In this document: one piece after another, positions 1 to 64,000 of the stretch | How the letters are laid out: the number at the start of each line of letters is the position of its first letter | How positions within the stretch are numbered: position 1 is the first letter of the stretch | NCBI RefSeq assembly: GCF_021134715.1 | Contig: NC_060021.1 | Coordinates: forward strand, 3,038,001-3,102,000 | DNA: 64,000 nucleotides | Direction of reading: 5' to 3' | Origin: Daphnia pulex | Lineage: Eukaryota; Arthropoda; Branchiopoda; Diplostraca; Daphniidae | Made by a program: the position numbers and the translations under genes | Notes under the pieces: model-generated | The model's database searches: none | Told to the model about the DNA's origin: nothing | The model's input: only the letters and a program-made list of their open reading frames with translations

Positions 1-1587
1 TCTCCTTTCTTATCAAGTTCTCTCACCACAATCATATCAATCATTTTCTCAACATTGATTCCCATTCTATTTCTTTTACGTTTCTTTTGTCTCGGTTCTT
101 CATTGGTTTCATCATAGTCGTCTTCATGACACTCATTGTCTGTTAAAGGGAATGCATTCACAGTATCCTCTTTGCCTCCAATAATTAGTTTACATACAAT
201 GGATGCACATTCTTTGTAGCACCTGTGTTTTAAGTGAATTTAATAGTACAGTATCCTGATCGTTCTTGACGTTGAATCGACACCTGCGTATTCACAATTG
301 GCGATCAGCGAATATTTTGAACCAGAAGATGATATTTTTGGAACAAAAGATGAGGATGCATCTAATCTCTATATATTTCCCCAAAGCAACCTACCAACAG
401 ATGGAGTTCAAAAAGGAAGACGTCGTACCTGAATCCAATCCGGTGCCTCAAATTTTTTATGTGATCATTTCAGGTTCAAAGAACAAGCAATCAAAGGCTA
501 AACTTTCATTCCGAACCCGAAGACTCACGCATAATGACGTTGGAGGTGACGTCGTGAATTTGTCAAATATGAAGGAGAAAAATCTGTTGAATTTTACGAC
601 TTTTGTGGACTAGATTCTTTCATACATCGGGATTTTTCAACCGAATTCGTCTGTAGTTTAAATTATGCATCAACATCGTCAAAAGCATCAACGTTGCATA
701 CCACTACCTGTATAAAAAACACACTTCAAAAGGTACTTAAATTGAATATCGATAGCACCCACAGACAATCAAAGCTAACATCCTACATTTACTTTAATTT
801 CCTCTAGTTGAGATTTCATTCCATACACACCATGTAGTTCTCATCTCACTCTCTTGATAATGATACGGATTCTGAATATCACTCACATGGCCTCCAGCTG
901 ATTTCGACAACACTGAATTCTTGTCTTTTGCTACATTTACTTTTGAAAATGTTTGGATAAGCATGCTGCCCAAGGTAATAAGACAAAATGTTCAATGCAC
1001 TTTCATTAAAAAGAGACTAAAATTCTTCATCTACTTTAGATTCCATACAATTCCGATGTTACTGGAGCAACATATAGACTCAGCATGATCTTCTGCAAAA
1101 ATTGATAAAAATGTTGAGTGCTAATCCAATGACCTGCAGCTTTTACTCACATTGCTGAACTCTATCTTTTTATGACATGAACATCCCATTGAGTGTAAGC
1201 ATACTCTCAAAAATAACAATATTGGCTACCCTTTTCAACTAAAGAACCACAAGAATAACTTCCTATACCTAAGTTAGATATCACACAACTGGAATACCAT
1301 TGAAACAATCTCCTTTTCGACTCGGAACACAAATATCGATACTATTACTCTATACTACAAAAATAGTCTCTTCCTATATAAACAACCCATTCTTTGTAAT
1401 AAAGCTAGCTGTCAAAGGTAAAAAATTGATGTCTGACTAAATTACTCAGTTAAATGTAATCAAAATTTTATTCCGAAAGTCATTTTCACTTTTTTCTTTC
1501 TTTTTAATGTCTAAATTAAAAATAAGGTTTCCAATGATCACAAACATTGATGATACACTTAGATTCGTACAAACAAAAAATTTAAAG
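1..1587. other. AT-rich stretch with no recognisable gene
   Basis: No family is recognised here. An open frame on the plus strand at about 266-613 (115 codons) has unremarkable composition and no visible domain, signal peptide or supporting splice sites, so I do not call it a gene. The rest is AT-rich with scattered stops in all frames. Confidence 0.4.
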
Positions 1588-1791
1588 TTATACGAAATCA
1601 TCCAGATTTGCCTTAAAACCAAAGCAACGTTTCAATAAAAAATACGCCATCACGTACAAAAGACATATTAGTGCGGCGAAACTCCAGGCGAAAATCGTCT
1701 CCATGAAGAACCAAAAGCATTCAAAATAGAGGAGCATTTTAAATGAATTTTTTACGAAAAAAAGGCGGAAGCTATACTCAACAAACAACAT
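1588..1791 (-). CDS. possible small single-pass membrane protein
   Basis: A 67-codon ATG-started frame. Its C-terminal two thirds is strongly hydrophobic (about residues 22-55, rich in Phe, Leu, Ala and Tyr) and it ends in a short polar tail, KANLDDFV. This could be a small integral membrane protein or the last exon of a larger membrane gene. I do not recognise a family. There is no clear TATA box or splice signal to confirm it, and AT-rich DNA can give hydrophobic frames by chance. Confidence 0.22.
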   Translation of the reverse strand: MLFVEYSFRLFFVKNSFKMLLYFECFWFFMETIFAWSFAALICLLYVMAYFLLKRCFGFKANLDDFV

Positions 1792-2092
1792 ATTACACGG
1801 GAAAATTTAACTTTTATTCATTTCACTGGAGATGTTTATACACGTTAACATAAAGGACTTATTCATTCAACTTGATGACATTTAATAGTTTAATAACATT
1901 GTTTGGAAAAATCCCTTGACGATAAACGAATTTCTTCACGAGAAACGGAAGAAATAAATAGTTTGAGGTTTGAAGAAACCCGTTTGATTAACTTGGAATT
2001 CGCGTTACCGTCACCCATTTCTCGTAAAAGTAAACGTTTTACATATAGTCAAGGTTACGAATAGACCTCATCAACTGGTTAGTATATAATGG

Positions 2093-2265
2093 ATGGCAAC
2101 ACTTAGCATAACACATCAGTCAAGATCTGCAATCGTCAAGATGGAGAACACGACATCAGAAGACACTCCCGTTCAGCTGGAAGATTTCGAAAACGAAGAA
2201 GATTTGGAGCTAACCGCGGTCGAATGTCTCAGTCCCACCATCAACAAAATTGCGGACATAACAAA
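2093..2265 (+). pseudogene. exon of an unrecognised host (or MULE) gene split by the LTR element
   Basis: An acidic open frame (many Glu/Asp, e.g. EDFENEEDLEL) runs up to the exact start of the LTR element. Joining the flanks across the element with one CAAA duplicate removed continues the frame for a few codons to a GTAAAA splice donor near 15380. This suggests the retroelement landed inside a coding exon. Exons further right (15534 onward, and the MULE fragment at 16109) could belong to the same transcription unit, but the joined downstream frame soon stops. The gene's identity is unknown. Confidence 0.3.
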
Positions 2266-2441
2266 TGTAAGGATCGGGTTAACTCACCGCTCTGGCAGAG
2301 AGTAGTACCCGAACCCAGCCACGGGAGGGCACCCGCAACCAGCAAACAAGCGGCGCATCTATAGCACCAACAGCCATAAGCGCGCAATTCAAAAGACGTA
2401 TGCGCAAACGAGTCCGTTGAGCAAATAGGATCCGCTCACGG

Positions 2442-2670
2442 ACACCGTGATGCTGACTCACGGGGAGTATCCAGTGCTGACACCGTGAGGCTGACTCACG
2501 GAAGGTATCCAGTGCCGACACCGTGAGGCTGACTCACGGAAGGTATCCAGTGCCGACACCGTGAGGCTGACTCACGGGAAGTATCCATTGCCGACACCCT
2601 GATGTCGACACACGGGAGGTATCCATTCCCAACACCGCGATATCGACATCAGCCAGAGTATCAATCCCAA
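2442..2670 (+). promoter_or_regulatory. 38-bp tandem repeat in U3 with AP-1-like TGACTCA cores
   Basis: Six head-to-tail units of about 38 bp start ACACCG/ACACCC. The first four each contain GCTGACTCACGG, with TGACTCA at 2454, 2492, 2530 and 2568. TGACTCA is the consensus Jun/Fos (AP-1) site. The fifth and sixth units are more diverged and lose it. Position upstream of the LTR TATA box fits a U3 enhancer array. The same array is in the 3' LTR at about 14868-15096. Confidence 0.6.
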
Positions 2671-2728
2671 CACGGCAATAACAGCAATAACGAGATCAAT
2701 CTACGACGCTGACTTCCGCCTTGACCAG

Positions 2729-2736
2729 TATAAAAG
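2729..2736 (+). promoter_or_regulatory. LTR TATA box
   Basis: TATAAAAG, about 30 bp upstream of a CCAGTCTTC initiator-like sequence. The 3' LTR has the same box at 15155-15162. It should drive full-length genomic RNA for gag-pol. Confidence 0.65.
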
Positions 2737-3075
2737 CCCCCTTGTTTCCCTTGTATAACCAGTCTTCTCCGAGCAGGCCTTCACGCTGGTAAACCCTTTC
2801 TCTCTTATTATTCTGATATTGAATAGTCGCATTCGTGTATTTTTATGTTCAATCTCGTGTATTCAAATACAAACGTCATCCTCTTCCAAGTCGTTGCGTC
2901 TCCATTTCTTACAAGTAAAGTAAGGCTGGAACGAGCCTTACAAGTGGTGAACGTGCCAAAATATTGAACCTTTCAATTTGTACGAGTGTCCAAATATTTG
3001 TACAAATCTGAACATTTTGTGAACTATCTGGAGACAACGACAGTTCGACCCAGAAACGGAACATCGAGGACCCAC

Positions 3076-4887
3076 ATGACCGAGAATCGACAGCCCAAAT
3101 TGGAGGTAAATATAAAATCAGACTCACCTTCAAACCAAGTGGCCCCGAAAGACAGCGTAGAAACAAAACCAGAGACAGAACTGCGGAGATCACAAAGGCC
3201 AAGCCAAATTGCAGGACGTCTACAGCAATTAAGTACGAGAAGTTTCGAACTCAAACACAAAGTACTAAAGCTTAAAGAAAAGCCAAAAAGCGATAAAAGA
3301 GAAGCAAAGATCACTAAACTAGAAAAAGAAATAGCTGCAGTCGATAAAGAATTCATCGACATATACGACAGAAACAAAACAGAAATCCCGGTATTCGACA
3401 AAAGTCTTTCATCAACCCAAGAAGATTACTCATCCGAACAGACAGATACAGAAGAGGAAATGCCTAACACCCCAACACCATCGCCAGGGCCACCAGGTCC
3501 ACAAGGGCCACCAGGCCAACAAGGATCACCAGGCCAACAAGGACCACCGGGACAACCGGGGCAGGATGGCCAGCCTGGACCAGATGGACAACCAGGACCA
3601 CAAGGTGCTCCAGGGCAAGATGGTCAACAAGGACCCCAAGGCCCGCCAGGACCCCAAGGACCAATTGGACCGGCGCCGGTCGCAGGCGCCGGAGGAATCG
3701 ATCCAGGAGATTTCCGAACATTTTCAGCAGCCATGACAACGGGAATGCTAAATCTAGCAGCCGTCAATTATAGAAAAGATATTCCAGAATTCAGTGGCGA
3801 CCTAGATGACAACACTACATTTGAAAGCTGGCTAAAGAAAGCAAACAGAGTTGGCGTAGAAGCTGGATGGACCGAAGATCAGAAGTTGAAATTTTTCCAG
3901 TCCAAACTAAGGAGAGCAGCAGCTGCATTTAATAATTCGCTAGGAGTAAATATCAAAGCGAATCTTGCAGCGTGGACAGCAGCCATGGAAGCGGGATTCG
4001 ACGACGCGACGATACAAGATATGAGAAGAGCACAACTCAGCAAGATAGAGCAGAAATTCAACGAACGTATACGAGAATACAGACACCGCATCGATGAGCT
4101 ATACAAATCGGCCTACGGAAGAGCAGCCGCAGAAAGCCAGGACGCTGAAGTAATTCAACTAAGAAACGCTGTTAAAAAGGAGGCTTTGTTGAAAGGAATG
4201 CGCCTAACCATCAGGACAAGCCTATGGAATAGCTTGAAAGCAACGGATACCTACGAAGAAGTAGTGGAAAAAGCACAAGTATGCGAACAAGTCGTGGACT
4301 TGCGACGCCTGACAGAGGAATCAGAAGCCCATAAAAAAGCGGAGCAACAAGAAAACGAGAAAAATAAAAACCCCGAATTGCAACAGATTATGCAAGCTAT
4401 AGCTAACATACAGTTGTCTGCTGGCCCCGCAGGTGTAGCAGCAGGAACGGTAGCACACATATCCGAACAGAAGCAAGAGGGAGAGAAACAAGTCCGTTTT
4501 TCCGGAAGAAGCAGAAGTTATAGCCCAAGATATAGAGAGAGGCAAAACCCGGAGGACGTGGACGGACGCACGCGGTACTACCCGCTGGGGCAAAGATCGC
4601 AAAGTGATAACGACTGGAGACAGAATCGCCGTCAAGGAGCACAAGAAACACAACCACAAAGGAGTAATTCGCAAAGTCGTACGCCAGGAAATTGGGATAA
4701 CCAAAGGAACGGAGGATTCCCGGGAGGACTAGAAGACAGAACCTGTTTCTTTTGCAAGAATAAAGGACACATAAAAAGAGCCTGTCGCAAATACCAAAGA
4801 TGGCGCGAAGAAAATGTGAGAAGAAATCAAGCTCCCAGAGACCAAACCAGGAGACCGTTCAACAACCACAAGAACGTACGGAAATAA
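3076..4887 (+). CDS. gag: Gag polyprotein with a collagen-like domain
   Basis: 603 codons from the first ATG after the LTR (the frame is open a further 30 codons upstream without an ATG). Seen in order: a basic, polar N-terminus; a Lys/Glu-rich coiled-coil-like stretch around residues 60-100; an uninterrupted run of 21 Gly-X-Y triplets at residues 138-200 (nucleotides 3487-3675); a region fitting a Ty3/gypsy capsid (about 215-450, with FESWLKKA and a Trp/Leu-rich core); an Arg-rich C-terminus; and one CCHC zinc knuckle, C557-X2-C560-X4-H565-X4-C570. Gag assembles the particle and packages RNA. A collagen-like segment is not a usual Gag component. It overlaps the pol frame by about 120 nt, so Pol is probably made by -1 frameshifting. 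Confidence 0.9.
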
Positions 4888-7800
4888 TCGCATTCGGACA
4901 TGTATCAACAAAACAATGCGACCCATCCCAGTGTAAAATACAGTATAAGCCATTTACCATATTAGTGACAGTAGGCAGCAGACGAGTAGCAGCTTTAATA
5001 GACACGGGCTCCACGACGAGTGTAATCTCTTCCGACTTCGAAAAACAGATACCGCAAACAGCAAAGAAGGAAAGATCAATAGAGAACCTCAATCTCATTA
5101 CAGCATGTGGGGATCCAATGCCAAAAGTTAAAACAGTAGAATTGCAAGTGAAATTACACTCGGTGGATAGCGACCCGATTAAAAACAACTTCCACGTAGT
5201 GCCAAATTTAGCGGTTAGTTGCATCTTAGGAATGGATTTCATAACAAATCTAGAGTTTCGAATAAACACCGCCAGCAGGCGGATATCATACAAAAATAAC
5301 GGCAAACAGTACCACATCGTGGCCAAGGTATCAGAAATTCAACCATGTCAAGTATGCGTCATTATACATCAAAAACTCGATGAAGACATAAAAGAATTGA
5401 TCGGAAAAACAGAAATCAGAAAAGAAGATCTTCGAAAAGTACTGGAAAGAAATAAACATATATTCGCCACTTCAGATTCGGACTTCGGCGAAGCCATTGG
5501 AGAAGAACATAGCATTCCGACAGTGGGCCCTCCAGTATATATACCACCAAGACGCCAGCCACGAGTGATGTTGCCGGTTATAGAAAAACATGTAGAAATG
5601 ATGTTAGCAAACGATGTGATTGAAGAAAGTAAAAGTCCGTACAGTTCACCAATCCTATTAGTGAAAAAGAAGGATGGAACAATACGATTCTGTGTCGATT
5701 TCAGATTCGTAAATGATGTAACAATCAAGGACAAATTCCCAATCCCTAGTATTGAAGCAATAAAAGACGACCTGAAGGGAGCAAAATATTTCTCGACGCT
5801 TGATTTCATCAGTGGATACTGGCAAATACCAATAAAGAAGGAGGATAGGCACAAGACAGCCTTCACAACGCAAAATGGTCATTACCAATTCAAAAGAATG
5901 CCATTTGGTTTGACCAATGCACCTCCATGCTTCCAAAGAATTATGACTGGAATTCTGAGGAAAGTTATTGGGAAATTTGCATTAGTGTACTTGGATGATG
6001 TGATCATATTCTCGAAAACAGAAGAGGAACACATCAAGCATATCGAAGAAATATTTTCCCTCATCGCAAAATCAGGGATGAAACTAAAACTCTCCAAGTG
6101 CTGTTTCTTCGAATTGAGTGTACTATACCTAGGACACATAATCTCAGAAGAGGGTTCCGCGACAGACCCAAAGAAAATTGATGCAGTAAAAAATTACCCT
6201 GTACCAGAAAATAAACAGCATGTAAAAAGCTTTCTAGGATTTGTTGGATTTTACAGAAAGTACATAAGAAATTTCGGCAAAATCGCCCACCCACTCACAG
6301 AACTGACTAAAAACGACGTCGATTTTGTGTGGGGCACGGAACAAGAAAACGCCTTCCAAAAACTTAAGCTCAAATTGACTACGGCACCCATCTTAGCACA
6401 CCCGGATTTCACGGAGGAATATATAGTGCAAACCGACGCGTCAGGATACGGCGTTGGAGTAGTATTGGGACAAACCCAATGGGTGGATGGCAAGAGAAGA
6501 GACGTAGTAATTGCATACGGATCCAAACATCTGACTGACACTCAGGCAAGGTGGAGCACACTCGACAAAGAACTATATGCAATAATTTACGCGCTAGAAA
6601 AATTCCACACATACCTTTACGGTCCAAAGTTTACAGTATATACCGATTGTCAGGCATTGGTGAAGATATTTAAAAACCCATTAAAAAATGAAACGGCCAA
6701 AGTAACACGGTGGGTCCTACAAGCACAAAAGTATAATCTGGAAGTGAAGTTTCGCCCAGGATCGGCAAATGCAAACGCAGACGGATTAAGTCGAATCCCA
6801 CTCCCTACAAAAACGTATCTCCCTCCACATGTGACAACGGCGCCAATCTGTCTCATCGTGGAGAGTCTTACAACAGAACAAGGAAAAGATGCTTACTGCA
6901 AGGCAGCCCGGGAGACGTACGACAGACAAGTCAAGAGACTCGCAGTAAGGGAGGAAGTGTATCATAAAGTACAAGGCAACAATAAAGAAAAGAAATCTGG
7001 TAAAAGACGTACCCTCAGCCCACCCAATTACGATTTGGCAACAGACCCGCAAGAATCGGATTCAGAAGAAGAGCAATTCACAGTGTTAAACAATGGATTA
7101 CTAGCAACCAGTTACGGAAAGATACTAGCCCCAGAAGCGCTAAGAGAAAAAATCTTATTCAGATATCATGACGACCCATTGGCAGGCCATTTAGGGACAA
7201 AGAAAACAATAGGCAGAATACGCTGCAGGTATTTCTGGCCTGGAATGATTAAAGAGATAAAAACGTACGTAAAGAAATGTGCAGTCTGCGAAAAGAGAAA
7301 AGCTTTAGGGTCAAGTAAAGCACCGCTAAATCCCATAACACCTCCGGATAAGCCATGGCAACTAATGGCAATGGACATTCAAGGACCAATGGACCTCACA
7401 GAAAAAGGAAATAAGTATATACTCGTGATGGGCGAGTATTCAACAAGGTATATGATAGCAGCGGCTATGAAAGATCAAACGGCGGATAGTGTCCATGAAG
7501 CGTTCAGAGATAAAATCATCTTAACGCATGGAGTACCAGAAGAAGTACTGACGGACCAAGGTACAAATTTCTTATCAAAAACAATGGACGATTTTTACAG
7601 TCAACTGGGTGTAAAAAGAAAGAAAACGACTGCGTACAGACCCTGCTGTGACGGATTAGTCGAAAGATTCAACCGTACTTTGACAGACATGTTGGCCAGC
7701 TATCTGTCAAAAGGACGGACGAATTGGGACGACTACATTTCACATGCGACATTCGCGTACAACACGTCGGTACACGCCAGCACTGGATATACACCGCATT

Positions 7801-8786
7801 ACTTAATGTATGGAAGAGATGCAAGAGAACCAGGAGACGTTCTAGCACCGGTAAGAAACGAACTCATAACGGATCCAAATATGGCGTTCGCCAAAATGTG
7901 GACCTTGGCAAAATCAACGGCAAGAGACCGCCTAATGGAAGCCCAAGAAATTCAAAAACAATACTACGACAGAAAAGTGAAAACAGCAAAGACATACGAC
8001 GTAGGCACCAAAGTAATGATAAAGGTGGACGAAGATATCCCAGGAAAATTCAACATGAGGTGGAAAGGACCGTATACAGTACTAGAAAAGAAATCGGAAG
8101 TGAACTATAAATTGCTGACGCCGAAAGGAAAAGAATACGTCACGCATGTGGATCGAATGAAAAAGTGTAACAGTGAAAAACAAACAGACAGCATGGAAGA
8201 AGCAGCTTCAGAAGCAACCGGAACGAGAGTGAGTGAAACCCTCACAGCTGATAAAAAATTGACTGTCGTGGAATCACGCACTCGAGCGCCAGTTGACAAC
8301 AACCCAAACAACAGGATACACACAAATGAAAATCAGAATCAAGAAGCTGCAACGGCGGCCGCGACGGGAGCAGAAGAGATGACCGTAGCGTCAACAAAGG
8401 CTACGGCAAAATCTATTGCTCGAGTAACGGCCACCAAAAACCCGCCACCTGTAATAGAGAATGCAGCACAAAAAAGCAAAGGAGATTCAACGGCGGCCGC
8501 GACGAGAGCAAAAGAGATGACCTTAGCGTCATCGAATGCTAAGGAAAAATCTGATGCTCGAGCAGCAGCCACCAAAAATCCGCAACCTATAATAGGGAAT
8601 GAAGCACAAGAGAGCAAAGGAGATTCGGCGGCGACAGCGACTGTAACACAAGCAAGAGTCACAGCTTCAAAAACTGCTGTGACAAATGCTGGTACTAAGG
8701 TCGCAGCGCCAAGAAGAATACTCACGCGAGAAGTCATCTTCCCAAGAAAATACAAGGATTTCGTCGTACAAACAAGAAGAAACTAG
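4800..8786 (+). CDS. pol: Pol polyprotein: protease, reverse transcriptase, RNase H, integrase
   Basis: The frame is open from 4764, with an ATG at 4800 still inside gag, in the -1 frame relative to gag. Numbering from 4800: aspartic protease DTGS at 68-71; reverse transcriptase from about 230 with YLDD at 397-400; RNase H with TDAS around 545; integrase zinc site starting H790 and H797 with a following CxxC; integrase core with the first Asp near MAMDIQG, the second in DQGTNF and the catalytic Glu in the GLVERFNR region. These are Ty3/gypsy features and all catalytic motifs look intact. The last 200 or so residues are an Ala/Thr/Lys-rich tail containing imperfect ~45-residue repeats (about nt 8335-8640). 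I see no chromodomain. Confidence 0.95.
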
Positions 8787-8954
8787 AGGAACAACAGAAG
8801 GAAGGATATCGAAAAAAAAAAACAAAAACAAAAAAACAAAAACAAAACAAAACAAAACGAAAAAAAAAAAGGATCACATCCCTCCTCTCTGTACCTTTAG
8901 TGTTGAACAAGTATTTCACCAATCAATACAAATCTGCAACGCCTTCCCTTACAG
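8787..8954 (+). other. A-rich pol-env spacer with candidate env splice acceptor
   Basis: About 60 bp of A-rich sequence (8810-8870) is followed by a pyrimidine-rich stretch ending CCTTCCCTTACAG immediately before the env ATG at 8955. This is a good 3' splice site, so env is probably translated from a spliced subgenomic RNA as in env-bearing gypsy elements. The matching donor upstream was not identified. Confidence 0.5.
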
Positions 8955-11000
8955 ATGTTCTTCGTACTACTCATCATTGGAGCGAATTCTCAAACGACGG
9001 GAGGAAACAACATTACCGTATGCGACTGCGGACGCGCAGAAGTAATCGGCTTGATGGACATCAACCTACCATCGTATTGCGACGATAACATCACTTCAAC
9101 CCAATCGGTGATAGAAGCGTATGATTTTTACGTAACGGAAGAACCACACACCGTGTGGAGCGCAGATTTATGCATGACATGGCGAAAAACAAGGACAACG
9201 TCTGGATATTTTTTTGGCTCATTTGACACAATCGACACCATGGTCACGTCCGTGACTACGGCGGACGAGTGCAGGCAACTAGTCAAAAGTCATGTTTGCG
9301 ATGGCAACAAGATGACAGAGTTAAACGAAAATGCTTACGAATTCAAAGGAAACCCTACACAAAAAGGCACCTGGATGCAGGAGGTAATCGAAACTAAAAA
9401 GAACTGCGCAACAAAGAAGATACTACTACATAGAGATTGTCTTACCTGCCCTGTTATGTCTCCGTTCGGCGTGTTGACAAACAAAACGGACGAGACATCA
9501 GTAGTATCCCGCGACGTCACCATCATCTGGGAGACACCGATCCTACAAAAAGACGAAAAATGCAAATTAAAGAGAGTAATATGCGCAACAGGGACCACGA
9601 CAAAACAAGATGACGGATCATTCAAGCTTGTAGATGAAATAAACCAATTGGAATTTCACTATGAAGAGAAAACGTACGAATTCTGCAATCACACGTTTCA
9701 CAAATTAGCAAACTTAAAGAACGCATATATCGAGCTGCCCAACAAAGCGAAAAAAGAGGGCATGCAATTATTTAACCGTCAACACAAAATGTGTTTGAAC
9801 TTTCAGACGCTAGAATTGGATCAGTGCAGGCCGGTGGAAGAGCAATGGTATAAACTCTCCCAAACGCTAATCGTGCAATCTTTTAAAGACTCATCTTCTT
9901 GCATGGGATTTGTTGACCACGAGTTACAAAGAACAAACAAGAGATGTGATATGCAAAAGATGCCCCACGAAGGCGAATTAATACGCAGGGACTACAGACC
10001 CAAAATAATACCACTTGTTTGGAATCCACAAACAAAGGCACTAACGGATGGTGTCTATTGTTTGGAGGCCTACAAAGACAAACGAGTAGAGGCGGTAAAT
10101 TGCTCACCAAAAAAGACAAATCAGCAGTGGATATTCGAACCCGAAAGGAGGAAAACAAGTGGCAAAACAGAAGAAATTGGACCACTACTGGCTCAACATC
10201 ATCAATATATCGAAGATAAAACACTAGAAAGAGAAAACGCACTGCTGAAGGAAATAAAAGAAATATACTGCGGCAACTTACAGCTCAGAAAATATACGAC
10301 ACAACTACTAGCAGAAAATAATGGATTGCAGGCAGCTATGGCTAACAACTTACCTATTTGTAGTCGATTGAAACCAAACGGAATACACTTGATAATTCAA
10401 CAATGTGAAGCGAAGAATGTCACCATTCGAGGACAGAAAACGAAGTGCGGTTTCGAGCCTCGATTCGACAATTATACTGTCGGCCGGGATGGCTACTCGC
10501 TCCACCCATTCCAAGAATGCTTCTGGAAGGACCAAATAATTAATTTAAATGGTCATTCGTATTCCTGGAATAGCACATCTGAGAATTATACAAGAGTATA
10601 TCCAACCTACCACCTGGCAACGATCAACTTACAACAAAAGTTCCCAGATCTTGATGACAACGAGCTAGAATATCAACTACTGCAACACAAAGCCTACGAA
10701 ACGAGCGAATTCGAGCAACAAAATGTTATAAACGAGCTAATAACAAGGATCCACGAAGACAATGGAGAATCAATTTCAGAGATCACATTAAATAAACACG
10801 CTGAGTCGCGATTTTGGAGCCTGAGCAACTGGACGACATCATTAAAAACGAGCTTAATATCAGCAACAGTAATCATCCCAATAGCATCATTTGCCTGTCT
10901 GGCATTGGCCTATTTTAGACTAAAGCAGATAAAGCATCAAAAAGAGCTGACAGAGTTCGCTCTACGGCTTCAGGCAAATCAACTGATGAGCCCACCGTAA
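8955..11000 (+). CDS. env: Env-like membrane glycoprotein
   Basis: 681 codons. A short hydrophobic N-terminus (residues 1-13, MFFVLLIIGANSQ) fits a signal peptide. It is followed by a long Cys-rich ectodomain with many N-X-S/T sites, a hydrophobic segment about 640-662 (VIIPIASFACLALAYF) and a short basic/polar tail. This is the topology of a type I viral envelope protein. Two stretches (about residues 275-300 and 365-392) each have a Cys-X...Cys spacing followed by QW, faintly like ricin-B QxW repeats. I see no obvious RXXR-plus-fusion-peptide arrangement of baculovirus F/errantivirus Env. Its origin may instead be a negative-strand RNA virus glycoprotein, as proposed for some arthropod elements, but I cannot settle this from sequence alone. 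The frame is intact. Confidence 0.8.
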   Translation: MFFVLLIIGANSQTTGGNNITVCDCGRAEVIGLMDINLPSYCDDNITSTQSVIEAYDFYVTEEPHTVWSADLCMTWRKTRTTSGYFFGSFDTIDTMVTSVTTADECRQLVKSHVCDGNKMTELNENAYEFKGNPTQKGTWMQEVIETKKNCATKKILLHRDCLTCPVMSPFGVLTNKTDETSVVSRDVTIIWETPILQKDEKCKLKRVICATGTTTKQDDGSFKLVDEINQLEFHYEEKTYEFCNHTFHKLANLKNAYIELPNKAKKEGMQLFNRQHKMCLNFQTLELDQCRPVEEQWYKLSQTLIVQSFKDSSSCMGFVDHELQRTNKRCDMQKMPHEGELIRRDYRPKIIPLVWNPQTKALTDGVYCLEAYKDKRVEAVNCSPKKTNQQWIFEPERRKTSGKTEEIGPLLAQHHQYIEDKTLERENALLKEIKEIYCGNLQLRKYTTQLLAENNGLQAAMANNLPICSRLKPNGIHLIIQQCEAKNVTIRGQKTKCGFEPRFDNYTVGRDGYSLHPFQECFWKDQIINLNGHSYSWNSTSENYTRVYPTYHLATINLQQKFPDLDDNELEYQLLQHKAYETSEFEQQNVINELITRIHEDNGESISEITLNKHAESRFWSLSNWTTSLKTSLISATVIIPIASFACLALAYFRLKQIKHQKELTEFALRLQANQLMSPP

Positions 11001-11629
11001 GCAACAGACCAAATGCCCGAATATATATGTATCGATTAATCATTAAAAAATTCACCCATCAAGCATCATCAACACACAAGCCTATCATAAGAAAAGTCAA
11101 GGAAAGAAAGAAAGAAAGACAGAGTCAATGCAACTGCAGCCGAGCGGCCATCACAAAAAGGGAGGGACCGGCCGCATAAAATCCCAAACCCAACGCCATT
11201 GGCCCGCCCACAGCCAATGAGCATCGACGGCAAAGGAAAAAGCTAAGCCCAACCCCCTTCTGTGAACAACACACAGGCCATACGATCGCGCCGTCAAAGA
11301 CGGACGCATATAGAGCAACATACGATCTGCCATAGGTTAACGGTTGCAAGACTCATCATTCGAAGAATATATATATAGCAGCATATCAGTTGAACATCCG
11401 TAGTCATATGCCAGATAACTAATTAACACGCAGAGTATCGGATTCAAATAGCTCGAACGCCTACGCAGCATCAAACAGCTGCAAACAAATAGCCAAATGC
11501 AATCAAACAAGCCAGTCAGCAGAAAGTCGGTATATAAAGACGAACGCCTACACATTAAAACGACGCAGTAAGAAAGCAGCAGCGCAACGGCCAACAATAG
11601 ACATCGCAACAGAAAAGATTTTTCCAAAA
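11001..11629 (+). other. env-accessory ORF spacer
   Basis: No coding capacity of note on the plus strand. The latter part is a probable leader with a TATA box at 11531. A minus-strand frame here (about 11337-11738) is a shadow. Confidence 0.4.
11531..11538 (+). promoter_or_regulatory. candidate internal promoter (TATA box) for the accessory ORF
   Basis: TATATAAA lies 99 bp upstream of the accessory ATG at 11630, with a CGCAGTAAG initiator-like sequence about 30 bp after it near 11562. No ATG intervenes between that site and 11630. Core element and spacing fit an RNA polymerase II promoter inside the retroelement, independent of the LTR. Confidence 0.45.
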
Positions 11630-12388
11630 ATGATGAGACGCGACCCAGCAGAAGAAAGAGCCGAAGAAGAAGAGCTGCACGGACCCGGATACAACTTGCG
11701 GCCACGCTCAAGGTCGGCGAGCGCGGACGATGCGGCACGAAAAAACAAATACAAGGTATTAACGGTCATTCACGCACCAGAAATTCTTAAGACACCAACC
11801 TATAGAACGCGGACGGAAACGATGGTGACACGAAGAGAAGAATGGGCAAAAGAGACACGGCAAGACGGAGGAAGCAGCCAAGCAGGCCCCGGAAATGAAG
11901 ACCTAGCCGAAGAAATAATTCAAGAATGGGAAGAATTTTGCAGGACGCCAAGCAAGAAGAAAAATCAAGAAATACCAGAGTCACCAGATTCACCAGAAGG
12001 ACCGCCGTCCGGCGTGCGCGTCCAGCCGATCAAAATGAAAAGAACATCCGGATATACAACAAACAAGGAAATAGAAGATCTGCTGAAAGAACAAGAAAAT
12101 TGGGAGCTGACTGCATCATCTCCGGTAGTGACGGTGAGTCACGATCGCCCACAGTCAAGAAGAGGTGAAGAAAATCAACAAGAAAAGGACTACGATCCAG
12201 AAAATAGGACTCTGCCGAGCTACCTAAAACAACTGAGGCGTATATTGTTGCGCCTACGGGAGGCAGCAACAGCCGCCCGCCGAAATCTGGACCAAATCAG
12301 ACGACTCGCATACGATGGCGATATCGTAGAAAACGGAATCCAACAGCTGGTAGGAGAGCAGGAGATGGACACCGAGGACGACGAGTAA
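11630..12388 (+). CDS. accessory protein of the retroelement, function unknown
   Basis: 252 codons from tandem ATGs in an AAAAATGATG context. The protein is highly charged: a Glu/Arg-rich N-terminus with GYNLRPR near residue 22, a mid-region rich in Glu, Lys, Pro and Ser, a basic amphipathic stretch rich in Leu and Arg around 200-225 (LRRILLRLREA) and an acidic end. I see no signal peptide, membrane span or zinc site. This looks like a soluble, possibly nuclear, regulatory protein rather than an enzyme. It sits after env where complex retroviruses keep regulatory genes, has its own TATA box and faces the antisense gene. GYNLRPR-type motifs recur in other transposable-element proteins, so a split-off Gag- or Pol-derived tail is an alternative. 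Confidence 0.6.
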   Translation: MMRRDPAEERAEEEELHGPGYNLRPRSRSASADDAARKNKYKVLTVIHAPEILKTPTYRTRTETMVTRREEWAKETRQDGGSSQAGPGNEDLAEEIIQEWEEFCRTPSKKKNQEIPESPDSPEGPPSGVRVQPIKMKRTSGYTTNKEIEDLLKEQENWELTASSPVVTVSHDRPQSRRGEENQQEKDYDPENRTLPSYLKQLRRILLRLREAATAARRNLDQIRRLAYDGDIVENGIQQLVGEQEMDTEDDE

Positions 12389-12484
12389 CCAAGTATTGTA
12401 CGTGTAATGATCAGAAAGTCATTGCATTTCCCCCTATGTTTAACCGTAGTAACAAATAGAACGGACACATTATTTACTTGTCCT

Positions 12485-12780
12485 ATTGATTCAATGCATT
12501 TTATACTCCATTTTCATATTGATTAAATGCATTTTTACACTCCATTTTTCTATGGATTTAACGCATTTTACACTCCATTTTTCTATTGATTAAATGCATT
12601 TTTATACTCCATTTTCCTATTGATTTAACGCATTTTTACACTCCATTTTCCTATGGATTTACCGCATTTTACACTCCATTTTTCTATTGATTAAATGCAT
12701 TTTTATACTCCATTTTTCCCATTGATTCAACGCATTTTTATACTTCATTTTCTTGTCCTATTGAGCCATACATTTTACCT
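12485..12780 (+). repeat. ~34-bp tandem repeat between two convergent retroelement genes
   Basis: Eight or nine imperfect copies of a unit of the type ATTGATTAAATGCATTTTTA followed by CACTCCATTTTTCT. Alternate copies read ATGGATTTAACG, giving a loose higher-order pattern. At least three copies carry ATTAAA, the commonest variant poly(A) hexamer, on the plus strand, followed by T-rich tracts. It lies directly after the accessory ORF stop (12388) and before the poly(A) signal of the antisense gene. Confidence 0.8.
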
Positions 12781-12902
12781 CGTCTTACTCTAGTATAGCT
12801 TTCGTCCCATTTTTTTCCCATTTTTATGCCATTTTTTTTGTACTGTTTTCTTTTCAAAAAAAAAAATAACAAAGCGAAAAAGAAAAGTCAGAATTAAAAA
12901 CT

Positions 12903-12908
12903 TTTATT
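12903..12908 (-). terminator. poly(A) signal of the antisense gene
   Basis: AATAAA on the minus strand (CAATAAAAG), about 68 nt past the antisense stop codon at 12976-12978. This is a normal spacing for a 3' UTR and supports the antisense gene as a real transcription unit. Confidence 0.55.
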
Positions 12909-12975
12909 GATCGAAGGCAGGGGAATACATTTTCTTTTAGCCAACGAAAAAATAATAAAAGACTAGACAACGAGA

Positions 12976-13799
12976 CTAGTTGTCGCGATGAGGCGGGAGC
13001 ATCCGATTTTGGTCGTCCTGTTCTAGCTTAGATAGATGAGCATCCATATGACGCCGAAAGGCGTAGTATGCCGCGATGCGTTCCTGCGTAGTATAGCCTA
13101 AAAAAAAAAAAAAAAAAAAAAAGAGAAAGAAAAGTAGTCAGTTAACACATAAAACAAAAAAAAAAAGGTGGCAACAAAACGATTTAGATACTCACTAGTC
13201 AGCAGAGAGGCCAGGTAATTCGCCTCAAGCGAATACTGGGTCTCAAAGTCAAAAGGCTCTAAAGGGCTCGAAGAAGAGGAGCCCTCCGACGACACCAGTG
13301 GCGTCGGGCAGCCGGAAACCGAAACACTCGGAGACACCAACGTCGGCGGTCGGATGGGGACAAGCGCTGGCATACCACCTGCGCTTTGCACCCTTCCGGA
13401 CGGCGACGCGGGCGGGGGCTGAGGCACCGGGGTGGCTACAAACGCCCGGAAAGCCGAGCGGGCCGGGCTGGTCGGTCGCACAAACGACTCGACAACGGAT
13501 GGGCCGGAAGGGCCACCCGCCGGGACACGCAAAGGCACCCCACAACTTTTTCTAGCCGTCGGCCGACATGGGCCGGAACGACAAGCCGCCGGAGGCACAA
13601 CGGAGCCAGCTTGGCTCCGGGACGGCGGCTGAACGAATCCAGAAGGGCCAGCGGACGGAACAATTCGAGGTGATTCGGGACGAACCCGAATGACGAGGGG
13701 GGGAACTACCGATGACGAGGGCAACTGGGGAATCCCCACAGTAGAACTAGCGGAGGACTCCGCATAAGCGACGCGCTTAAATCTTTTAGGGCGCGGCAT
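12976..13799 (-). CDS. antisense two-exon gene inside the LTR element, function unknown
   Basis: Exon 1 is 13196-13799 (ATG at 13797-13799, context AAAAATGCC). The intron is 13098-13195 (98 nt, GTGAGT donor, 22-T tract plus AG acceptor). Exon 2 is 12976-13097. The donor is phase 1 and splicing keeps an open frame of 241 codons ending TAG. Unspliced, the frame instead reads into the intron's T tract as poly-Phe. The protein starts MPRPKRFKRV, resembling a nuclear localisation signal, is Pro/Ser-rich for most of its length and ends in a charged segment with an FRRHMDAHL motif. Exon 1 is GC-rich, unlike its surroundings. An AATAAA follows at 12903. Family unknown. A TATA-like ATATATATA lies upstream at about 14050. 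It could be a captured host gene or a retroviral antisense gene. Confidence 0.6.
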
Positions 13800-13829
13800 T
13801 TTTAAAGCTAGAACAGAGAGGTGCAACTT

Positions 13830-14691
13830 TTTTCACTCAAAGTAAAAGAACGATAGATGCGCACTAGGGCGAGGCGAAATAGGCAATGAACAGAAATAGT
13901 GAAATCTCTGACGAAAATAAAAAGACCACCCGTTAGACCATCGTCAGCAAGTAAGGACACCCACCAAATCCTCGTTTCAAATAGCTAAAAGATCGTATAA
14001 ATAACAAAAAAAAAAAGAAAAAGAATACATTTACACTATACTTCCCCATATATATATTCAAGAAACAGAACCAAACAAATAACATGTAACACAATACAAA
14101 AAAAAAAAAAATGTATTTGTCCTACTGCAAAGCTTAAGAAAGTAGAAATATTAATCGAAGAGGATGACAATATAGAGCACATTGTATTTCAAATTGTTTA
14201 CGCTACATTTTAGCTTCAATAATCAACCTATTTTCCATTACGACCATGTTATGTCCCATGATAACCATGTTATGTCCCATGATAACCATGTTATGCCCCA
14301 TGATGCCATTATAGAAAGTCGAAAAATCTTGAAACCATCAAAGGTGAAGGAACAAAAAGAAAAAAAAAAAAAGAGAAGGCGATGTCATTTAATCAAAGGC
14401 GAATTATTGAAAAACGCGCAAGAAAAAGAAACAAAAGAGCCAACGACGAGCCAGTGTAACCAAAGCGTACCAGTCGCGCATACGTAACACTGCAGTAGCC
14501 GGCGGGCAGATAAATTCCGATGAAAGTTTCAAGGCCACCCCATGCATATGTATTGTACAGCGCCGTAAAAGCTGTGAAACTATCGTACATTACCTGTTTA
14601 AATGTTTCTTTCAATGCATTCTATTAACCGATCCTTAGCTTAGCTTAATATTTTATTTGCCCGGGAGTGCAAATTTAAAAGGGGGGGAGTG
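13830..14691 (+). other. 3' non-coding region and polypurine tract
   Basis: A mostly AT-rich tail. It includes three tandem 21-bp units (about 14244-14306, each with CCATGTTATG) inside a short plus-strand frame (14182-14487) that ends in a Lys-rich tract. I doubt this is a gene. The polypurine tract AAAAGGGGGGGAG at 14677-14689 sits just before the 3' LTR and would prime plus-strand DNA synthesis. Confidence 0.6.
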
Positions 14692-15368
14692 TGTAAGGAT
14701 CGGGTTAACTCACCGCTCTGGCAGAGAGTAGTACCCGAACCCAGCCACGGGAGGGCACCCGCAACCAGCAAACAAGCGGCGCATCTATAGCACCAACAGC
14801 CATAAGCGCGCAATTCAAAAGACGTATGCGCAAACGAGTCCGTTGAGCAAATAGGATCCGCTCACGGACACCGTGATGCTGACTCACGGGGAGTATCCAG
14901 TGCTGACACCGTGAGGCTGACTCACGGAAGGTATCCAGTGCCGACACCGTGAGGCTGACTCACGGAAGGTATCCAGTGCCGACACCGTGAGGCTGACTCA
15001 CGGGAAGTATCCATTGCCGACACCCTGATGTCGACACACGGGAGGTATCCATTCCCAACACCGCGATATCGACATCAGCCAGAGTATCAATCCCAACACG
15101 GCAATAACAGCAATAACGAGATCAATCTACGACGCTGACTTCCGCCTTGACCAGTATAAAAGCCCCCTTGTTTCCCTTGTATAACCAGTCTTCTCCGAGC
15201 AGGCCTTCACGCTGGTAAACCCTTTCTCTCTTATTATTCTGATATTGAATAGTCGCATTCGTGTATTTTTATGTTCAATCTCGTGTATTCAAATACAAAC
15301 GTCATCCTCTTACAAGTCGTTGCGTCTCCATTTCTTACAAGTAAAGTAAGGCTGGAACGAGCCTTACA
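14692..15368 (+). repeat. 3' LTR
   Basis: A copy of 2266-2942, including the 38-bp AP-1-like array and TATA box (15155-15162). It is followed by CAAA, matching the four bases before the 5' LTR. Confidence 0.95.
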
Positions 15369-15533
15369 CAAAAATGCAAGAAGGGTAAAAAAATTTAATT
15401 TGTCATACTCAATGAGTGTAACTACAAATGGAACGTAAGATTAGATTTCATTATTCGAATTTTACCTTTGTATATGATTGCAACTTATTTTCTAAATTCT
15501 TACAGGGTCGGGCGTCTGTTATATAGATGAAAA

Positions 15534-15809
15534 ATGGATGGACAAATGAATGGACTGCGGCCAGATGTCAGTGTTAGATCTTCGTTCCAGGAAACATTTG
15601 AACAAGAATCTGATGTCTATGTACAGAGTGCTTCTCTCCGAGAGTCAGAAAGTGAAAGTGACGACAATAAAGACCCCAATTCTTACGTTAATGACTGTTA
15701 TAGAACTATTCAAGGAAGTGCTTTGGTTAGTTACGGCATGAGCTATTGGTTCAGTCTTTTAAATCATTCTAGTTGGTCTACTTGGCATTGGTCCTTTTTC
15801 ACATCATGA
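15534..15809 (+). CDS. hypothetical acidic exon, unrecognised
   Basis: An ATG-started frame whose first ~70 codons are Ser/Glu/Asp-rich (SESESDDNKD) and then turn into poor-quality sequence. A good splice acceptor (TTCTTACAG) lies just upstream near 15505. It is probably one exon of the transcription unit disrupted by the LTR element, or a leader exon of the adjacent MULE remnant. No domain recognised. Confidence 0.25.
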   Translation: MDGQMNGLRPDVSVRSSFQETFEQESDVYVQSASLRESESESDDNKDPNSYVNDCYRTIQGSALVSYGMSYWFSLLNHSSWSTWHWSFFTS

Positions 15810-16108
15810 TGGGAAAATGTTAAAGTGCCTTGTCGATCGTTCTCGCGTTTCCCCAAAAAAATCATTTCATTTGATTCAACTTTGAGTTTTTTTCTTATGA
15901 TTAAGTCTGATTTCCAGACGCTTTCTTTTCTTATTTAGTTGTCATCTATTAGCTCGGAGCTACCAAGAAACCGACGGAAGAATGCAAGAGGAACTGCCAT
16001 TATCAACAGAAAAAAATGACATGAAAATCTACAGTCAACAATATTTTAAATTCCTCCCCATAGCACTGAGCAATCTCATAATCTGTCGATGTTAGAACGG
16101 AAATAATA

Positions 16109-16770
16109 TTGGAATTTGTTAGGGACACTAAGGAGGCATCAAGAAAACAACCATTTGCCACGACCGGGGAGATTGTTCAGAATTGTCTTTCTACGAAAGC
16201 TGTAGAGGTTCTGAAAACGCAGCTTCCGTTTGTTAAACATGTTATTGGGGCTGTAAATCGGAGAGAGAACATCCCTTTCCCAAGATTGACCTGACAGAAC
16301 CAAGCTAAAAAATCAACCTGGGTGCAGTAGATGGTAACTATCATCTATCTTCCAATTTTTTATAGAACACAACTACAAATATTAATTTCTAAAATTTTTC
16401 TAATTAATTTAGACCGAGATTGTTTTACATACACATACATATTTCCCTATACTTGCAGGGTCTCTGTCATCCCGGTTCCGCCACAAGCTTTTTTTAACGA
16501 ATGAACAACGCCAACTTGTAGGAAGCTGTCGTCAGTGGTTTATGGATGGCACATTTAGAGCAGCACCAAAGGAATTCGCTAAAGAGTCTTTGACTATGTA
16601 AAGGTTTTTGAGGCGATACAAAACCCTGTTAACTCTGTATATGTGTTGAAGAATTTGTTTCTGATTTTGAAATAGCCGTATATAGGGCGGTAAAGAAGTG
16701 TTTTCCTGAAGTCCATCATTCCGTATGTTCCTTTCATTGGAAACAGGCTGTGTTACGTGGCAATTTTTGG
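16109..16770 (+). pseudogene. MULE-type transposase fragment, degenerate
   Basis: Separate blocks in different frames match the MULE transposase pattern. Around 16540 there is WFMDGTF, the first catalytic Asp block of MULE/FLYWCH-associated transposases. Around 16660-16765 there is a DFE..A..........FP block with a C-x-F-H motif (CSFHWKQA), carrying the second Asp and the Cys/His motif. A stop follows the first block and the linking sequence is shifted. The 61-codon frame starting at 16109 fits the region upstream of the DGTF block. The catalytic third residue is not seen. This is a dead copy. Confidence 0.6.
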
Positions 16771-17520
16771 TATTAAGTTATAGAGTTTAATTGCAGCTTA
16801 CCTTACCAAACCACACGTCCACTCCCATGTCCACCCCCATGTCGGACATATCAACTCATATCAACTCATCAACATCAACATCATCATACTCATTAACATC
16901 CTGGTCATCAACTACCGACACGGAGGGATGGACAAACACCACCAATTTTACCACCTCACCTCTAATTCTCCTAACCACATCTAATACTAACCAAAGCGGG
17001 AACACAATTGATTTGTGCAGCCCATCGACAATTGATTTGTGTAGCCCATCGACAATCAGCAGCACTGTTGAAGTCAGTTCAGGATATAAAGAAGACGCAA
17101 AAAACCCATACGACAAGTCAACAACAAAAAATGTATTTGTGTCTGAATATTAATTTATGTCTGTAATTTGTATTTGAAATTCAAATTTAGAATAAAAGAT
17201 GACCGATTGACGAAGGTCAAATGACGTCAGACAAAGTTAGACAAAATCTGACATCATGTGGCATACGTCAATTGATCAGACAAGGCGGGGCGGGCTATTG
17301 TAGCAGACATCATCTCAACTCAAATAATACGTTGCCGCGATGGTATGGTGCGCCGTTTGTAGCAGCGAAATAGACACTTTTCTACTACCCCTTGTCTGCT
17401 ATAGTCGTCTGCATAGCAAAATTGCCATATATTCTTTTGCAACGTTTCTTTTTTTAATCAATGGCATTTGCCACATTAAATTTTAAAATAAATCAGCTAC
17501 AATTAAAAAACGAAATTTTA
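16771..17520 (+). other. Thr/Ser-rich open frame then AT-rich spacer
   Basis: From 16791 to 17153 a frame of 120 codons is almost all Thr, Ser, Pro and Asn with short internal repeats (IDLCSPST twice). It may be the low-complexity C-terminus of the MULE copy or chance. No function is assigned. Nothing is recognised from 17154 to 17520. Confidence 0.3.
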
Positions 17521-17521
17521 T

Positions 17522-17606
17522 AATTCCTCTTTTTTCCGCTCCCATCCCTTTGTTTCTTCTTTGGCGCGAGAGAAAAAAAGGGATGGGAGCGGAAAAAAGG
17601 GGAATT
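17522..17606. repeat. long perfect-arm hairpin
   Basis: A ~30-bp arm (17522-17551, core TTTTTTCCGCTCCCATCCCT) is repeated inverted at 17577-17606 with a 25-nt spacer. Weaker complementarity continues outward by about 20 bp on both sides. It could be a foldback or MITE relic, or a transcribed hairpin. Confidence 0.75.
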
Positions 17607-17633
17607 TTATTCTTTAGTTTTTCAACTTAAAAT

Positions 17634-18755
17634 TCAACTTAGATAATATAAATTTAAAAAAAATAAAAATAATAGCTTAAATAAAACTAAAGCAGGTTTA
17701 TTTTTTATAAAGTGTTTCCCTAGCCCTAGCCGTTCAACTGAAAAAAAGGCCAAAGTGACCTTATTTGCATAAGGTCCTCTCGGCTTTCCAAAGACTTTTA
17801 GAACCGGCCAAAAGTACTTCAGGAAATGTAAACAAAAATCTTTAAAAAAATCAGAGGTCTTCCCACTACCTCTAGCTATCTCCACACCAAATTGAAAGCA
17901 TTTGCTCAAAAACTGTACTATTGAGAGAGAACTGCAAAAACAGCGTTTTTGCATAAGGTCCTCTCGGGCTTCCAAAAACTTTCGGTAGGTACTGTATATA
18001 GAGAAGGGGCAACATGTTTTATAAAGACACACAGAGAGAAAAGTCATCCGACTAAAAAGCCCCATTTCCAATTGGGTCGGCGTATCATGTCCCGGTGAAA
18101 AGCCAGGGCCCACGAAAGGGAATGAAATTAAATTTTTCCTTTAACTTTAGCTTTCCGTCTCTCGACTCTTCGTATCAAAACATAATCGAGAATACGAGAA
18201 TCGACAGACGGTAAAATACATGAGCTAGCCGCCTTGTCAGCATTGATCATTAAAAATCGTTCGGCGATAACGAAGAACGTGCGTCGAAAAGAAGGGGAAA
18301 GAGTAAAAATATAACGCGAGAAGAAGCAGAGGAAAGAAGAGAATACAAAAATTAATTCTGGGCGTAGGGTGGTTATTAGGCCCTACATGAGAACTTGACT
18401 CGTTATACTCTCACAATTCTTTTAGATGCTAAATCTGGTCTTTATCTATGAGAGGCACAGCCAAGCGGCATCGTTTGACGCCTCACAACCAGCCGAGACC
18501 GACCGAGACCGAAGAAAACTCAGATGTAAAAAATTCTCAGGCATAATCTATAGGACAATCCCGTGTGTGTGTCATGGGCTCATGACCCAGGATCATTAGA
18601 TCTGATGTGTGCCAATGATCCGATTAGAATCCGATGCGTGTCGACTTTCATATAAGCGTAGTTGCCGATATGGTTGCCGAAACTGCCACGAAGGTTGCTG
18701 GTGAACTGTCCGGGGTGAGCTAGAGGGAAGCTGGCCTGGTCCAGCTCGTCCTGGC
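17634..18755. other. repeat-derived sequence
   Basis: Two imperfect copies of a segment beginning GCATAAGGTCCTCTCGG (about 17768 and 17951) lie about 180 bp apart, followed by other non-coding sequence. A 159-codon minus-strand frame across them is repeat-derived. The last 200 bp are the far part of the split secreted-protein gene described separately. Confidence 0.4.
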
Positions 18756-19474
18756 TAGCGCTTGCACCCGAATTGCGTTTGATTCAAATCGCTTCAACTC
18801 GAATTGCGTTTTTTTTTAGATTTTTCAAATATTCAGTTCATTTCGAATTGGAAAAATCCAAATTCATATTCATTCGGATTGTGAAATTTTTGGGCAAATA
18901 TTCATTTCCCGATTCATGAATATATTCATTGTGAATATTCACGAATATTTGGGTCAATTCTTGTCAAATTTGAAAAAAAAAATGTTTTTATTGGAAAGTG
19001 GAGAGGTGGTGATATAGTCTGTTGTACTATGTGAAACAGCAAGTTAAAAAATATTTATTTTAATTATAAAATTCTTAAATTAATTTATGATGTTGTTCAT
19101 AGGTATTTACTTTATTCGCTAAAAAATTATTACTTTTGTACATTAAGTTTTTTAGTTTTTTAATAAATAAAAAAAGCCCTCTAAAAATCTTTAAAAAAAT
19201 ACAGGATGTTTTTGGAATTTACTCAAAATTTTAAAAGAAAAATGAGATAGCAAAAGTGTAGATATACCTTTTATCTTTAATCCCCCAAACAATAAAATTT
19301 CTTACTTCAAAAATGTGTTTTATAATTTAAGTTCTCCCAAAAGCGTTTTTGGGGGTTTTAAACAAATAATTTTTAAACATACCAAAAAATCTAAAACCAA
19401 ACTCAAAAGCCAAATACAAACACCACATACAAACACTGCCAAAAAACAAATACTAGGTGGAAAATATAATCGCA

Positions 19475-19891
19475 CGAGTAGCCTGAGCCCCGGTCAAATC
19501 CGGGGAACTTTGGTCAAGCATAAAGTCGGACTCTTTTTCTATTCTCTTTTCTGTAGCTTAATAGCACGATCTGCCCATAATAGATCTTATCGTGGGAAAT
19601 CTGCCCAGTCAGTAGATTCCCTACCTTACTTGAAGATTTCGTCATCACGGCGATGCTATAGACATCTGGTGGTGATGCTGGTTGTTGCGTCATGGTTGGG
19701 ACATCAACGATTACGCTATTACGGCGACGCTATAAACATCTGGCGTTGATTTGTTTGGGCATCTTTGGGCAGCGACTCGACTGACCAATCACAGCGTATT
19801 CGCATTGTGACATGAATAAGCTCCTCCCCCAAAATGTTCGTGACAGACACAGGCTCCTCCCCAAAAAGCTTGTTCTTTTATTACATATGGA
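19475..19891 (-). mobile_element. Helitron-like repeat, copy A (nested)
   Basis: On the minus strand it starts TCCATATGTAATAAAAG and ends with a GC hairpin CCGG..ATTTGAC.. just before GGCTACTCG. The interior shares blocks such as CACCACCAGATGTC and GGGGAGGAGC with four other copies in the window. It has no coding capacity. Confidence 0.5.
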
Positions 19892-19933
19892 TGATATTTT
19901 TGAATTAATTTATAACAATATTTTATTGCTTTA

Positions 19934-20310
19934 CGAGTAACCTGAGCCCCGTTCAAATCCGGGGAACTTTGGTCTAGCGTAAAGTCAGACCCTTTTGCTA
20001 TTCGCTTTTCTGTAGCTTAATCATCTGCCCGTAATAGAATTTATCGTGGAAAATCTGCCCGGTACTTGAAGATTTCGTCATCACGGAGACGCTATAGACA
20101 TCTGGTGGTGACGCTAATTGTTGCGTCACCAAAGATTGCGTCATCACGGCGACGACATCTGGTGGTGATGGGCATGTTTGAGCATGTTCCATTTTGGGGG
20201 AGGAGCCTGTGTTGACACATTGTTGACCCAGACACAGGCTCCTCCCCCCAAAATGTCCGTGACATGAATAAGCCCCTCCCACAAAAGCTTGTTGTTTTAT
20301 TATATATAGA
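19934..20310 (-). mobile_element. Helitron-like repeat, copy B (nested)
   Basis: Same family and orientation as copy A, about 40 bp further on. Its start reads TCTATATATAATAAAAC and its end is the palindrome CCCCGGATTTGAACGGGG followed by CTCAGGTTACTCG on the minus strand. Non-coding. Confidence 0.5.
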
Positions 20311-21623
20311 TTTAGAGTGTTTCGCCCTGCCCCATAAAAACCCCGAATTTTTCCACGCCCACTTTTTTCCGCAACTTTAAAAATCGGTAGCGGGTAAACT
20401 AACGACTTTAAAATAAAATAAAAAATATTGCATGTAGAAAAAAGTGAGGCAAATACAATAAAATATTTATTTTACAAATCGGATGATTAGGAAAGGCCCT
20501 ACACGAGAAAAACCAAAACCGGTCCAAATAACCCCACTCTCCCCTACAACATTTTTAGTTTCAATTTCGACCGCTAGATGTGCCACCTCTTCGTTTCGTT
20601 AAACGAAGGAGATATTCTATTGTAATTAAATTATCACTAAATTAAGTGCGGTTAAAATTTTGGATGTTTTAGTGTAATATTTCTTGCCAAATTCAAGAAA
20701 TAACTTTTTAGAATTTTTCGTGATTTCATTCGAATGGATTCTAATGGAGTTTCTGGCAATTCGATTTAATTCATTTTCAACTCAAATAACGTTAAAAAAA
20801 CAATTCAACTCGAATTTCGATTTTTTATGCGAATTGATTCGAGTGCGAGCGCTAGTCCTGGCTGACTGGATGGCCGAGAAAGATCAGGATTGACGTAGGT
20901 GACGAGGATTCCTGTGATAGGCCGTGGTGGCGCGAACGTCAGCGAACGGATAGCAACGTAGTTTCCGTAGTATCCACCATTTGCGGCGCCGAGACCGTAT
21001 CCGTAAATTTGAGCTTGAATTTGGGCGGCAAGAACCAACACCAACAGGCACGCGATCTGCGTATGGGATTACCAATATGTTAATTTAAAGAATTACGTCA
21101 AGATGAAATGTAAAATGAATCTAATCAAACAATAAAAATAAACATTTGCGTGCTTTTAGAGAAAAACCACGCTCTTGACGAGAAACTCTACGAGAAAAAC
21201 CCGTGCTTTATTTTCTGACTGGTTATCGAGTATCAGCTATCCGCATTACTAACCTCGGGAAAATAATACTACCGCCGAAATTATGTCATCATTGGCTAAA
21301 TATATCGGTGAGTTTTTTTCCCATGGACACGGATAACATTTGTCAAGTTACTATTGGTTGATTCCAGTTTAGATTGACAGCACGCACGCGAAATTCAATT
21401 GAGTATATAATAGAACGTATAATTTAGAGCATCTTATATTGTCTAATACACCATTCAAATATTTCAGATACGCTTTGGCAGCCAGAGGTAAATAAAGCAA
21501 TTTCCACCGTCGTCTCTACATTCAAATTTGTCAAGCGGTTTTATTAGGCTACATGAAAACATCTTTTGCAATGTTTTCATTGGTAAGCTAAAATATATTA
21601 CTTTATTCTTCACAGTTCATATC

Positions 21624-22278
21624 ATGAGCAGACTACTAATTGTCGAGATTGTACCGTTAGTCAATTAATATAAACATTTTTATTTTCATATCAGTTTCTC
21701 GTTATGAGTTTGATGTTGGTCACATCGCAAGCGGCCCAATTTGATGGTAAGTATAACGCACAAGTTCATAAGGGAAAGGAAACTGCAAATAGGCCTATAC
21801 CTGTATGAAAATACTAAATGATTCAAATTTTGAACAGACGTTTGCAGTTTGAAGCGAGAATCCGTCAAGTGCCGAACATTACTTCCCACTTGGTATTTCG
21901 ACAAAGCGACTGGAACTTGTTACTCGTTCAACATCGGTGAATGCAGCAGCAACTTTAACAGTTTCGGGACAAAAAAGATGTGTGAGAAGAGGTGCGCAAC
22001 ACCGGCAAGTAAGTCTACTAAAATTCAAAAAATACAAAACTGCACACATCATTATGATTAATTCTTTTCTCGCAGATGTGTGCACTTTAAAAAAAGACTC
22101 TGGAATGTGCCGAGCGGCGGTAACTGCGTGGTATTTCGATCCGCCAACTGACTCGCGTAATAAAGGCGAATGCAAAAATTTTATTTACGGCGGCTGCGGT
22201 GGCAACGCAAATTGTTTCGCGTCCAAGAAGAAATGCGACGACATGTGCGCTTACTTACCCTTTGGAGCCTCAAAATAA
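21624..22278 (+). CDS. secreted two-domain Kunitz-type protease inhibitor
   Basis: Four exons: 21624-21650, 21695-21746, 21838-22008 and 22076-22278. All boundaries are GT-AG and the phases agree, giving 150 codons. The first two exons make a signal peptide (MSRLLIVEIFLVMSLM...SQA). Exon 3 is one Kunitz/BPTI domain and exon 4 a second, each with all six cysteines at BPTI spacing. The residue after the second Cys (P1) is Arg in both, predicting trypsin-like serine protease targets. Domain 2 has the canonical YGGCGGNAN loop; domain 1 is more diverged there (IGECSSNFN). The exon 1 donor (GTACCG) is weak, so the extreme N-terminus is the least certain part. One domain per exon is usual for the family. 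Confidence 0.8.
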
Positions 22279-23645
22279 TTGCGAGCCCGAAGTGCGAAGC
22301 TAATAATCGCATACGCAGAAAAAAAAAAGCCATGTCACTTTGTCTGTATGTATGTATGTAACGCTCCATAGCTCGGGCCTTTTACGACACATTTCAGACT
22401 TTTTGGTCTTAAAAATTAGACAAAAAATATGCGGTGCGACCAGAACAAAAATAATTCCATTTACTTAATTAGTTTTCCCGTAATTAATGAAAAACTGCTA
22501 AAATAACAGCATAATGACCAGTGACATCTGGCGGTGGCGACTACAACTTTTTTTACTGTAGGTCAAAATAAATCACCACCAGATGTCCATAGCATCGCCG
22601 TGATGACGCAATCTGTAATGTCCCAACCATGACGCAACAATCAGAATTGCAATTAAGTTTGCAGTTACTAAACTAAAGAGCGGTTAGTTTTTAAGTTTCA
22701 AAATCACTGAACTTTATGTGTAAAAATAGGAAAATATGAGTTGAGCAAACTAAACGTAATTAACTTGCAAGGATATTTAACTGACAGAAAAATCCCGTTT
22801 TAAGACAAAAAAGTCTGTGAAGAAAAGTGTGAATAACAGATTCACAACAGATTTCGGACTTTTTGGTCTTAATAATTACACAAAAAATATGCGGTGCTGC
22901 CAGAACAAAAATAATTTCATTTACTTTGATAATGGATCGAATTAAAAGACAAAAAATAGATTGTTGGTTATAGCGCTGGCATGATAATGAAGAGGGTCAT
23001 GGTTTAAGTCTCATTATAGATTTACTTTTTTTAGAATAAAAATATTGTTTTGACCCATGCCCTTTGTTAACCGTTAATTTCGTGATAGAAGTTTTTTCCA
23101 GAAAATTTCAAAGAAAAAACATAGAATTTACAGAAAAATTCTGAAAAATTAGGAAGGCATTAAGCAAAAAGTCCGACTTAATAATAGGCCCTGAATTTTT
23201 CATTTAAGACAGTTTTCAACTGGCTTACGTTTATCCCTTCGCGGCGAGCTGATAAGCTTGCTTTTCTATCTTTAACCTACTAGATGTTTCCCGCGACTAT
23301 AAAACTAACGAACAACAAAATCTTCGTTGGATGATGAATTGCTAAGAAGAAGACCATTCAGGCTAAACCGTTATCTTTTGTGCACCACCTCCTTTGCTAT
23401 TTAAAATTGTATCCTTATAATTGGCTATAGTTCCGGAAAATAAATTGCATCAGTTATTATTTGAAAATGGTGTTCCGTATAGGGTAATCGTTGATAAAGG
23501 GTAATCGGCTAATAATAGAGGGAAATAAAGTAAATTCAGAGTCGAGAAAAATATTTTTTTAAATCATTTGTATTCGACTGTTTATTATCAGAATCAAGTT
23601 TAATCGAGAGTTTTATTATTCAACGTGTAACACAGGGGCTGAAAC
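22279..23645. other. non-coding, repeat-rich spacer
   Basis: A partial Helitron-like fragment (about 22510-22640, with CACCACCAGATGTCC) and a short duplicated segment (GGACTTTTTGGTCTTAA type, near 22400 and 22860). No gene is seen. The last ~80 bp are a diverged match to the sequence preceding array units 2 and 3. Confidence 0.45.
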
Positions 23646-24758
23646 TTACAGCTGGTGCGGTGGCCACCAGGTGTAATCGTATTCAGTGGTCCGGGTTCCA
23701 CCTTCGTACAAGTAATGCGGATAGGCAGTACAACTCATGTGATGGAGAGGATTCGTTCCCTCGCAAGGTGTGCAATGTCTTCTGTTCGGTGTCCCGGCTT
23801 TGTCGATCCAAAAACTGAGTGCCCTTTGGTTGATCTGAAGCGGAATGTATTCATCGTAACGCAGTCCCCACTTCCACATGTCCACGTCCGTTTCAAAATA
23901 CTTCTGAAATTGTTCTTCTTTGGCGGAATGATGGGCTCGGCGGCGGATGTCTTCCGGAAACCAGTAGCGATTCCCACGGTCATTCAGTGCGTAAATGTGG
24001 TTCATGTTGTTACTCGGTTCGTTGACATATTTTTCATTGACGAATCTCGTCGCCTTGGGAATTTCTTTGTTCGAGTCGAGATCGTTTTCCACAATGCAGC
24101 GCAAGTAATGGTAACGATCCTTGCAAACGGTGCACACACGTCTAATGTCGTGTATGCAGTTGCGGACGGTGAAAGCATTCGCCCACCACTCGATGCTGAA
24201 CTCCATCAGTTGAAGAGCAACTTGCAGACGTTCGTAAGAATTCACGGGATGTCGTGTTATCAGATCGAAGGCTCTTGTGTTGGTCATTTCGGGTTCTGTC
24301 AATGGACGAATTTCAGTTGGAGGCTGCGCCTGACAAACGAATGGTTGGCAATTTGACGTGGTACACGGAGGATGCGTCGGACAGGGTCTGCAAGTCTGAG
24401 CTGGACTATTGGGGCAAGGCAAAGCGGCTATCGGCGGACAAGTTGGTGGGGATGTACAAGGTGGCAAATTGCTTGGTGGTGCTGGGCAGCTGGTTGCTGG
24501 AGCCGGTGGCAGGCAAATTATTTCGGTTTCTACACCAGTTGGAATGCAGAAATTATAATAAACAATCAGTCCTGTAGCCGTCATCAAAATGAAACCGATG
24601 AAAACAAAAAGGAGAAAAAACCACTTCTGACGGGACATGCATGAGCAGTTGCTTGCCCTGCCGTTTGCTAGAGACGCCATTTTTATTGAGTTTAAATGCG
24701 TGTACTTTTCAGCAGCAGCCAATGCCCTTAAGTAGACTCGGAGGTTCGAGAGTGACAT
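23646..24758 (-). CDS. type II membrane protein with Pro/Cys-rich stalk, unit 1
   Basis: 370 codons from the ATG at 24756-24758. An in-frame ATG at 24678-24680 (context AAAAATGGC) would give 344 codons and is also plausible. A short cytosolic N-terminus (CSCMSRQKW) precedes one transmembrane helix (FFLLFVFIGFILMTATGLIVYY), with no cleavable signal. Then comes a ~75-residue stalk rich in Pro and Cys (CPAPPSNLPPC, CPPIAALPCP), then a ~200-residue extracellular domain with paired cysteines (CIHDIRRVCTVC, HCTPCEG) and many Trp/Tyr, ending WWPPHQL. I do not recognise the family. The topology suggests a type II surface or secretory-pathway protein. The long plus-strand frame opposite (23655-24356) is its shadow. 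Confidence 0.7.
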   Translation of the reverse strand: MSLSNLRVYLRALAAAEKYTHLNSIKMASLANGRASNCSCMSRQKWFFLLFVFIGFILMTATGLIVYYNFCIPTGVETEIICLPPAPATSCPAPPSNLPPCTSPPTCPPIAALPCPNSPAQTCRPCPTHPPCTTSNCQPFVCQAQPPTEIRPLTEPEMTNTRAFDLITRHPVNSYERLQVALQLMEFSIEWWANAFTVRNCIHDIRRVCTVCKDRYHYLRCIVENDLDSNKEIPKATRFVNEKYVNEPSNNMNHIYALNDRGNRYWFPEDIRRRAHHSAKEEQFQKYFETDVDMWKWGLRYDEYIPLQINQRALSFWIDKAGTPNRRHCTPCEGTNPLHHMSCTAYPHYLYEGGTRTTEYDYTWWPPHQL

Positions 24759-25300
24759 TGGCACTAGAGTTGCCGTTGCGATTCGACAAATTATGCGTTA
24801 AAAATCGGACTTCCTGTCAAATTAATTTTGATTTTCCATATTTGCTTAATTATTCCGACCTTGTTCAACCATTAATTTATTGATTTGAGCAACATATAGT
24901 TTTATATCTTCAAATTATAAGCAAGTGGTTGTTGCGTTACGAGTTGTGTGTTGTTACGGATTCGAACGCCAGGGGGCAGAATTGCCCGGCTGAAAATCCT
25001 GCAATAACTCGGCAATAACTTAACCGCCATAAAATGTTCTAGCTTTGGGAACGAGGTTTTTTAAAATGGATCCTAATACTTGGATTTTGTAGAACCAGCC
25101 TAAATATTTTATGCAAACACTTGAAATCAATCCAAATATAATTATAACTCAAATGTTCATGCACATAATCAACGAGTGATAATTCCTTTCATATTACTTT
25201 TGAATATCAAGATGCATTCAAAAAAATAATCCACCAAGTTAAATTTATTAAATAAAAAAAATTCGTGTACGAAGCAAGTCGTAGCATAATATTACATTAT
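24759..25300. other. upstream region of the membrane gene and 3' flank of the peptide remnant
   Basis: AT-rich with no gene. About 25120-25290 is related to 28930-29100 in the same unit (shared ATGCACATAATC and GATAATTCCTTT-type blocks), an older duplication inside the unit. Also present in unit 2 (30320-30861). Confidence 0.4.
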
Positions 25301-25324
25301 TAGCATACAGTTTACCATCTTCTT

Positions 25325-25659
25325 AACTATATATATGCTGGAGTCCGCCGGTCCGCCCAGCAGTTGGCATTTCTCACGGGGTGCGCCGGTGCGGCCTGGA
25401 CGATTGCGACCACAACGGCCAGTAGGACACAAAACCTGAGCTGGAAAATTCATGGGGAAAAACAGAATATCGGTGGCATATGGAAACAAAAAAGATGGGC
25501 AATAAGCATCAAATAAAGCGTGTTATATAAGGTTAAATGTATTTAATTGTAGTCCATCTGCGACAGTACGGACACCAAAGGAATATATATTACGAGTCAT
25601 GTCGGTTGAAGACAGGTTGAAGAATGATGTCCATTCAGCCTCAGTCAAAGGCTTTTATA
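25325..25659 (-). pseudogene. decayed paralogue of the Gly/Tyr-rich peptide gene, unit 1
   Basis: The TATA box (TATAAAAG, 25652-25659), leader and start region align with those of the intact peptide gene 1.6 kb away. The second exon aligns with its signal peptide (CVLLAVVVAIVQAAPAHP) but in a frame I could not connect to the ATG at 25598-25600 through any good donor, and it stops within about 35 codons. No Gly/Tyr-rich third exon is visible. It may be a dead copy or a short peptide gene using an exon I missed. Confidence 0.4.
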
Positions 25660-26702
25660 GCCAATTTACATTGGTGTGAGCCAAAATGAAATGGAATTGA
25701 GAAGTTTGCTGGAAAAAGTTTCTTCGTAACTGGGTGAACTGTGAAGCAAATCCATAAGTTTTCACAATCAAGAGGCCAAAGGCAGACATGGTGCGTCATT
25801 ACGAAAAGGTAAACAAGGCTCTGATTCCTATAATGGGAAACTTTTTTCGACTTTTTTATGTGCATGATGCTGGAAGTATAAATCGTATAAATGTATTTCT
25901 ATAGCAATAATCTCGTGGCCGCTTTCTCGGTGATGCAGAATTTCGGTGCGTGTTTCGTTGTTTGGCATCAGTTTTGAATTGCTGCTTCAACGCGACAAAG
26001 CAGAGCATCACTCACCTTCTTATCTCGTACAGGAATAATTCAATTTGACGATTAAAGAATATCAATCGATTCGTCGTTTAATTTTATATTTACAAACATT
26101 CAATCATCAAAATAGATACCTACACAAATGTTGCACCTTTGAGACGCGGAGAATCATTTAAAACTTTTGAATTTAAAGGGTTGTAGCGTTGTACAGTCGA
26201 AGGGAAAGGAAGAAACAATTAAAATTATCCGCGAAATTTTTTGCCACTTCCAAATTCCCCGAATCGTCCGCCTTCGAATCGCCCGCCTTCAAACCGCGGG
26301 ATGCCCCTGTCCAAACAAAAGTACGTATCTTCCTTTTCTCCCACAAAAAACAAACAAACAAAAAAACAGCTGACCGTTTTCTTACCCCTATATTTATTAA
26401 CTATAGGCCTGAAAATGCAAATAATAATTGAGATAGGCTAACGAGTATTGTATTAGGTATCAAAATGCAAAATGCCCAATGGGGCAGCAGAACACCTTTG
26501 TCGTAATGTAAATAAATTTTTGTTTTATTTCTTTAAATGATTTGAAAATTTAATCACAATAGCAGTTATACAGATATGATTGAAAATGTTGTACCAATTT
26601 TCTGACTGAAATGGCGAAATACAGATCATTGAATCATAGTATTTTATAGTACAAAGGAACATCAAGAATAATATAAATAACAATTAATATTTTTCTCGAG
26701 AT

Positions 26703-27202
26703 TTAATAACCACCGCCGTAACCCCCGTATCCTTGGTTATATCCGCCGTACCCCTGATTGTATCCGCTGTATCCGTATCCTTGGTTTTCGTACCCTCCGT
26801 ATCCTTGGTTACCATAGCCTCCGTATCCTTGGTTATCATAGCCTCCATGCTGTTGACCTGTTGATCACGATATCGAAACCATCATGATCCATCGTTGAAC
26901 GTTTAAATCATTCATTAATAGTTTACCGTAGCCTCCACCTCCTAGGAGTCCACTGAAGAGGCCGCGTCGTTGGCGATTCTCATGGGAGGCGCCATCGACG
27001 ACGATTGCGGCCACAACGGCCAGCAGGACGCAAAGACTCAGACTCTGGAATGTCATGGGGAAAATCAAAAGTTCAGCGTCATGCGACACAAATGATTCAA
27101 GAATGAAACAGACAAACAACGACTAATCTATATACAATTCCGTTATGATATTTAAGTGTTGGATATAGCTAATATTTAGCTTACCAGGGTAGTACAATTC
27201 AT
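26703..27202 (-). CDS. secreted Gly/Tyr-rich peptide, unit 1
   Basis: Three exons: 27185-27202, 26927-27044 and 26703-26857. Splice sites are consistent and in phase, giving 96 codons. Exon 1 supplies only six residues, a common cuticle-gene layout. Exon 2 supplies a signal peptide core (LCVLLAVVAAIVVDGA) and an RQRR site that could be a furin-type processing point. Exon 3 is a run of GGYxNQGYGGY repeats ending in YGGGY and a stop. A TATA box TATAAAAG at 27261-27268 lies upstream. Such peptides are typical of arthropod cuticle components and of Gly/Tyr-rich antimicrobial peptides, and I cannot distinguish the two. Confidence 0.75.
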
Positions 27203-27299
27203 GTTGGTTGGTTGGTTGCAGACTTTGTCGACTGATGTCCACTCCGGTCTCAGCTAAAAGCTTTTATACTTTGCGGACCAAAGCAGCAGTGTGGTGGCG

Positions 27300-29206
27300 G
27301 ATGACAGAATATATAACTAATCAGAGAATAACATGGTGCGGGTGCCGCAATTTGCTGCAGCGCGGGATTGCCAACGAAGACACAAAATGTAACAATGCAT
27401 CGGAAGAGAAAGTTCCTTATTCTTCTACACACTGAAGTCAATCCAGTATTGACAACCAAGAACCCAAAAACAGCATTTATTACATCATCTAACGTTTGCC
27501 TGAATTACGGTAATCAGACCCCGATGACGCAATACGTATGTACACCTGAATTTCTCACTTTTTCTCAAATTTCTTTTCAGTTCAGAAACCAAACGGATTT
27601 CTCACTTGTGCAGACAATGTAAAAAGAAAACTAAATGACGTAAACTTGGGTTTGGGTTAACCAAATCAGATTGCGCCATTTATGTGCAATTTTGTTGCGT
27701 GTATATGTATAATGTCAGCAGTCATTAAAACGAAATCAAAACACAAAAATGGACAAACGAATGGGCTATTTTCCTTCTCCGCCATTAACAGAAAAACGCA
27801 GAAAAGGTTGGCTGTTTGTTTGTGCTGAGGAGCTCAATGAACTTCGATGAACTTATTGTTGTTATTATTGTCGAAAAAGCATTTTGGGTAATCCCACAAT
27901 TGGACTCCACGCCAAACCGCATAATCTAATTGACTCAAGACATTCCTTCTCTAAAATTACCACGCAACATGTGAAACGTAATTACGTAACCAAAATTCAC
28001 TTGCTGTTTCGTCTTCAATGTCGCAAAGTAGGCTATACGTTATATAATACACCGTGCTTACACACAGTATTATGTAGTGAACGGTAGTGAACTGGCATAA
28101 ACATTTTATTGGCGTTCATACGATCGCAGCATAGTCAAAGCTATTATAATGCGCCTTTATTTATGTCTGTTGGGAAAATATAGTTCATTTTGATTGCGGG
28201 AGTCAAATAATCAATTTTTTTTTCGTAACAACTTTTTTTCTTCAAGTTTGCAACAATATTAAAAATTCTTCAATCTGAGTTATTCAATCAATAAACATTT
28301 TACATGTATGGAGGTGAAAAGAGCAGCTCGGGAAAACTCAATGCCGCGGCCCGTGCTTATTTCTCCGTGATTATAAGGAGGCAAATTTTGAGCCCGTTGC
28401 ATAACTTTAGTGTGTGCTGTTGTTGTTGTCTGACATTCATTTGTTTATAACATTTTGATTTTTGTATGAATACAAATCCATTAATTAAATGTTTTATTTT
28501 ATGTTTGATGAATAGCTTTTATACGGAAGATAAATAAACATTTCGATTTTCCAACTGACGATGATGTTGACCAGTCGTAAATTTATCCATCCGATGAAGA
28601 CATTTAAATTTAATTCCTCTTATTTGGGATGACAAGATGATTTTCCCTTTATTATTTGCCCATTGACCACTAAATCTTCTTTTATGTGACCGCATGATTG
28701 GCAGCGAAACACAACAAAAAAAGAGACGTCGTAAACTCGAAATGCCAAAATCACTCTGCCGAATCGACGTTTATTTTATTTCTATTTCAGCTTGCAATGT
28801 GGCAAATTATTTTCATGGCGACATCATTCAACGAAAATGGTTCGTGTCGTCAGCGTTGGTTACATCTGAGACAAGAGAGACACAACTTGCAGTATAAGAA
28901 CTAAAGGCTACAGTACATATAAGGTCTAACTTAATTACAACTCAAATTATCATGCACATTATTTATCTACGATTGATAATTCCTTTTATAGCCTATGGCC
29001 TGTAGCCACTTTAGAATCAAGATTCTTTCAAAAAATTAATTCAACAAGTAAATTTAATCAATAAAAAAATTCGGGGACGAAACAAGAAAGCAAAACGCGC
29101 ACAAGTAAAAGAATATTTCAATTTTATTTGACTGCTTATTATCAGAATCAAGATAGTTGATTTTTAAAGTTTAATCATATTCGACATCTTTACGAGACTT
29201 TGTTCT
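27300..29206. other. non-coding remainder of array unit 1
   Basis: AT-rich with no recognisable gene; the short frames look random. The same sequence is repeated in unit 2 (32861-34769). The end of the unit (28930-29206) carries the older internal duplication mentioned above. Confidence 0.5.
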
Positions 29207-30319
29207 TTACAGCTGGTGCGGTGGCCACCAGGTGTAATCGTATTCAGTGGTCCGGATTCCACCTTCGTACAAGTAATGCGGATAGGCAGTACAACTCATG
29301 TGATGGAGAGGATTCGTTCCCTCGCAAGGTGTGCAATGTCTTCTGTTCGGTGTCCCGGCTTTGTCGATCCAAAAACTGAGTGCCCTTTGGTTGATCTGAA
29401 GCGGAATGTATTCATCGTAACGCAGTCCCCACTTCCACATGTCCACGTCCGTTTCAAAATACTTCTGAAATTGTTCTTCTTTGGCGGAATGATGGGCTCG
29501 GCGGCGGATGTCTTCCGGAAACCAGTAGCGATTCCCACGGTCATTCAGTGCGTAAATGTGGTTCATGTTGTTACTCGGTTCGTTGACATATTTTTCATTG
29601 ACGAATCTCGTCGCCTTGGGAATTTCTTTGTTCGAGTCGAGATCGTTTTCCACAATGCAGCGCAAGTAATGGTAACGATCCTTGCAAACGGTGCACACAC
29701 GTCTAATGTCGTGTATGCAGTTGCGGACGGTGAAAGCATTCGCCCACCACTCGATGCTGAACTCCATCAGTTGAAGAGCAACTTGCAGACGTTCGTAAGA
29801 ATTCACGGGATGTCGTGTTATCAGATCGAAGGCTCTTGTGTTGGTCATTTCGGGTTCTGTCAATGGACGAATTTCAGTTGGAGGCTGCGCCTGACAAACG
29901 AATGGTTGGCAATTTGACGTGGTACACGGAGGATGCGTCGGACAGGGTCTGCAAGTCTGAGCTGGACTATTGGGGCAAGGCAAAGCGGCTATCGGCGGAC
30001 AAGTTGGTGGGGATGTACAAGGTGGCAAATTGCTTGGTGGTGCTGGGCAGCTGGTTGCTGGAGCCGGTGGCAGGCAAATTATTTCGGTTTCTACACCAGT
30101 TGGAATGCAGAAATTATAATAAACAATCAGTCCTGTAGCCGTCATCAAAATGAAACCGATGAAAACAAAAAGGAGAAAAAACCACTTCTGACGGGACATG
30201 CATGAGCAGTTGCTTGCCCTGCCGTTTGCTAGAGACGCCATTTTTATTGAGTTTAAATGCGTGTACTTTTCAGCAGCAGCCAATGCCCTTAAGTAGACTC
30301 GGAGGTTCGAGAGTGACAT
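29207..30319 (-). CDS. type II membrane protein with Pro/Cys-rich stalk, unit 2
   Basis: A copy of the unit 1 gene, with the alternative ATG at 30239-30241. The only coding difference noticed is a Thr to Ile change near the C-terminus (EGGTRTTEY versus EGGIRTTEY). Downstream sequence past the stop differs from unit 1, so the 3' UTRs are not shared. This dates the left array boundary to within a few bases of the stop codon. Confidence 0.7.
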   Translation of the reverse strand: MSLSNLRVYLRALAAAEKYTHLNSIKMASLANGRASNCSCMSRQKWFFLLFVFIGFILMTATGLIVYYNFCIPTGVETEIICLPPAPATSCPAPPSNLPPCTSPPTCPPIAALPCPNSPAQTCRPCPTHPPCTTSNCQPFVCQAQPPTEIRPLTEPEMTNTRAFDLITRHPVNSYERLQVALQLMEFSIEWWANAFTVRNCIHDIRRVCTVCKDRYHYLRCIVENDLDSNKEIPKATRFVNEKYVNEPSNNMNHIYALNDRGNRYWFPEDIRRRAHHSAKEEQFQKYFETDVDMWKWGLRYDEYIPLQINQRALSFWIDKAGTPNRRHCTPCEGTNPLHHMSCTAYPHYLYEGGIRTTEYDYTWWPPHQL

Positions 30320-30885
30320 TGGCACTAGAGTTGCCGTTGCGATTCGACAAATTATGCGTTAAAAATCGGACTTCCTGTCAAATTAATTTTGATTTTCCAT
30401 ATTTGCTTAATTATTCCGACCTTGTTCAACCATTAATTTATTGATTTGAGCAACATATAGTTTTATATCTTCAAATTATAAGCAAGTGGTTGTTGCGTTA
30501 CGAGTTGTGTGTTGTTACGGATTCGAACGCCAGGGGGCAGAATTGCCCGGCTGAAAATCCTGCAATAACTCGGCAATAACTTAACCGCCATAAAATGTTC
30601 TAGCTTTGGGAACGAGGTTTTTTAAAATGGATCCTAATACTTGGATTTTGTAGAACCAGCCTAAATATTTTATGCAAACACTTGAAATCAATCCAAATAT
30701 AATTATAACTCAAATGTTCATGCACATAATCAACGAGTGATAATTCCTTTCATATTACTTTTGAATATCAAGATGCATTCAAAAAAATAATCCACCAAGT
30801 TAAATTTATTAAATAAAAAAAATTCGTGTACGAAGCAAGTCGTAGCATAATATTACATTATTAGCATACAGTTTACCATCTTCTT

Positions 30886-31220
30886 AACTATATATATGCT
30901 GGAGTCCGCCGGTCCGCCCAGCAGTTGGCATTTCTCACGGGGTGCGCCGGTGCGGCCTGGACGATTGCGACCACAACGGCCAGTAGGACACAAAACCTGA
31001 GCTGGAAAATTCATGGGGAAAAACAGAATATCGGTGGCATATGGAAACAAAAAAGATGGGCAATAAGCATCAAATAAAGCGTGTTATATAAGGTTAAATG
31101 TATTTAATTGTAGTCCATCTGCGACAGTACGGACACCAAAGGAATATATATTACGAGTCATGTCGGTTGAAGACAGGTTGAAGAATGATGTCCATTCAGC
31201 CTCAGTCAAAGGCTTTTATA
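30886..31220 (-). pseudogene. decayed paralogue of the Gly/Tyr-rich peptide gene, unit 2
   Basis: Same as the unit 1 remnant, with identical lesions, so the decay predates the tandem duplication. Confidence 0.4.
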
Positions 31221-32263
31221 GCCAATTTACATTGGTGTGAGCCAAAATGAAATGGAATTGAGAAGTTTGCTGGAAAAAGTTTCTTCGTAACTGGGTGAAC
31301 TGTGAAGCAAATCCATAAGTTTTCACAATCAAGAGGCCAAAGGCAGACATGGTGCGTCATTACGAAAAGGTAAACAAGGCTCTGATTCCTATAATGGGAA
31401 ACTTTTTTCGACTTTTTTATGTGCATGATGCTGGAAGTATAAATCGTATAAATGTATTTCTATAGCAATAATCTCGTGGCCGCTTTCTCGGTGATGCAGA
31501 ATTTCGGTGCGTGTTTCGTTGTTTGGCATCAGTTTTGAATTGCTGCTTCAACGCGACAAAGCAGAGCATCACTCACCTTCTTATCTCGTACAGGAATAAT
31601 TCAATTTGACGATTAAAGAATATCAATCGATTCGTCGTTTAATTTTATATTTACAAACATTCAATCATCAAAATAGATACCTACACAAATGTTGCACCTT
31701 TGAGACGCGGAGAATCATTTAAAACTTTTGAATTTAAAGGGTTGTAGCGTTGTACAGTCGAAGGGAAAGGAAGAAACAATTAAAATTATCCGCGAAATTT
31801 TTTGCCACTTCCAAATTCCCCGAATCGTCCGCCTTCGAATCGCCCGCCTTCAAACCGCGGGATGCCCCTGTCCAAACAAAAGTACGTATCTTCCTTTTCT
31901 CCCACAAAAAACAAACAAACAAAAAAACAGCTGACCGTTTTCTTACCCCTATATTTATTAACTATAGGCCTGAAAATGCAAATAATAATTGAGATAGGCT
32001 AACGAGTATTGTATTAGGTATCAAAATGCAAAATGCCCAATGGGGCAGCAGAACACCTTTGTCGTAATGTAAATAAATTTTTGTTTTATTTCTTTAAATG
32101 ATTTGAAAATTTAATCACAATAGCAGTTATACAGATATGATTGAAAATGTTGTACCAATTTTCTGACTGAAATGGCGAAATACAGATCATTGAATCATAG
32201 TATTTTATAGTACAAAGGAACATCAAGAATAATATAAATAACAATTAATATTTTTCTCGAGAT

Positions 32264-32763
32264 TTAATAACCACCGCCGTAACCCCCGTATCCTTGGTTA
32301 TATCCGCCGTACCCCTGATTGTATCCGCTGTATCCGTATCCTTGGTTTTCGTACCCTCCGTATCCTTGGTTACCATAGCCTCCGTATCCTTGGTTATCAT
32401 AGCCTCCATGCTGTTGACCTGTTGATCACGATATCGAAACCATCATGATCCATCGTTGAACGTTTAAATCATTCATTAATAGTTTACCGTAGCCTCCACC
32501 TCCTAGGAGTCCACTGAAGAGGCCGCGTCGTTGGCGATTCTCATGGGAGGCGCCATCGACGACGATTGCGGCCACAACGGCCAGCAGGACGCAAAGACTC
32601 AGACTCTGGAATGTCATGGGGAAAATCAAAAGTTCAGCGTCATGCGACACAAATGATTCAAGAATGAAACAGACAAACAACGACTAATCTATATACAATT
32701 CCGTTATGATATTTAAGTGTTGGATATAGCTAATATTTAGCTTACCAGGGTAGTACAATTCAT
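32264..32763 (-). CDS. secreted Gly/Tyr-rich peptide, unit 2
   Basis: Exons 32746-32763, 32488-32605 and 32264-32418. No difference from the unit 1 copy was noticed. TATA box at 32822-32829. Two intact identical copies suggest dosage of this peptide may matter, or that the duplication is simply too recent to have diverged. Confidence 0.75.
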
Positions 32764-34769
32764 GTTGGTTGGTTGGTTGCAGACTTTGTCGACTGATGTC
32801 CACTCCGGTCTCAGCTAAAAGCTTTTATACTTTGCGGACCAAAGCAGCAGTGTGGTGGCGGATGACAGAATATATAACTAATCAGAGAATAACATGGTGC
32901 GGGTGCCGCAATTTGCTGCAGCGCGGGATTGCCAACGAAGACACAAAATGTAACAATGCATCGGAAGAGAAAGTTCCTTATTCTTCTACACACTGAAGTC
33001 AATCCAGTATTGACAACCAAGAACCCAAAAACAGCATTTATTACATCATCTAACGTTTGCCTGAATTACGGTAATCAGACCCCGATGACGCAATACGTAT
33101 GTACACCTGAATTTCTCACTTTTTCTCAAATTTCTTTTCAGTTCAGAAACCAAACGGATTTCTCACTTGTGCAGACAATGTAAAAAGAAAACTAAATGAC
33201 GTAAACTTGGGTTTGGGTTAACCAAATCAGATTGCGCCATTTATGTGCAATTTTGTTGCGTGTATATGTATAATGTCAGCAGTCATTAAAACGAAATCAA
33301 AACACAAAAATGGACAAACGAATGGGCTATTTTCCTTCTCCGCCATTAACAGAAAAACGCAGAAAAGGTTGGCTGTTTGTTTGTGCTGAGGAGCTCAATG
33401 AACTTCGATGAACTTATTGTTGTTATTATTGTCGAAAAAGCATTTTGGGTAATCCCACAATTGGACTCCACGCCAAACCGCATAATCTAATTGACTCAAG
33501 ACATTCCTTCTCTAAAATTACCACGCAACATGTGAAACGTAATTACGTAACCAAAATTCACTTGCTGTTTCGTCTTCAATGTCGCAAAGTAGGCTATACG
33601 TTATATAATACACCGTGCTTACACACAGTATTATGTAGTGAACGGTAGTGAACTGGCATAAACATTTTATTGGCGTTCATACGATCGCAGCATAGTCAAA
33701 GCTATTATAATGCGCCTTTATTTATGTCTGTTGGGAAAATATAGTTCATTTTGATTGCGGGAGTCAAATAATCAATTTTTTTTTCGTAACAACTTTTTTT
33801 CTTCAAGTTTGCAACAATATTAAAAATTCTTCAATCTGAGTTATTCAATCAATAAACATTTTACATGTATGGAGGTGAAAAGAGCAGCTCGGGAAAACTC
33901 AATGCCGCGGCCCGTGCTTATTTCTCCGTGATTATAAGGAGGCAAATTTTGAGCCCGTTGCATAACTTTAGTGTGTGCTGTTGTTGTTGTCTGACATTCA
34001 TTTGTTTATAACATTTTGATTTTTGTATGAATACAAATCCATTAATTAAATGTTTTATTTTATGTTTGATGAATAGCTTTTATACGGAAGATAAATAAAC
34101 ATTTCGATTTTCCAACTGACGATGATGTTGACCAGTCGTAAATTTATCCATCCGATGAAGACATTTAAATTTAATTCCTCTTATTTGGGATGACAAGATG
34201 ATTTTCCCTTTATTATTTGCCCATTGACCACTAAATCTTCTTTTATGTGACCGCATGATTGGCAGCGAAACACAACAAAAAAAGAGACGTCGTAAACTCG
34301 AAATGCCAAAATCACTCTGCCGAATCGACGTTTATTTTATTTCTATTTCAGCTTGCAATGTGGCAAATTATTTTCATGGCGACATCATTCAACGAAAATG
34401 GTTCGTGTCGTCAGCGTTGGTTACATCTGAGACAAGAGAGACACAACTTGCAGTATAAGAACTAAAGGCTATACAGTACATATAAGGTCTAACTTAATTA
34501 CAACTCAAATTATCATGCACATTATTTATCTACGATTGATAATTCCTTTTATAGCCTATGGCCTGTAGCCACTTTAGAATCAAGATTCTTTCAAAAAATT
34601 AATTCAACAAGTAAATTTAATCAATAAAAAAATTCGGGGACGAAACAAGAAAGCAAAACGCGCACAAGTAAAAGAATATTTCAATTTTATTTGACTGCTT
34701 ATTATCAGAATCAAGATAGTTGATTTTTAAAGTTTAATCATATTCGACATCTTTACGAGACTTTGTTCT

Positions 34770-35882
34770 TTACAGCTGGTGCGGTGGCCACCAGGTGTAA
34801 TCGTATTCAGTGGTCCGGATTCCACCTTCGTACAAGTAATGCGGATAGGCAGTACAACTCATGTGATGGAGAGGATTCGTTCCCTCGCAAGGTGTGCAAT
34901 GTCTTCTGTTCGGTGTCCCGGCTTTGTCGATCCAAAAACTGAGTGCCCTTTGGTTGATCTGAAGCGGAATGTATTCATCGTAACGCAGTCCCCACTTCCA
35001 CATGTCCACGTCCGTTTCAAAATACTTCTGAAATTGTTCTTCTTTGGCGGAATGATGGGCTCGGCGGCGGATGTCTTCCGGAAACCAGTAGCGATTCCCA
35101 CGGTCATTCAGTGCGTAAATGTGGTTCATGTTGTTACTCGGTTCGTTGACATATTTTTCATTGACGAATCTCGTCGCCTTGGGAATTTCTTTGTTCGAGT
35201 CGAGATCGTTTTCCACAATGCAGCGCAAGTAATGGTAACGATCCTTGCAAACGGTGCACACACGTCTAATGTCGTGTATGCAGTTGCGGACGGTGAAAGC
35301 ATTCGCCCACCACTCGATGCTGAACTCCATCAGTTGAAGAGCAACTTGCAGACGTTCGTAAGAATTCACGGGATGTCGTGTTATCAGATCGAAGGCTCTT
35401 GTGTTGGTCATTTCGGGTTCTGTCAATGGACGAATTTCAGTTGGAGGCTGCGCCTGACAAACGAATGGTTGGCAATTTGACGTGGTACACGGAGGATGCG
35501 TCGGACAGGGTCTGCAAGTCTGAGCTGGACTATTGGGGCAAGGCAAAGCGGCTATCGGCGGACAAGTTGGTGGGGATGTACAAGGTGGCAAATTGCTTGG
35601 TGGTGCTGGGCAGCTGGTTGCTGGAGCCGGTGGCAGGCAAATTATTTCGGTTTCTACACCAGTTGGAATGCAGAAATTATAATAAACAATCAGTCCTGTA
35701 GCCGTCATCAAAATGAAACCGATGAAAACAAAAAGGAGAAAAAACCACTTCTGACGGGACATGCATGAGCAGTTGCTTGCCCTGCCGTTTGCTAGAGACG
35801 CCATTTTTATTGAGTTTAAATGCGTGTACTTTTCAGCAGCTGCCAATGCCCTTAAGTAGACTCGGAGGTTCGAGAGTGACAT
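34770..35882 (-). CDS. type II membrane protein with Pro/Cys-rich stalk, unit 3
   Basis: The third copy, sharing the Ile variant of unit 2. It has one further nearby change (CAG to CTG on the plus strand near 35842) in the codons between the two candidate start sites. Unit 3 retains about 420 bp upstream of this gene before it is truncated at 36306 and lacks both peptide genes. Confidence 0.7.
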   Translation of the reverse strand: MSLSNLRVYLRALAAAEKYTHLNSIKMASLANGRASNCSCMSRQKWFFLLFVFIGFILMTATGLIVYYNFCIPTGVETEIICLPPAPATSCPAPPSNLPPCTSPPTCPPIAALPCPNSPAQTCRPCPTHPPCTTSNCQPFVCQAQPPTEIRPLTEPEMTNTRAFDLITRHPVNSYERLQVALQLMEFSIEWWANAFTVRNCIHDIRRVCTVCKDRYHYLRCIVENDLDSNKEIPKATRFVNEKYVNEPSNNMNHIYALNDRGNRYWFPEDIRRRAHHSAKEEQFQKYFETDVDMWKWGLRYDEYIPLQINQRALSFWIDKAGTPNRRHCTPCEGTNPLHHMSCTAYPHYLYEGGIRTTEYDYTWWPPHQL

Positions 35883-36306
35883 TGGCACTAGAGTTGCCGT
35901 TGCGATTCGACAAATTATGCGTTAAAAATCGGACTTCCTGTCAAATTAATTTTGATTTTCCATATTTGCTTAATTATTCCGACCTTGTTCAACCATTAAT
36001 TTATTGATTTGAGCAACATATAGTTTTATATCTTCAAATTATAAGCAAGTGGTTGTTGCGTTACGAGTTGTGTGTTGTTACGGATTCGAACGCCAGGGGG
36101 CAGAATTGCCCGGCTGAAAATCCTGCAATAACTCGGCAATAACTTAACCGCCATAAAATGTTCTAGCTTTGGGAACGAGGTTTTTTAAAATGGATCCTAA
36201 TACTTGGATTTTGTAGAACCAGCCTAAATATTTTATGCAAACACTTGAAATCAATCCAAATATAATTATAACTCAAATGTTCATGCACATAATCAACGAG
36301 TGATAA

Positions 36307-37330
36307 TCCATATATAATAAAAGAACAAGCTTTTGGGGGAGGAGCCTGTGTCTGTCACGGATAATGTCACGGATAATGTCACGAACATTTTGGGGGAGGA
36401 GCTTATTCATGCCCAGACATGCCCAAACATGCAAATCACCACCAGATGTCTATAGCATCGTAGTGATGACGAAATCTTCAAGTAAGTTAGTCACTGGGCA
36501 GATTTCCCACGGTAAAATCTAATACGGGCAGATGATTAAGCTACAGAAATGCGAATACCAAAAGAGTTCGAATTTACGCTAGACCAAAGTTCCCCGGATT
36601 TGAACGGGGCTCAGGTTGCTCGTCCATATATAATAAAACAGCAAGCTTTTGGGGGAGGAGCCTGTGTCTGTCACGGATAATGTCACGGATAATGTCACGA
36701 ACATTTTGGGGGAGGAGCTTATTCATGTCTCAAGGGGGAGGAGCTTATCCTGCCCAAACATGCCCAAAAAAATCACCACCAGATGTCGTCGCCGTGATGA
36801 CGCAATATTTGATGACGCAACAACCAGCATCACCACCAGATGTCTATAGCATCGCAGTGATAACGAAATCTTCAAGTAAGGTACTGACTGGGCAGATTTC
36901 CCACGATGAAATCTTTAACGGGCAGATGATTAAGCTACAGAAAAGCGAATAGCAAAACATTCCGACTTTACGCTAGACAAAAGTTCCCCGGATTTGAACG
37001 GGGCTCAGTCTCTAGTCCATATATAATAAAAGAACAAGCTTTTTGGGGGAGGGGCTTATTCATGTGTCAACAATGTGTCAACACAGGCTCCTCCCCCAAA
37101 ATGGAACATGCCCAAACATGCCCAACACCAGATGCCGTCGCCGTGATGACGCAATCTTCAACAACCAGCATCACCACCAGATGTCTCGCCGTGATGACGA
37201 AATCTTCAAGTAAGGTACTGGGCAGATTTCCCACGTTACAATCTATTACGGGCAGATGATTAAGGTACAGAAAAGCGAATAGCAAAAGAGTCCAACTTTA
37301 CGCTAGACCAAAGTACCCCGGATTTGAACG
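36307..37330 (+). mobile_element. head-to-tail array of three Helitron-like repeats
   Basis: Units 36307-36622, 36623-37015 and 37016 to about 37330. Each starts TCCATATATAATAAAA. The first two end with the palindrome CCCCGGATTTGAACGGGG, then CTCAGG or CTCAGT, then CTCG or CTAG, followed immediately by T and the next unit. A 5' TC, a 3' GC hairpin, a terminal CTAG and insertion between A and T (GATAA|T) are Helitron-type features. The third unit has lost its 3' end. There is no coding capacity, so this is a non-autonomous family. The same family is nested at 19475-20310. Confidence 0.55.
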
Positions 37331-37494
37331 GATTGCCGTTCTTATCCTGTCTTTTTTCTCTGTTAGCTCTAGCTGCGAGTTAGCTGTACCAATCCATCCA
37401 TTCGATGTTTTTAAAAAATTCGCGCAACCTAATCAGAAACTTTATACATCTCCTACATCTAGCGATAAAGAATGAAACCCCACCGCAGATTTTA

Positions 37495-37870
37495 TTATAG
37501 CCGTTCTAGTGTCGCAATAGTTTTTCCCGTTCTAGTTTCGTCGCTTAAATATTGACGTTCTAGAGTCGGGTGGGCGTTCTAGTGACGCATTCGAAATACA
37601 TCTAGCGGCAAAGAATCATTCCCCAAGTTCTTATGTCGCTAAATCCGTTCTACTGTCGCAGAGAAATTTAGAGATTTTCCGTCCTATTGTCGTTACTTAA
37701 ATGTGGACGTTCTAGTGTCGCAGCGGAATTTAGAGGTTTTTCCGTTCTAATGTCGTGGCTAAAATGTGGACGTTCTAGTGTCGGAAGGACGTTCTAGTGT
37801 CGCGTTCTAGTGACGCATTCGATTAGTCCTTGTGGTTATTAGTCCCAATGTCGCTATCCCGTTCTACGCA
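37495..37870 (+). repeat. degenerate minisatellite of a CGTTCTAGTGTCG motif
   Basis: About ten occurrences of a 13-15 bp core CGTTCTAGTGTCG and close variants, at irregular 15-65 bp spacing, with longer shared blocks between some copies (AAATTTAGAG, AAATGTGGACGTTC). No frame is maintained. Confidence 0.6.
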
Positions 37871-39060
37871 GGATACTCGTAAGAACCACCTAGCGGCTGT
37901 CCGAGTTTCCGTGCAGGATACTGTACCTTCGACATATGGCAACTATATTTCGACTGGTGCGAGAATACGTCGACACAGTGTATATGCTTAACTACTTCGA
38001 CAATTAGTTTTTAAGTTTAGGTTAAGGTAGTTAAGGTTAGGTTAGATTAGGTTAGGTCGAAGTATCTACGCTATATATCTGTTGTCGAAATATTTTCGCA
38101 CCATTGTGGAAATATAGTTGCTAGCTGTTGAAGGCGCGTTAAATGGGTGTCCAATTTAAGTTTTGTTAGATGAACATTGTCAATATCACGACCCGATTTC
38201 TTTTCTTTTTGTTTCACTTTCACCTTCTTTCTCATTTCCTTATCTTCCTTCGTGTCAATGAATGGAGTGTGGATTTGAAGAATATGTACGAAGTTGTGTG
38301 TGCGTGATTTGTTTGAATGTCTGAATAAGATTTCTTAAACCAAAACTATAGCTACCATCATTTGTTTGTCTTTTTATTATTTAACATTTTTGGCAAGTAA
38401 TATACTCACTCAACAGTAATATAAGGCATTTCACATTGAACATACTGTAATTAAATTCGTTTTTTACTTTGGTGTGCCTGTTATAAATTTCAGATAAACA
38501 GAATAAACGACGATTGGGTGAGGGAATTGAAATGTTCAAACGACTTTGACAAAAAACGAGGTTCAGATTATAAGTAAAAAATTATTATAAGTAATAATTA
38601 AATAAGTAAATTCCGATAAAGATAAACTCAGAAATTAATAAGCCAAATGCAACTCCCAACTTGCAAACCAACTTTCATTAACTTGTTCTTCTTCATTTTC
38701 AAATTTTTTACTCTCGTGTGATTTAGCAGACGAACCAACAGGATCCAATAGGAAATTAGGAACCCTCTATCTTTTACACAACGACCAGCCAAAAAGCGGA
38801 GGATATTAAAACAAAAATTAAATATTTCTGTAAAATAATTTATTATAAGTTTAATTGGAGGCGAAGGTTGGATAAATCACCCGGCACCACACCAATTGTG
38901 CGCAGCCAATTTATTCTGTGTTTGAAGCGAAATATTTCTAGTAAATAGTAGGAAAAAAATAAAAAATGACTAGGGCCTTCGCTAATCGCTATTATTATTT
39001 TAAATTTAGCAAACGGAAAGAATTTATTTATTTGCAATAGGCCTAGCCCTTTTCATCTTC
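37861..39060. repeat. direct repeat copy 1 with TTAGG-like tract and gene remnant
   Basis: It starts GTTCTACGCAGGATACTCGT and matches 46798-49090 in order with substitutions and gaps. It includes a GTTAAGGTTAGGTTAGATTAGG tract (about 38018-38066) resembling the arthropod telomere repeat TTAGG. The end of the copy (complement of about 38843-38960) is a broken fragment of the membrane gene in copy 2; about 850 bp of gene are missing. Confidence 0.7.
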
Positions 39061-39302
39061 TTCTGTATTATAGTGTCATCTCTGAATCCCAGATGGTATT
39101 GTAAAGTAACTCCCAAAAGCAACACTAGATAGAGCTTTTGACAATTCTCGTCGTCTGCTTATTGCTTTTTATATTGTTCTCGTGGTTTGTCTTGCACAGT
39201 TGCACATGGCCTTTTCTTCTTCGTAGTTTCAGTTTTTTGCTTGTCAAGGTGCAGTTTTTACAGATTTTATAAGTATTTTCAAATAAAAAAAAGGGAGCAA
39301 GG

Positions 39303-40785
39303 ATGGAGGACCATGTTGAGGACAAGAAAAAGGCCCACCGGGAACGCCGTGCTGGTACATAACTTTTCGGATTACAGTATTTGAAGATTAAAACATTTAA
39401 CGATGGTAAAAATTTGTAGGGCGCAAAGCGGACAAGAAAAAAGTCAAGGATCCGCACGTTCAAGAAATGGATGCCCGTCAGCGTAACCCCAAGGCTTTTG
39501 CTATCCAGTCAGTAGCCAAGGCTCAGAAACATTTTCACAGGTAAATCGCTTGGTTCATCAAAGATCAATCAAAGCTTGCATGAAGTCTCTTTCAGAGCCG
39601 GCAATATTTTTGTTCCCTCGTTGTTAACAATTTCAATTTTTTTCAGGGCCCAAGATTTGGAAACGAAAAAGCAGCATATTCCATTAGTAGACAGGACTCC
39701 ATTAGAACCCCCACCGATCATGGTAGCCATTGTTTGCCCACTCAAAGTTGGAAAAACCACTCTACTCCAAGCTCTAATAAAAAACTTTACACGACAGAAT
39801 ATCACATCCATACAGGGGCCCGTAACCATCGTCACGGGTAATGCGTTATCCGTTAATTTTTTACAATATTGAATCTAAAACTTATTATTTTTCTTGAAAA
39901 ATCTAGGTAAAAAACGAAGGGTGACTTTTATGGAATGCAATAACGACATCAACTCAATGATAGACATCGCGAAAGTGGCTGACCTTGTTCTGCTTTTGAC
40001 TGATGCTTCGTTTGGCTTTGAAATGGAAATTTTTGAATTTCTCAACATCTGTCAGGTAAGATTTACTGAAGCATACTCCTCGTGTTCAAAATTTATGATC
40101 TCGAACGATTACCAGGTGCATGGATTCCCCCGAGTAATGGGCGTTCTGACTCATCTGGACATGTTCAAGAATAACAAACAACTGAAAAAAAACTAAAAAA
40201 GTTTTGAAGCACAGATTTTGAACAGAAGTTTACCAGGGAGCGAAATTGTTTTACCTTTCTGGTCAACTCCACGGAACCTACCCTAAAAACGAGATCAAGA
40301 ACCTCGGCCGCTTTATCTCGGTCATGAAATTCCTACCTCTGTTGTGGAGATCGACTCATCCTTACGTCTTGGTGGACCGATTGGAAGACATGACACCTCC
40401 CAGTCGATTACACGAGAATCTCAAATACAATCGGGACATCTGCCTTTACGGTTTCGTGCGTGGTGTCCACTTGAGAAAACACTGCCCCATCCACATCCCA
40501 GGCTGTGGTGATTTCCGCCTTAAAGATGTTTCTTTTCTTCCCGATCCTTGCCTTTTACCGGATAAATTGAAAAAACGTTCGCTTGTCGAAAAAGAGAAGC
40601 TGATCTATGCCCCCATGTCTGGGGTGGGCGGTATCATCTACGACAAGGATTCCATCTACATTGAGCTTGGCGGCAGTCACTCGCACTCCAAACAGGATGG
40701 CCCTACAAATCCTAAATCAGAGATGATCTCGTCGCTGATGAAGTTGCAAAGGACGCTGGATGTACAGATGTCTGAATCAAAAGTA
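39303..40785 (+). pseudogene. BMS1: BMS1 (40S ribosome-biogenesis GTPase) 5' fragment, pseudogene
   Basis: Exons 39303-39354, 39420-39540, 39647-39837, 39907-40055 and 40116 to about 40785, all with usable GT-AG sites, encode the N-terminal GTPase half of BMS1. Matches include KADKKKVKDPH, the P-loop region and the YVLVDRLEDMTPP, IHIPGCGDF and YIELGGSHSHSK blocks. BMS1 is a ~1100-residue nucleolar protein, so more than half is absent. Lesions: the first P-loop Gly is Cys (IVCPLKVGKTT), an extra A in an A-run near 40185 shifts the frame, and a Trp codon has become TGA near 40218. Intact introns show a DNA-level duplication, not a retrocopy. It ends where WAP-domain coding begins. Confidence 0.8.
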
Positions 40786-40829
40786 GAAGGACCTACTCTG
40801 ACTCGGGCGGAAATTTTGGCTGCCCGATT

Positions 40830-43324
40830 TTGGCTGCCCGATTCCATTAAGAAACCCGTTCGGCTGCCCAGCTGACACCAAGGCCGTCATTGAATGCTCG
40901 TCTGACTCGGACTGTTCCGGCCGGGCCAAGTGCTGCTCCAACGGATGCAGTTCCACCTGCACCTCCCCCGAAGGTCCGTTTAATTGGAAATTATTTAAAG
41001 TTAATCGAATTAAATTTAATCCAATTAAATGGAATTTTTTTTAAATTAACAAAACAGAAGTTCCGGCCCGTTGATGATGTCCATCTCTCTGCCCGTCTGC
41101 ACCCTGAAGGGCGACTATGCCCGGGAGCAGAGCCAGGGCGAGTTCAGCTGGTGCGTAGACACGACCGGCCAGCCCATCGACGACTCCTTCACCCGCGGAT
41201 CGGTCCGCTGCTCGCCTAACGGGACCGTCCTGGAGCAACGGGCCCTGGGTCCCATCTGCCCCGACCCGAGCGTCCAGCCAACCGCCTGCCGGGACGAGTG
41301 CCTCCACGTCCGCTGCCCGTTCATCCCGGACGCCATCTGCGTGGCCGATCCTTGCGACGACTGCAAGGTGGCCTTCATCGACGAACAGGGCCAGCGGCTT
41401 GAGTGCACCGATCGCTGCAGCCAGCCGGCCGAGACGGGCCTTTGTTGGGCCCTTTTCCCCCGCTACTTTTACAACGTTTCTTCCCGATCCTGCGAGGAAT
41501 TCATTTCCGGCGGATGCGAAGGCAACGAAAATAATTTCGAATCCGTCCAGGAGTGCAGCCAACACTGCGAGAAACCAGGTAGAAAATTCAATTGACTTTA
41601 ATTCATTTGACTTTAATTCAATTAACTTAATTCACAAATTTTTTTGTTTCATTAAAAATTTTTGTTTTATTATTTTTAATAGTGAACGTGTGTGAATTGC
41701 CCAAGGAGCCGGGCATGTGCCGGGCGAATTTCCCTCGCTGGGCTTATAATCCGGAGACTCAGCTGTGCGAGAAATTCTCGTTCGGCGGATGCGGAGGCAA
41801 CGCCAACAACTTTCACAGTTACCAGCAGTGCGCCAGCCGCTGCCCGGACTTGGTCCTCTGCCCGCAGCAGTCGCCGATGCTGGGCGAGATCAAGTCGTGC
41901 AGCCGTAACGAGGCCTGCGCCGGACAGACGTGCGCCAACCACCCGGAAGCTGCTTGCTCCGTCGATCCCTGCACCTGTCAGGCCGTCTTTGTCGGCGCAG
42001 ACGGACAGGCCGTCAAGTGCCTGGCTCAAGTCGAGCCGGCCGTCCTCCAAGCCGAGCCCCGCCACGCCTTCCACGACGTCCAGCCGGAAGTCAAAGAGTC
42101 GACGACAACAACAACCACGACAACAACTACCACCACCAGCCCAACAACCACCACAACAACAACGACGGAAGCCCCAACAACAACGACAACAACTACAAAA
42201 ACAGTGGGTCTATCTCCTGCCCAGCAGCGCGGTAAATCGCTGGCCCATCCGCACTACACCCGGTGCCAGAAGATGCGGCAGACGCAACTGAAGGAAGGCG
42301 GTGGCGGCCAGAGCGGCGAATTGATTCCGGAATGCGACCACCTGGGCCGGTTCCAGCCGATCCAGTGCCTGCCGGCCAAGTCCAACAGCGGCCAAGTCAG
42401 CTGCTGGTGCGTCGACGAAGCCGGAAATCAGGTGGCCAACACCACCCAGTTCCTCCCCGGAGACATGCCGTAAGTGTCCAGCAACAACAACCAAATTATG
42501 ACGAAATTTTTAAAAAATTTGGTCCGTCCGATCAGGTCTGGTGCCAGTGATGGTCGTGGCGATGACCCTGGGATTCCCGGCCATGGACCACGCCCAGGAG
42601 CAAATGGAGAAGGAAGTGCGTCAGCAGGTGGGCGAGATCCTCAACGGCCTGTCGGCCCGCACCATGGAGTCGACCCTCCAGGTCAAATCCCGGCAGGACG
42701 GAACGGTCCTGACCTTCACGCTGGTCGGCGACAACAAGATCGACGTCGCCTCCCACCTCGAGGATATGGTACCATCTTTTCTAATTCATTTCAAAATGAT
42801 TTGATTAATATGATTGGCAATAATCATTTGGGTGACAGGTGAAATCGGGCCACTTTGCGCTGGAAATGGACGGGCACACGATGCCCTCCGACAGCACGTC
42901 GTCGAAATTCTACCACAAACTCGACTCGACTCATCTCAGAGTGGCCGCCACTAAAGAGGAGAGCAGCGACCTGCTGTACCGCAGCCTGGAAACGCGGGAA
43001 ATTCTAGCCCAGGCCCTGGACATCGAGGCCCCTTACCTGGCCATTATTGTCGTTTTGTCGGTGCTGGCCAGCATTCTGGTTTGCGGGTTCATCATCGGAC
43101 TGGTCCTCCATCGCCGCCGCACCACCGGCGCCTACCCGAAAGATTCCAGCTCGACGCTGGCCTCGCCGCCCAAGCCCAGCAAAGGCGGCTCCGACAAGTC
43201 GGACGTCGTGCCCAGGGGTTTCCCGCGCGTCGGAATCAATCCGTCCGACGTCGTCCAGATGCCCCAGCTCTCGCCCACCGTGCCCAGGAGCAAACGACAG
43301 ACCCGCAACGCCGAGGCTTGGTGA
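40830..43324 (+). CDS. type I membrane protein with WAP, thyroglobulin-1 and two Kunitz domains
   Basis: Exons about 40830-40973, 41070-41578, 41683-42472, 42535-42768 and 42840-43324. Domain order: partial WAP four-disulfide core; the end of a thyroglobulin-1 repeat (FSWCVD); a Cys-rich linker module; Kunitz 1 (P1 Trp); Kunitz 2 (P1 Arg); a second copy of the Cys-rich module; a Thr-rich stalk of about 40 residues; a full thyroglobulin-1 repeat (QCLPA..CWCVD); a juxtamembrane region; a transmembrane helix ([24 protein letters not shown]); and a cytosolic Pro/Ser-rich tail. Likely a cell-surface protease inhibitor of the testican/papilin style. The true start and signal peptide are missing, and the junction near 42472-42535 is out of phase in the protein-like frame, so the gene may be truncated or decaying. 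Codon use is GC-rich relative to the surroundings. Confidence 0.65.
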
Positions 43325-44429
43325 AACAATTCAATTTAATAAACCCCCGCGAAATTCAAAAAATTGAATTTTATTTTTCAAAAAAGACTCGGAAGAAAGT
43401 CGAGCTATGCTCGAGTGTGAAAAAACACCACCAGATATAAATTTTTGTGTACTAATCTTTGAATAAAAAAACAAAACAATGTAAATAACTTTGATATCCC
43501 AATGATATAAAATACGAAACAAAACAAAAAATGAAAATGAAATTCTAACAAACGCAAACGATTGGAGACTTATTATTTTTGATACTTTTTATTTCTGATT
43601 TATGTTTCTTCTTTAAAAAGTGATTTGTCTTTTTATTCCCGGAGCGAATTCCGTTTTTCCCCCTTTGTGTGTGGGTGTGATTGTATAGGGCATTATACCT
43701 ATTGATGACCTATATAACAATTTTAGGCTGGTCTCTATTTATATATATACAAGGGATTGAAAATCTGAATTTCCTCCGGCTGCTGTCCATCTCTTTTTTT
43801 GTTTGTTTTTATTTTGTAACGAAAGAGAGAGACGTCTTATACAACTACATGCGGTGATGCATTCAAAAATTCAGCATGAAACAATACATGTGAAATAGAT
43901 AATAACCTAAGAATTAATTGGCACCTCGACCGATGGGCGCACCTTTTTTCATGAGATACATGCAGACACGTTTTCTTGATCGAATATTCAAACTCAGAAT
44001 AGAGAATTAGCTTGTGACAAGAAGGCGAGACAAATATATTGAACCGAAATACAAATTCAAAGAATATTGTCTCATCAAATAGCATAAAAATCCACTTGGT
44101 TTCTTTGGAGAAAAGAAGAAAGAGTTTAGATGCGCATTGGTTCTTAGATGTTTAGTCTTATTACAGGAGCAGTTGTATGGAGTGCACAAGGTCAGTCTTA
44201 ATCTAACGTCAAAACAGCATTTTTTTTCAGAAAATGGATATGTACAATGTTCAGGAGAAAAGTTCTGGACGCCAAAACATCTGATGTCTCATGGGCTAAT
44301 GTGTAGACAAATGCGATCACTCTTTTCAATTATTTCTTCTAAATTCTGTAGCAATATTCAAAAGAATGACAAGATAATTTAGCAGTAGGCCTAGCACAGA
44401 TGAAACGATGTAAAACAAAACAACAAATG
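43325..44429. other. intergenic region, no gene seen
   Basis: AT-rich with short random frames only. The first 200 bp are presumably the 3' UTR of the preceding gene (AATAAA near 43461). Confidence 0.4.
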
Positions 44430-45091
44430 TTACCTTTTCTGGTCCTTTTTCTCGCTTTCACCGTTGGCTTTAACAAATTTTCTAAGTTCATTGAATTGGT
44501 CGGTTGGTAAATTGAAAAAGTTATTCTCGACAATGTAGGCAGGCGGCCTATTATCGCCAATAAGTTTATTGTCATAGTCTGATGAGCTTTTCTCCACGGC
44601 GGAGTTGAAACCATCATCTCCTTCAACCCTTTGGTTAGCCAAATCGGCCAAATCAATGTTTTTGACAAGCCTTTCTCCTTTTTGATGCTGAAAAATAAAA
44701 TCGAATCACAAATTGAACTCGACAATGTACACGTGAAAGGCAAGATATCAAAAATCGACTTACTTGATTTCTGATAAATTTCAGAAAGTCACCGAATTGG
44801 TCGGCTGATAAATCGAAAAAGTTATCCTCGACAATAAAGGGCCTATTATCGCCAACTTTATTGTCATAGTCTGATAAGATTTTCTCCATCGCGGAATTGG
44901 CACCAGCAGGCAAAAAAGGATGCGGGAACCAATTCAAAGGAGCTCCGCCAACTCCCAGCGACAAAAATAAACAGCAGATGACCAAAACCGAAATCCTATC
45001 ATTTGTTAACATGAAATTATCAATAAAATTCTTTGCCTTGTACTAAATAAACACAATAAAGTAACAAAAAACCTCACCTAATGAGAATCAT
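44430..45091 (-). CDS. small secreted protein with an internally duplicated module
   Basis: Exons 45078-45091, 44764-44995 and 44430-44687 with clean GT-AG sites and matching phases give 167 codons. A signal peptide (MILIRISVLVICCLFLSLGVGGA) spans the exon 1/2 junction. Exon 2 and exon 3 each carry one copy of a ~45-residue module with the pattern SDYDNK, GDNRP, IVE(D/N)NFF, DQF and KF. The duplicated exon structure points to exon duplication. TATA-like GATAAAAG lies near 45195. The family is not recognised. It is highly acidic/Asn-rich, with no cysteines in the module, so it is unlikely to be an inhibitor fold. The last codon region (AAAAGGTAA) could alternatively be a splice donor. Confidence 0.65.
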
Positions 45092-45949
45092 GTTGCAGAC
45101 TGTATGATGTGCTGCTGATATGTTATAAGTAAAACGTTGTGGTAGTGTTGACTGATGAGTAGTGACTACAGCAGAGTTTCGCTGCTCCTTTTATCCTAGC
45201 CAAACTCCCAGTAACTGGATGTACCCATCATCATCAGAGGGGGCGGGTCCCTTGGAGTTCTTAATCTATAGGCTTTAACTAGTGCATTTAGCCTATAGTT
45301 GGCTAATATGCTTTTATTTTAACTATTGATGGCCTTCATCATAGCTACAGCTTTTGGGCACCTTTTTTCGGAAACAATTTATCTATCCTATGATAGCTCT
45401 CAATTATAATAGTGCTGGCATTCATTAATAATCCCTTTGGCCGTGACTTTGGAAGAACGGTATTTTAAAAATGATTGTTGATTAACGCTTTATAATCATC
45501 CATTGGCGAGAAATGAATTTTCAATTTGATTCATAAAACCTTGTCACATTTCTCCGGGATTTCTCATTTCACACCTGCGTTAGCGAAGCATTTTCTAGAT
45601 GAGGTAGTTTATATTATTACAATTCCTTCGATTCGAAATGTAGTCGGTCAATTATAACTTGAACCTTTAGCGTGAGATCATGCTTGTTGATAAGATCCAA
45701 AATTTGGACGACGCGCTCTCCAACTGCGCTCTCTAATTGGTTGCTGCTGCACGAGTGAATCCTCCATGGGCGTTGTCCATGCGCGTGTCGTAGACGATTT
45801 TCAGGAGGTTAGGAACGTCCAAATTTCGGAAAATGGCAATGCAATTTGGATTCACATCTTTTCCAAATTCCAGCAGAAACCGAATGATGCCTTGAAAACA
45901 ACCCAAAAGCCCAGTACGGTGGATCTACAACCCAATCAAAAAATGTAGA
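45092..45949. other. promoter region of the small secreted gene and spacer
   Basis: Contains the probable TATA box of the gene to the left. Otherwise AT-rich with no recognised feature. Confidence 0.35.
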
Positions 45950-46538
45950 ACAATGGGAAAAATCCCGCCCCGGACGATTCAAAAAATACCCCCCCCGCAC
46001 CATCATCAGTGGCCCAGTAAAGACGGAAGAAGAACTCGTCGTCATTTCCAGTCCCATTGAGGAAAAATCTCTCCCTGGCAACAGACTTTTACTCACCAAT
46101 ATCCAAGGTGGCGATTATGGGCGGATTGTTGGTAGCGGGGGATCAAACATCTATCGCATTGAAACAGAATACGAAATCGTCGTGAGTACAATAGGATCAG
46201 TCGACGGCACCTATTCACTGATGATATCCGGAAATAATGAGGAGATGTGAAAAGCGGCCGCCGACGACATCATACGTGGATTAACGGTCGTTACAAATTG
46301 TTCAAACTTGCAACTGTTGAAAAGGATTAAAAACTTCAGGCTATACGAGGTTGGAAAAAAGTACTACGTAATGATCAATCGTACGTTTGCCTCTGACGGC
46401 ATCAGCGGTAAGACGACCCTCATCGGGAGACTGGCTAGCTGCCAATCGGCTTACGTGGAATTGTTGGCCGAAATCGACGTTTCGCAAACCAAACAAAAAA
46501 AAAAGGACCTAAGTAAAGGAAAACCTCGATACAATTAA
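45950..46538 (+). pseudogene. KH-domain protein fragment, pseudogene
   Basis: One frame encodes a KH RNA-binding domain with the GxxG loop (GRIVGSGGSNIYRIE) and the following beta strand and helix, then a Lys-rich tail. A TGA interrupts the frame after GNNEEM (46247-46249) and further coding continues in the same frame to 46538. No intron is evident in this stretch and the end runs into an A-rich tract, so a processed copy is possible. The parent gene cannot be named from this fragment. Confidence 0.5.
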
Positions 46539-46797
46539 AATGCCCCTTCCCCCCCTCCCAACCCCAAAAAAACAAAAAAAAAACAAAAAAACAATTACTC
46601 TTTTTTATGTGCTTATTATGTCTTTATGTCTTTTGTCTTATTCTTCATCTTTCCCCTTAAATCTTTCCCTTCATCCTTTTTTTCTTCTTCATCTTTTTCG
46701 TCATCTTCTTCTTTCATAAATTGGGTCGGATATTGGTAGTTTCATCCGGCAAAACTTTAAATTCGACACCCATTTGAAACTGGGACAGACGCTAGGG
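46539..46797. other. low-complexity spacer
   Basis: A/C-rich then T/C-rich tracts (CCCCTTCCC, poly-A, TTCTTCATC repeats). No feature assigned. Confidence 0.4.
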
Positions 46798-49090
46798 GTT
46801 CTACGCAGGATACTCGTAAGAACCACCTAGCGGCTGTCCGAGTTTCCGTGCAGGATACTGTACCTTCGACATATGGCAACTATATTTCGACTGGTGCGAG
46901 AATACGTCGACACAGTGTATATGCTTAACTACTTCGACAATTAGTTTTTAAGTTTAGGTTAAGGTAGTTAAGGTTAGGTTAGATTAGGTTAGGTCGAACT
47001 ATATACGCTATATATCAGTTGTCGAAATATTTTCGCACCATTGTGGAAATATAGTTGCTAGCTGTTGAAGGCGCGTTAAATGGGTGTCGAATTTAAGTTT
47101 TGTTGGATGAACATTGTCAATATCACGACCCGATTTCTTTTCTTTTGGTTTCACCTTCTTTCTCATTTCCTTATTTTCATTAGCTTCCTTCGTGTGAATG
47201 AATGGAGTGTGGATTTGAAGAATGTGTGTCAATTTGTGTGTGCGTGATTTGTTTGAATGTCTGAATAAAATTTCTTAAACCAAAACTATACCATCAACAT
47301 CATTTGTTTTTCTTTTTAATATTTAACATTTTTAGCAAGTAATACTCACTCAACACTAATAGGTATAAGGCATTTCACATTGAACATAATTAAATTCGTT
47401 TTCTACTTTTGGGTGTCTGTTATAAATTTCAGACAAACAGAATAAACGACGATTGGGAGAGGGTATTGAAATGTTCAAATGGCTTTGGATGACGATATTG
47501 TTTCGCGCAGTTGACCAGGTGACCAGGTCAGTCGCCTCCTTAATTGGAGGTGGCTGATGGCACTTCTTCTGCTAGTATCTCGTCAATTTCGACAAGTTTT
47601 CAATTTTACCATCTGAAATTGGAGAGGAGTGCATCAGGATAGGGTATCGCTTTTTGTGAATAAATAATTCAATTTTCTTTCCCTTTACCGGTATGTGGGT
47701 TCAATAAATATTTTTCAAAATTCAAAACGGATAAATTCTCATTATCTAAAGTTAAAAAAACGGTTTAAGATAAGACGGGCTATAAATTAAAGATAAGACG
47801 GGCTATAAATTAATCATTAGATGTGGGCAGAGAACATATGTAATTTTTTTTTTACCTTTTCACACAATATTTTCTTTTTCAAAAGGAGTGTCCTGTACGC
47901 CGTCACGAAAAAAATTTCGAATAAAATTAAATCCGATCCTAATAAACTCAGAAATCATTAGCTAAAATGCAAGCCAACTTTCTTTTACTGGTTCTTCGCT
48001 TCACTTTCAAATATTTCACCCGCGTGTGATTTAGCAGACGAACCAACAGGATCAAATAGGAAGCCGTCTATCAATCTTTTACACAACAACCAGCCCAAAA
48101 GCGGAGAATATTAAAAAAAACAAACTGAAAAACAATTTTGCAAAATAATTTATTATGTTCAAACATTCTTCTTTTGGCAAAATTTAAAGAATGGTAATAA
48201 AAGTCATGATGGTACCAATCATGAAGCACCAAATGATGGCACTTTTAATAAGTATTGACTAAATCATTGATGATGGTTTGTTGCGGACGCAATGACCGGC
48301 TCTGTAATAAACGGAGTGGAATCGTTTGTTTCATCATTTGTATCATCAATAACAACTGAGTTATGTTCGTGAGTATTTTCTTGTCCTTTTTTACAACGAC
48401 TTTAAAGAAGAAGAAAAAGAGTATGCTAAAAATGCGGCAAAATTGGCAGCTTCAAGCATCGATAACGCCGCTTCGATTGCTGTAAATACATGAGACTATT
48501 AGTACAAACAACGTAGTAGCTGGTAGTAATTAAACAAATATTGCGTATACTCACTTTTCCACGTAATAATTGGCGACTCAAAATTGAAGAAATTAAAAAC
48601 GCTGATGAAAAGTCTTTTGGATGCAAATGAAGTAAAATAGGGCACAATATTTGTTCTGAAAAAAAAAAATAAATAGATAAAGGAATTGAAAAAATATCAA
48701 AGGAATTTTTACCATAAACTTTGGCCATTTCGAGTCCAGATAAGTAGCTACTGAGACCAACAATGAGAATGTTGAACCAGAACAATCCCGCAGTAAACGT
48801 CAACATGTTCAGAATTAGAAATATCCAAAAGGTTGCGTCGCCCGTCTTAAATCACAAGATAAATGGTGATGAATTTTTCGAATTGAAATTGAGGCAAAAT
48901 GAATTGATTACATCACGTCGCAGGACTTCCGCGAGTTCCAGAATGGCCATTAAAATTGTCAACAGCACCTGGGATGAGACAAAGGCCTGATAAATCAGCC
49001 CACCAATTAAGCGCAGCCGATTTCTGTTATTGAATGAATAAGCGAAGAATTTCTAGAAAATCAGTAAAAGATAACTAAAAAATGACAAAT
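46798..49090. repeat. direct repeat copy 2 with TTAGG-like tract
   Basis: Homologous to 37861-39060 in the same orientation and more complete. It includes the same TTAGG-like stretch near 46950-46995 and contains the membrane-protein gene below. The copies are clearly diverged, so the duplication is old compared with the 5.56 kb array. Confidence 0.7.
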
Positions 49091-49247
49091 GAGTAATACT
49101 TGGTTAAGTCGAATTGAATGAACTGCAGTTGGTTGCAGAAGAGCGAGAATGTAATCAAATGCCACTTATTGCCGCCATATTGGACCTTTAGTAAAACCTC
49201 CTCGCCACCGCCAATAGAGTTGGCTAACGTCCGAAGTTGCCAATTCG
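48426..49247 (-). CDS. putative multi-pass membrane protein, unrecognised family
   Basis: Several minus-strand exons: about 49247-49100 (LANSIGGGEEVLLKVQYG... LFCNQLQF); about 49050-48890 (IGGLIYQAFVSSQVLLTILM, hydrophobic); about 48830-48715 (MLTFTAGLFWFNILIVGLSS, hydrophobic, GTAAAA donor); about 48660-48555 (LCPILLHLHPKDF, GTGAGT donor); then a short terminal exon. At least two long transmembrane segments are visible. I could not make the first two exons join in phase, so boundaries or integrity are uncertain. A chemoreceptor-type or other lineage-specific membrane family is possible but not shown. Confidence 0.35.
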
Positions 49248-49743
49248 CTGAAATTGTAAAAAAAAAAATGGACGTGAACTAGTAACAGTTTTTTCATGGC
49301 GGCTTACGGAGTTTCGCCCGTTTCAGTTTTAGTTTTAATTTTTTCCATTTAAATTTTCGTCAGTTCCGTTAAGAATTAGATTACAAAATTCCTTCGTTAT
49401 CAGGTAATCTTTCAATTTTTATTTCACCTCGATAGTCATTGTAGTTAATTTATTATTGATTTTTAAGTAAAAGGCATTTTATTTTCAAAGACTATATATC
49501 CTACCCCGAGGAAAGAGAACCCCGCGCCACCCCTTTGTCCCCTCTTAGTTTCTTCCTTCGTCTCTTCTTTCCATTCTTCCCTTGGGGCAGGAAATGGCGA
49601 TATCTTTTTGTAAACACGGCTGGGACGTTTACAAAAAAATTAATAATAAAAAAAATACTATGACCATCGAGGGTAAATAAAACTTTTTTAAGTTTTATTT
49701 TCACTGCTCTCTGGAATTGTCATGGCGCAAAAAATGAACATCT

Positions 49744-49840
49744 GTTGAGTCAGTTTTAGCTGTTTCTTTAATAATCGATTGATAGAATATTGATCAACAT
49801 CTCGATCGATTATTAAATGAACAGCTAAAACTGACTCAAC
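49744..49840. repeat. 97-nt hairpin with 36-bp stem
   Basis: Arms 49744-49779 and 49805-49840 are complementary over 36 bp with a single 3-nt internal mismatch (TCT against CAT) and a 25-nt loop. Core arm GTTGAGTCAGTTTTAGCTGTT. The size and mismatch resemble a microRNA precursor. A foldback MITE relic is the alternative. Confidence 0.7.
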
Positions 49841-50284
49841 AGCTGTTCGTCTGCTTTTTTTGGGGCCTTAATTAGGCTTCTCCTACCAAAGATGGCTGAA
49901 CAGCCAAATTTGGGAAGCAGGAGCCTAATACAACTTTAAGCTTAAATATCTCGCGAAATTAATTTTTTTGAGGTAACAACCCTCTCGAAAAAATGATCCC
50001 CGTAAAAAATTACCATAGCCTAGTTAAAAACAAATCATCTTTATTTTCCGTGCGTGTACCCCATTACTACAGCGGACAAGATTTACAATTACAAAAGAAC
50101 TGTGTGAAATTTTCTCTTGTATTTTTGAAAGTTCATTTGGGATCCTTTTTATGTTTCGGAATTATGTGTGATTTCATTTCAATTAATTTTTACGATAGAT
50201 GCATTTGTCATTCATTGGAATGGATTTGAAAATTCTTATTTAATCTTAAGTGGGATCTGTTCAAGTAAAATTCACTTAGTACTA

Positions 50285-50530
50285 TCGCAACAGTGTAGGG
50301 ACTGTGAACAACTATTGTAGTTGAAATAGGACTGCGAAAAACCTTTTTCAATTACTACAACACTTTTCGATTCAATTACTACTGTGATTAACCTTTTACA
50401 ATTGGTATAGGGTTTGAATACTTGTTACAATTCAATTAGCACTGCGTGCAAGCTTTTACAATTAGATGGACTAAGAACAAGCTTTAGCATTTCAATAGGA
50501 CTGCGAACAACTTTTACCATTACAGTTTGT
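50285..50530 (+). repeat. imperfect tandem repeat
   Basis: Five or six degenerate copies of a ~45-bp unit containing AGGACTGCGAACAACTTTTACAATT. No coding capacity. Confidence 0.5.
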
Positions 50531-50759
50531 AATTTTCCCTTCTATTTTTTGGTTCATTAGGGATTTCCCGCCTTTAGTAGATCCATGTGACACTTCATTG
50601 GATTTCATTTATAGCTACATAGTCTGGAGCAAGATTATTCATCCCCTAACATATTTCATGATAGAAATGTTTCAATATTCTTCATCCTAGAAATCATCAG
50701 ATTCTTTGTCTACATACCTGTTTTCTGTTTCCGTATTCCTACCTAAAGAAAGAAATTTG

Positions 50760-50995
50760 AGTTTTGCAATTCTTTTTTCAGTAGACAATTATTATTACTT
50801 TGTTGTCGACCATCTCGCTGACACATCCCCTCCAAGTGGTCATCCCAGTCCGCCATTGTGAAGATATTTCTGAAGTACTCCACTTGTGGTCTTCTTTGCG
50901 GACTTCTAATTCCACGACGTTTTCCACGTTGATATCCCTTACCATGGTGACGAGGTAAAGGGTTTTTGGTAATTGTTAACATAAGAAAATAGTTA
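50760..50995 (-). CDS. possible Arg-rich exon
   Basis: A minus-strand open frame with a basic segment (GKGYQRGKRRGIRSPQRRP) followed by a more acidic stretch (MADWDDHLEGM). Composition resembles the Arg/Ser/Pro-rich exons at 51534-51990 on the same strand, so it may be a downstream exon of the same gene. No domain is recognised and no confirmed splice join was found. Confidence 0.25.
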
Positions 50996-51533
50996 TTAAG
51001 AGTTGAAAGGCAAAGAATTAGGTGTATAAGATTACAGTAATTGTTGTCCCAGAAGCTGGGCCCACATTAACCATTATTAACTCCTGGCTTCGTCCCCTTT
51101 TGTGATACAAGTGTAATACTTTTGCTGGCACTCACGGAGACGTGGATATAGCTGCACCAGCTTTCCAAGCACGCTTTCCTTATTGTCTAAATAATTTAGC
51201 ACGATATTATTTCGCCAACGAGGCCGTTTGCTTCTAGAACCTCCCAATAAAAGAATTCTGGAGCGTAGTAGGGTTCGTCGGAAGAAAAATCGTGTCGAAT
51301 ATGGTACAAGAAGAAATCCTTGTTTTCCTTATCGTTTTTCTCTATGAAAAACATGTTTTCATGAATTAGAATTTTCGAATTTCCCCTGTACGAATTGCGA
51401 CAACTTTAATTAAATTTAGTTACTAGAAATAGTGGTCTTAGCAGATGTCTTCGTCATTTTCCCACTACGTATTTCCTTCTTCACAGTCGAGTATTTCTCC
51501 CCCCCCCCCCCCATAATTTGTTTTTGGTGGCGA

Positions 51534-51990
51534 TTACGATCTTCTAGAAGGTCCTGGCCTTGAGGACGTTGATCGGGTAGACGGGCCTTGCTTAGGTGAC
51601 AGGGATCGTCTAAACGGTCCCGGATTTGGTGATCCCGCACATGGAGACGGGCTTGATGAAGATGCCTTTGATTTCCTGGCCGATGGTGGGGAATTTATAC
51701 TTCTTGACAAATTTACTCGCGAATACGGGGAATATCCTAAAAAAATAATTCATGTTATTGGCCGTTCCGTAATTGATGAGTTTTTTTTACTTGGCGTAGG
51801 TTCCGCAAATAGTGCCCCTCGTCCGCGTGTTCTATTTAGAGATGGCCCCGACGAATTACCTAACGTACTGTGATGACCGCGGGCCCTACCTAAAGATGGC
51901 ATCGCCTGGACTCTAGGATCAGCGTCAAATAAGATAGATTGGCCACGGGTGGGGTAATTTAGAAGCGGGGTTATATCCTCTTCGGGGGTG
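51534..51990 (-). CDS. putative Arg/Ser/Pro-rich protein gene (two exons)
   Basis: Exon A is about 51990-51791 and exon B is 51736-51534. A GTAAAA donor after 51791 and a T-tract AG acceptor before 51736 join in phase. The joined frame is open and low-complexity: exon A has RARGHHSTLG and NRTRGRGALF; exon B is dense in Ser, Pro and Arg (SSSSPSPCAGSPNPGPFRRS). This composition is typical of disordered RNA-binding proteins. The 5' start is not identified. The end could be the TAA at 51534 or a GTAATC donor overlapping it. Confidence 0.35.
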
Positions 51991-52388
51991 GTACGCAGGG
52001 TAGGTTGTTTCCTTTATTTCTTCGAAATACAATTTCTACCGAAAATCGAAATCAATTTCACAACAATTTTCATTTTACAGACAACAACGCGTGAAATCAA
52101 TTTTCTTTTTAAACAATGTTCACAACATCAAACGGCAAAATTCATTTTCTCAATCTTTTGTTGGCTATATTTTACTATTTTTATCTGGGTTACCAGAAAG
52201 GCATGGTTTGAGCTCCTCGCAATTCAATTTCCTCCCAACCCGACCAGCCCAAATTTCTCCTGCGGTACTGCCAGGGTACTGCAAGAGAAATTTCTCGTGG
52301 CTTGTAGTAAAATTGTATTTTAAATTTCACGTAATTCTTTTGCATTCTAACTATACAACCTAACTACAGATGTAACAAATTTCTAGAT

Positions 52389-52955
52389 ACTGGTCCCTAT
52401 TTGCTGTTCCAACCGCTAACAATTTACACGCCTTTTACACCAACGTTCTCGGTTTCTTCATTTCGTTTTTTCAGACGCTTACTCTGACGAGTACTTTCCT
52501 CATTTTTACGTTTGGATTTTTCTGTACTGGTTGGTGGCTCACCATCGTCACAGTCACTGATCAGTTGAACCTTTAGTTTCATCCGATTTTTATTCTTTTT
52601 TTCTCGTTCATGGTTTCTCTTCTTTCCGGTGTCACTTGATTCCAACAGAAGTAAAACAAGCCTTTTTTTCTTCCCTGTACCAATGTTCCGTTGAGGAGTG
52701 AAGAATGACTTGAATTGGATAATTGGTTTTGCGCTTCAACGGCGTTGGTAGTTTTTGGACAAATTGCCCAATCTGCATATTAGATCTCAAGATATTAGCG
52801 ACTCCAACAGCTAATAAATAAATTTTGTTAGCGGTTGGAACAGCAAATAGATTCAAGTATCTAAGAATATTTATATTATATCGCCTTGTTATTAGCGACT
52901 CCAACAGCTAATAAATTAATTTTGTTAGCGTTTGGAACAGCAAATAGGGACCAGA
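52389..52955. mobile_element. terminal-inverted-repeat element, ~570 bp
   Basis: Arms of about 33 bp, starting CTGGTCCCTATTTGCTGTTC at the left and inverted at 52922-52954. A second partial inner copy of the right arm is at 52818-52848. Between them are two minus-strand frames, one Lys/Arg/Glu-rich (52424-52645). I saw no convincing target duplication, so the superfamily is unassigned. The Lys-rich frame could be a captured exon. Confidence 0.45.
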
Positions 52956-53399
52956 ATTGGTTTGTTGTAAGGCTTTACTTCCCGTTTGGATGTTGGAACT
53001 ATCTAATCGGAAATTATTTTTACGTTTAAATCAAACTTATCGGCCAACTTAACAAAACGACTAAAGCAGGGCCTATGATGATGGCACGTCTCCATCGGCA
53101 TGTGAAAGCAGCGTTAAGTAGCAAAATGCTTTGTGCTTAAGTTACTCATTGTCGGGAAATTTTGTATATTCTTCGAGAGACGTGCAAAAACTATAAGATA
53201 GGGAAAACTTGGAATTTGAATTGTGTGGTTATTCACAATGCTGATTACTTTAAAAACGTAAGGCACAATTAAATGAAAAAACTAAGCTAACTCAAATATA
53301 TTTTTATATTCTCAGGGGAAGTCTTTCTATTTCTTAGAGAGTGGAATAAAGGGATAGATTATTACCACTGGGATTTCTATCACACAATGTCTTTTCTGG

Positions 53400-54450
53400 A
53401 ACAACACATAAAACAGAGAACGTAACTGCTATAACAATTGTTTATTGAAATTATAAATGGCACTTGTACAGCAATTTTTTTTACGTTACAGTAGGTTTAC
53501 CAATCTCTCATCAGCGAAGGTACTACATATTGATTTAGTAAAAGATCTGCTGCGAATGAAATGGAGAATGATGAGTAAGTGGAAAATGTTGACAAAGAGT
53601 ATGTATTATTACATTCAAACGACGAGTCATTGCTATCAAACGATACACAATTACTAATTATAGACAGCGAATCATCTTTGAACAGCGAAGATTCTCTACA
53701 AATTTCAGGTACACATACATGTGTTTCAATGTTCTCAATTTACACCGTTTAATTATATTGACTGTTTAATGAAATTTCCAATTACGATATTATATACAGG
53801 TTCCATGAATGTATCTTGTAGCAAAGATGTATTGACAACGAAACAAATATTGACTTCCATGGCTTCAAGTCAAAGCTAGAAATCTGTCAAATATCCTTTT
53901 GAATCAGATACCTCAACCGAAATTCGACCTCAACTGTTTCTCAAAACATCGACACCCACTCTTTCAACTTTATCATCAGCTGGAATAGCGTAATTTTTTA
54001 TATTACTACATATTGCAAATTTATCTTCCTAGTTATCCGTGCAAAGCGCAAAATGAAATTAGAAGAATCTCGAGCAGAAAAAGATAAATGTCGATGCTGG
54101 TATCACAGTCGATTAATAAGAAACCAATCATAAACAAAATCATAATGTGATTGAGAAAAAAGAATAACTCGATGAATTGACGAAGGAATGGAGAAATGAT
54201 TACAAAGTTTTGGCCGATAAAGGTATAAATGCTTTGAAATGATCAATTCATATACACGTTTAGGTACAATAATCTTCTCATTTATAGTTTCTAAGATCAG
54301 TAAGAGCATAAAGAACGATGTACGATTACAAATGGAACAATTATGAAGCAGGGAAAAAAGAGAAGAAAAAGTCCAAGATTAGGAAGAAGAAAGAAGAGGA
54401 CAGGTTGAACCAAGCTTAATCATTCTTTGGAATTAGAATAGAACCAATTG
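53400..54450 (+). other. degenerate sequence, possible Harbinger Myb-like ORF remnant
   Basis: Broken plus-strand frames with short basic/acidic stretches (LDELTKEWRNDYKVLADK) and a Lys/Glu-rich end near 54350. Harbinger elements carry a second, Myb/SANT-like gene near the transposase, and the position next to the HARBI1 fragment fits. The match itself is too weak to assert. Confidence 0.2.
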
Positions 54451-54531
54451 TATTACGTTACTCAGCGTTATCAAAATCAATAATAAAGATCATTTCGAGC
54501 AATTCTTCCGATGCCATTAATCTTCCTCCTC

Positions 54532-56270
54532 AGAAATTCTACCGGTTTCTTTGACAATGCCCCTCTGCCATGGCACTGCACCTTCATTTGAAAAGTATAT
54601 TTTAAACTTATCGCGAATATTTTTGGCGACAGTTGTGTAGTTCACTCCTGTTCCTGGCCACAAGACACTTCACAAAGATGTAATGATAACATTAATTGTT
54701 TTATGCGTTGCTTTCCTTAAAAATATTTACCGAAACATTGGTGTTATTGTATTGTCCGTCCTCCAGGCCCCTTCGATTAAAATTCTCTTTGCATCAAAAT
54801 GATCTGATAGCTTTTGATTATCCAAGTAGAAGCGGCTATCTTCGCGAATCAGCATATTGTGCAAGACAACGCCTGCCTTTATGTAATTTTCAACACTTTG
54901 AGGGCTTCCAGTCATGGGGGTGCGGAAAATGCGCAATTGATTGGTGAAATCCCGAAAGCATTTTAATCGTTCTTCTTTCTCGAGACAATCTAAAGCACAT
55001 ATATTGTGCAGTCCTATCTTTTCACCTTATATTGCTGAAATATATGGAAAATGTATTGAATTCTACCTGTAATTGAAGATTAGTTCTGCTTCAGTCAATG
55101 ATCTTGTACTTCGTCCGGGATATGGCTTCATTATGTTGGTTTTCAATGGAAATGCATCATTCTAGATAAAAAGGCAAACATATTGATCAGTGTTGAGTAT
55201 TAAAATAGCACGTCAAAGTATCAAACATTACGATTACGAAAACGTAAGGTGATAAATTACTGGAGTAAATCAGTGTTGATGGTTCTTGAATACCCAAATA
55301 ACCGTTATCGAGGTCTTCCGCAAACTGTGATGATGCAAATATACTCGCATCTCCCTCTCTACCATAAGCCCCGATATCGATACCAATGAAACAGTAATTT
55401 GCATGGCAAACGGTGAACATAACCTTTTGTAGTTGTACCAATTAGAGCCACCGTTGTCAGGGCACTGAATCGCGAAGTGCTTTCCATCTCCATCCCCAAC
55501 ACAATTTGGGAAATACCAAATTTTGGAGTAGTCATTCGATATTTGTTTCCACTTATTTGTATCTGGCAATTGTAAATAGGTAGGAGCAAGGATCTCATAC
55601 ACTATTCTCCATGTTTCGTTCACTATTTTAGATACTGTGTCCTATCCGGAATAGGAAAGAGATCGCATACAGTCTCCTGATGCGAGGAACCTCAGAGTCA
55701 ATGCCAATCGTTGCTCTATTTTATTGATGAAATAATTACTAAACAATTTCAGTTTAATGATTTGTAACATTAAAATCTTACCAACTGGAATAGCACGTCT
55801 CATTTCGGTGTCTTTCTTAAATAATTTAGGGCCTACCATGACCAAAAATTTGTTGAACAAGGCTTGTTGTTGACCGAAAGAAGTTGAACATACGAGTAAT
55901 GTTTCTGAATGTAAAGACGTATGCATACTCTTCTCTGACAGTAGAATAGTAGTGAACAAAGAATTTTCTCTCGTTCAGGTTCTGAATTATGGAACCTTGT
56001 CCAAAATCTACCTAAAAATGAGTAATATGAGGTTTTCAGATTGTTTGTGGTGATCTCTCAACTGAAATTATAATCCTACCAACAGGTCGAAGATTATTGG
56101 CTAACAACCTTCGTCGGTGACGTTTAAACAACAAGGACAACAAACATACAACCTTGGCCTTCCTACCCCACATTTCCAAAGTGTTTTGACGAATAATTCG
56201 TTCTCTTTCTTGATCGTTATTATCAAAATAATTAGAAACTTCTTCAACGGATGAATCACTTATGTTTTTT
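54532..56270 (-). pseudogene. HARBI1-type PIF/Harbinger transposase, degenerate
   Basis: Minus-strand blocks in HARBI1 order: an N-terminal helical region; MVGPKLFKKDTEMRRAIPVG ending at a GTAAGATT donor and resuming after an AG acceptor with EQRLALTLRFLASGD; the DDE region with PNCVGDGDGKHFAIQCP (Asp 1; usually GAIDGKH); DIGAYGREGDASIF (Asp 2); a C-terminal block with KAGVVLHNMLI; and the terminal EGAVPWQ. The frame shifts near SLSYSG (about 55650, with a stop) and again after YNYKR (about 55430). It retains introns. This is a dead copy of an autonomous element or a decayed host-type HARBI1 gene. Confidence 0.75.
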
Positions 56271-56879
56271 CACTGATGTCTGTTGAAGTTGATGAAGGAA
56301 ACTGTTGACATGCTGTTGATATTGACAAGTACTCCAACTGACAAACACTACACTACATCTATAACAAGAAAAAATTTAGGTTTGAATTGACGTTAAAACC
56401 CAACTCTAACGTAAAAAACTAAATGAAACTTACGTAAGAAAAACGTAAAACGAACACATAGAAAAGAGTTGTAGTGTGAACGAAGCTTTAGTTATTATTT
56501 TTGTTGAAAACAGTCGATGGCAGAACCTATCGCTAGAACTTTAAGTTCAAAAAGAAATTTACAGCAAAAAATACGAAGAATGAGTCGATATTTGATGCAC
56601 CTCAGGGTTTCTCAAAAGCAGATGATTTATGGTTCAACATAACAATAAAGCATATATTGGCAACTTTTTTAAAGAATGTTGGGGTTTTAAGGGCAAAAAA
56701 AAAAAAAATTTGGCAAGAGAAATAACATTGTATAAAATCGAAGAAAGAAAATAGAACGGGACCAAGAAGAAAAAAAGCGTGTCGAGAGCAGGAAATTGGC
56801 CAAAGTGTAAGTCGATCTGGAGACGACCAGTTGAGACGCTAAGACCACCCAGAAGGAACTCATCGTTGAGAATGAGGAT

Positions 56880-57420
56880 CTTTCTTGGTGGATTTGATCC
56901 TTCTTGGTGCCGGAGCGGGAGCTATGGATGGGCCATTACCAAATATGAAATTCCTCGTAGGCCGACTTGGTCATTCTGTTGGCGTCAGCGCCATCCAACC
57001 ACTGCCAACTCAACCGGACTGTTTGGCGTTAAGCGGGTGGATGGGCTCTAGTCGGAATCACGCTAGAGAAGGGGAGATCCACTGTAAAACTTCCTCCAAT
57101 TTCAAGATGACGCCGTCGCCGCTGCCGAAGGATCCCTTGGCAGAGTCGTGAAGCAAGGAAAAACCGGACTGAGGTTGGACATGCCGTGCGAGCGTTCTCG
57201 GCTCTGACGAGCCCCGCGTAGGACGAGGTGGGTTGCAAGTCTGTCAAAACGTGCCGATCCGCCAGCTCCATTTGGTCGGAATCGTCGGTCCAGCCCACGT
57301 TCAGCTAATGTCTTGATTTGAATCGGGGTCGCCACTGCTGAAAATTTCGACCGTGTAGCTCAGCAGAGACGAGGCGCCGATTCTCGAGTCAATCCGTCAG
57401 CCAACCGCCAAGGAGTTGGT
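56880..57420 (-). pseudogene. Robo-like fibronectin III domain fragment
   Basis: The minus strand carries GASSLLSYTVEIFSS and, after a one-base shift and a stop, LTDLQPTSSYAGLVRAENARTA. Together they match the C-terminal half of a fibronectin type III domain of the Roundabout/Dscam kind (a Tyr-x-Val strand and the SSY..LVRAEN signature). Further fragments in other frames continue to about 56900. It is GC-rich compared with its AT-rich neighbours. Frameshifts and in-frame stops mark a pseudogene or exon-duplication relic. Confidence 0.4.
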
Positions 57421-58200
57421 CGTCTTTGTAGAGGAGCCGCAGCTGAGATGGAGAGCCGGACAGAGCCATTGGGTTGCTGGGGCTACGCGAGTAGGCGACG
57501 TTCGAGTTGCTCTGGCTGGCCATCGTAAGAGAGGCCGTCCAGTCCACCGTCTGATCTCCGAATCCAATTCAACAGGCTTAAATTCTGACGTTGGACGTTG
57601 GTACTGTTTTCGCGAGCGCTCTGTGGCTTATAGGATTAGGGCCGTCTTGGCAGAGAAAGAAACTTTTAAGATTAGTTTCCATAATTTTAATAGTTAATAT
57701 CTCAGATCCTCAGCCGAGTATCGTAAAAATATGGAAACCATTTGAAATGGCGGGCTATCTCATCACTTTGAAACAATCAGAATATTTATAGGTACAGCAT
57801 TTGACGAGAAACTGCTGCACAAAAACAGCAAAAATTAAAAATTCCGGCTACCCCCCCCCTCCCACAGTTTTTTGCTAATATCTCCAAAACGACAAAAGCT
57901 AATCGATTGCGGTTTTCACCAATTGACTAAGCAAAAAATTTTGAACTAAACTCATCTATTTATGTATTTACAACCCCTAGTTATGATTTCTTCAAAATAA
58001 AAAAAAATGCCAAAATGGTCTCTTTGAGTGGCGGATTGCTTGTAAATATTAGCTTAAAACCTCAAACCTACACTGACATATTGAGAAATGTACACGGAAC
58101 AAAACTTACTTGCTAGTTCAATGCAAATTTCCGGAAGTTGACAAAAGAGCAAATTAGCAAAAATCTAACAAGTGAACATAATTGCTGGAAAATTTACAGT
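57421..58200. other. GC-rich to AT-rich transition, no gene assigned
   Basis: The first 200 bp continue the GC-rich composition of the preceding fragment and probably derive from the same source. A poly-C tract lies at about 57852. Otherwise nothing recognised. Confidence 0.3.
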
Positions 58201-58429
58201 ATAATAATCCACATCATTATCTTACGTTAGCTGCCGATATATGTCTTTGGAATTGTGTAAAATAAAGTAACTGAAATGGATGTTTCTAACTGCTGAAAGC
58301 AACTGGAATAAAACTGGAATAAAACTGGTTTTGCATGCACAGGAAATTATCCAGAACCAAAACATGTTATGTAAAAGTATACAATAGAAATTTTGGTTAG
58401 TTTGGGTTACCAGAATTCCAACACTTTTT

Positions 58430-59258
58430 AAAAAGTTTACTTGAGCTCTGCTGACTTGCACCTTCATCAGGCAGTTCTGTGGGCAATCTGATTGGATTTG
58501 ACTAAAAGAAAGATCAACAAAATCTAAAAAAACTTGCTCAGATTTTGCAAAGTGCTTAGCAGCCTAAAAAAAGAATATTATGTTACGTAGGGGAAAGGAA
58601 ATGCCAATGACATAAACCAATGAAGATAATGAATTACTTCTACGTTAACATTTCCATGGATTTTAAATTGGATTTCTGAATCCAGTGAAATTAATTCACA
58701 AACAAGACACAAGAACAAAACTCAAGAAAACAAAGTCTCACGACAACATTTTGTGTAAATGACATAATTTTTTTTCATTGAAATTCTCCAATAGGGCAGG
58801 AAAATATCTGACAATGCTGCGATTCACGTTCTGACTTATTTTCTACAGGCACTATTAATAAAAACAGATGTGATTAATACTCAAAGAAATAAAAAATAAA
58901 ATAATAACTAACCTAAGTCCAAATTTGTGGTGCCAAAGTCTCGAAAGATATTTCGCAAACTGTTTTCATTTGCTTTGAAAAGCAGTCTGATTTGAGAAAA
59001 ATCATCTTCTCTTTGCACTACTTGTGCTTGAAGTTCCTTGAATACGTCCACCAAGGACAGTTCATCAAAACCGTCGAGCTCAGCCACATTATCTGCGTCA
59101 AACGAAGACACGAGGTAGCAAAACACAGGAGTTGCCGCGAGATCATCTAGGATGTGAAATAGCTGGGTTTGTTTTAACAGTTGCTTAATTCCGCTGTCGA
59201 CGAGAACAACAAAACACAAAGATGAACCTGATTTCATTTTTCGACCAGCAGTTATCAT
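58430..59258 (-). CDS. hypothetical gene, unrecognised
   Basis: The first exon starts at the ATG 59256-59258 and reads about 116 codons (hydrophobic then mixed, with ILDDLAATPVFCYLVSSFDA), ending at a GTTAGT donor near 58915. A second exon may lie around 58440-58520 (QIQSDCPQNCLMKVQVSRAQ, GTAAAC donor). Composition is protein-like (balanced, few rare runs) but no family is recognised. Confidence 0.35.
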
Positions 59259-60198
59259 ACCAGTTATTTACCACTGTAATACTCGTGGTGTCAGCTGATT
59301 GCTTGGTAGAGTTCATTTAATCTATTCACGCGACCGTCCTAAGTTGTTTGAAATTTTCATGTAGACACTTGTGTTGTCGAGTTCATCATCAAATGAGTAA
59401 ACGTTTTGATCTATTCAGTCTGTCAGTCAACACTCGACAGGCTAACAGCCAAACAGTGTCAAACACAATGAGTGTGTGAGTTCATAACGAATTTTACATT
59501 CAGATTATGCAAGGAAGGCATTTCAAGCAAAGTCGATATGGCAAAGTTTACTTTAAAATAACACAATGTTGAGTCACAGCAAGTGATACATAAATTAAGT
59601 TGTCGCACTCAGAATTTTGTTTCTGCTGGTATTTTGTGGATGATTAAAGCATTTTGAAGTAAAGTGTTTAAACTATAAAATGTGATGCATTGTATTTCAC
59701 TTATTCACTGTAACAAATCGTATTTTTCTCAGGGAAAAGAAGAGACTGAATTAGTATCGGGGGTCTACACTTTTAGTCTAAACCAAATAGAGAAGCAGAC
59801 CAGAAAAGAAAAAAAGTCAGCTAGCAGCAACACTGGAGACTGGTGGAACCTTACGAGGTCTTTTAAGAAGAATTTTTATGCCAGAAATCTCAGAATGTTT
59901 GATTCAAGAAGAGATCGAGCTCGAAATAAGGAAATAAAGAAGTAACCAGGACAAGCAAATTTATCTTGACTTCAAGCCTGAAACCATGAACAAACAAGAG
60001 ATTGCTAGACGAATTATGATGAAAGTAGAAATCCTAGAGGGAAAAAATGGAGTGTCCGGCAATTTGCACATAAGAAATCACCCAGTTCCGCCCAGTTCAT
60101 GTTTTGGAGATTCCGTCACTTGCCACTGTTACAGTTTTTGGTACAAGCCAGCTTTACCTTAAGAAACAATCGACAGAGGAGCCTTTTTTGTTTTTCAG

Positions 60199-61270
60199 TT
60201 GGAATCTGTTATCCATGCCTGTCAGAGGCATACCGAAAGACTGCCGGATGGATCTCGAGCTGGATTTCTTCTCGGAGACGGAGCCAGAGTGGGCAAAGGT
60301 CGAATTGCTGCCGCAATTATCTTCGAGAACTTTTTACGAGGCCGTAAAAACTCTATCTGGCTCTCAGTGTCGAACGAACACAAATACGATGCCAAGTGGG
60401 ATTTACGTGATATCGGCACCGACCAAATTGCCTTCCACCATTTGTACACCTCTAAACGCTCCCTCGTCTCTGCTGGAGATGTTTTCGGTTCAGTAAAAGA
60501 AGGTGTCGTATTCTCTACTTTCTTCAATCTGACCGAGTTCTCGTATTTCCGTAAGAAATACCAATCGAGCCTTGACGAGTGGTTTGATTGGTGTGGGCAA
60601 GATTTTAATGGCGTCATCATTGTCGACGAATGTCATCAAACTAAGAAACAATTTTGCAACAACGTGAGGACTGGAACAAACATTGAATGTGCAGTTTTGA
60701 AACTACAGGCCAGATTACAAAATGCAAGGATCGTCTACATGTGTGCAACTGGCATTTCAGAACCCATCAATATGGGATACATGACCCGCGTTGGATTATG
60801 GGGCCAAGGAACTGCGTTCCATGGTAATCGAAAATGTTTTCTTTATATATTTTAATGCATTTTTAATATGATCTTATTGTTTGCACAGAATTTGACCATT
60901 TCGTGGAAGCCTTTGAGGATATGGGTTGCATGGAATTGGTGGGCATGGAGAAGCAACGCGGAATGTACTTGGCACGTCAACTTTCTTTTGAAGACGTCGT
61001 TTTCGACATATTTGAAGTTGACGTGGATCAGAATCTCGTCAAAATTTACGACCAATCTGTTGCACTGTGGGAGGAATTCTTAAAATCTTCACATCGATCT
61101 TTCACAGAAGCCGAAAATCGCCAAACCATTGATCGAAATGCTCATCGAACATTTTGGTTACACTTTTGGGCTGCACACTCTGATTTCTTCAAGTACCTTT
61201 GCATTTCAGCCAAGATAAGGGACGCCGCCTTAATGGCTCAACAAGCCGGAAAGGATGGGAAGTGTGTGGT
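60199..61270 (+). CDS. strawberry-notch-like SF2 helicase fragment
   Basis: Exon 60199-60823 and exon 60889 to about 61270 join in phase and match the helicase core of Strawberry notch/SBNO proteins: DGSRAGFLLGDGARVGKGR (Walker A), VDECHQ (DExH), CATGISEP (usually SATGASEP) and GLWGQGT, then MEKQRGMYLARQLSFEDV. A good acceptor precedes 60199. SBNO proteins exceed 1000 residues and act in nuclear Notch and transcription pathways, so only a central part is seen. Walker A has Arg where Gly is usual (GDGARVGKGR). The continuation after KCVV is unclear and upstream coding is not convincing. It may be a divergent paralogue or a gene fragment. Confidence 0.6.
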
Positions 61271-62239
61271 GATAATCGTGATAATGACGATAATTGCTCT
61301 TTTTTAATTCCTTTAAAATTCAGCGTGGTCAAGTTATTTCAATTTAGAAGCTCAGAATGTTTTGCTGGAATATCGCGTGGATTTTGCTGAGTTTTTCCGG
61401 AATTTGCGGAAGTATGGAATGGGGAAGAAGGTATTGATACCCGTAATTTAATTTTCCTTTTCACAGATGTTGCACACGTACCACCCTGTTCTTTTGTTTA
61501 CAGCCAATGGAATGTCTTTCGTCAGCCCGAATGATGCGCTTGAAATAATGTATGTAATCTGTAATGTATTCATTTCAAATCTACTAAATGAGTATGGTAA
61601 CAAGTGTTCTGAAAGTTTATGATTCTTTTGTTCTTCTTCTTCGCCAAGTAGACGGGAGCTCCAGTACCGACGCGTTCTGCGTGCGATCGTTCGCGGGGAA
61701 TTCAATGGATACAACCGGTGTTGGCGTTATAGGGTTATATAGTAAAGCGATAAATCATTAGTTTTTTTGTGCAGTTCGTCTGACCATATAGAGAACTATA
61801 GTCAAAAATTTTTATTCCCCAACATGATTGGCTCATCATCTTCTCATCTACAACAGAACAGTTACCAAAACCCACTTTAATTGCTTGAAGCTCTTTTGAA
61901 ACCCTTTACAATATAAAAATAAAATTTCAATTTGGTCTAAACTTCGTTTCAGGTGCCACGCACCACTTCCTTTAAAGATTTCTTATCCGCAATCTAAATA
62001 CTTCTGTTTATTTATGGTATTATGGAGAATTTTTATTTTGAAGTTCAGATGTATTTTAAAACACGGCTTCAACATTAGCTCTAATTAGGATTGAGCAATA
62101 TTCGATTTTCCTTTTCAAAAATGTTCAGTGACAATCACTTGACCACAAAATTTGTTTAGATTGACGAGGATTGACGAGGATACGTCTCCAAGTCTTATAC
62201 GTCGTTATTATTATGTCTTATAAGTCTTTCGGTTAACAG

Positions 62240-62650
62240 GACTACGGCTAGCCACTACGTTGGAATAAGCGTTTCGTCGTGAGAATCTGTCCAGCCCCCG
62301 ATCGCGATGGTTGTCTTCAAACTCGGGTACTGTTTCTTGAGATCGACGATTGTTGCATAAAACTAATTAGCTCATAGGCCTAAGACAACAGCATGATCAA
62401 ATTCTACGATATTATAAGTGTTCCCATCCAATATTGCAAAAGCGTAGACCATTTCGGTGTGTAGTGTGGCATTTATGTCGTCTACTGCATACTTGCCATC
62501 GCCTTAATTTAACAAGGAAAAAAATTGATAAGATAATTAAAATGACGCCATAATAATTTTTTGAAGCTTAGTTACCTGGACGATGGTAGGCCCAGTTTGG
62601 GAAATAGCAAATAAGGCGGGATCCAGCTTTCATGACTATGTCAGAAATAG
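62240..62650 (-). pseudogene. GH18 chitinase N-terminal fragment
   Basis: On the minus strand, an exon ending at a GTAACT donor at 62576 encodes RLICYFPNWAYHRP, the opening strand of GH18 chitinases. The next exon, from 62502, continues in phase with DGKYAVDDINATLHTEMVYA and, after TGA and TAG stops, KKQYPSLKTTIAIGGWTDS, the second conserved GH18 block. A frameshift follows, then NAYSNVVAS. The catalytic DxxDxDxE block is not present. It is a broken remnant of a chitin-degrading enzyme gene, a family large in crustaceans. Confidence 0.65.
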
Positions 62651-64000
62651 TTGTCATCAGAATGTTTTTCTCGTTTTTTTCCACCACCCCATCACTTGTT
62701 GTGAAAATCCCCGGCCTACTAATATCCACAACCATTGCTCCACCCAGTTGATGATGTTTGAAGACGTATTGGCTCTTTGAGAGTCATATGTTGACCACTT
62801 TGAACTTTCCGTCCCCTGCGTAAAATGCACTTGTCCGTTATTGTTAGTTTTTTCCTGGAGCGCAATGTAATTTTACCTCTTGATTTTTGTCGACGCAGCC
62901 CTGGCAGGAATAAAGGTCGTTCAGAATGCTGTGCAGGACTGGAAGGATTTTCTAAGTCCCGACGACGGGGTAGTGACGTGGTTGCCGGGACTTGGACGAA
63001 TAAAGACGGATGAATAAGACAAGGCCTTGGAGTGGATCACATCGGCCATGTGACAAATCAGCCACAGCCAAAGAGATGCTCAACGATCATGGAAGTCAAT
63101 CTTTAATTGTTCTGGGAATGATGTAGTAGGGATCTTCCTCGCCATCCGATCCCTGCGGGGAATTATGGCAGGATTTTGGATTTCAGCAGATTGTAGGACG
63201 CGTTAACAAAGCCGATGAATGTGTAGGAAACGGTGGCAAAGAGGACGAAGCCAAAAGTGCAGCATCAGAGTTTCTCGACTGATCGGCAGGCGATGCAAAA
63301 TTGGCGTTGATAATTGCAGACGACAGCTGCATTTGTTGACGGAGGATACTGAGGGCAGCAATTCAGTTTCAGCTGAATGCTGCTGAGACTTTGGAATGCA
63401 AATAAAATCAAGTTCAGCAATAACTGCAATGAAAATAAAAACATTATATTATTGGAAACGCTTTCAAAAGTGTAAAGAAGTGTTAAAACTCACTGCTACG
63501 AGGCAGCGGAAGACGCACTGGACGCGGAAGTATTGCGGCAGTGAGCCGTATCCTCGGGAGACAATAACGGGATGTGCAAGCATATCTTCTATAGCGCGCC
63601 ATAACTTAGCAGCTGAACATCTGTTTTGGATTGCAGTATTGGAAAAAAACGAACACATTTATACGGAAATTAATGACACATGAAACTATTACCTTGCCAT
63701 ACACCAGGAGCCAATAAATACGGACAAAATGTAGATCCAGTAATTGAGAAATTCGATCAAATAGTGCATACCGTAATGGATTTGACAGTTTGCTATTTTC
63801 CACGTCGGCAAACGACCTGGTTAAAATGGAAGATAAAAGGTACCCAAGTAAACGAAATCCACCACCCTACCAATCTTAGCAGTTTTAATGGAGAAAACGA
63901 CCATTAGTGGCTGATATTCGTAAAAAATTGACATCTTAGCATAAGAAAAGCGTAAAAATTTGTACTAAAATTGTTTCCAAGTCACTAGTCTCGTATTAAC
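62651..64000. other. no confident gene; scattered protein-like fragments
   Basis: A plus-strand frame near 62898-63013 reads plausibly (VVQNAVQDWKDFLSP) before a stop. A minus-strand fragment near 63110-63280 has a hydrophobic segment (FGFVLFATVSYTFIGFV) and, in another frame, an acidic tail ending YYIIPRTIKD. Neither can be assigned. The end of the window (63396-63907) holds short mixed frames only. Confidence 0.25.

What the first reader, a model, noticed from the sequence alone, without database searches (positions are those of the whole stretch)
12976..13799. Spliced antisense gene inside a Ty3/gypsy element
On the strand opposite gag-pol-env there is an ATG in good context, a 98-nt intron with GTGAGT donor and a T22-AG acceptor, a second exon that keeps frame to a stop, and an AATAAA 68 nt later. 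Splicing replaces a poly-Phe readthrough with a normal-looking C-terminus, which is hard to get by chance. The product is Pro/Ser-rich with an NLS-like N-terminus. Antisense spliced genes are known in HTLV-type retroviruses; I know of none of this form in an insect- or crustacean-type gypsy element.
Basis: partly seen in the sequence, partly recalled or inferred. Interest (0 to 1): 0.88.

Follow-up and report, generated by a model that had tools for sequence, protein, structure and literature searches.

The report
Spliced antisense gene in Daphnia retroelement
A retrovirus-like mobile element in a water flea carries an extra gene on its opposite strand, interrupted by an intron and kept by natural selection, much as HTLV-type retroviruses and some plant elements carry antisense genes; whether it is expressed and what it does are not yet known.

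Summary
One sequence alone is weak evidence: 9-10 of 200 randomised strands give such a model. Copies make it strong. Exon 1 has dN/dS 0.24-0.41 between diverged copies; the intron falls to 47-49% identity where exon stretches keep 67-87%. A second element family has a homologue in the same place and strand, with the intron at the same codon and phase. In the three elements for which both LTRs were found, the gene is intact; older copies examined are broken or partial. It is very probably a real, old, spliced antisense accessory gene. Splicing completes a predicted C-terminal helical hairpin. A nuclear regulatory role is inference; no transcript was examined. Antisense genes are known in HTLV and in plant and fungal gypsy elements; I found no intron-bearing one in an animal gypsy element in ten capped literature searches. 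New variant of a known kind.

The parts
2266..2942 (+). 5' LTR (TGTAAGG...CCTTACA); CAAA target-site duplication just outside at 2262-2265
2945..2957 (+). primer-binding-site-like stretch TGGTGAACGTGCC; its complement is also seen in the C10 element
   Evidence: read by eye
3076..4884 (+). gag: collagen-like repeats, CCHC knuckle (below Pfam cut-off); dN/dS 0.07 against the second C5 copy
4800..8786 (+). pol: protease, RT, RNase H, integrase; dN/dS 0.04 against the second C5 copy
8955..11000 (+). env-like ORF3: hydrophobic N-terminus, many Cys, C-terminal hydrophobic segment (read by eye); 25 relatives found; no Pfam match above cut-off, no PDB sequence match
11423..12388 (+). ORF4, a second accessory frame in sense orientation; dN/dS 0.18, 0.06, 0.10 against three copies (two partial); homologue in the C10 element
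12481..12752 (.). 34-nt tandem array between ORF4 and the antisense gene
12903..12908 (-). AATAAA of the antisense gene; kept in the second C5 copy and in C8b, missing from the C8a fragment; C1 has AATAAA, C10 does not
12976..13097 (-). antisense exon 2 (40 codons with the split codon, then TAG); second helix of the predicted hairpin
13098..13195 (-). 98-nt intron, phase 1, GTGAGT...TTTAG; other copies 94, 76, 96, 78, 83 nt, and 107 and 100 nt in family 2
13196..13799 (-). antisense exon 1: basic N-terminus MPRPKRFKRV, Pro/Ser-rich middle, MPALVPIRPPTL motif, FDFETQ...LLT
13900..14250 (-). conserved stretch upstream of the antisense ATG, putative promoter and 5' UTR (86-97% identity to C8a and C8b in three sub-stretches); could also serve the sense RNA
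14676..14691 (+). polypurine tract
14692..15368 (+). 3' LTR; CAAA duplication follows

Best explanation
It is a genuine protein-coding, intron-containing accessory gene of an env-bearing Ty3/gypsy element, carried antisense between ORF4 and the 3' LTR. It is inherited by the elements themselves, since two distinct element families have it with the same intron. How it most likely works: after integration, host polymerase II transcribes the minus strand from a promoter just upstream of the ATG; host splicing removes the short intron and joins the two halves of a C-terminal helical hairpin; the AATAAA ends the message. The intron survives retrotransposition because the genomic sense RNA carries it in reverse complement, where it is not spliced, so only provirus-derived antisense RNA makes the mature protein. 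The product, a small mostly disordered protein with a basic nuclear-signal-like N-terminus, most likely acts in the nucleus on the element's own sense transcription or RNA handling. Shown: gene, frame, splice sites, purifying selection, association with the element. Inferred: promoter, transcription, splicing in vivo, nuclear location, regulatory role (about 0.45 for the role, above 0.9 for the gene).
For: Exon 1 dN/dS: window vs C8a 0.25, window vs C8b 0.31, C8a vs C8b 0.31, C5b vs C8a 0.24, each below all 300 neutral simulations; window vs C8d 0.41 (64 codons; 5% quantile 0.51, minimum 0.32). In all six comparisons the gene's own frame has the lowest ratio of the six frames, and over the whole exon 1 of the window it is the only frame without stops, so no sense ORF explains the constraint. 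Exon 2 window vs C8a: 10.0 differences in 13.2 synonymous sites, 3.0 in 49.8 nonsynonymous sites. Intron 47-49% identical against 67-87% for exon stretches in C8a and C8b, with GTRAGT and YAG ends in the 6 copies where both were found (window and 5 of 7 others searched; the search pattern itself asked for such ends). Family 2 at C10: LTRs 551 bp with 2 mismatches and 1 gap, ACAT duplication, gene antisense between ORF4 and 3' LTR, 148 aa spliced, intron at the same codon and phase; C10 vs C1 exon 1 dN/dS 0.24, below all 500 simulations (minimum 0.27). Database proteins DAPPUDRAFT_110965, 116856 and 116418 are models spliced at the same junction. Two have env-like neighbours by tag number and contig length: 110964 with 110965, 116854 with 116856. 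Fold model: helices 182-198 and 200-228 with the split codon at 199, the second helix at pLDDT 83-87 in residues 201-220.
Against: No transcript was examined. The three spliced D. pulex entries are annotations; proteins from other contigs that reach the junction read through into the intron, as DNA would, and a fourth D. pulex model (117388) does not have the spliced C-terminus. No intronless copy was found, so there is no retrocopy evidence for splicing. Copies are often broken: stop in C8a, stop and frameshift in exon 2 of C8b, lost ATG and a stop in C1; several database proteins leave the family sequence (P0020, P0022, P0027, P0028). Window vs C5b alone is weak (0.33, at the 5% quantile) and its intron is 95% identical, much as its exons. 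In C10 vs C1 one reverse frame has a similar ratio (0.26), though it holds 6-7 stops. C10 lacks AATAAA. At L012 and L026 the gene is not antisense to its nearest element part. The fold model is mostly low confidence (mean pLDDT 52; first helix about 58-68). C10 and P0017 products are acidic overall (pI 5.5 and 5.8). No domain match, so the role rests on composition and analogy.
Confidence: 0.72

Rival explanations
1. The protein is real but works in the cytoplasm or particle, for example as an assembly, budding or cell-to-cell factor; the basic N-terminus binds RNA rather than importin.
For: Pro-rich protein, mostly disordered in the model, with short conserved motifs and a helical hairpin; the element also has an env-like gene; two family products are acidic overall.
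Against: Antisense expression is awkward for a structural protein, as it needs its own promoter and opposes genomic RNA synthesis (inference). Some antisense proteins of plant gypsy elements are nuclear (PMC7264820, section 7 read).
Confidence: 0.2
2. The antisense transcript matters as RNA: it silences or tunes the sense RNA by double-strand formation, small RNAs or promoter interference, and the coding part is secondary.
For: HTLV-1 hbz RNA has coding and non-coding activities (PMC10186651, passages); antisense RNAs without coding capacity are reported for micropia and TART (PMC7264820, passages). The upstream stretch is as conserved as the exons or more in C8a and C8b.
Against: Selection follows the codons, and family 2 keeps the protein motifs and the intron site at low overall identity.
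Confidence: 0.12
3. A host gene family of Daphnia that elements picked up, with the host copies still serving the host.
For: Some fragments had no other element part found within the fetched flanks (L013, L014, L015, L021). Exon 1 is much richer in GC (63%) than gag, pol and env (42-47%).
Against: Among the copies examined none outside an element is intact; the intact ones are the three in elements with both LTRs. The only named relatives in two protein searches are D. pulex hypothetical proteins; the other hits are unnamed (one search scored only the best 8000 candidates).
Confidence: 0.06
4. Chance open frame and splice-like sites; no gene.
For: About 5% of randomised strands give a comparable two-exon model.
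Against: Purifying selection in several copy pairs and a homologue with the same intron in a second family.
Confidence: 0.02

Closest known systems
[quoted passage not shown]
   Same: Ty3/gypsy; antisense; between pol and 3' LTR; conserved in a family and across families; gene23 has its own promoter and a nuclear product; Retand elements often have tandem repeats in this region (PMC7264820: passages, sections 5 and 7; PMC11963269: passages).
   Different: Plants; the Retand domain PF04195 is not hit here. The word 'intron' does not occur in either paper's main text. Here the host is an animal, the element has an env-like gene, and the antisense gene has an intron.
Boty / BcGypsy1 of Botrytis with antisense gene brtn
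   Same: Gypsy element with an added antisense gene (named in PMC7264820 section 5; passages and a reference title in PMC8365987).
   Different: Fungal; the primary paper was not seen, so its exon structure is unknown to me.
HTLV-1 HBZ and HTLV-2/3/4 APH
   Same: Antisense gene at the 3' end of an env-bearing LTR element; spliced; nuclear forms; several reported to inhibit sense transcription (PMC10186651, passages).
   Different: HBZ RNA starts in the 3' LTR and its splice forms differ in the N-terminus; here the ATG lies 893 bp from the LTR and the splice sets the C-terminus. No bZIP or other Pfam match.
Bdelloid rotifer LTR elements with extra ORF3s
   Same: Animal LTR elements with added genes, expressed from spliced messages (PMC5408684, passages).
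   Different: 'Antisense' occurs once in that main text, for small RNAs, and 'intron' not at all.
Penelope elements and intron-containing genes
   Same: The authors argue that an antisense template lets introns survive, since introns are not recognised in reverse (PMC3846280, passages).
   Different: Different retroelement class and mechanism; a host gene was moved in trans.

Membership tests
Ty3/gypsy (Metaviridae) LTR element | LTR pair, gag, pol in the order PR-RT-RH-IN, short target duplication | tested here: met
   PR (54-155), RT (288-448), RH (511-645), IN (778-948) in pol; CAAA on both sides.
Errantivirus (insect gypsy-type retrovirus) | Env acquired from a baculovirus (PMC12440569, passage); that it is of the F type is recalled | tested here: inconclusive
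   ORF3 has no Pfam family above cut-off and no PDB sequence match; the fold job for ORF3 had not finished at the last poll.
aORF-3R antisense accessory gene | Protein-coding frame antisense between pol and 3' LTR, conserved in the family's copies | tested here: met
   Intact in the 3 elements for which both LTRs were found; antisense layout in 7 loci, not in L012 and L026. The single LTRs were not examined.
aORF-3R antisense accessory gene | Transcribed from its own internal promoter (reported for Grande gene23) | not testable with these tools
   Only sequence conservation of the upstream stretch.
HBZ/APH-like antisense gene | Transcript starts in the 3' LTR | not testable with these tools
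   No RNA data. The TAG just before the ATG in the window, a possible acceptor, is not kept in C5b, C8a or C8b (read by eye).
HBZ/APH-like antisense gene | bZIP domain (HBZ only) | tested here: not met
   No Pfam match at E up to 1.
Spliceosomal intron | GT-AG ends kept while the interior diverges; same position and phase in homologues | tested here: met
Spliceosomal intron | Removed from RNA in vivo | not testable with these tools
   No transcripts available; no intronless copy found.

The most novel reading that the evidence does not exclude
Env-bearing gypsy elements of water fleas independently evolved the layout of complex retroviruses: a sense accessory gene and a spliced antisense gene packed between env and 3' LTR, the antisense protein being a provirus-only regulator (latency or copy-number switch) like HBZ. 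The intron acts as a strand lock, so only antisense RNA made in a nucleus can yield the completed C-terminal hairpin.
Probability: 0.33. Interest if true: 0.88.

Novelty: new variant of a known kind. Interest (0 to 1): 0.72.

Why it matters
Antisense genes of retroviruses are best known from HTLV- and HIV-type viruses, and the roles of their counterparts in plant and fungal elements are unknown (PMC7264820). A selected, intron-containing antisense gene in an animal gypsy element, old enough to be shared by two element families, suggests that antisense accessory genes arise repeatedly in LTR elements. It also offers a tractable host (Daphnia is clonal and sequenced) in which to ask what such genes do, and shows how a retroelement can keep an intron through reverse transcription. 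TE annotation that reads only the sense strand would miss such genes.

Tried and rejected
Sense-strand coding as the cause of the constraint: rejected, the other frames over exon 1 hold stops and higher ratios. Intronless copies as proof of splicing: none with up to 1 mismatch; the exon-2 motif with its acceptor finds 6 exact sites, so the probe works. At up to 2 mismatches that motif is no better than its control (20 sites against 23), so the weak sites were not used. Viral contigs: 20 pattern hits, 0 relatives. PDB and Pfam: nothing for the antisense protein. A splice acceptor just before the ATG, which would allow an HBZ-like first exon: the TAG is not kept in copies. Fold search with the antisense model: not run, confidence too low. 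The fold of ORF3 was started but had not finished at the last poll, so the env type stays open. The bacterial promoter scan does not suit this host and was not used. A third env-bearing locus on C12 showed no antisense relative in the fetched flank, but other repeats follow its env, so it says nothing. An env-like piece on C8 (L018) also had none in the fetched stretch; one search lists no LTR near it. LTR search: 32 places, of which only the two C5 elements form a pair 12-13 kb apart; the single LTRs were not examined.

Full report
What is there. The window lies on contig C5 of a 133-Mb, 13-contig genome. The closest named proteins are Daphnia pulex, so the host is a Daphnia of that group (inference). 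At 2266-15368 is a complete Ty3/gypsy element with 677-bp LTRs differing at 1 site, CAAA on both sides, a primer-site-like stretch and a purine tract. Its genes are gag, pol (RT, RNase H, integrase, protease), an env-like ORF3 and a further sense frame, ORF4. Between ORF4 and the 3' LTR, on the other strand, lies the gene of the finding.

Exon 1 is 13799-13196, the intron 13195-13098 (98 nt, GTGAGT...TTTAG, phase 1), exon 2 13097-12976 ending in TAG, and AATAAA begins at 12908. The product has 241 residues, pI 10.2, 16% Pro and 16% Ser. As a single sequence it is not overwhelming: 9 of 200 antisense strands randomised by a first-order Markov chain, and 10 of 200 randomised in 250-nt blocks, yield at least one comparable two-exon model.

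Copies settle the matter. A DNA search found 10 matching stretches in the genome, the window's own included; protein searches added more diverged ones. Both intron ends were found in the window and in 5 of 7 other copies searched (two further fragments, L013 and L015, were not searched): introns of 98, 94, 76, 96, 78 and 83 nt, GTRAGT...YAG. The search pattern asked for such ends, so the ends are not an independent finding; their place between matching exons is. Against C8a and C8b the intron is 47-49% identical while exon stretches are 67-87%; against the young C5b copy the intron is 95% identical, like its exons. Exon 1 dN/dS (Nei-Gojobori, own script): window vs C8a 0.25, vs C8b 0.31, vs C8d 0.41 (64 codons), C8a vs C8b 0.31, C5b vs C8a 0.24, window vs C5b 0.33 (11 differences only). 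The value is below all 300 neutral simulations in four of these six comparisons (window-C8a, window-C8b, C8a-C8b, C5b-C8a); window-C8d is below the 5% quantile but not the minimum; window-C5b is at the 5% quantile. In all six the gene's own frame has the lowest ratio of six frames. Five copies (window, C5b, C8a, C8b, C8d) entered this test; the fragments in L012, L013, L014 and L015 and the 2029 piece of L009 were left out.

A second family. The element at C10:8105014-8112747 (reverse strand) has 551-bp LTRs with 2 mismatches and 1 gap and ACAT on both sides. Its gag is 60-66% identical, the pol start 71%, the env end 84%, ORF4 36%; the rest of pol and env gave no match and appears deleted. 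Between ORF4 and the 3' LTR, antisense, it has a 148-residue homologue with a 107-nt intron at the same codon and phase. The C1 copy of this type, itself dead (ATG lost, one stop), gives exon 1 dN/dS 0.24 against C10, below all 500 simulations; one reverse frame gives 0.26 but holds 6-7 stops. The shared parts are the basic N-terminus, an MPxLxPIxPPTL motif and the C-terminal stretch around the splice, DFxxQxxLxAxYLxxLLTS then TTxExIAxYxxFRxxMDAxLxxL; the Pro/Ser-rich middle is largely missing in C10 and in P0017.

Arrangement. Among fetched loci with this gene and another part of the same kind of element, the antisense layout is seen in 7 (window, C5b, L009 main copy, L010/L011, L019/L020, L027, L028) and not in 2 (L012, with an inverted junction; L026, with env and gene on one strand). 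L023 and L025 have only weak pol-like neighbours; L013, L014, L015 and L021 had none found. Two further partial copies in L009 were not counted. The gene is intact from ATG to stop in the three elements for which an LTR was found at both ends (window, C5b, C10); the diverged copies compared on C8 and C1 are broken or partial. The LTR search gave 32 places; single LTRs were not examined.

Outside this genome. Protein searches gave 21 and 28 hits (overlapping, the second scored only the best 8000 candidates). Named ones are D. pulex hypothetical proteins. DAPPUDRAFT_110965, 116856 and 116418 are models spliced at the same junction, 117388 is not; the unnamed proteins that reach the junction, mostly from JGI contigs, read on into the intron, as DNA does. 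Env-like hits 110964 and 116854 have neighbouring tags and equal contig lengths to 110965 and 116856; their strands were not checked. P0020, P0022, P0027 and P0028 leave the family sequence, by eye, and are probably dead or chimeric.

The protein. AlphaFold with 18 sequences, on P0003, gives mean pLDDT 52; helices 182-198 and 200-228 are the only structure, best in residues 201-220 (83-87), the first helix being weak (about 58-68). The split codon is residue 199, between the two helices, so without splicing the second helix is lost. There is no Pfam match at E up to 1 and no PDB match.

Mechanism. Shown: a conserved, selected antisense gene with a conserved intron that belongs to the element. 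Inferred: its own promoter in the conserved stretch upstream (13900-13999 is 93-95% identical in C8a and C8b, though that stretch may serve the sense RNA); transcription after integration; splicing; nuclear regulation. The antisense orientation explains how an intron persists through an RNA stage, a point made for Penelope elements in PMC3846280 (passages).

Compared with what is known. [quoted passage not shown] PMC11963269, passages). Spliced antisense genes are known in HTLV-type viruses (PMC10186651, passages). The D. pulex LTR survey has no occurrence of 'antisense', 'intron' or 'envelope' in its main text (PMC2996953, passages). I found no report of an intron-bearing antisense gene in an animal gypsy element in searches. 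These cover open-licence PMC papers only, and several listings were capped (for example 20 of 83 papers, 12 of 90, 15 of 111). Hence: new variant of a known kind.

Noticed in passing
window 11423-12388 +: ORF4 is a second accessory frame under selection (dN/dS 0.18, 0.06, 0.10 against three copies, two of them partial), with a 36% homologue in the C10 element; the second C5 copy shows 1 stop in the compared part.
   Followed up: partly
window 3484-3664: Gag holds collagen-like Gly-Pro repeats (PF01391, E 1.8e-08), unusual for a gag protein as far as I recall.
   Followed up: no
window 2266-15368 against C5:3262807-3275730: In 500-nt pieces the two young C5 elements are 97.2-100% alike from 3266 to 12265 but about 90% from 13766 to 14765 and 92% at the LTR start, while each has near-identical LTRs of its own; suggests recombination between subfamilies.
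   Followed up: partly
L019/L020 (C10:8105014-8112747): A recent element appears to have lost most of pol and env but keeps gag, ORF4 and an intact antisense gene.
   Followed up: partly
window 23646-35069: Stretch repeated three times at 5.56-kb spacing, 100% identical over the 300-nt pieces shown.
   Followed up: no
window 37861-47487: Repeat pair about 8.94 kb apart, 91-99% identical in pieces; may be another LTR element.
   Followed up: no
window 19465-22647 and 36307-37338: Clusters of direct and inverted repeats, inverted arms 82-97% complementary.
   Followed up: no
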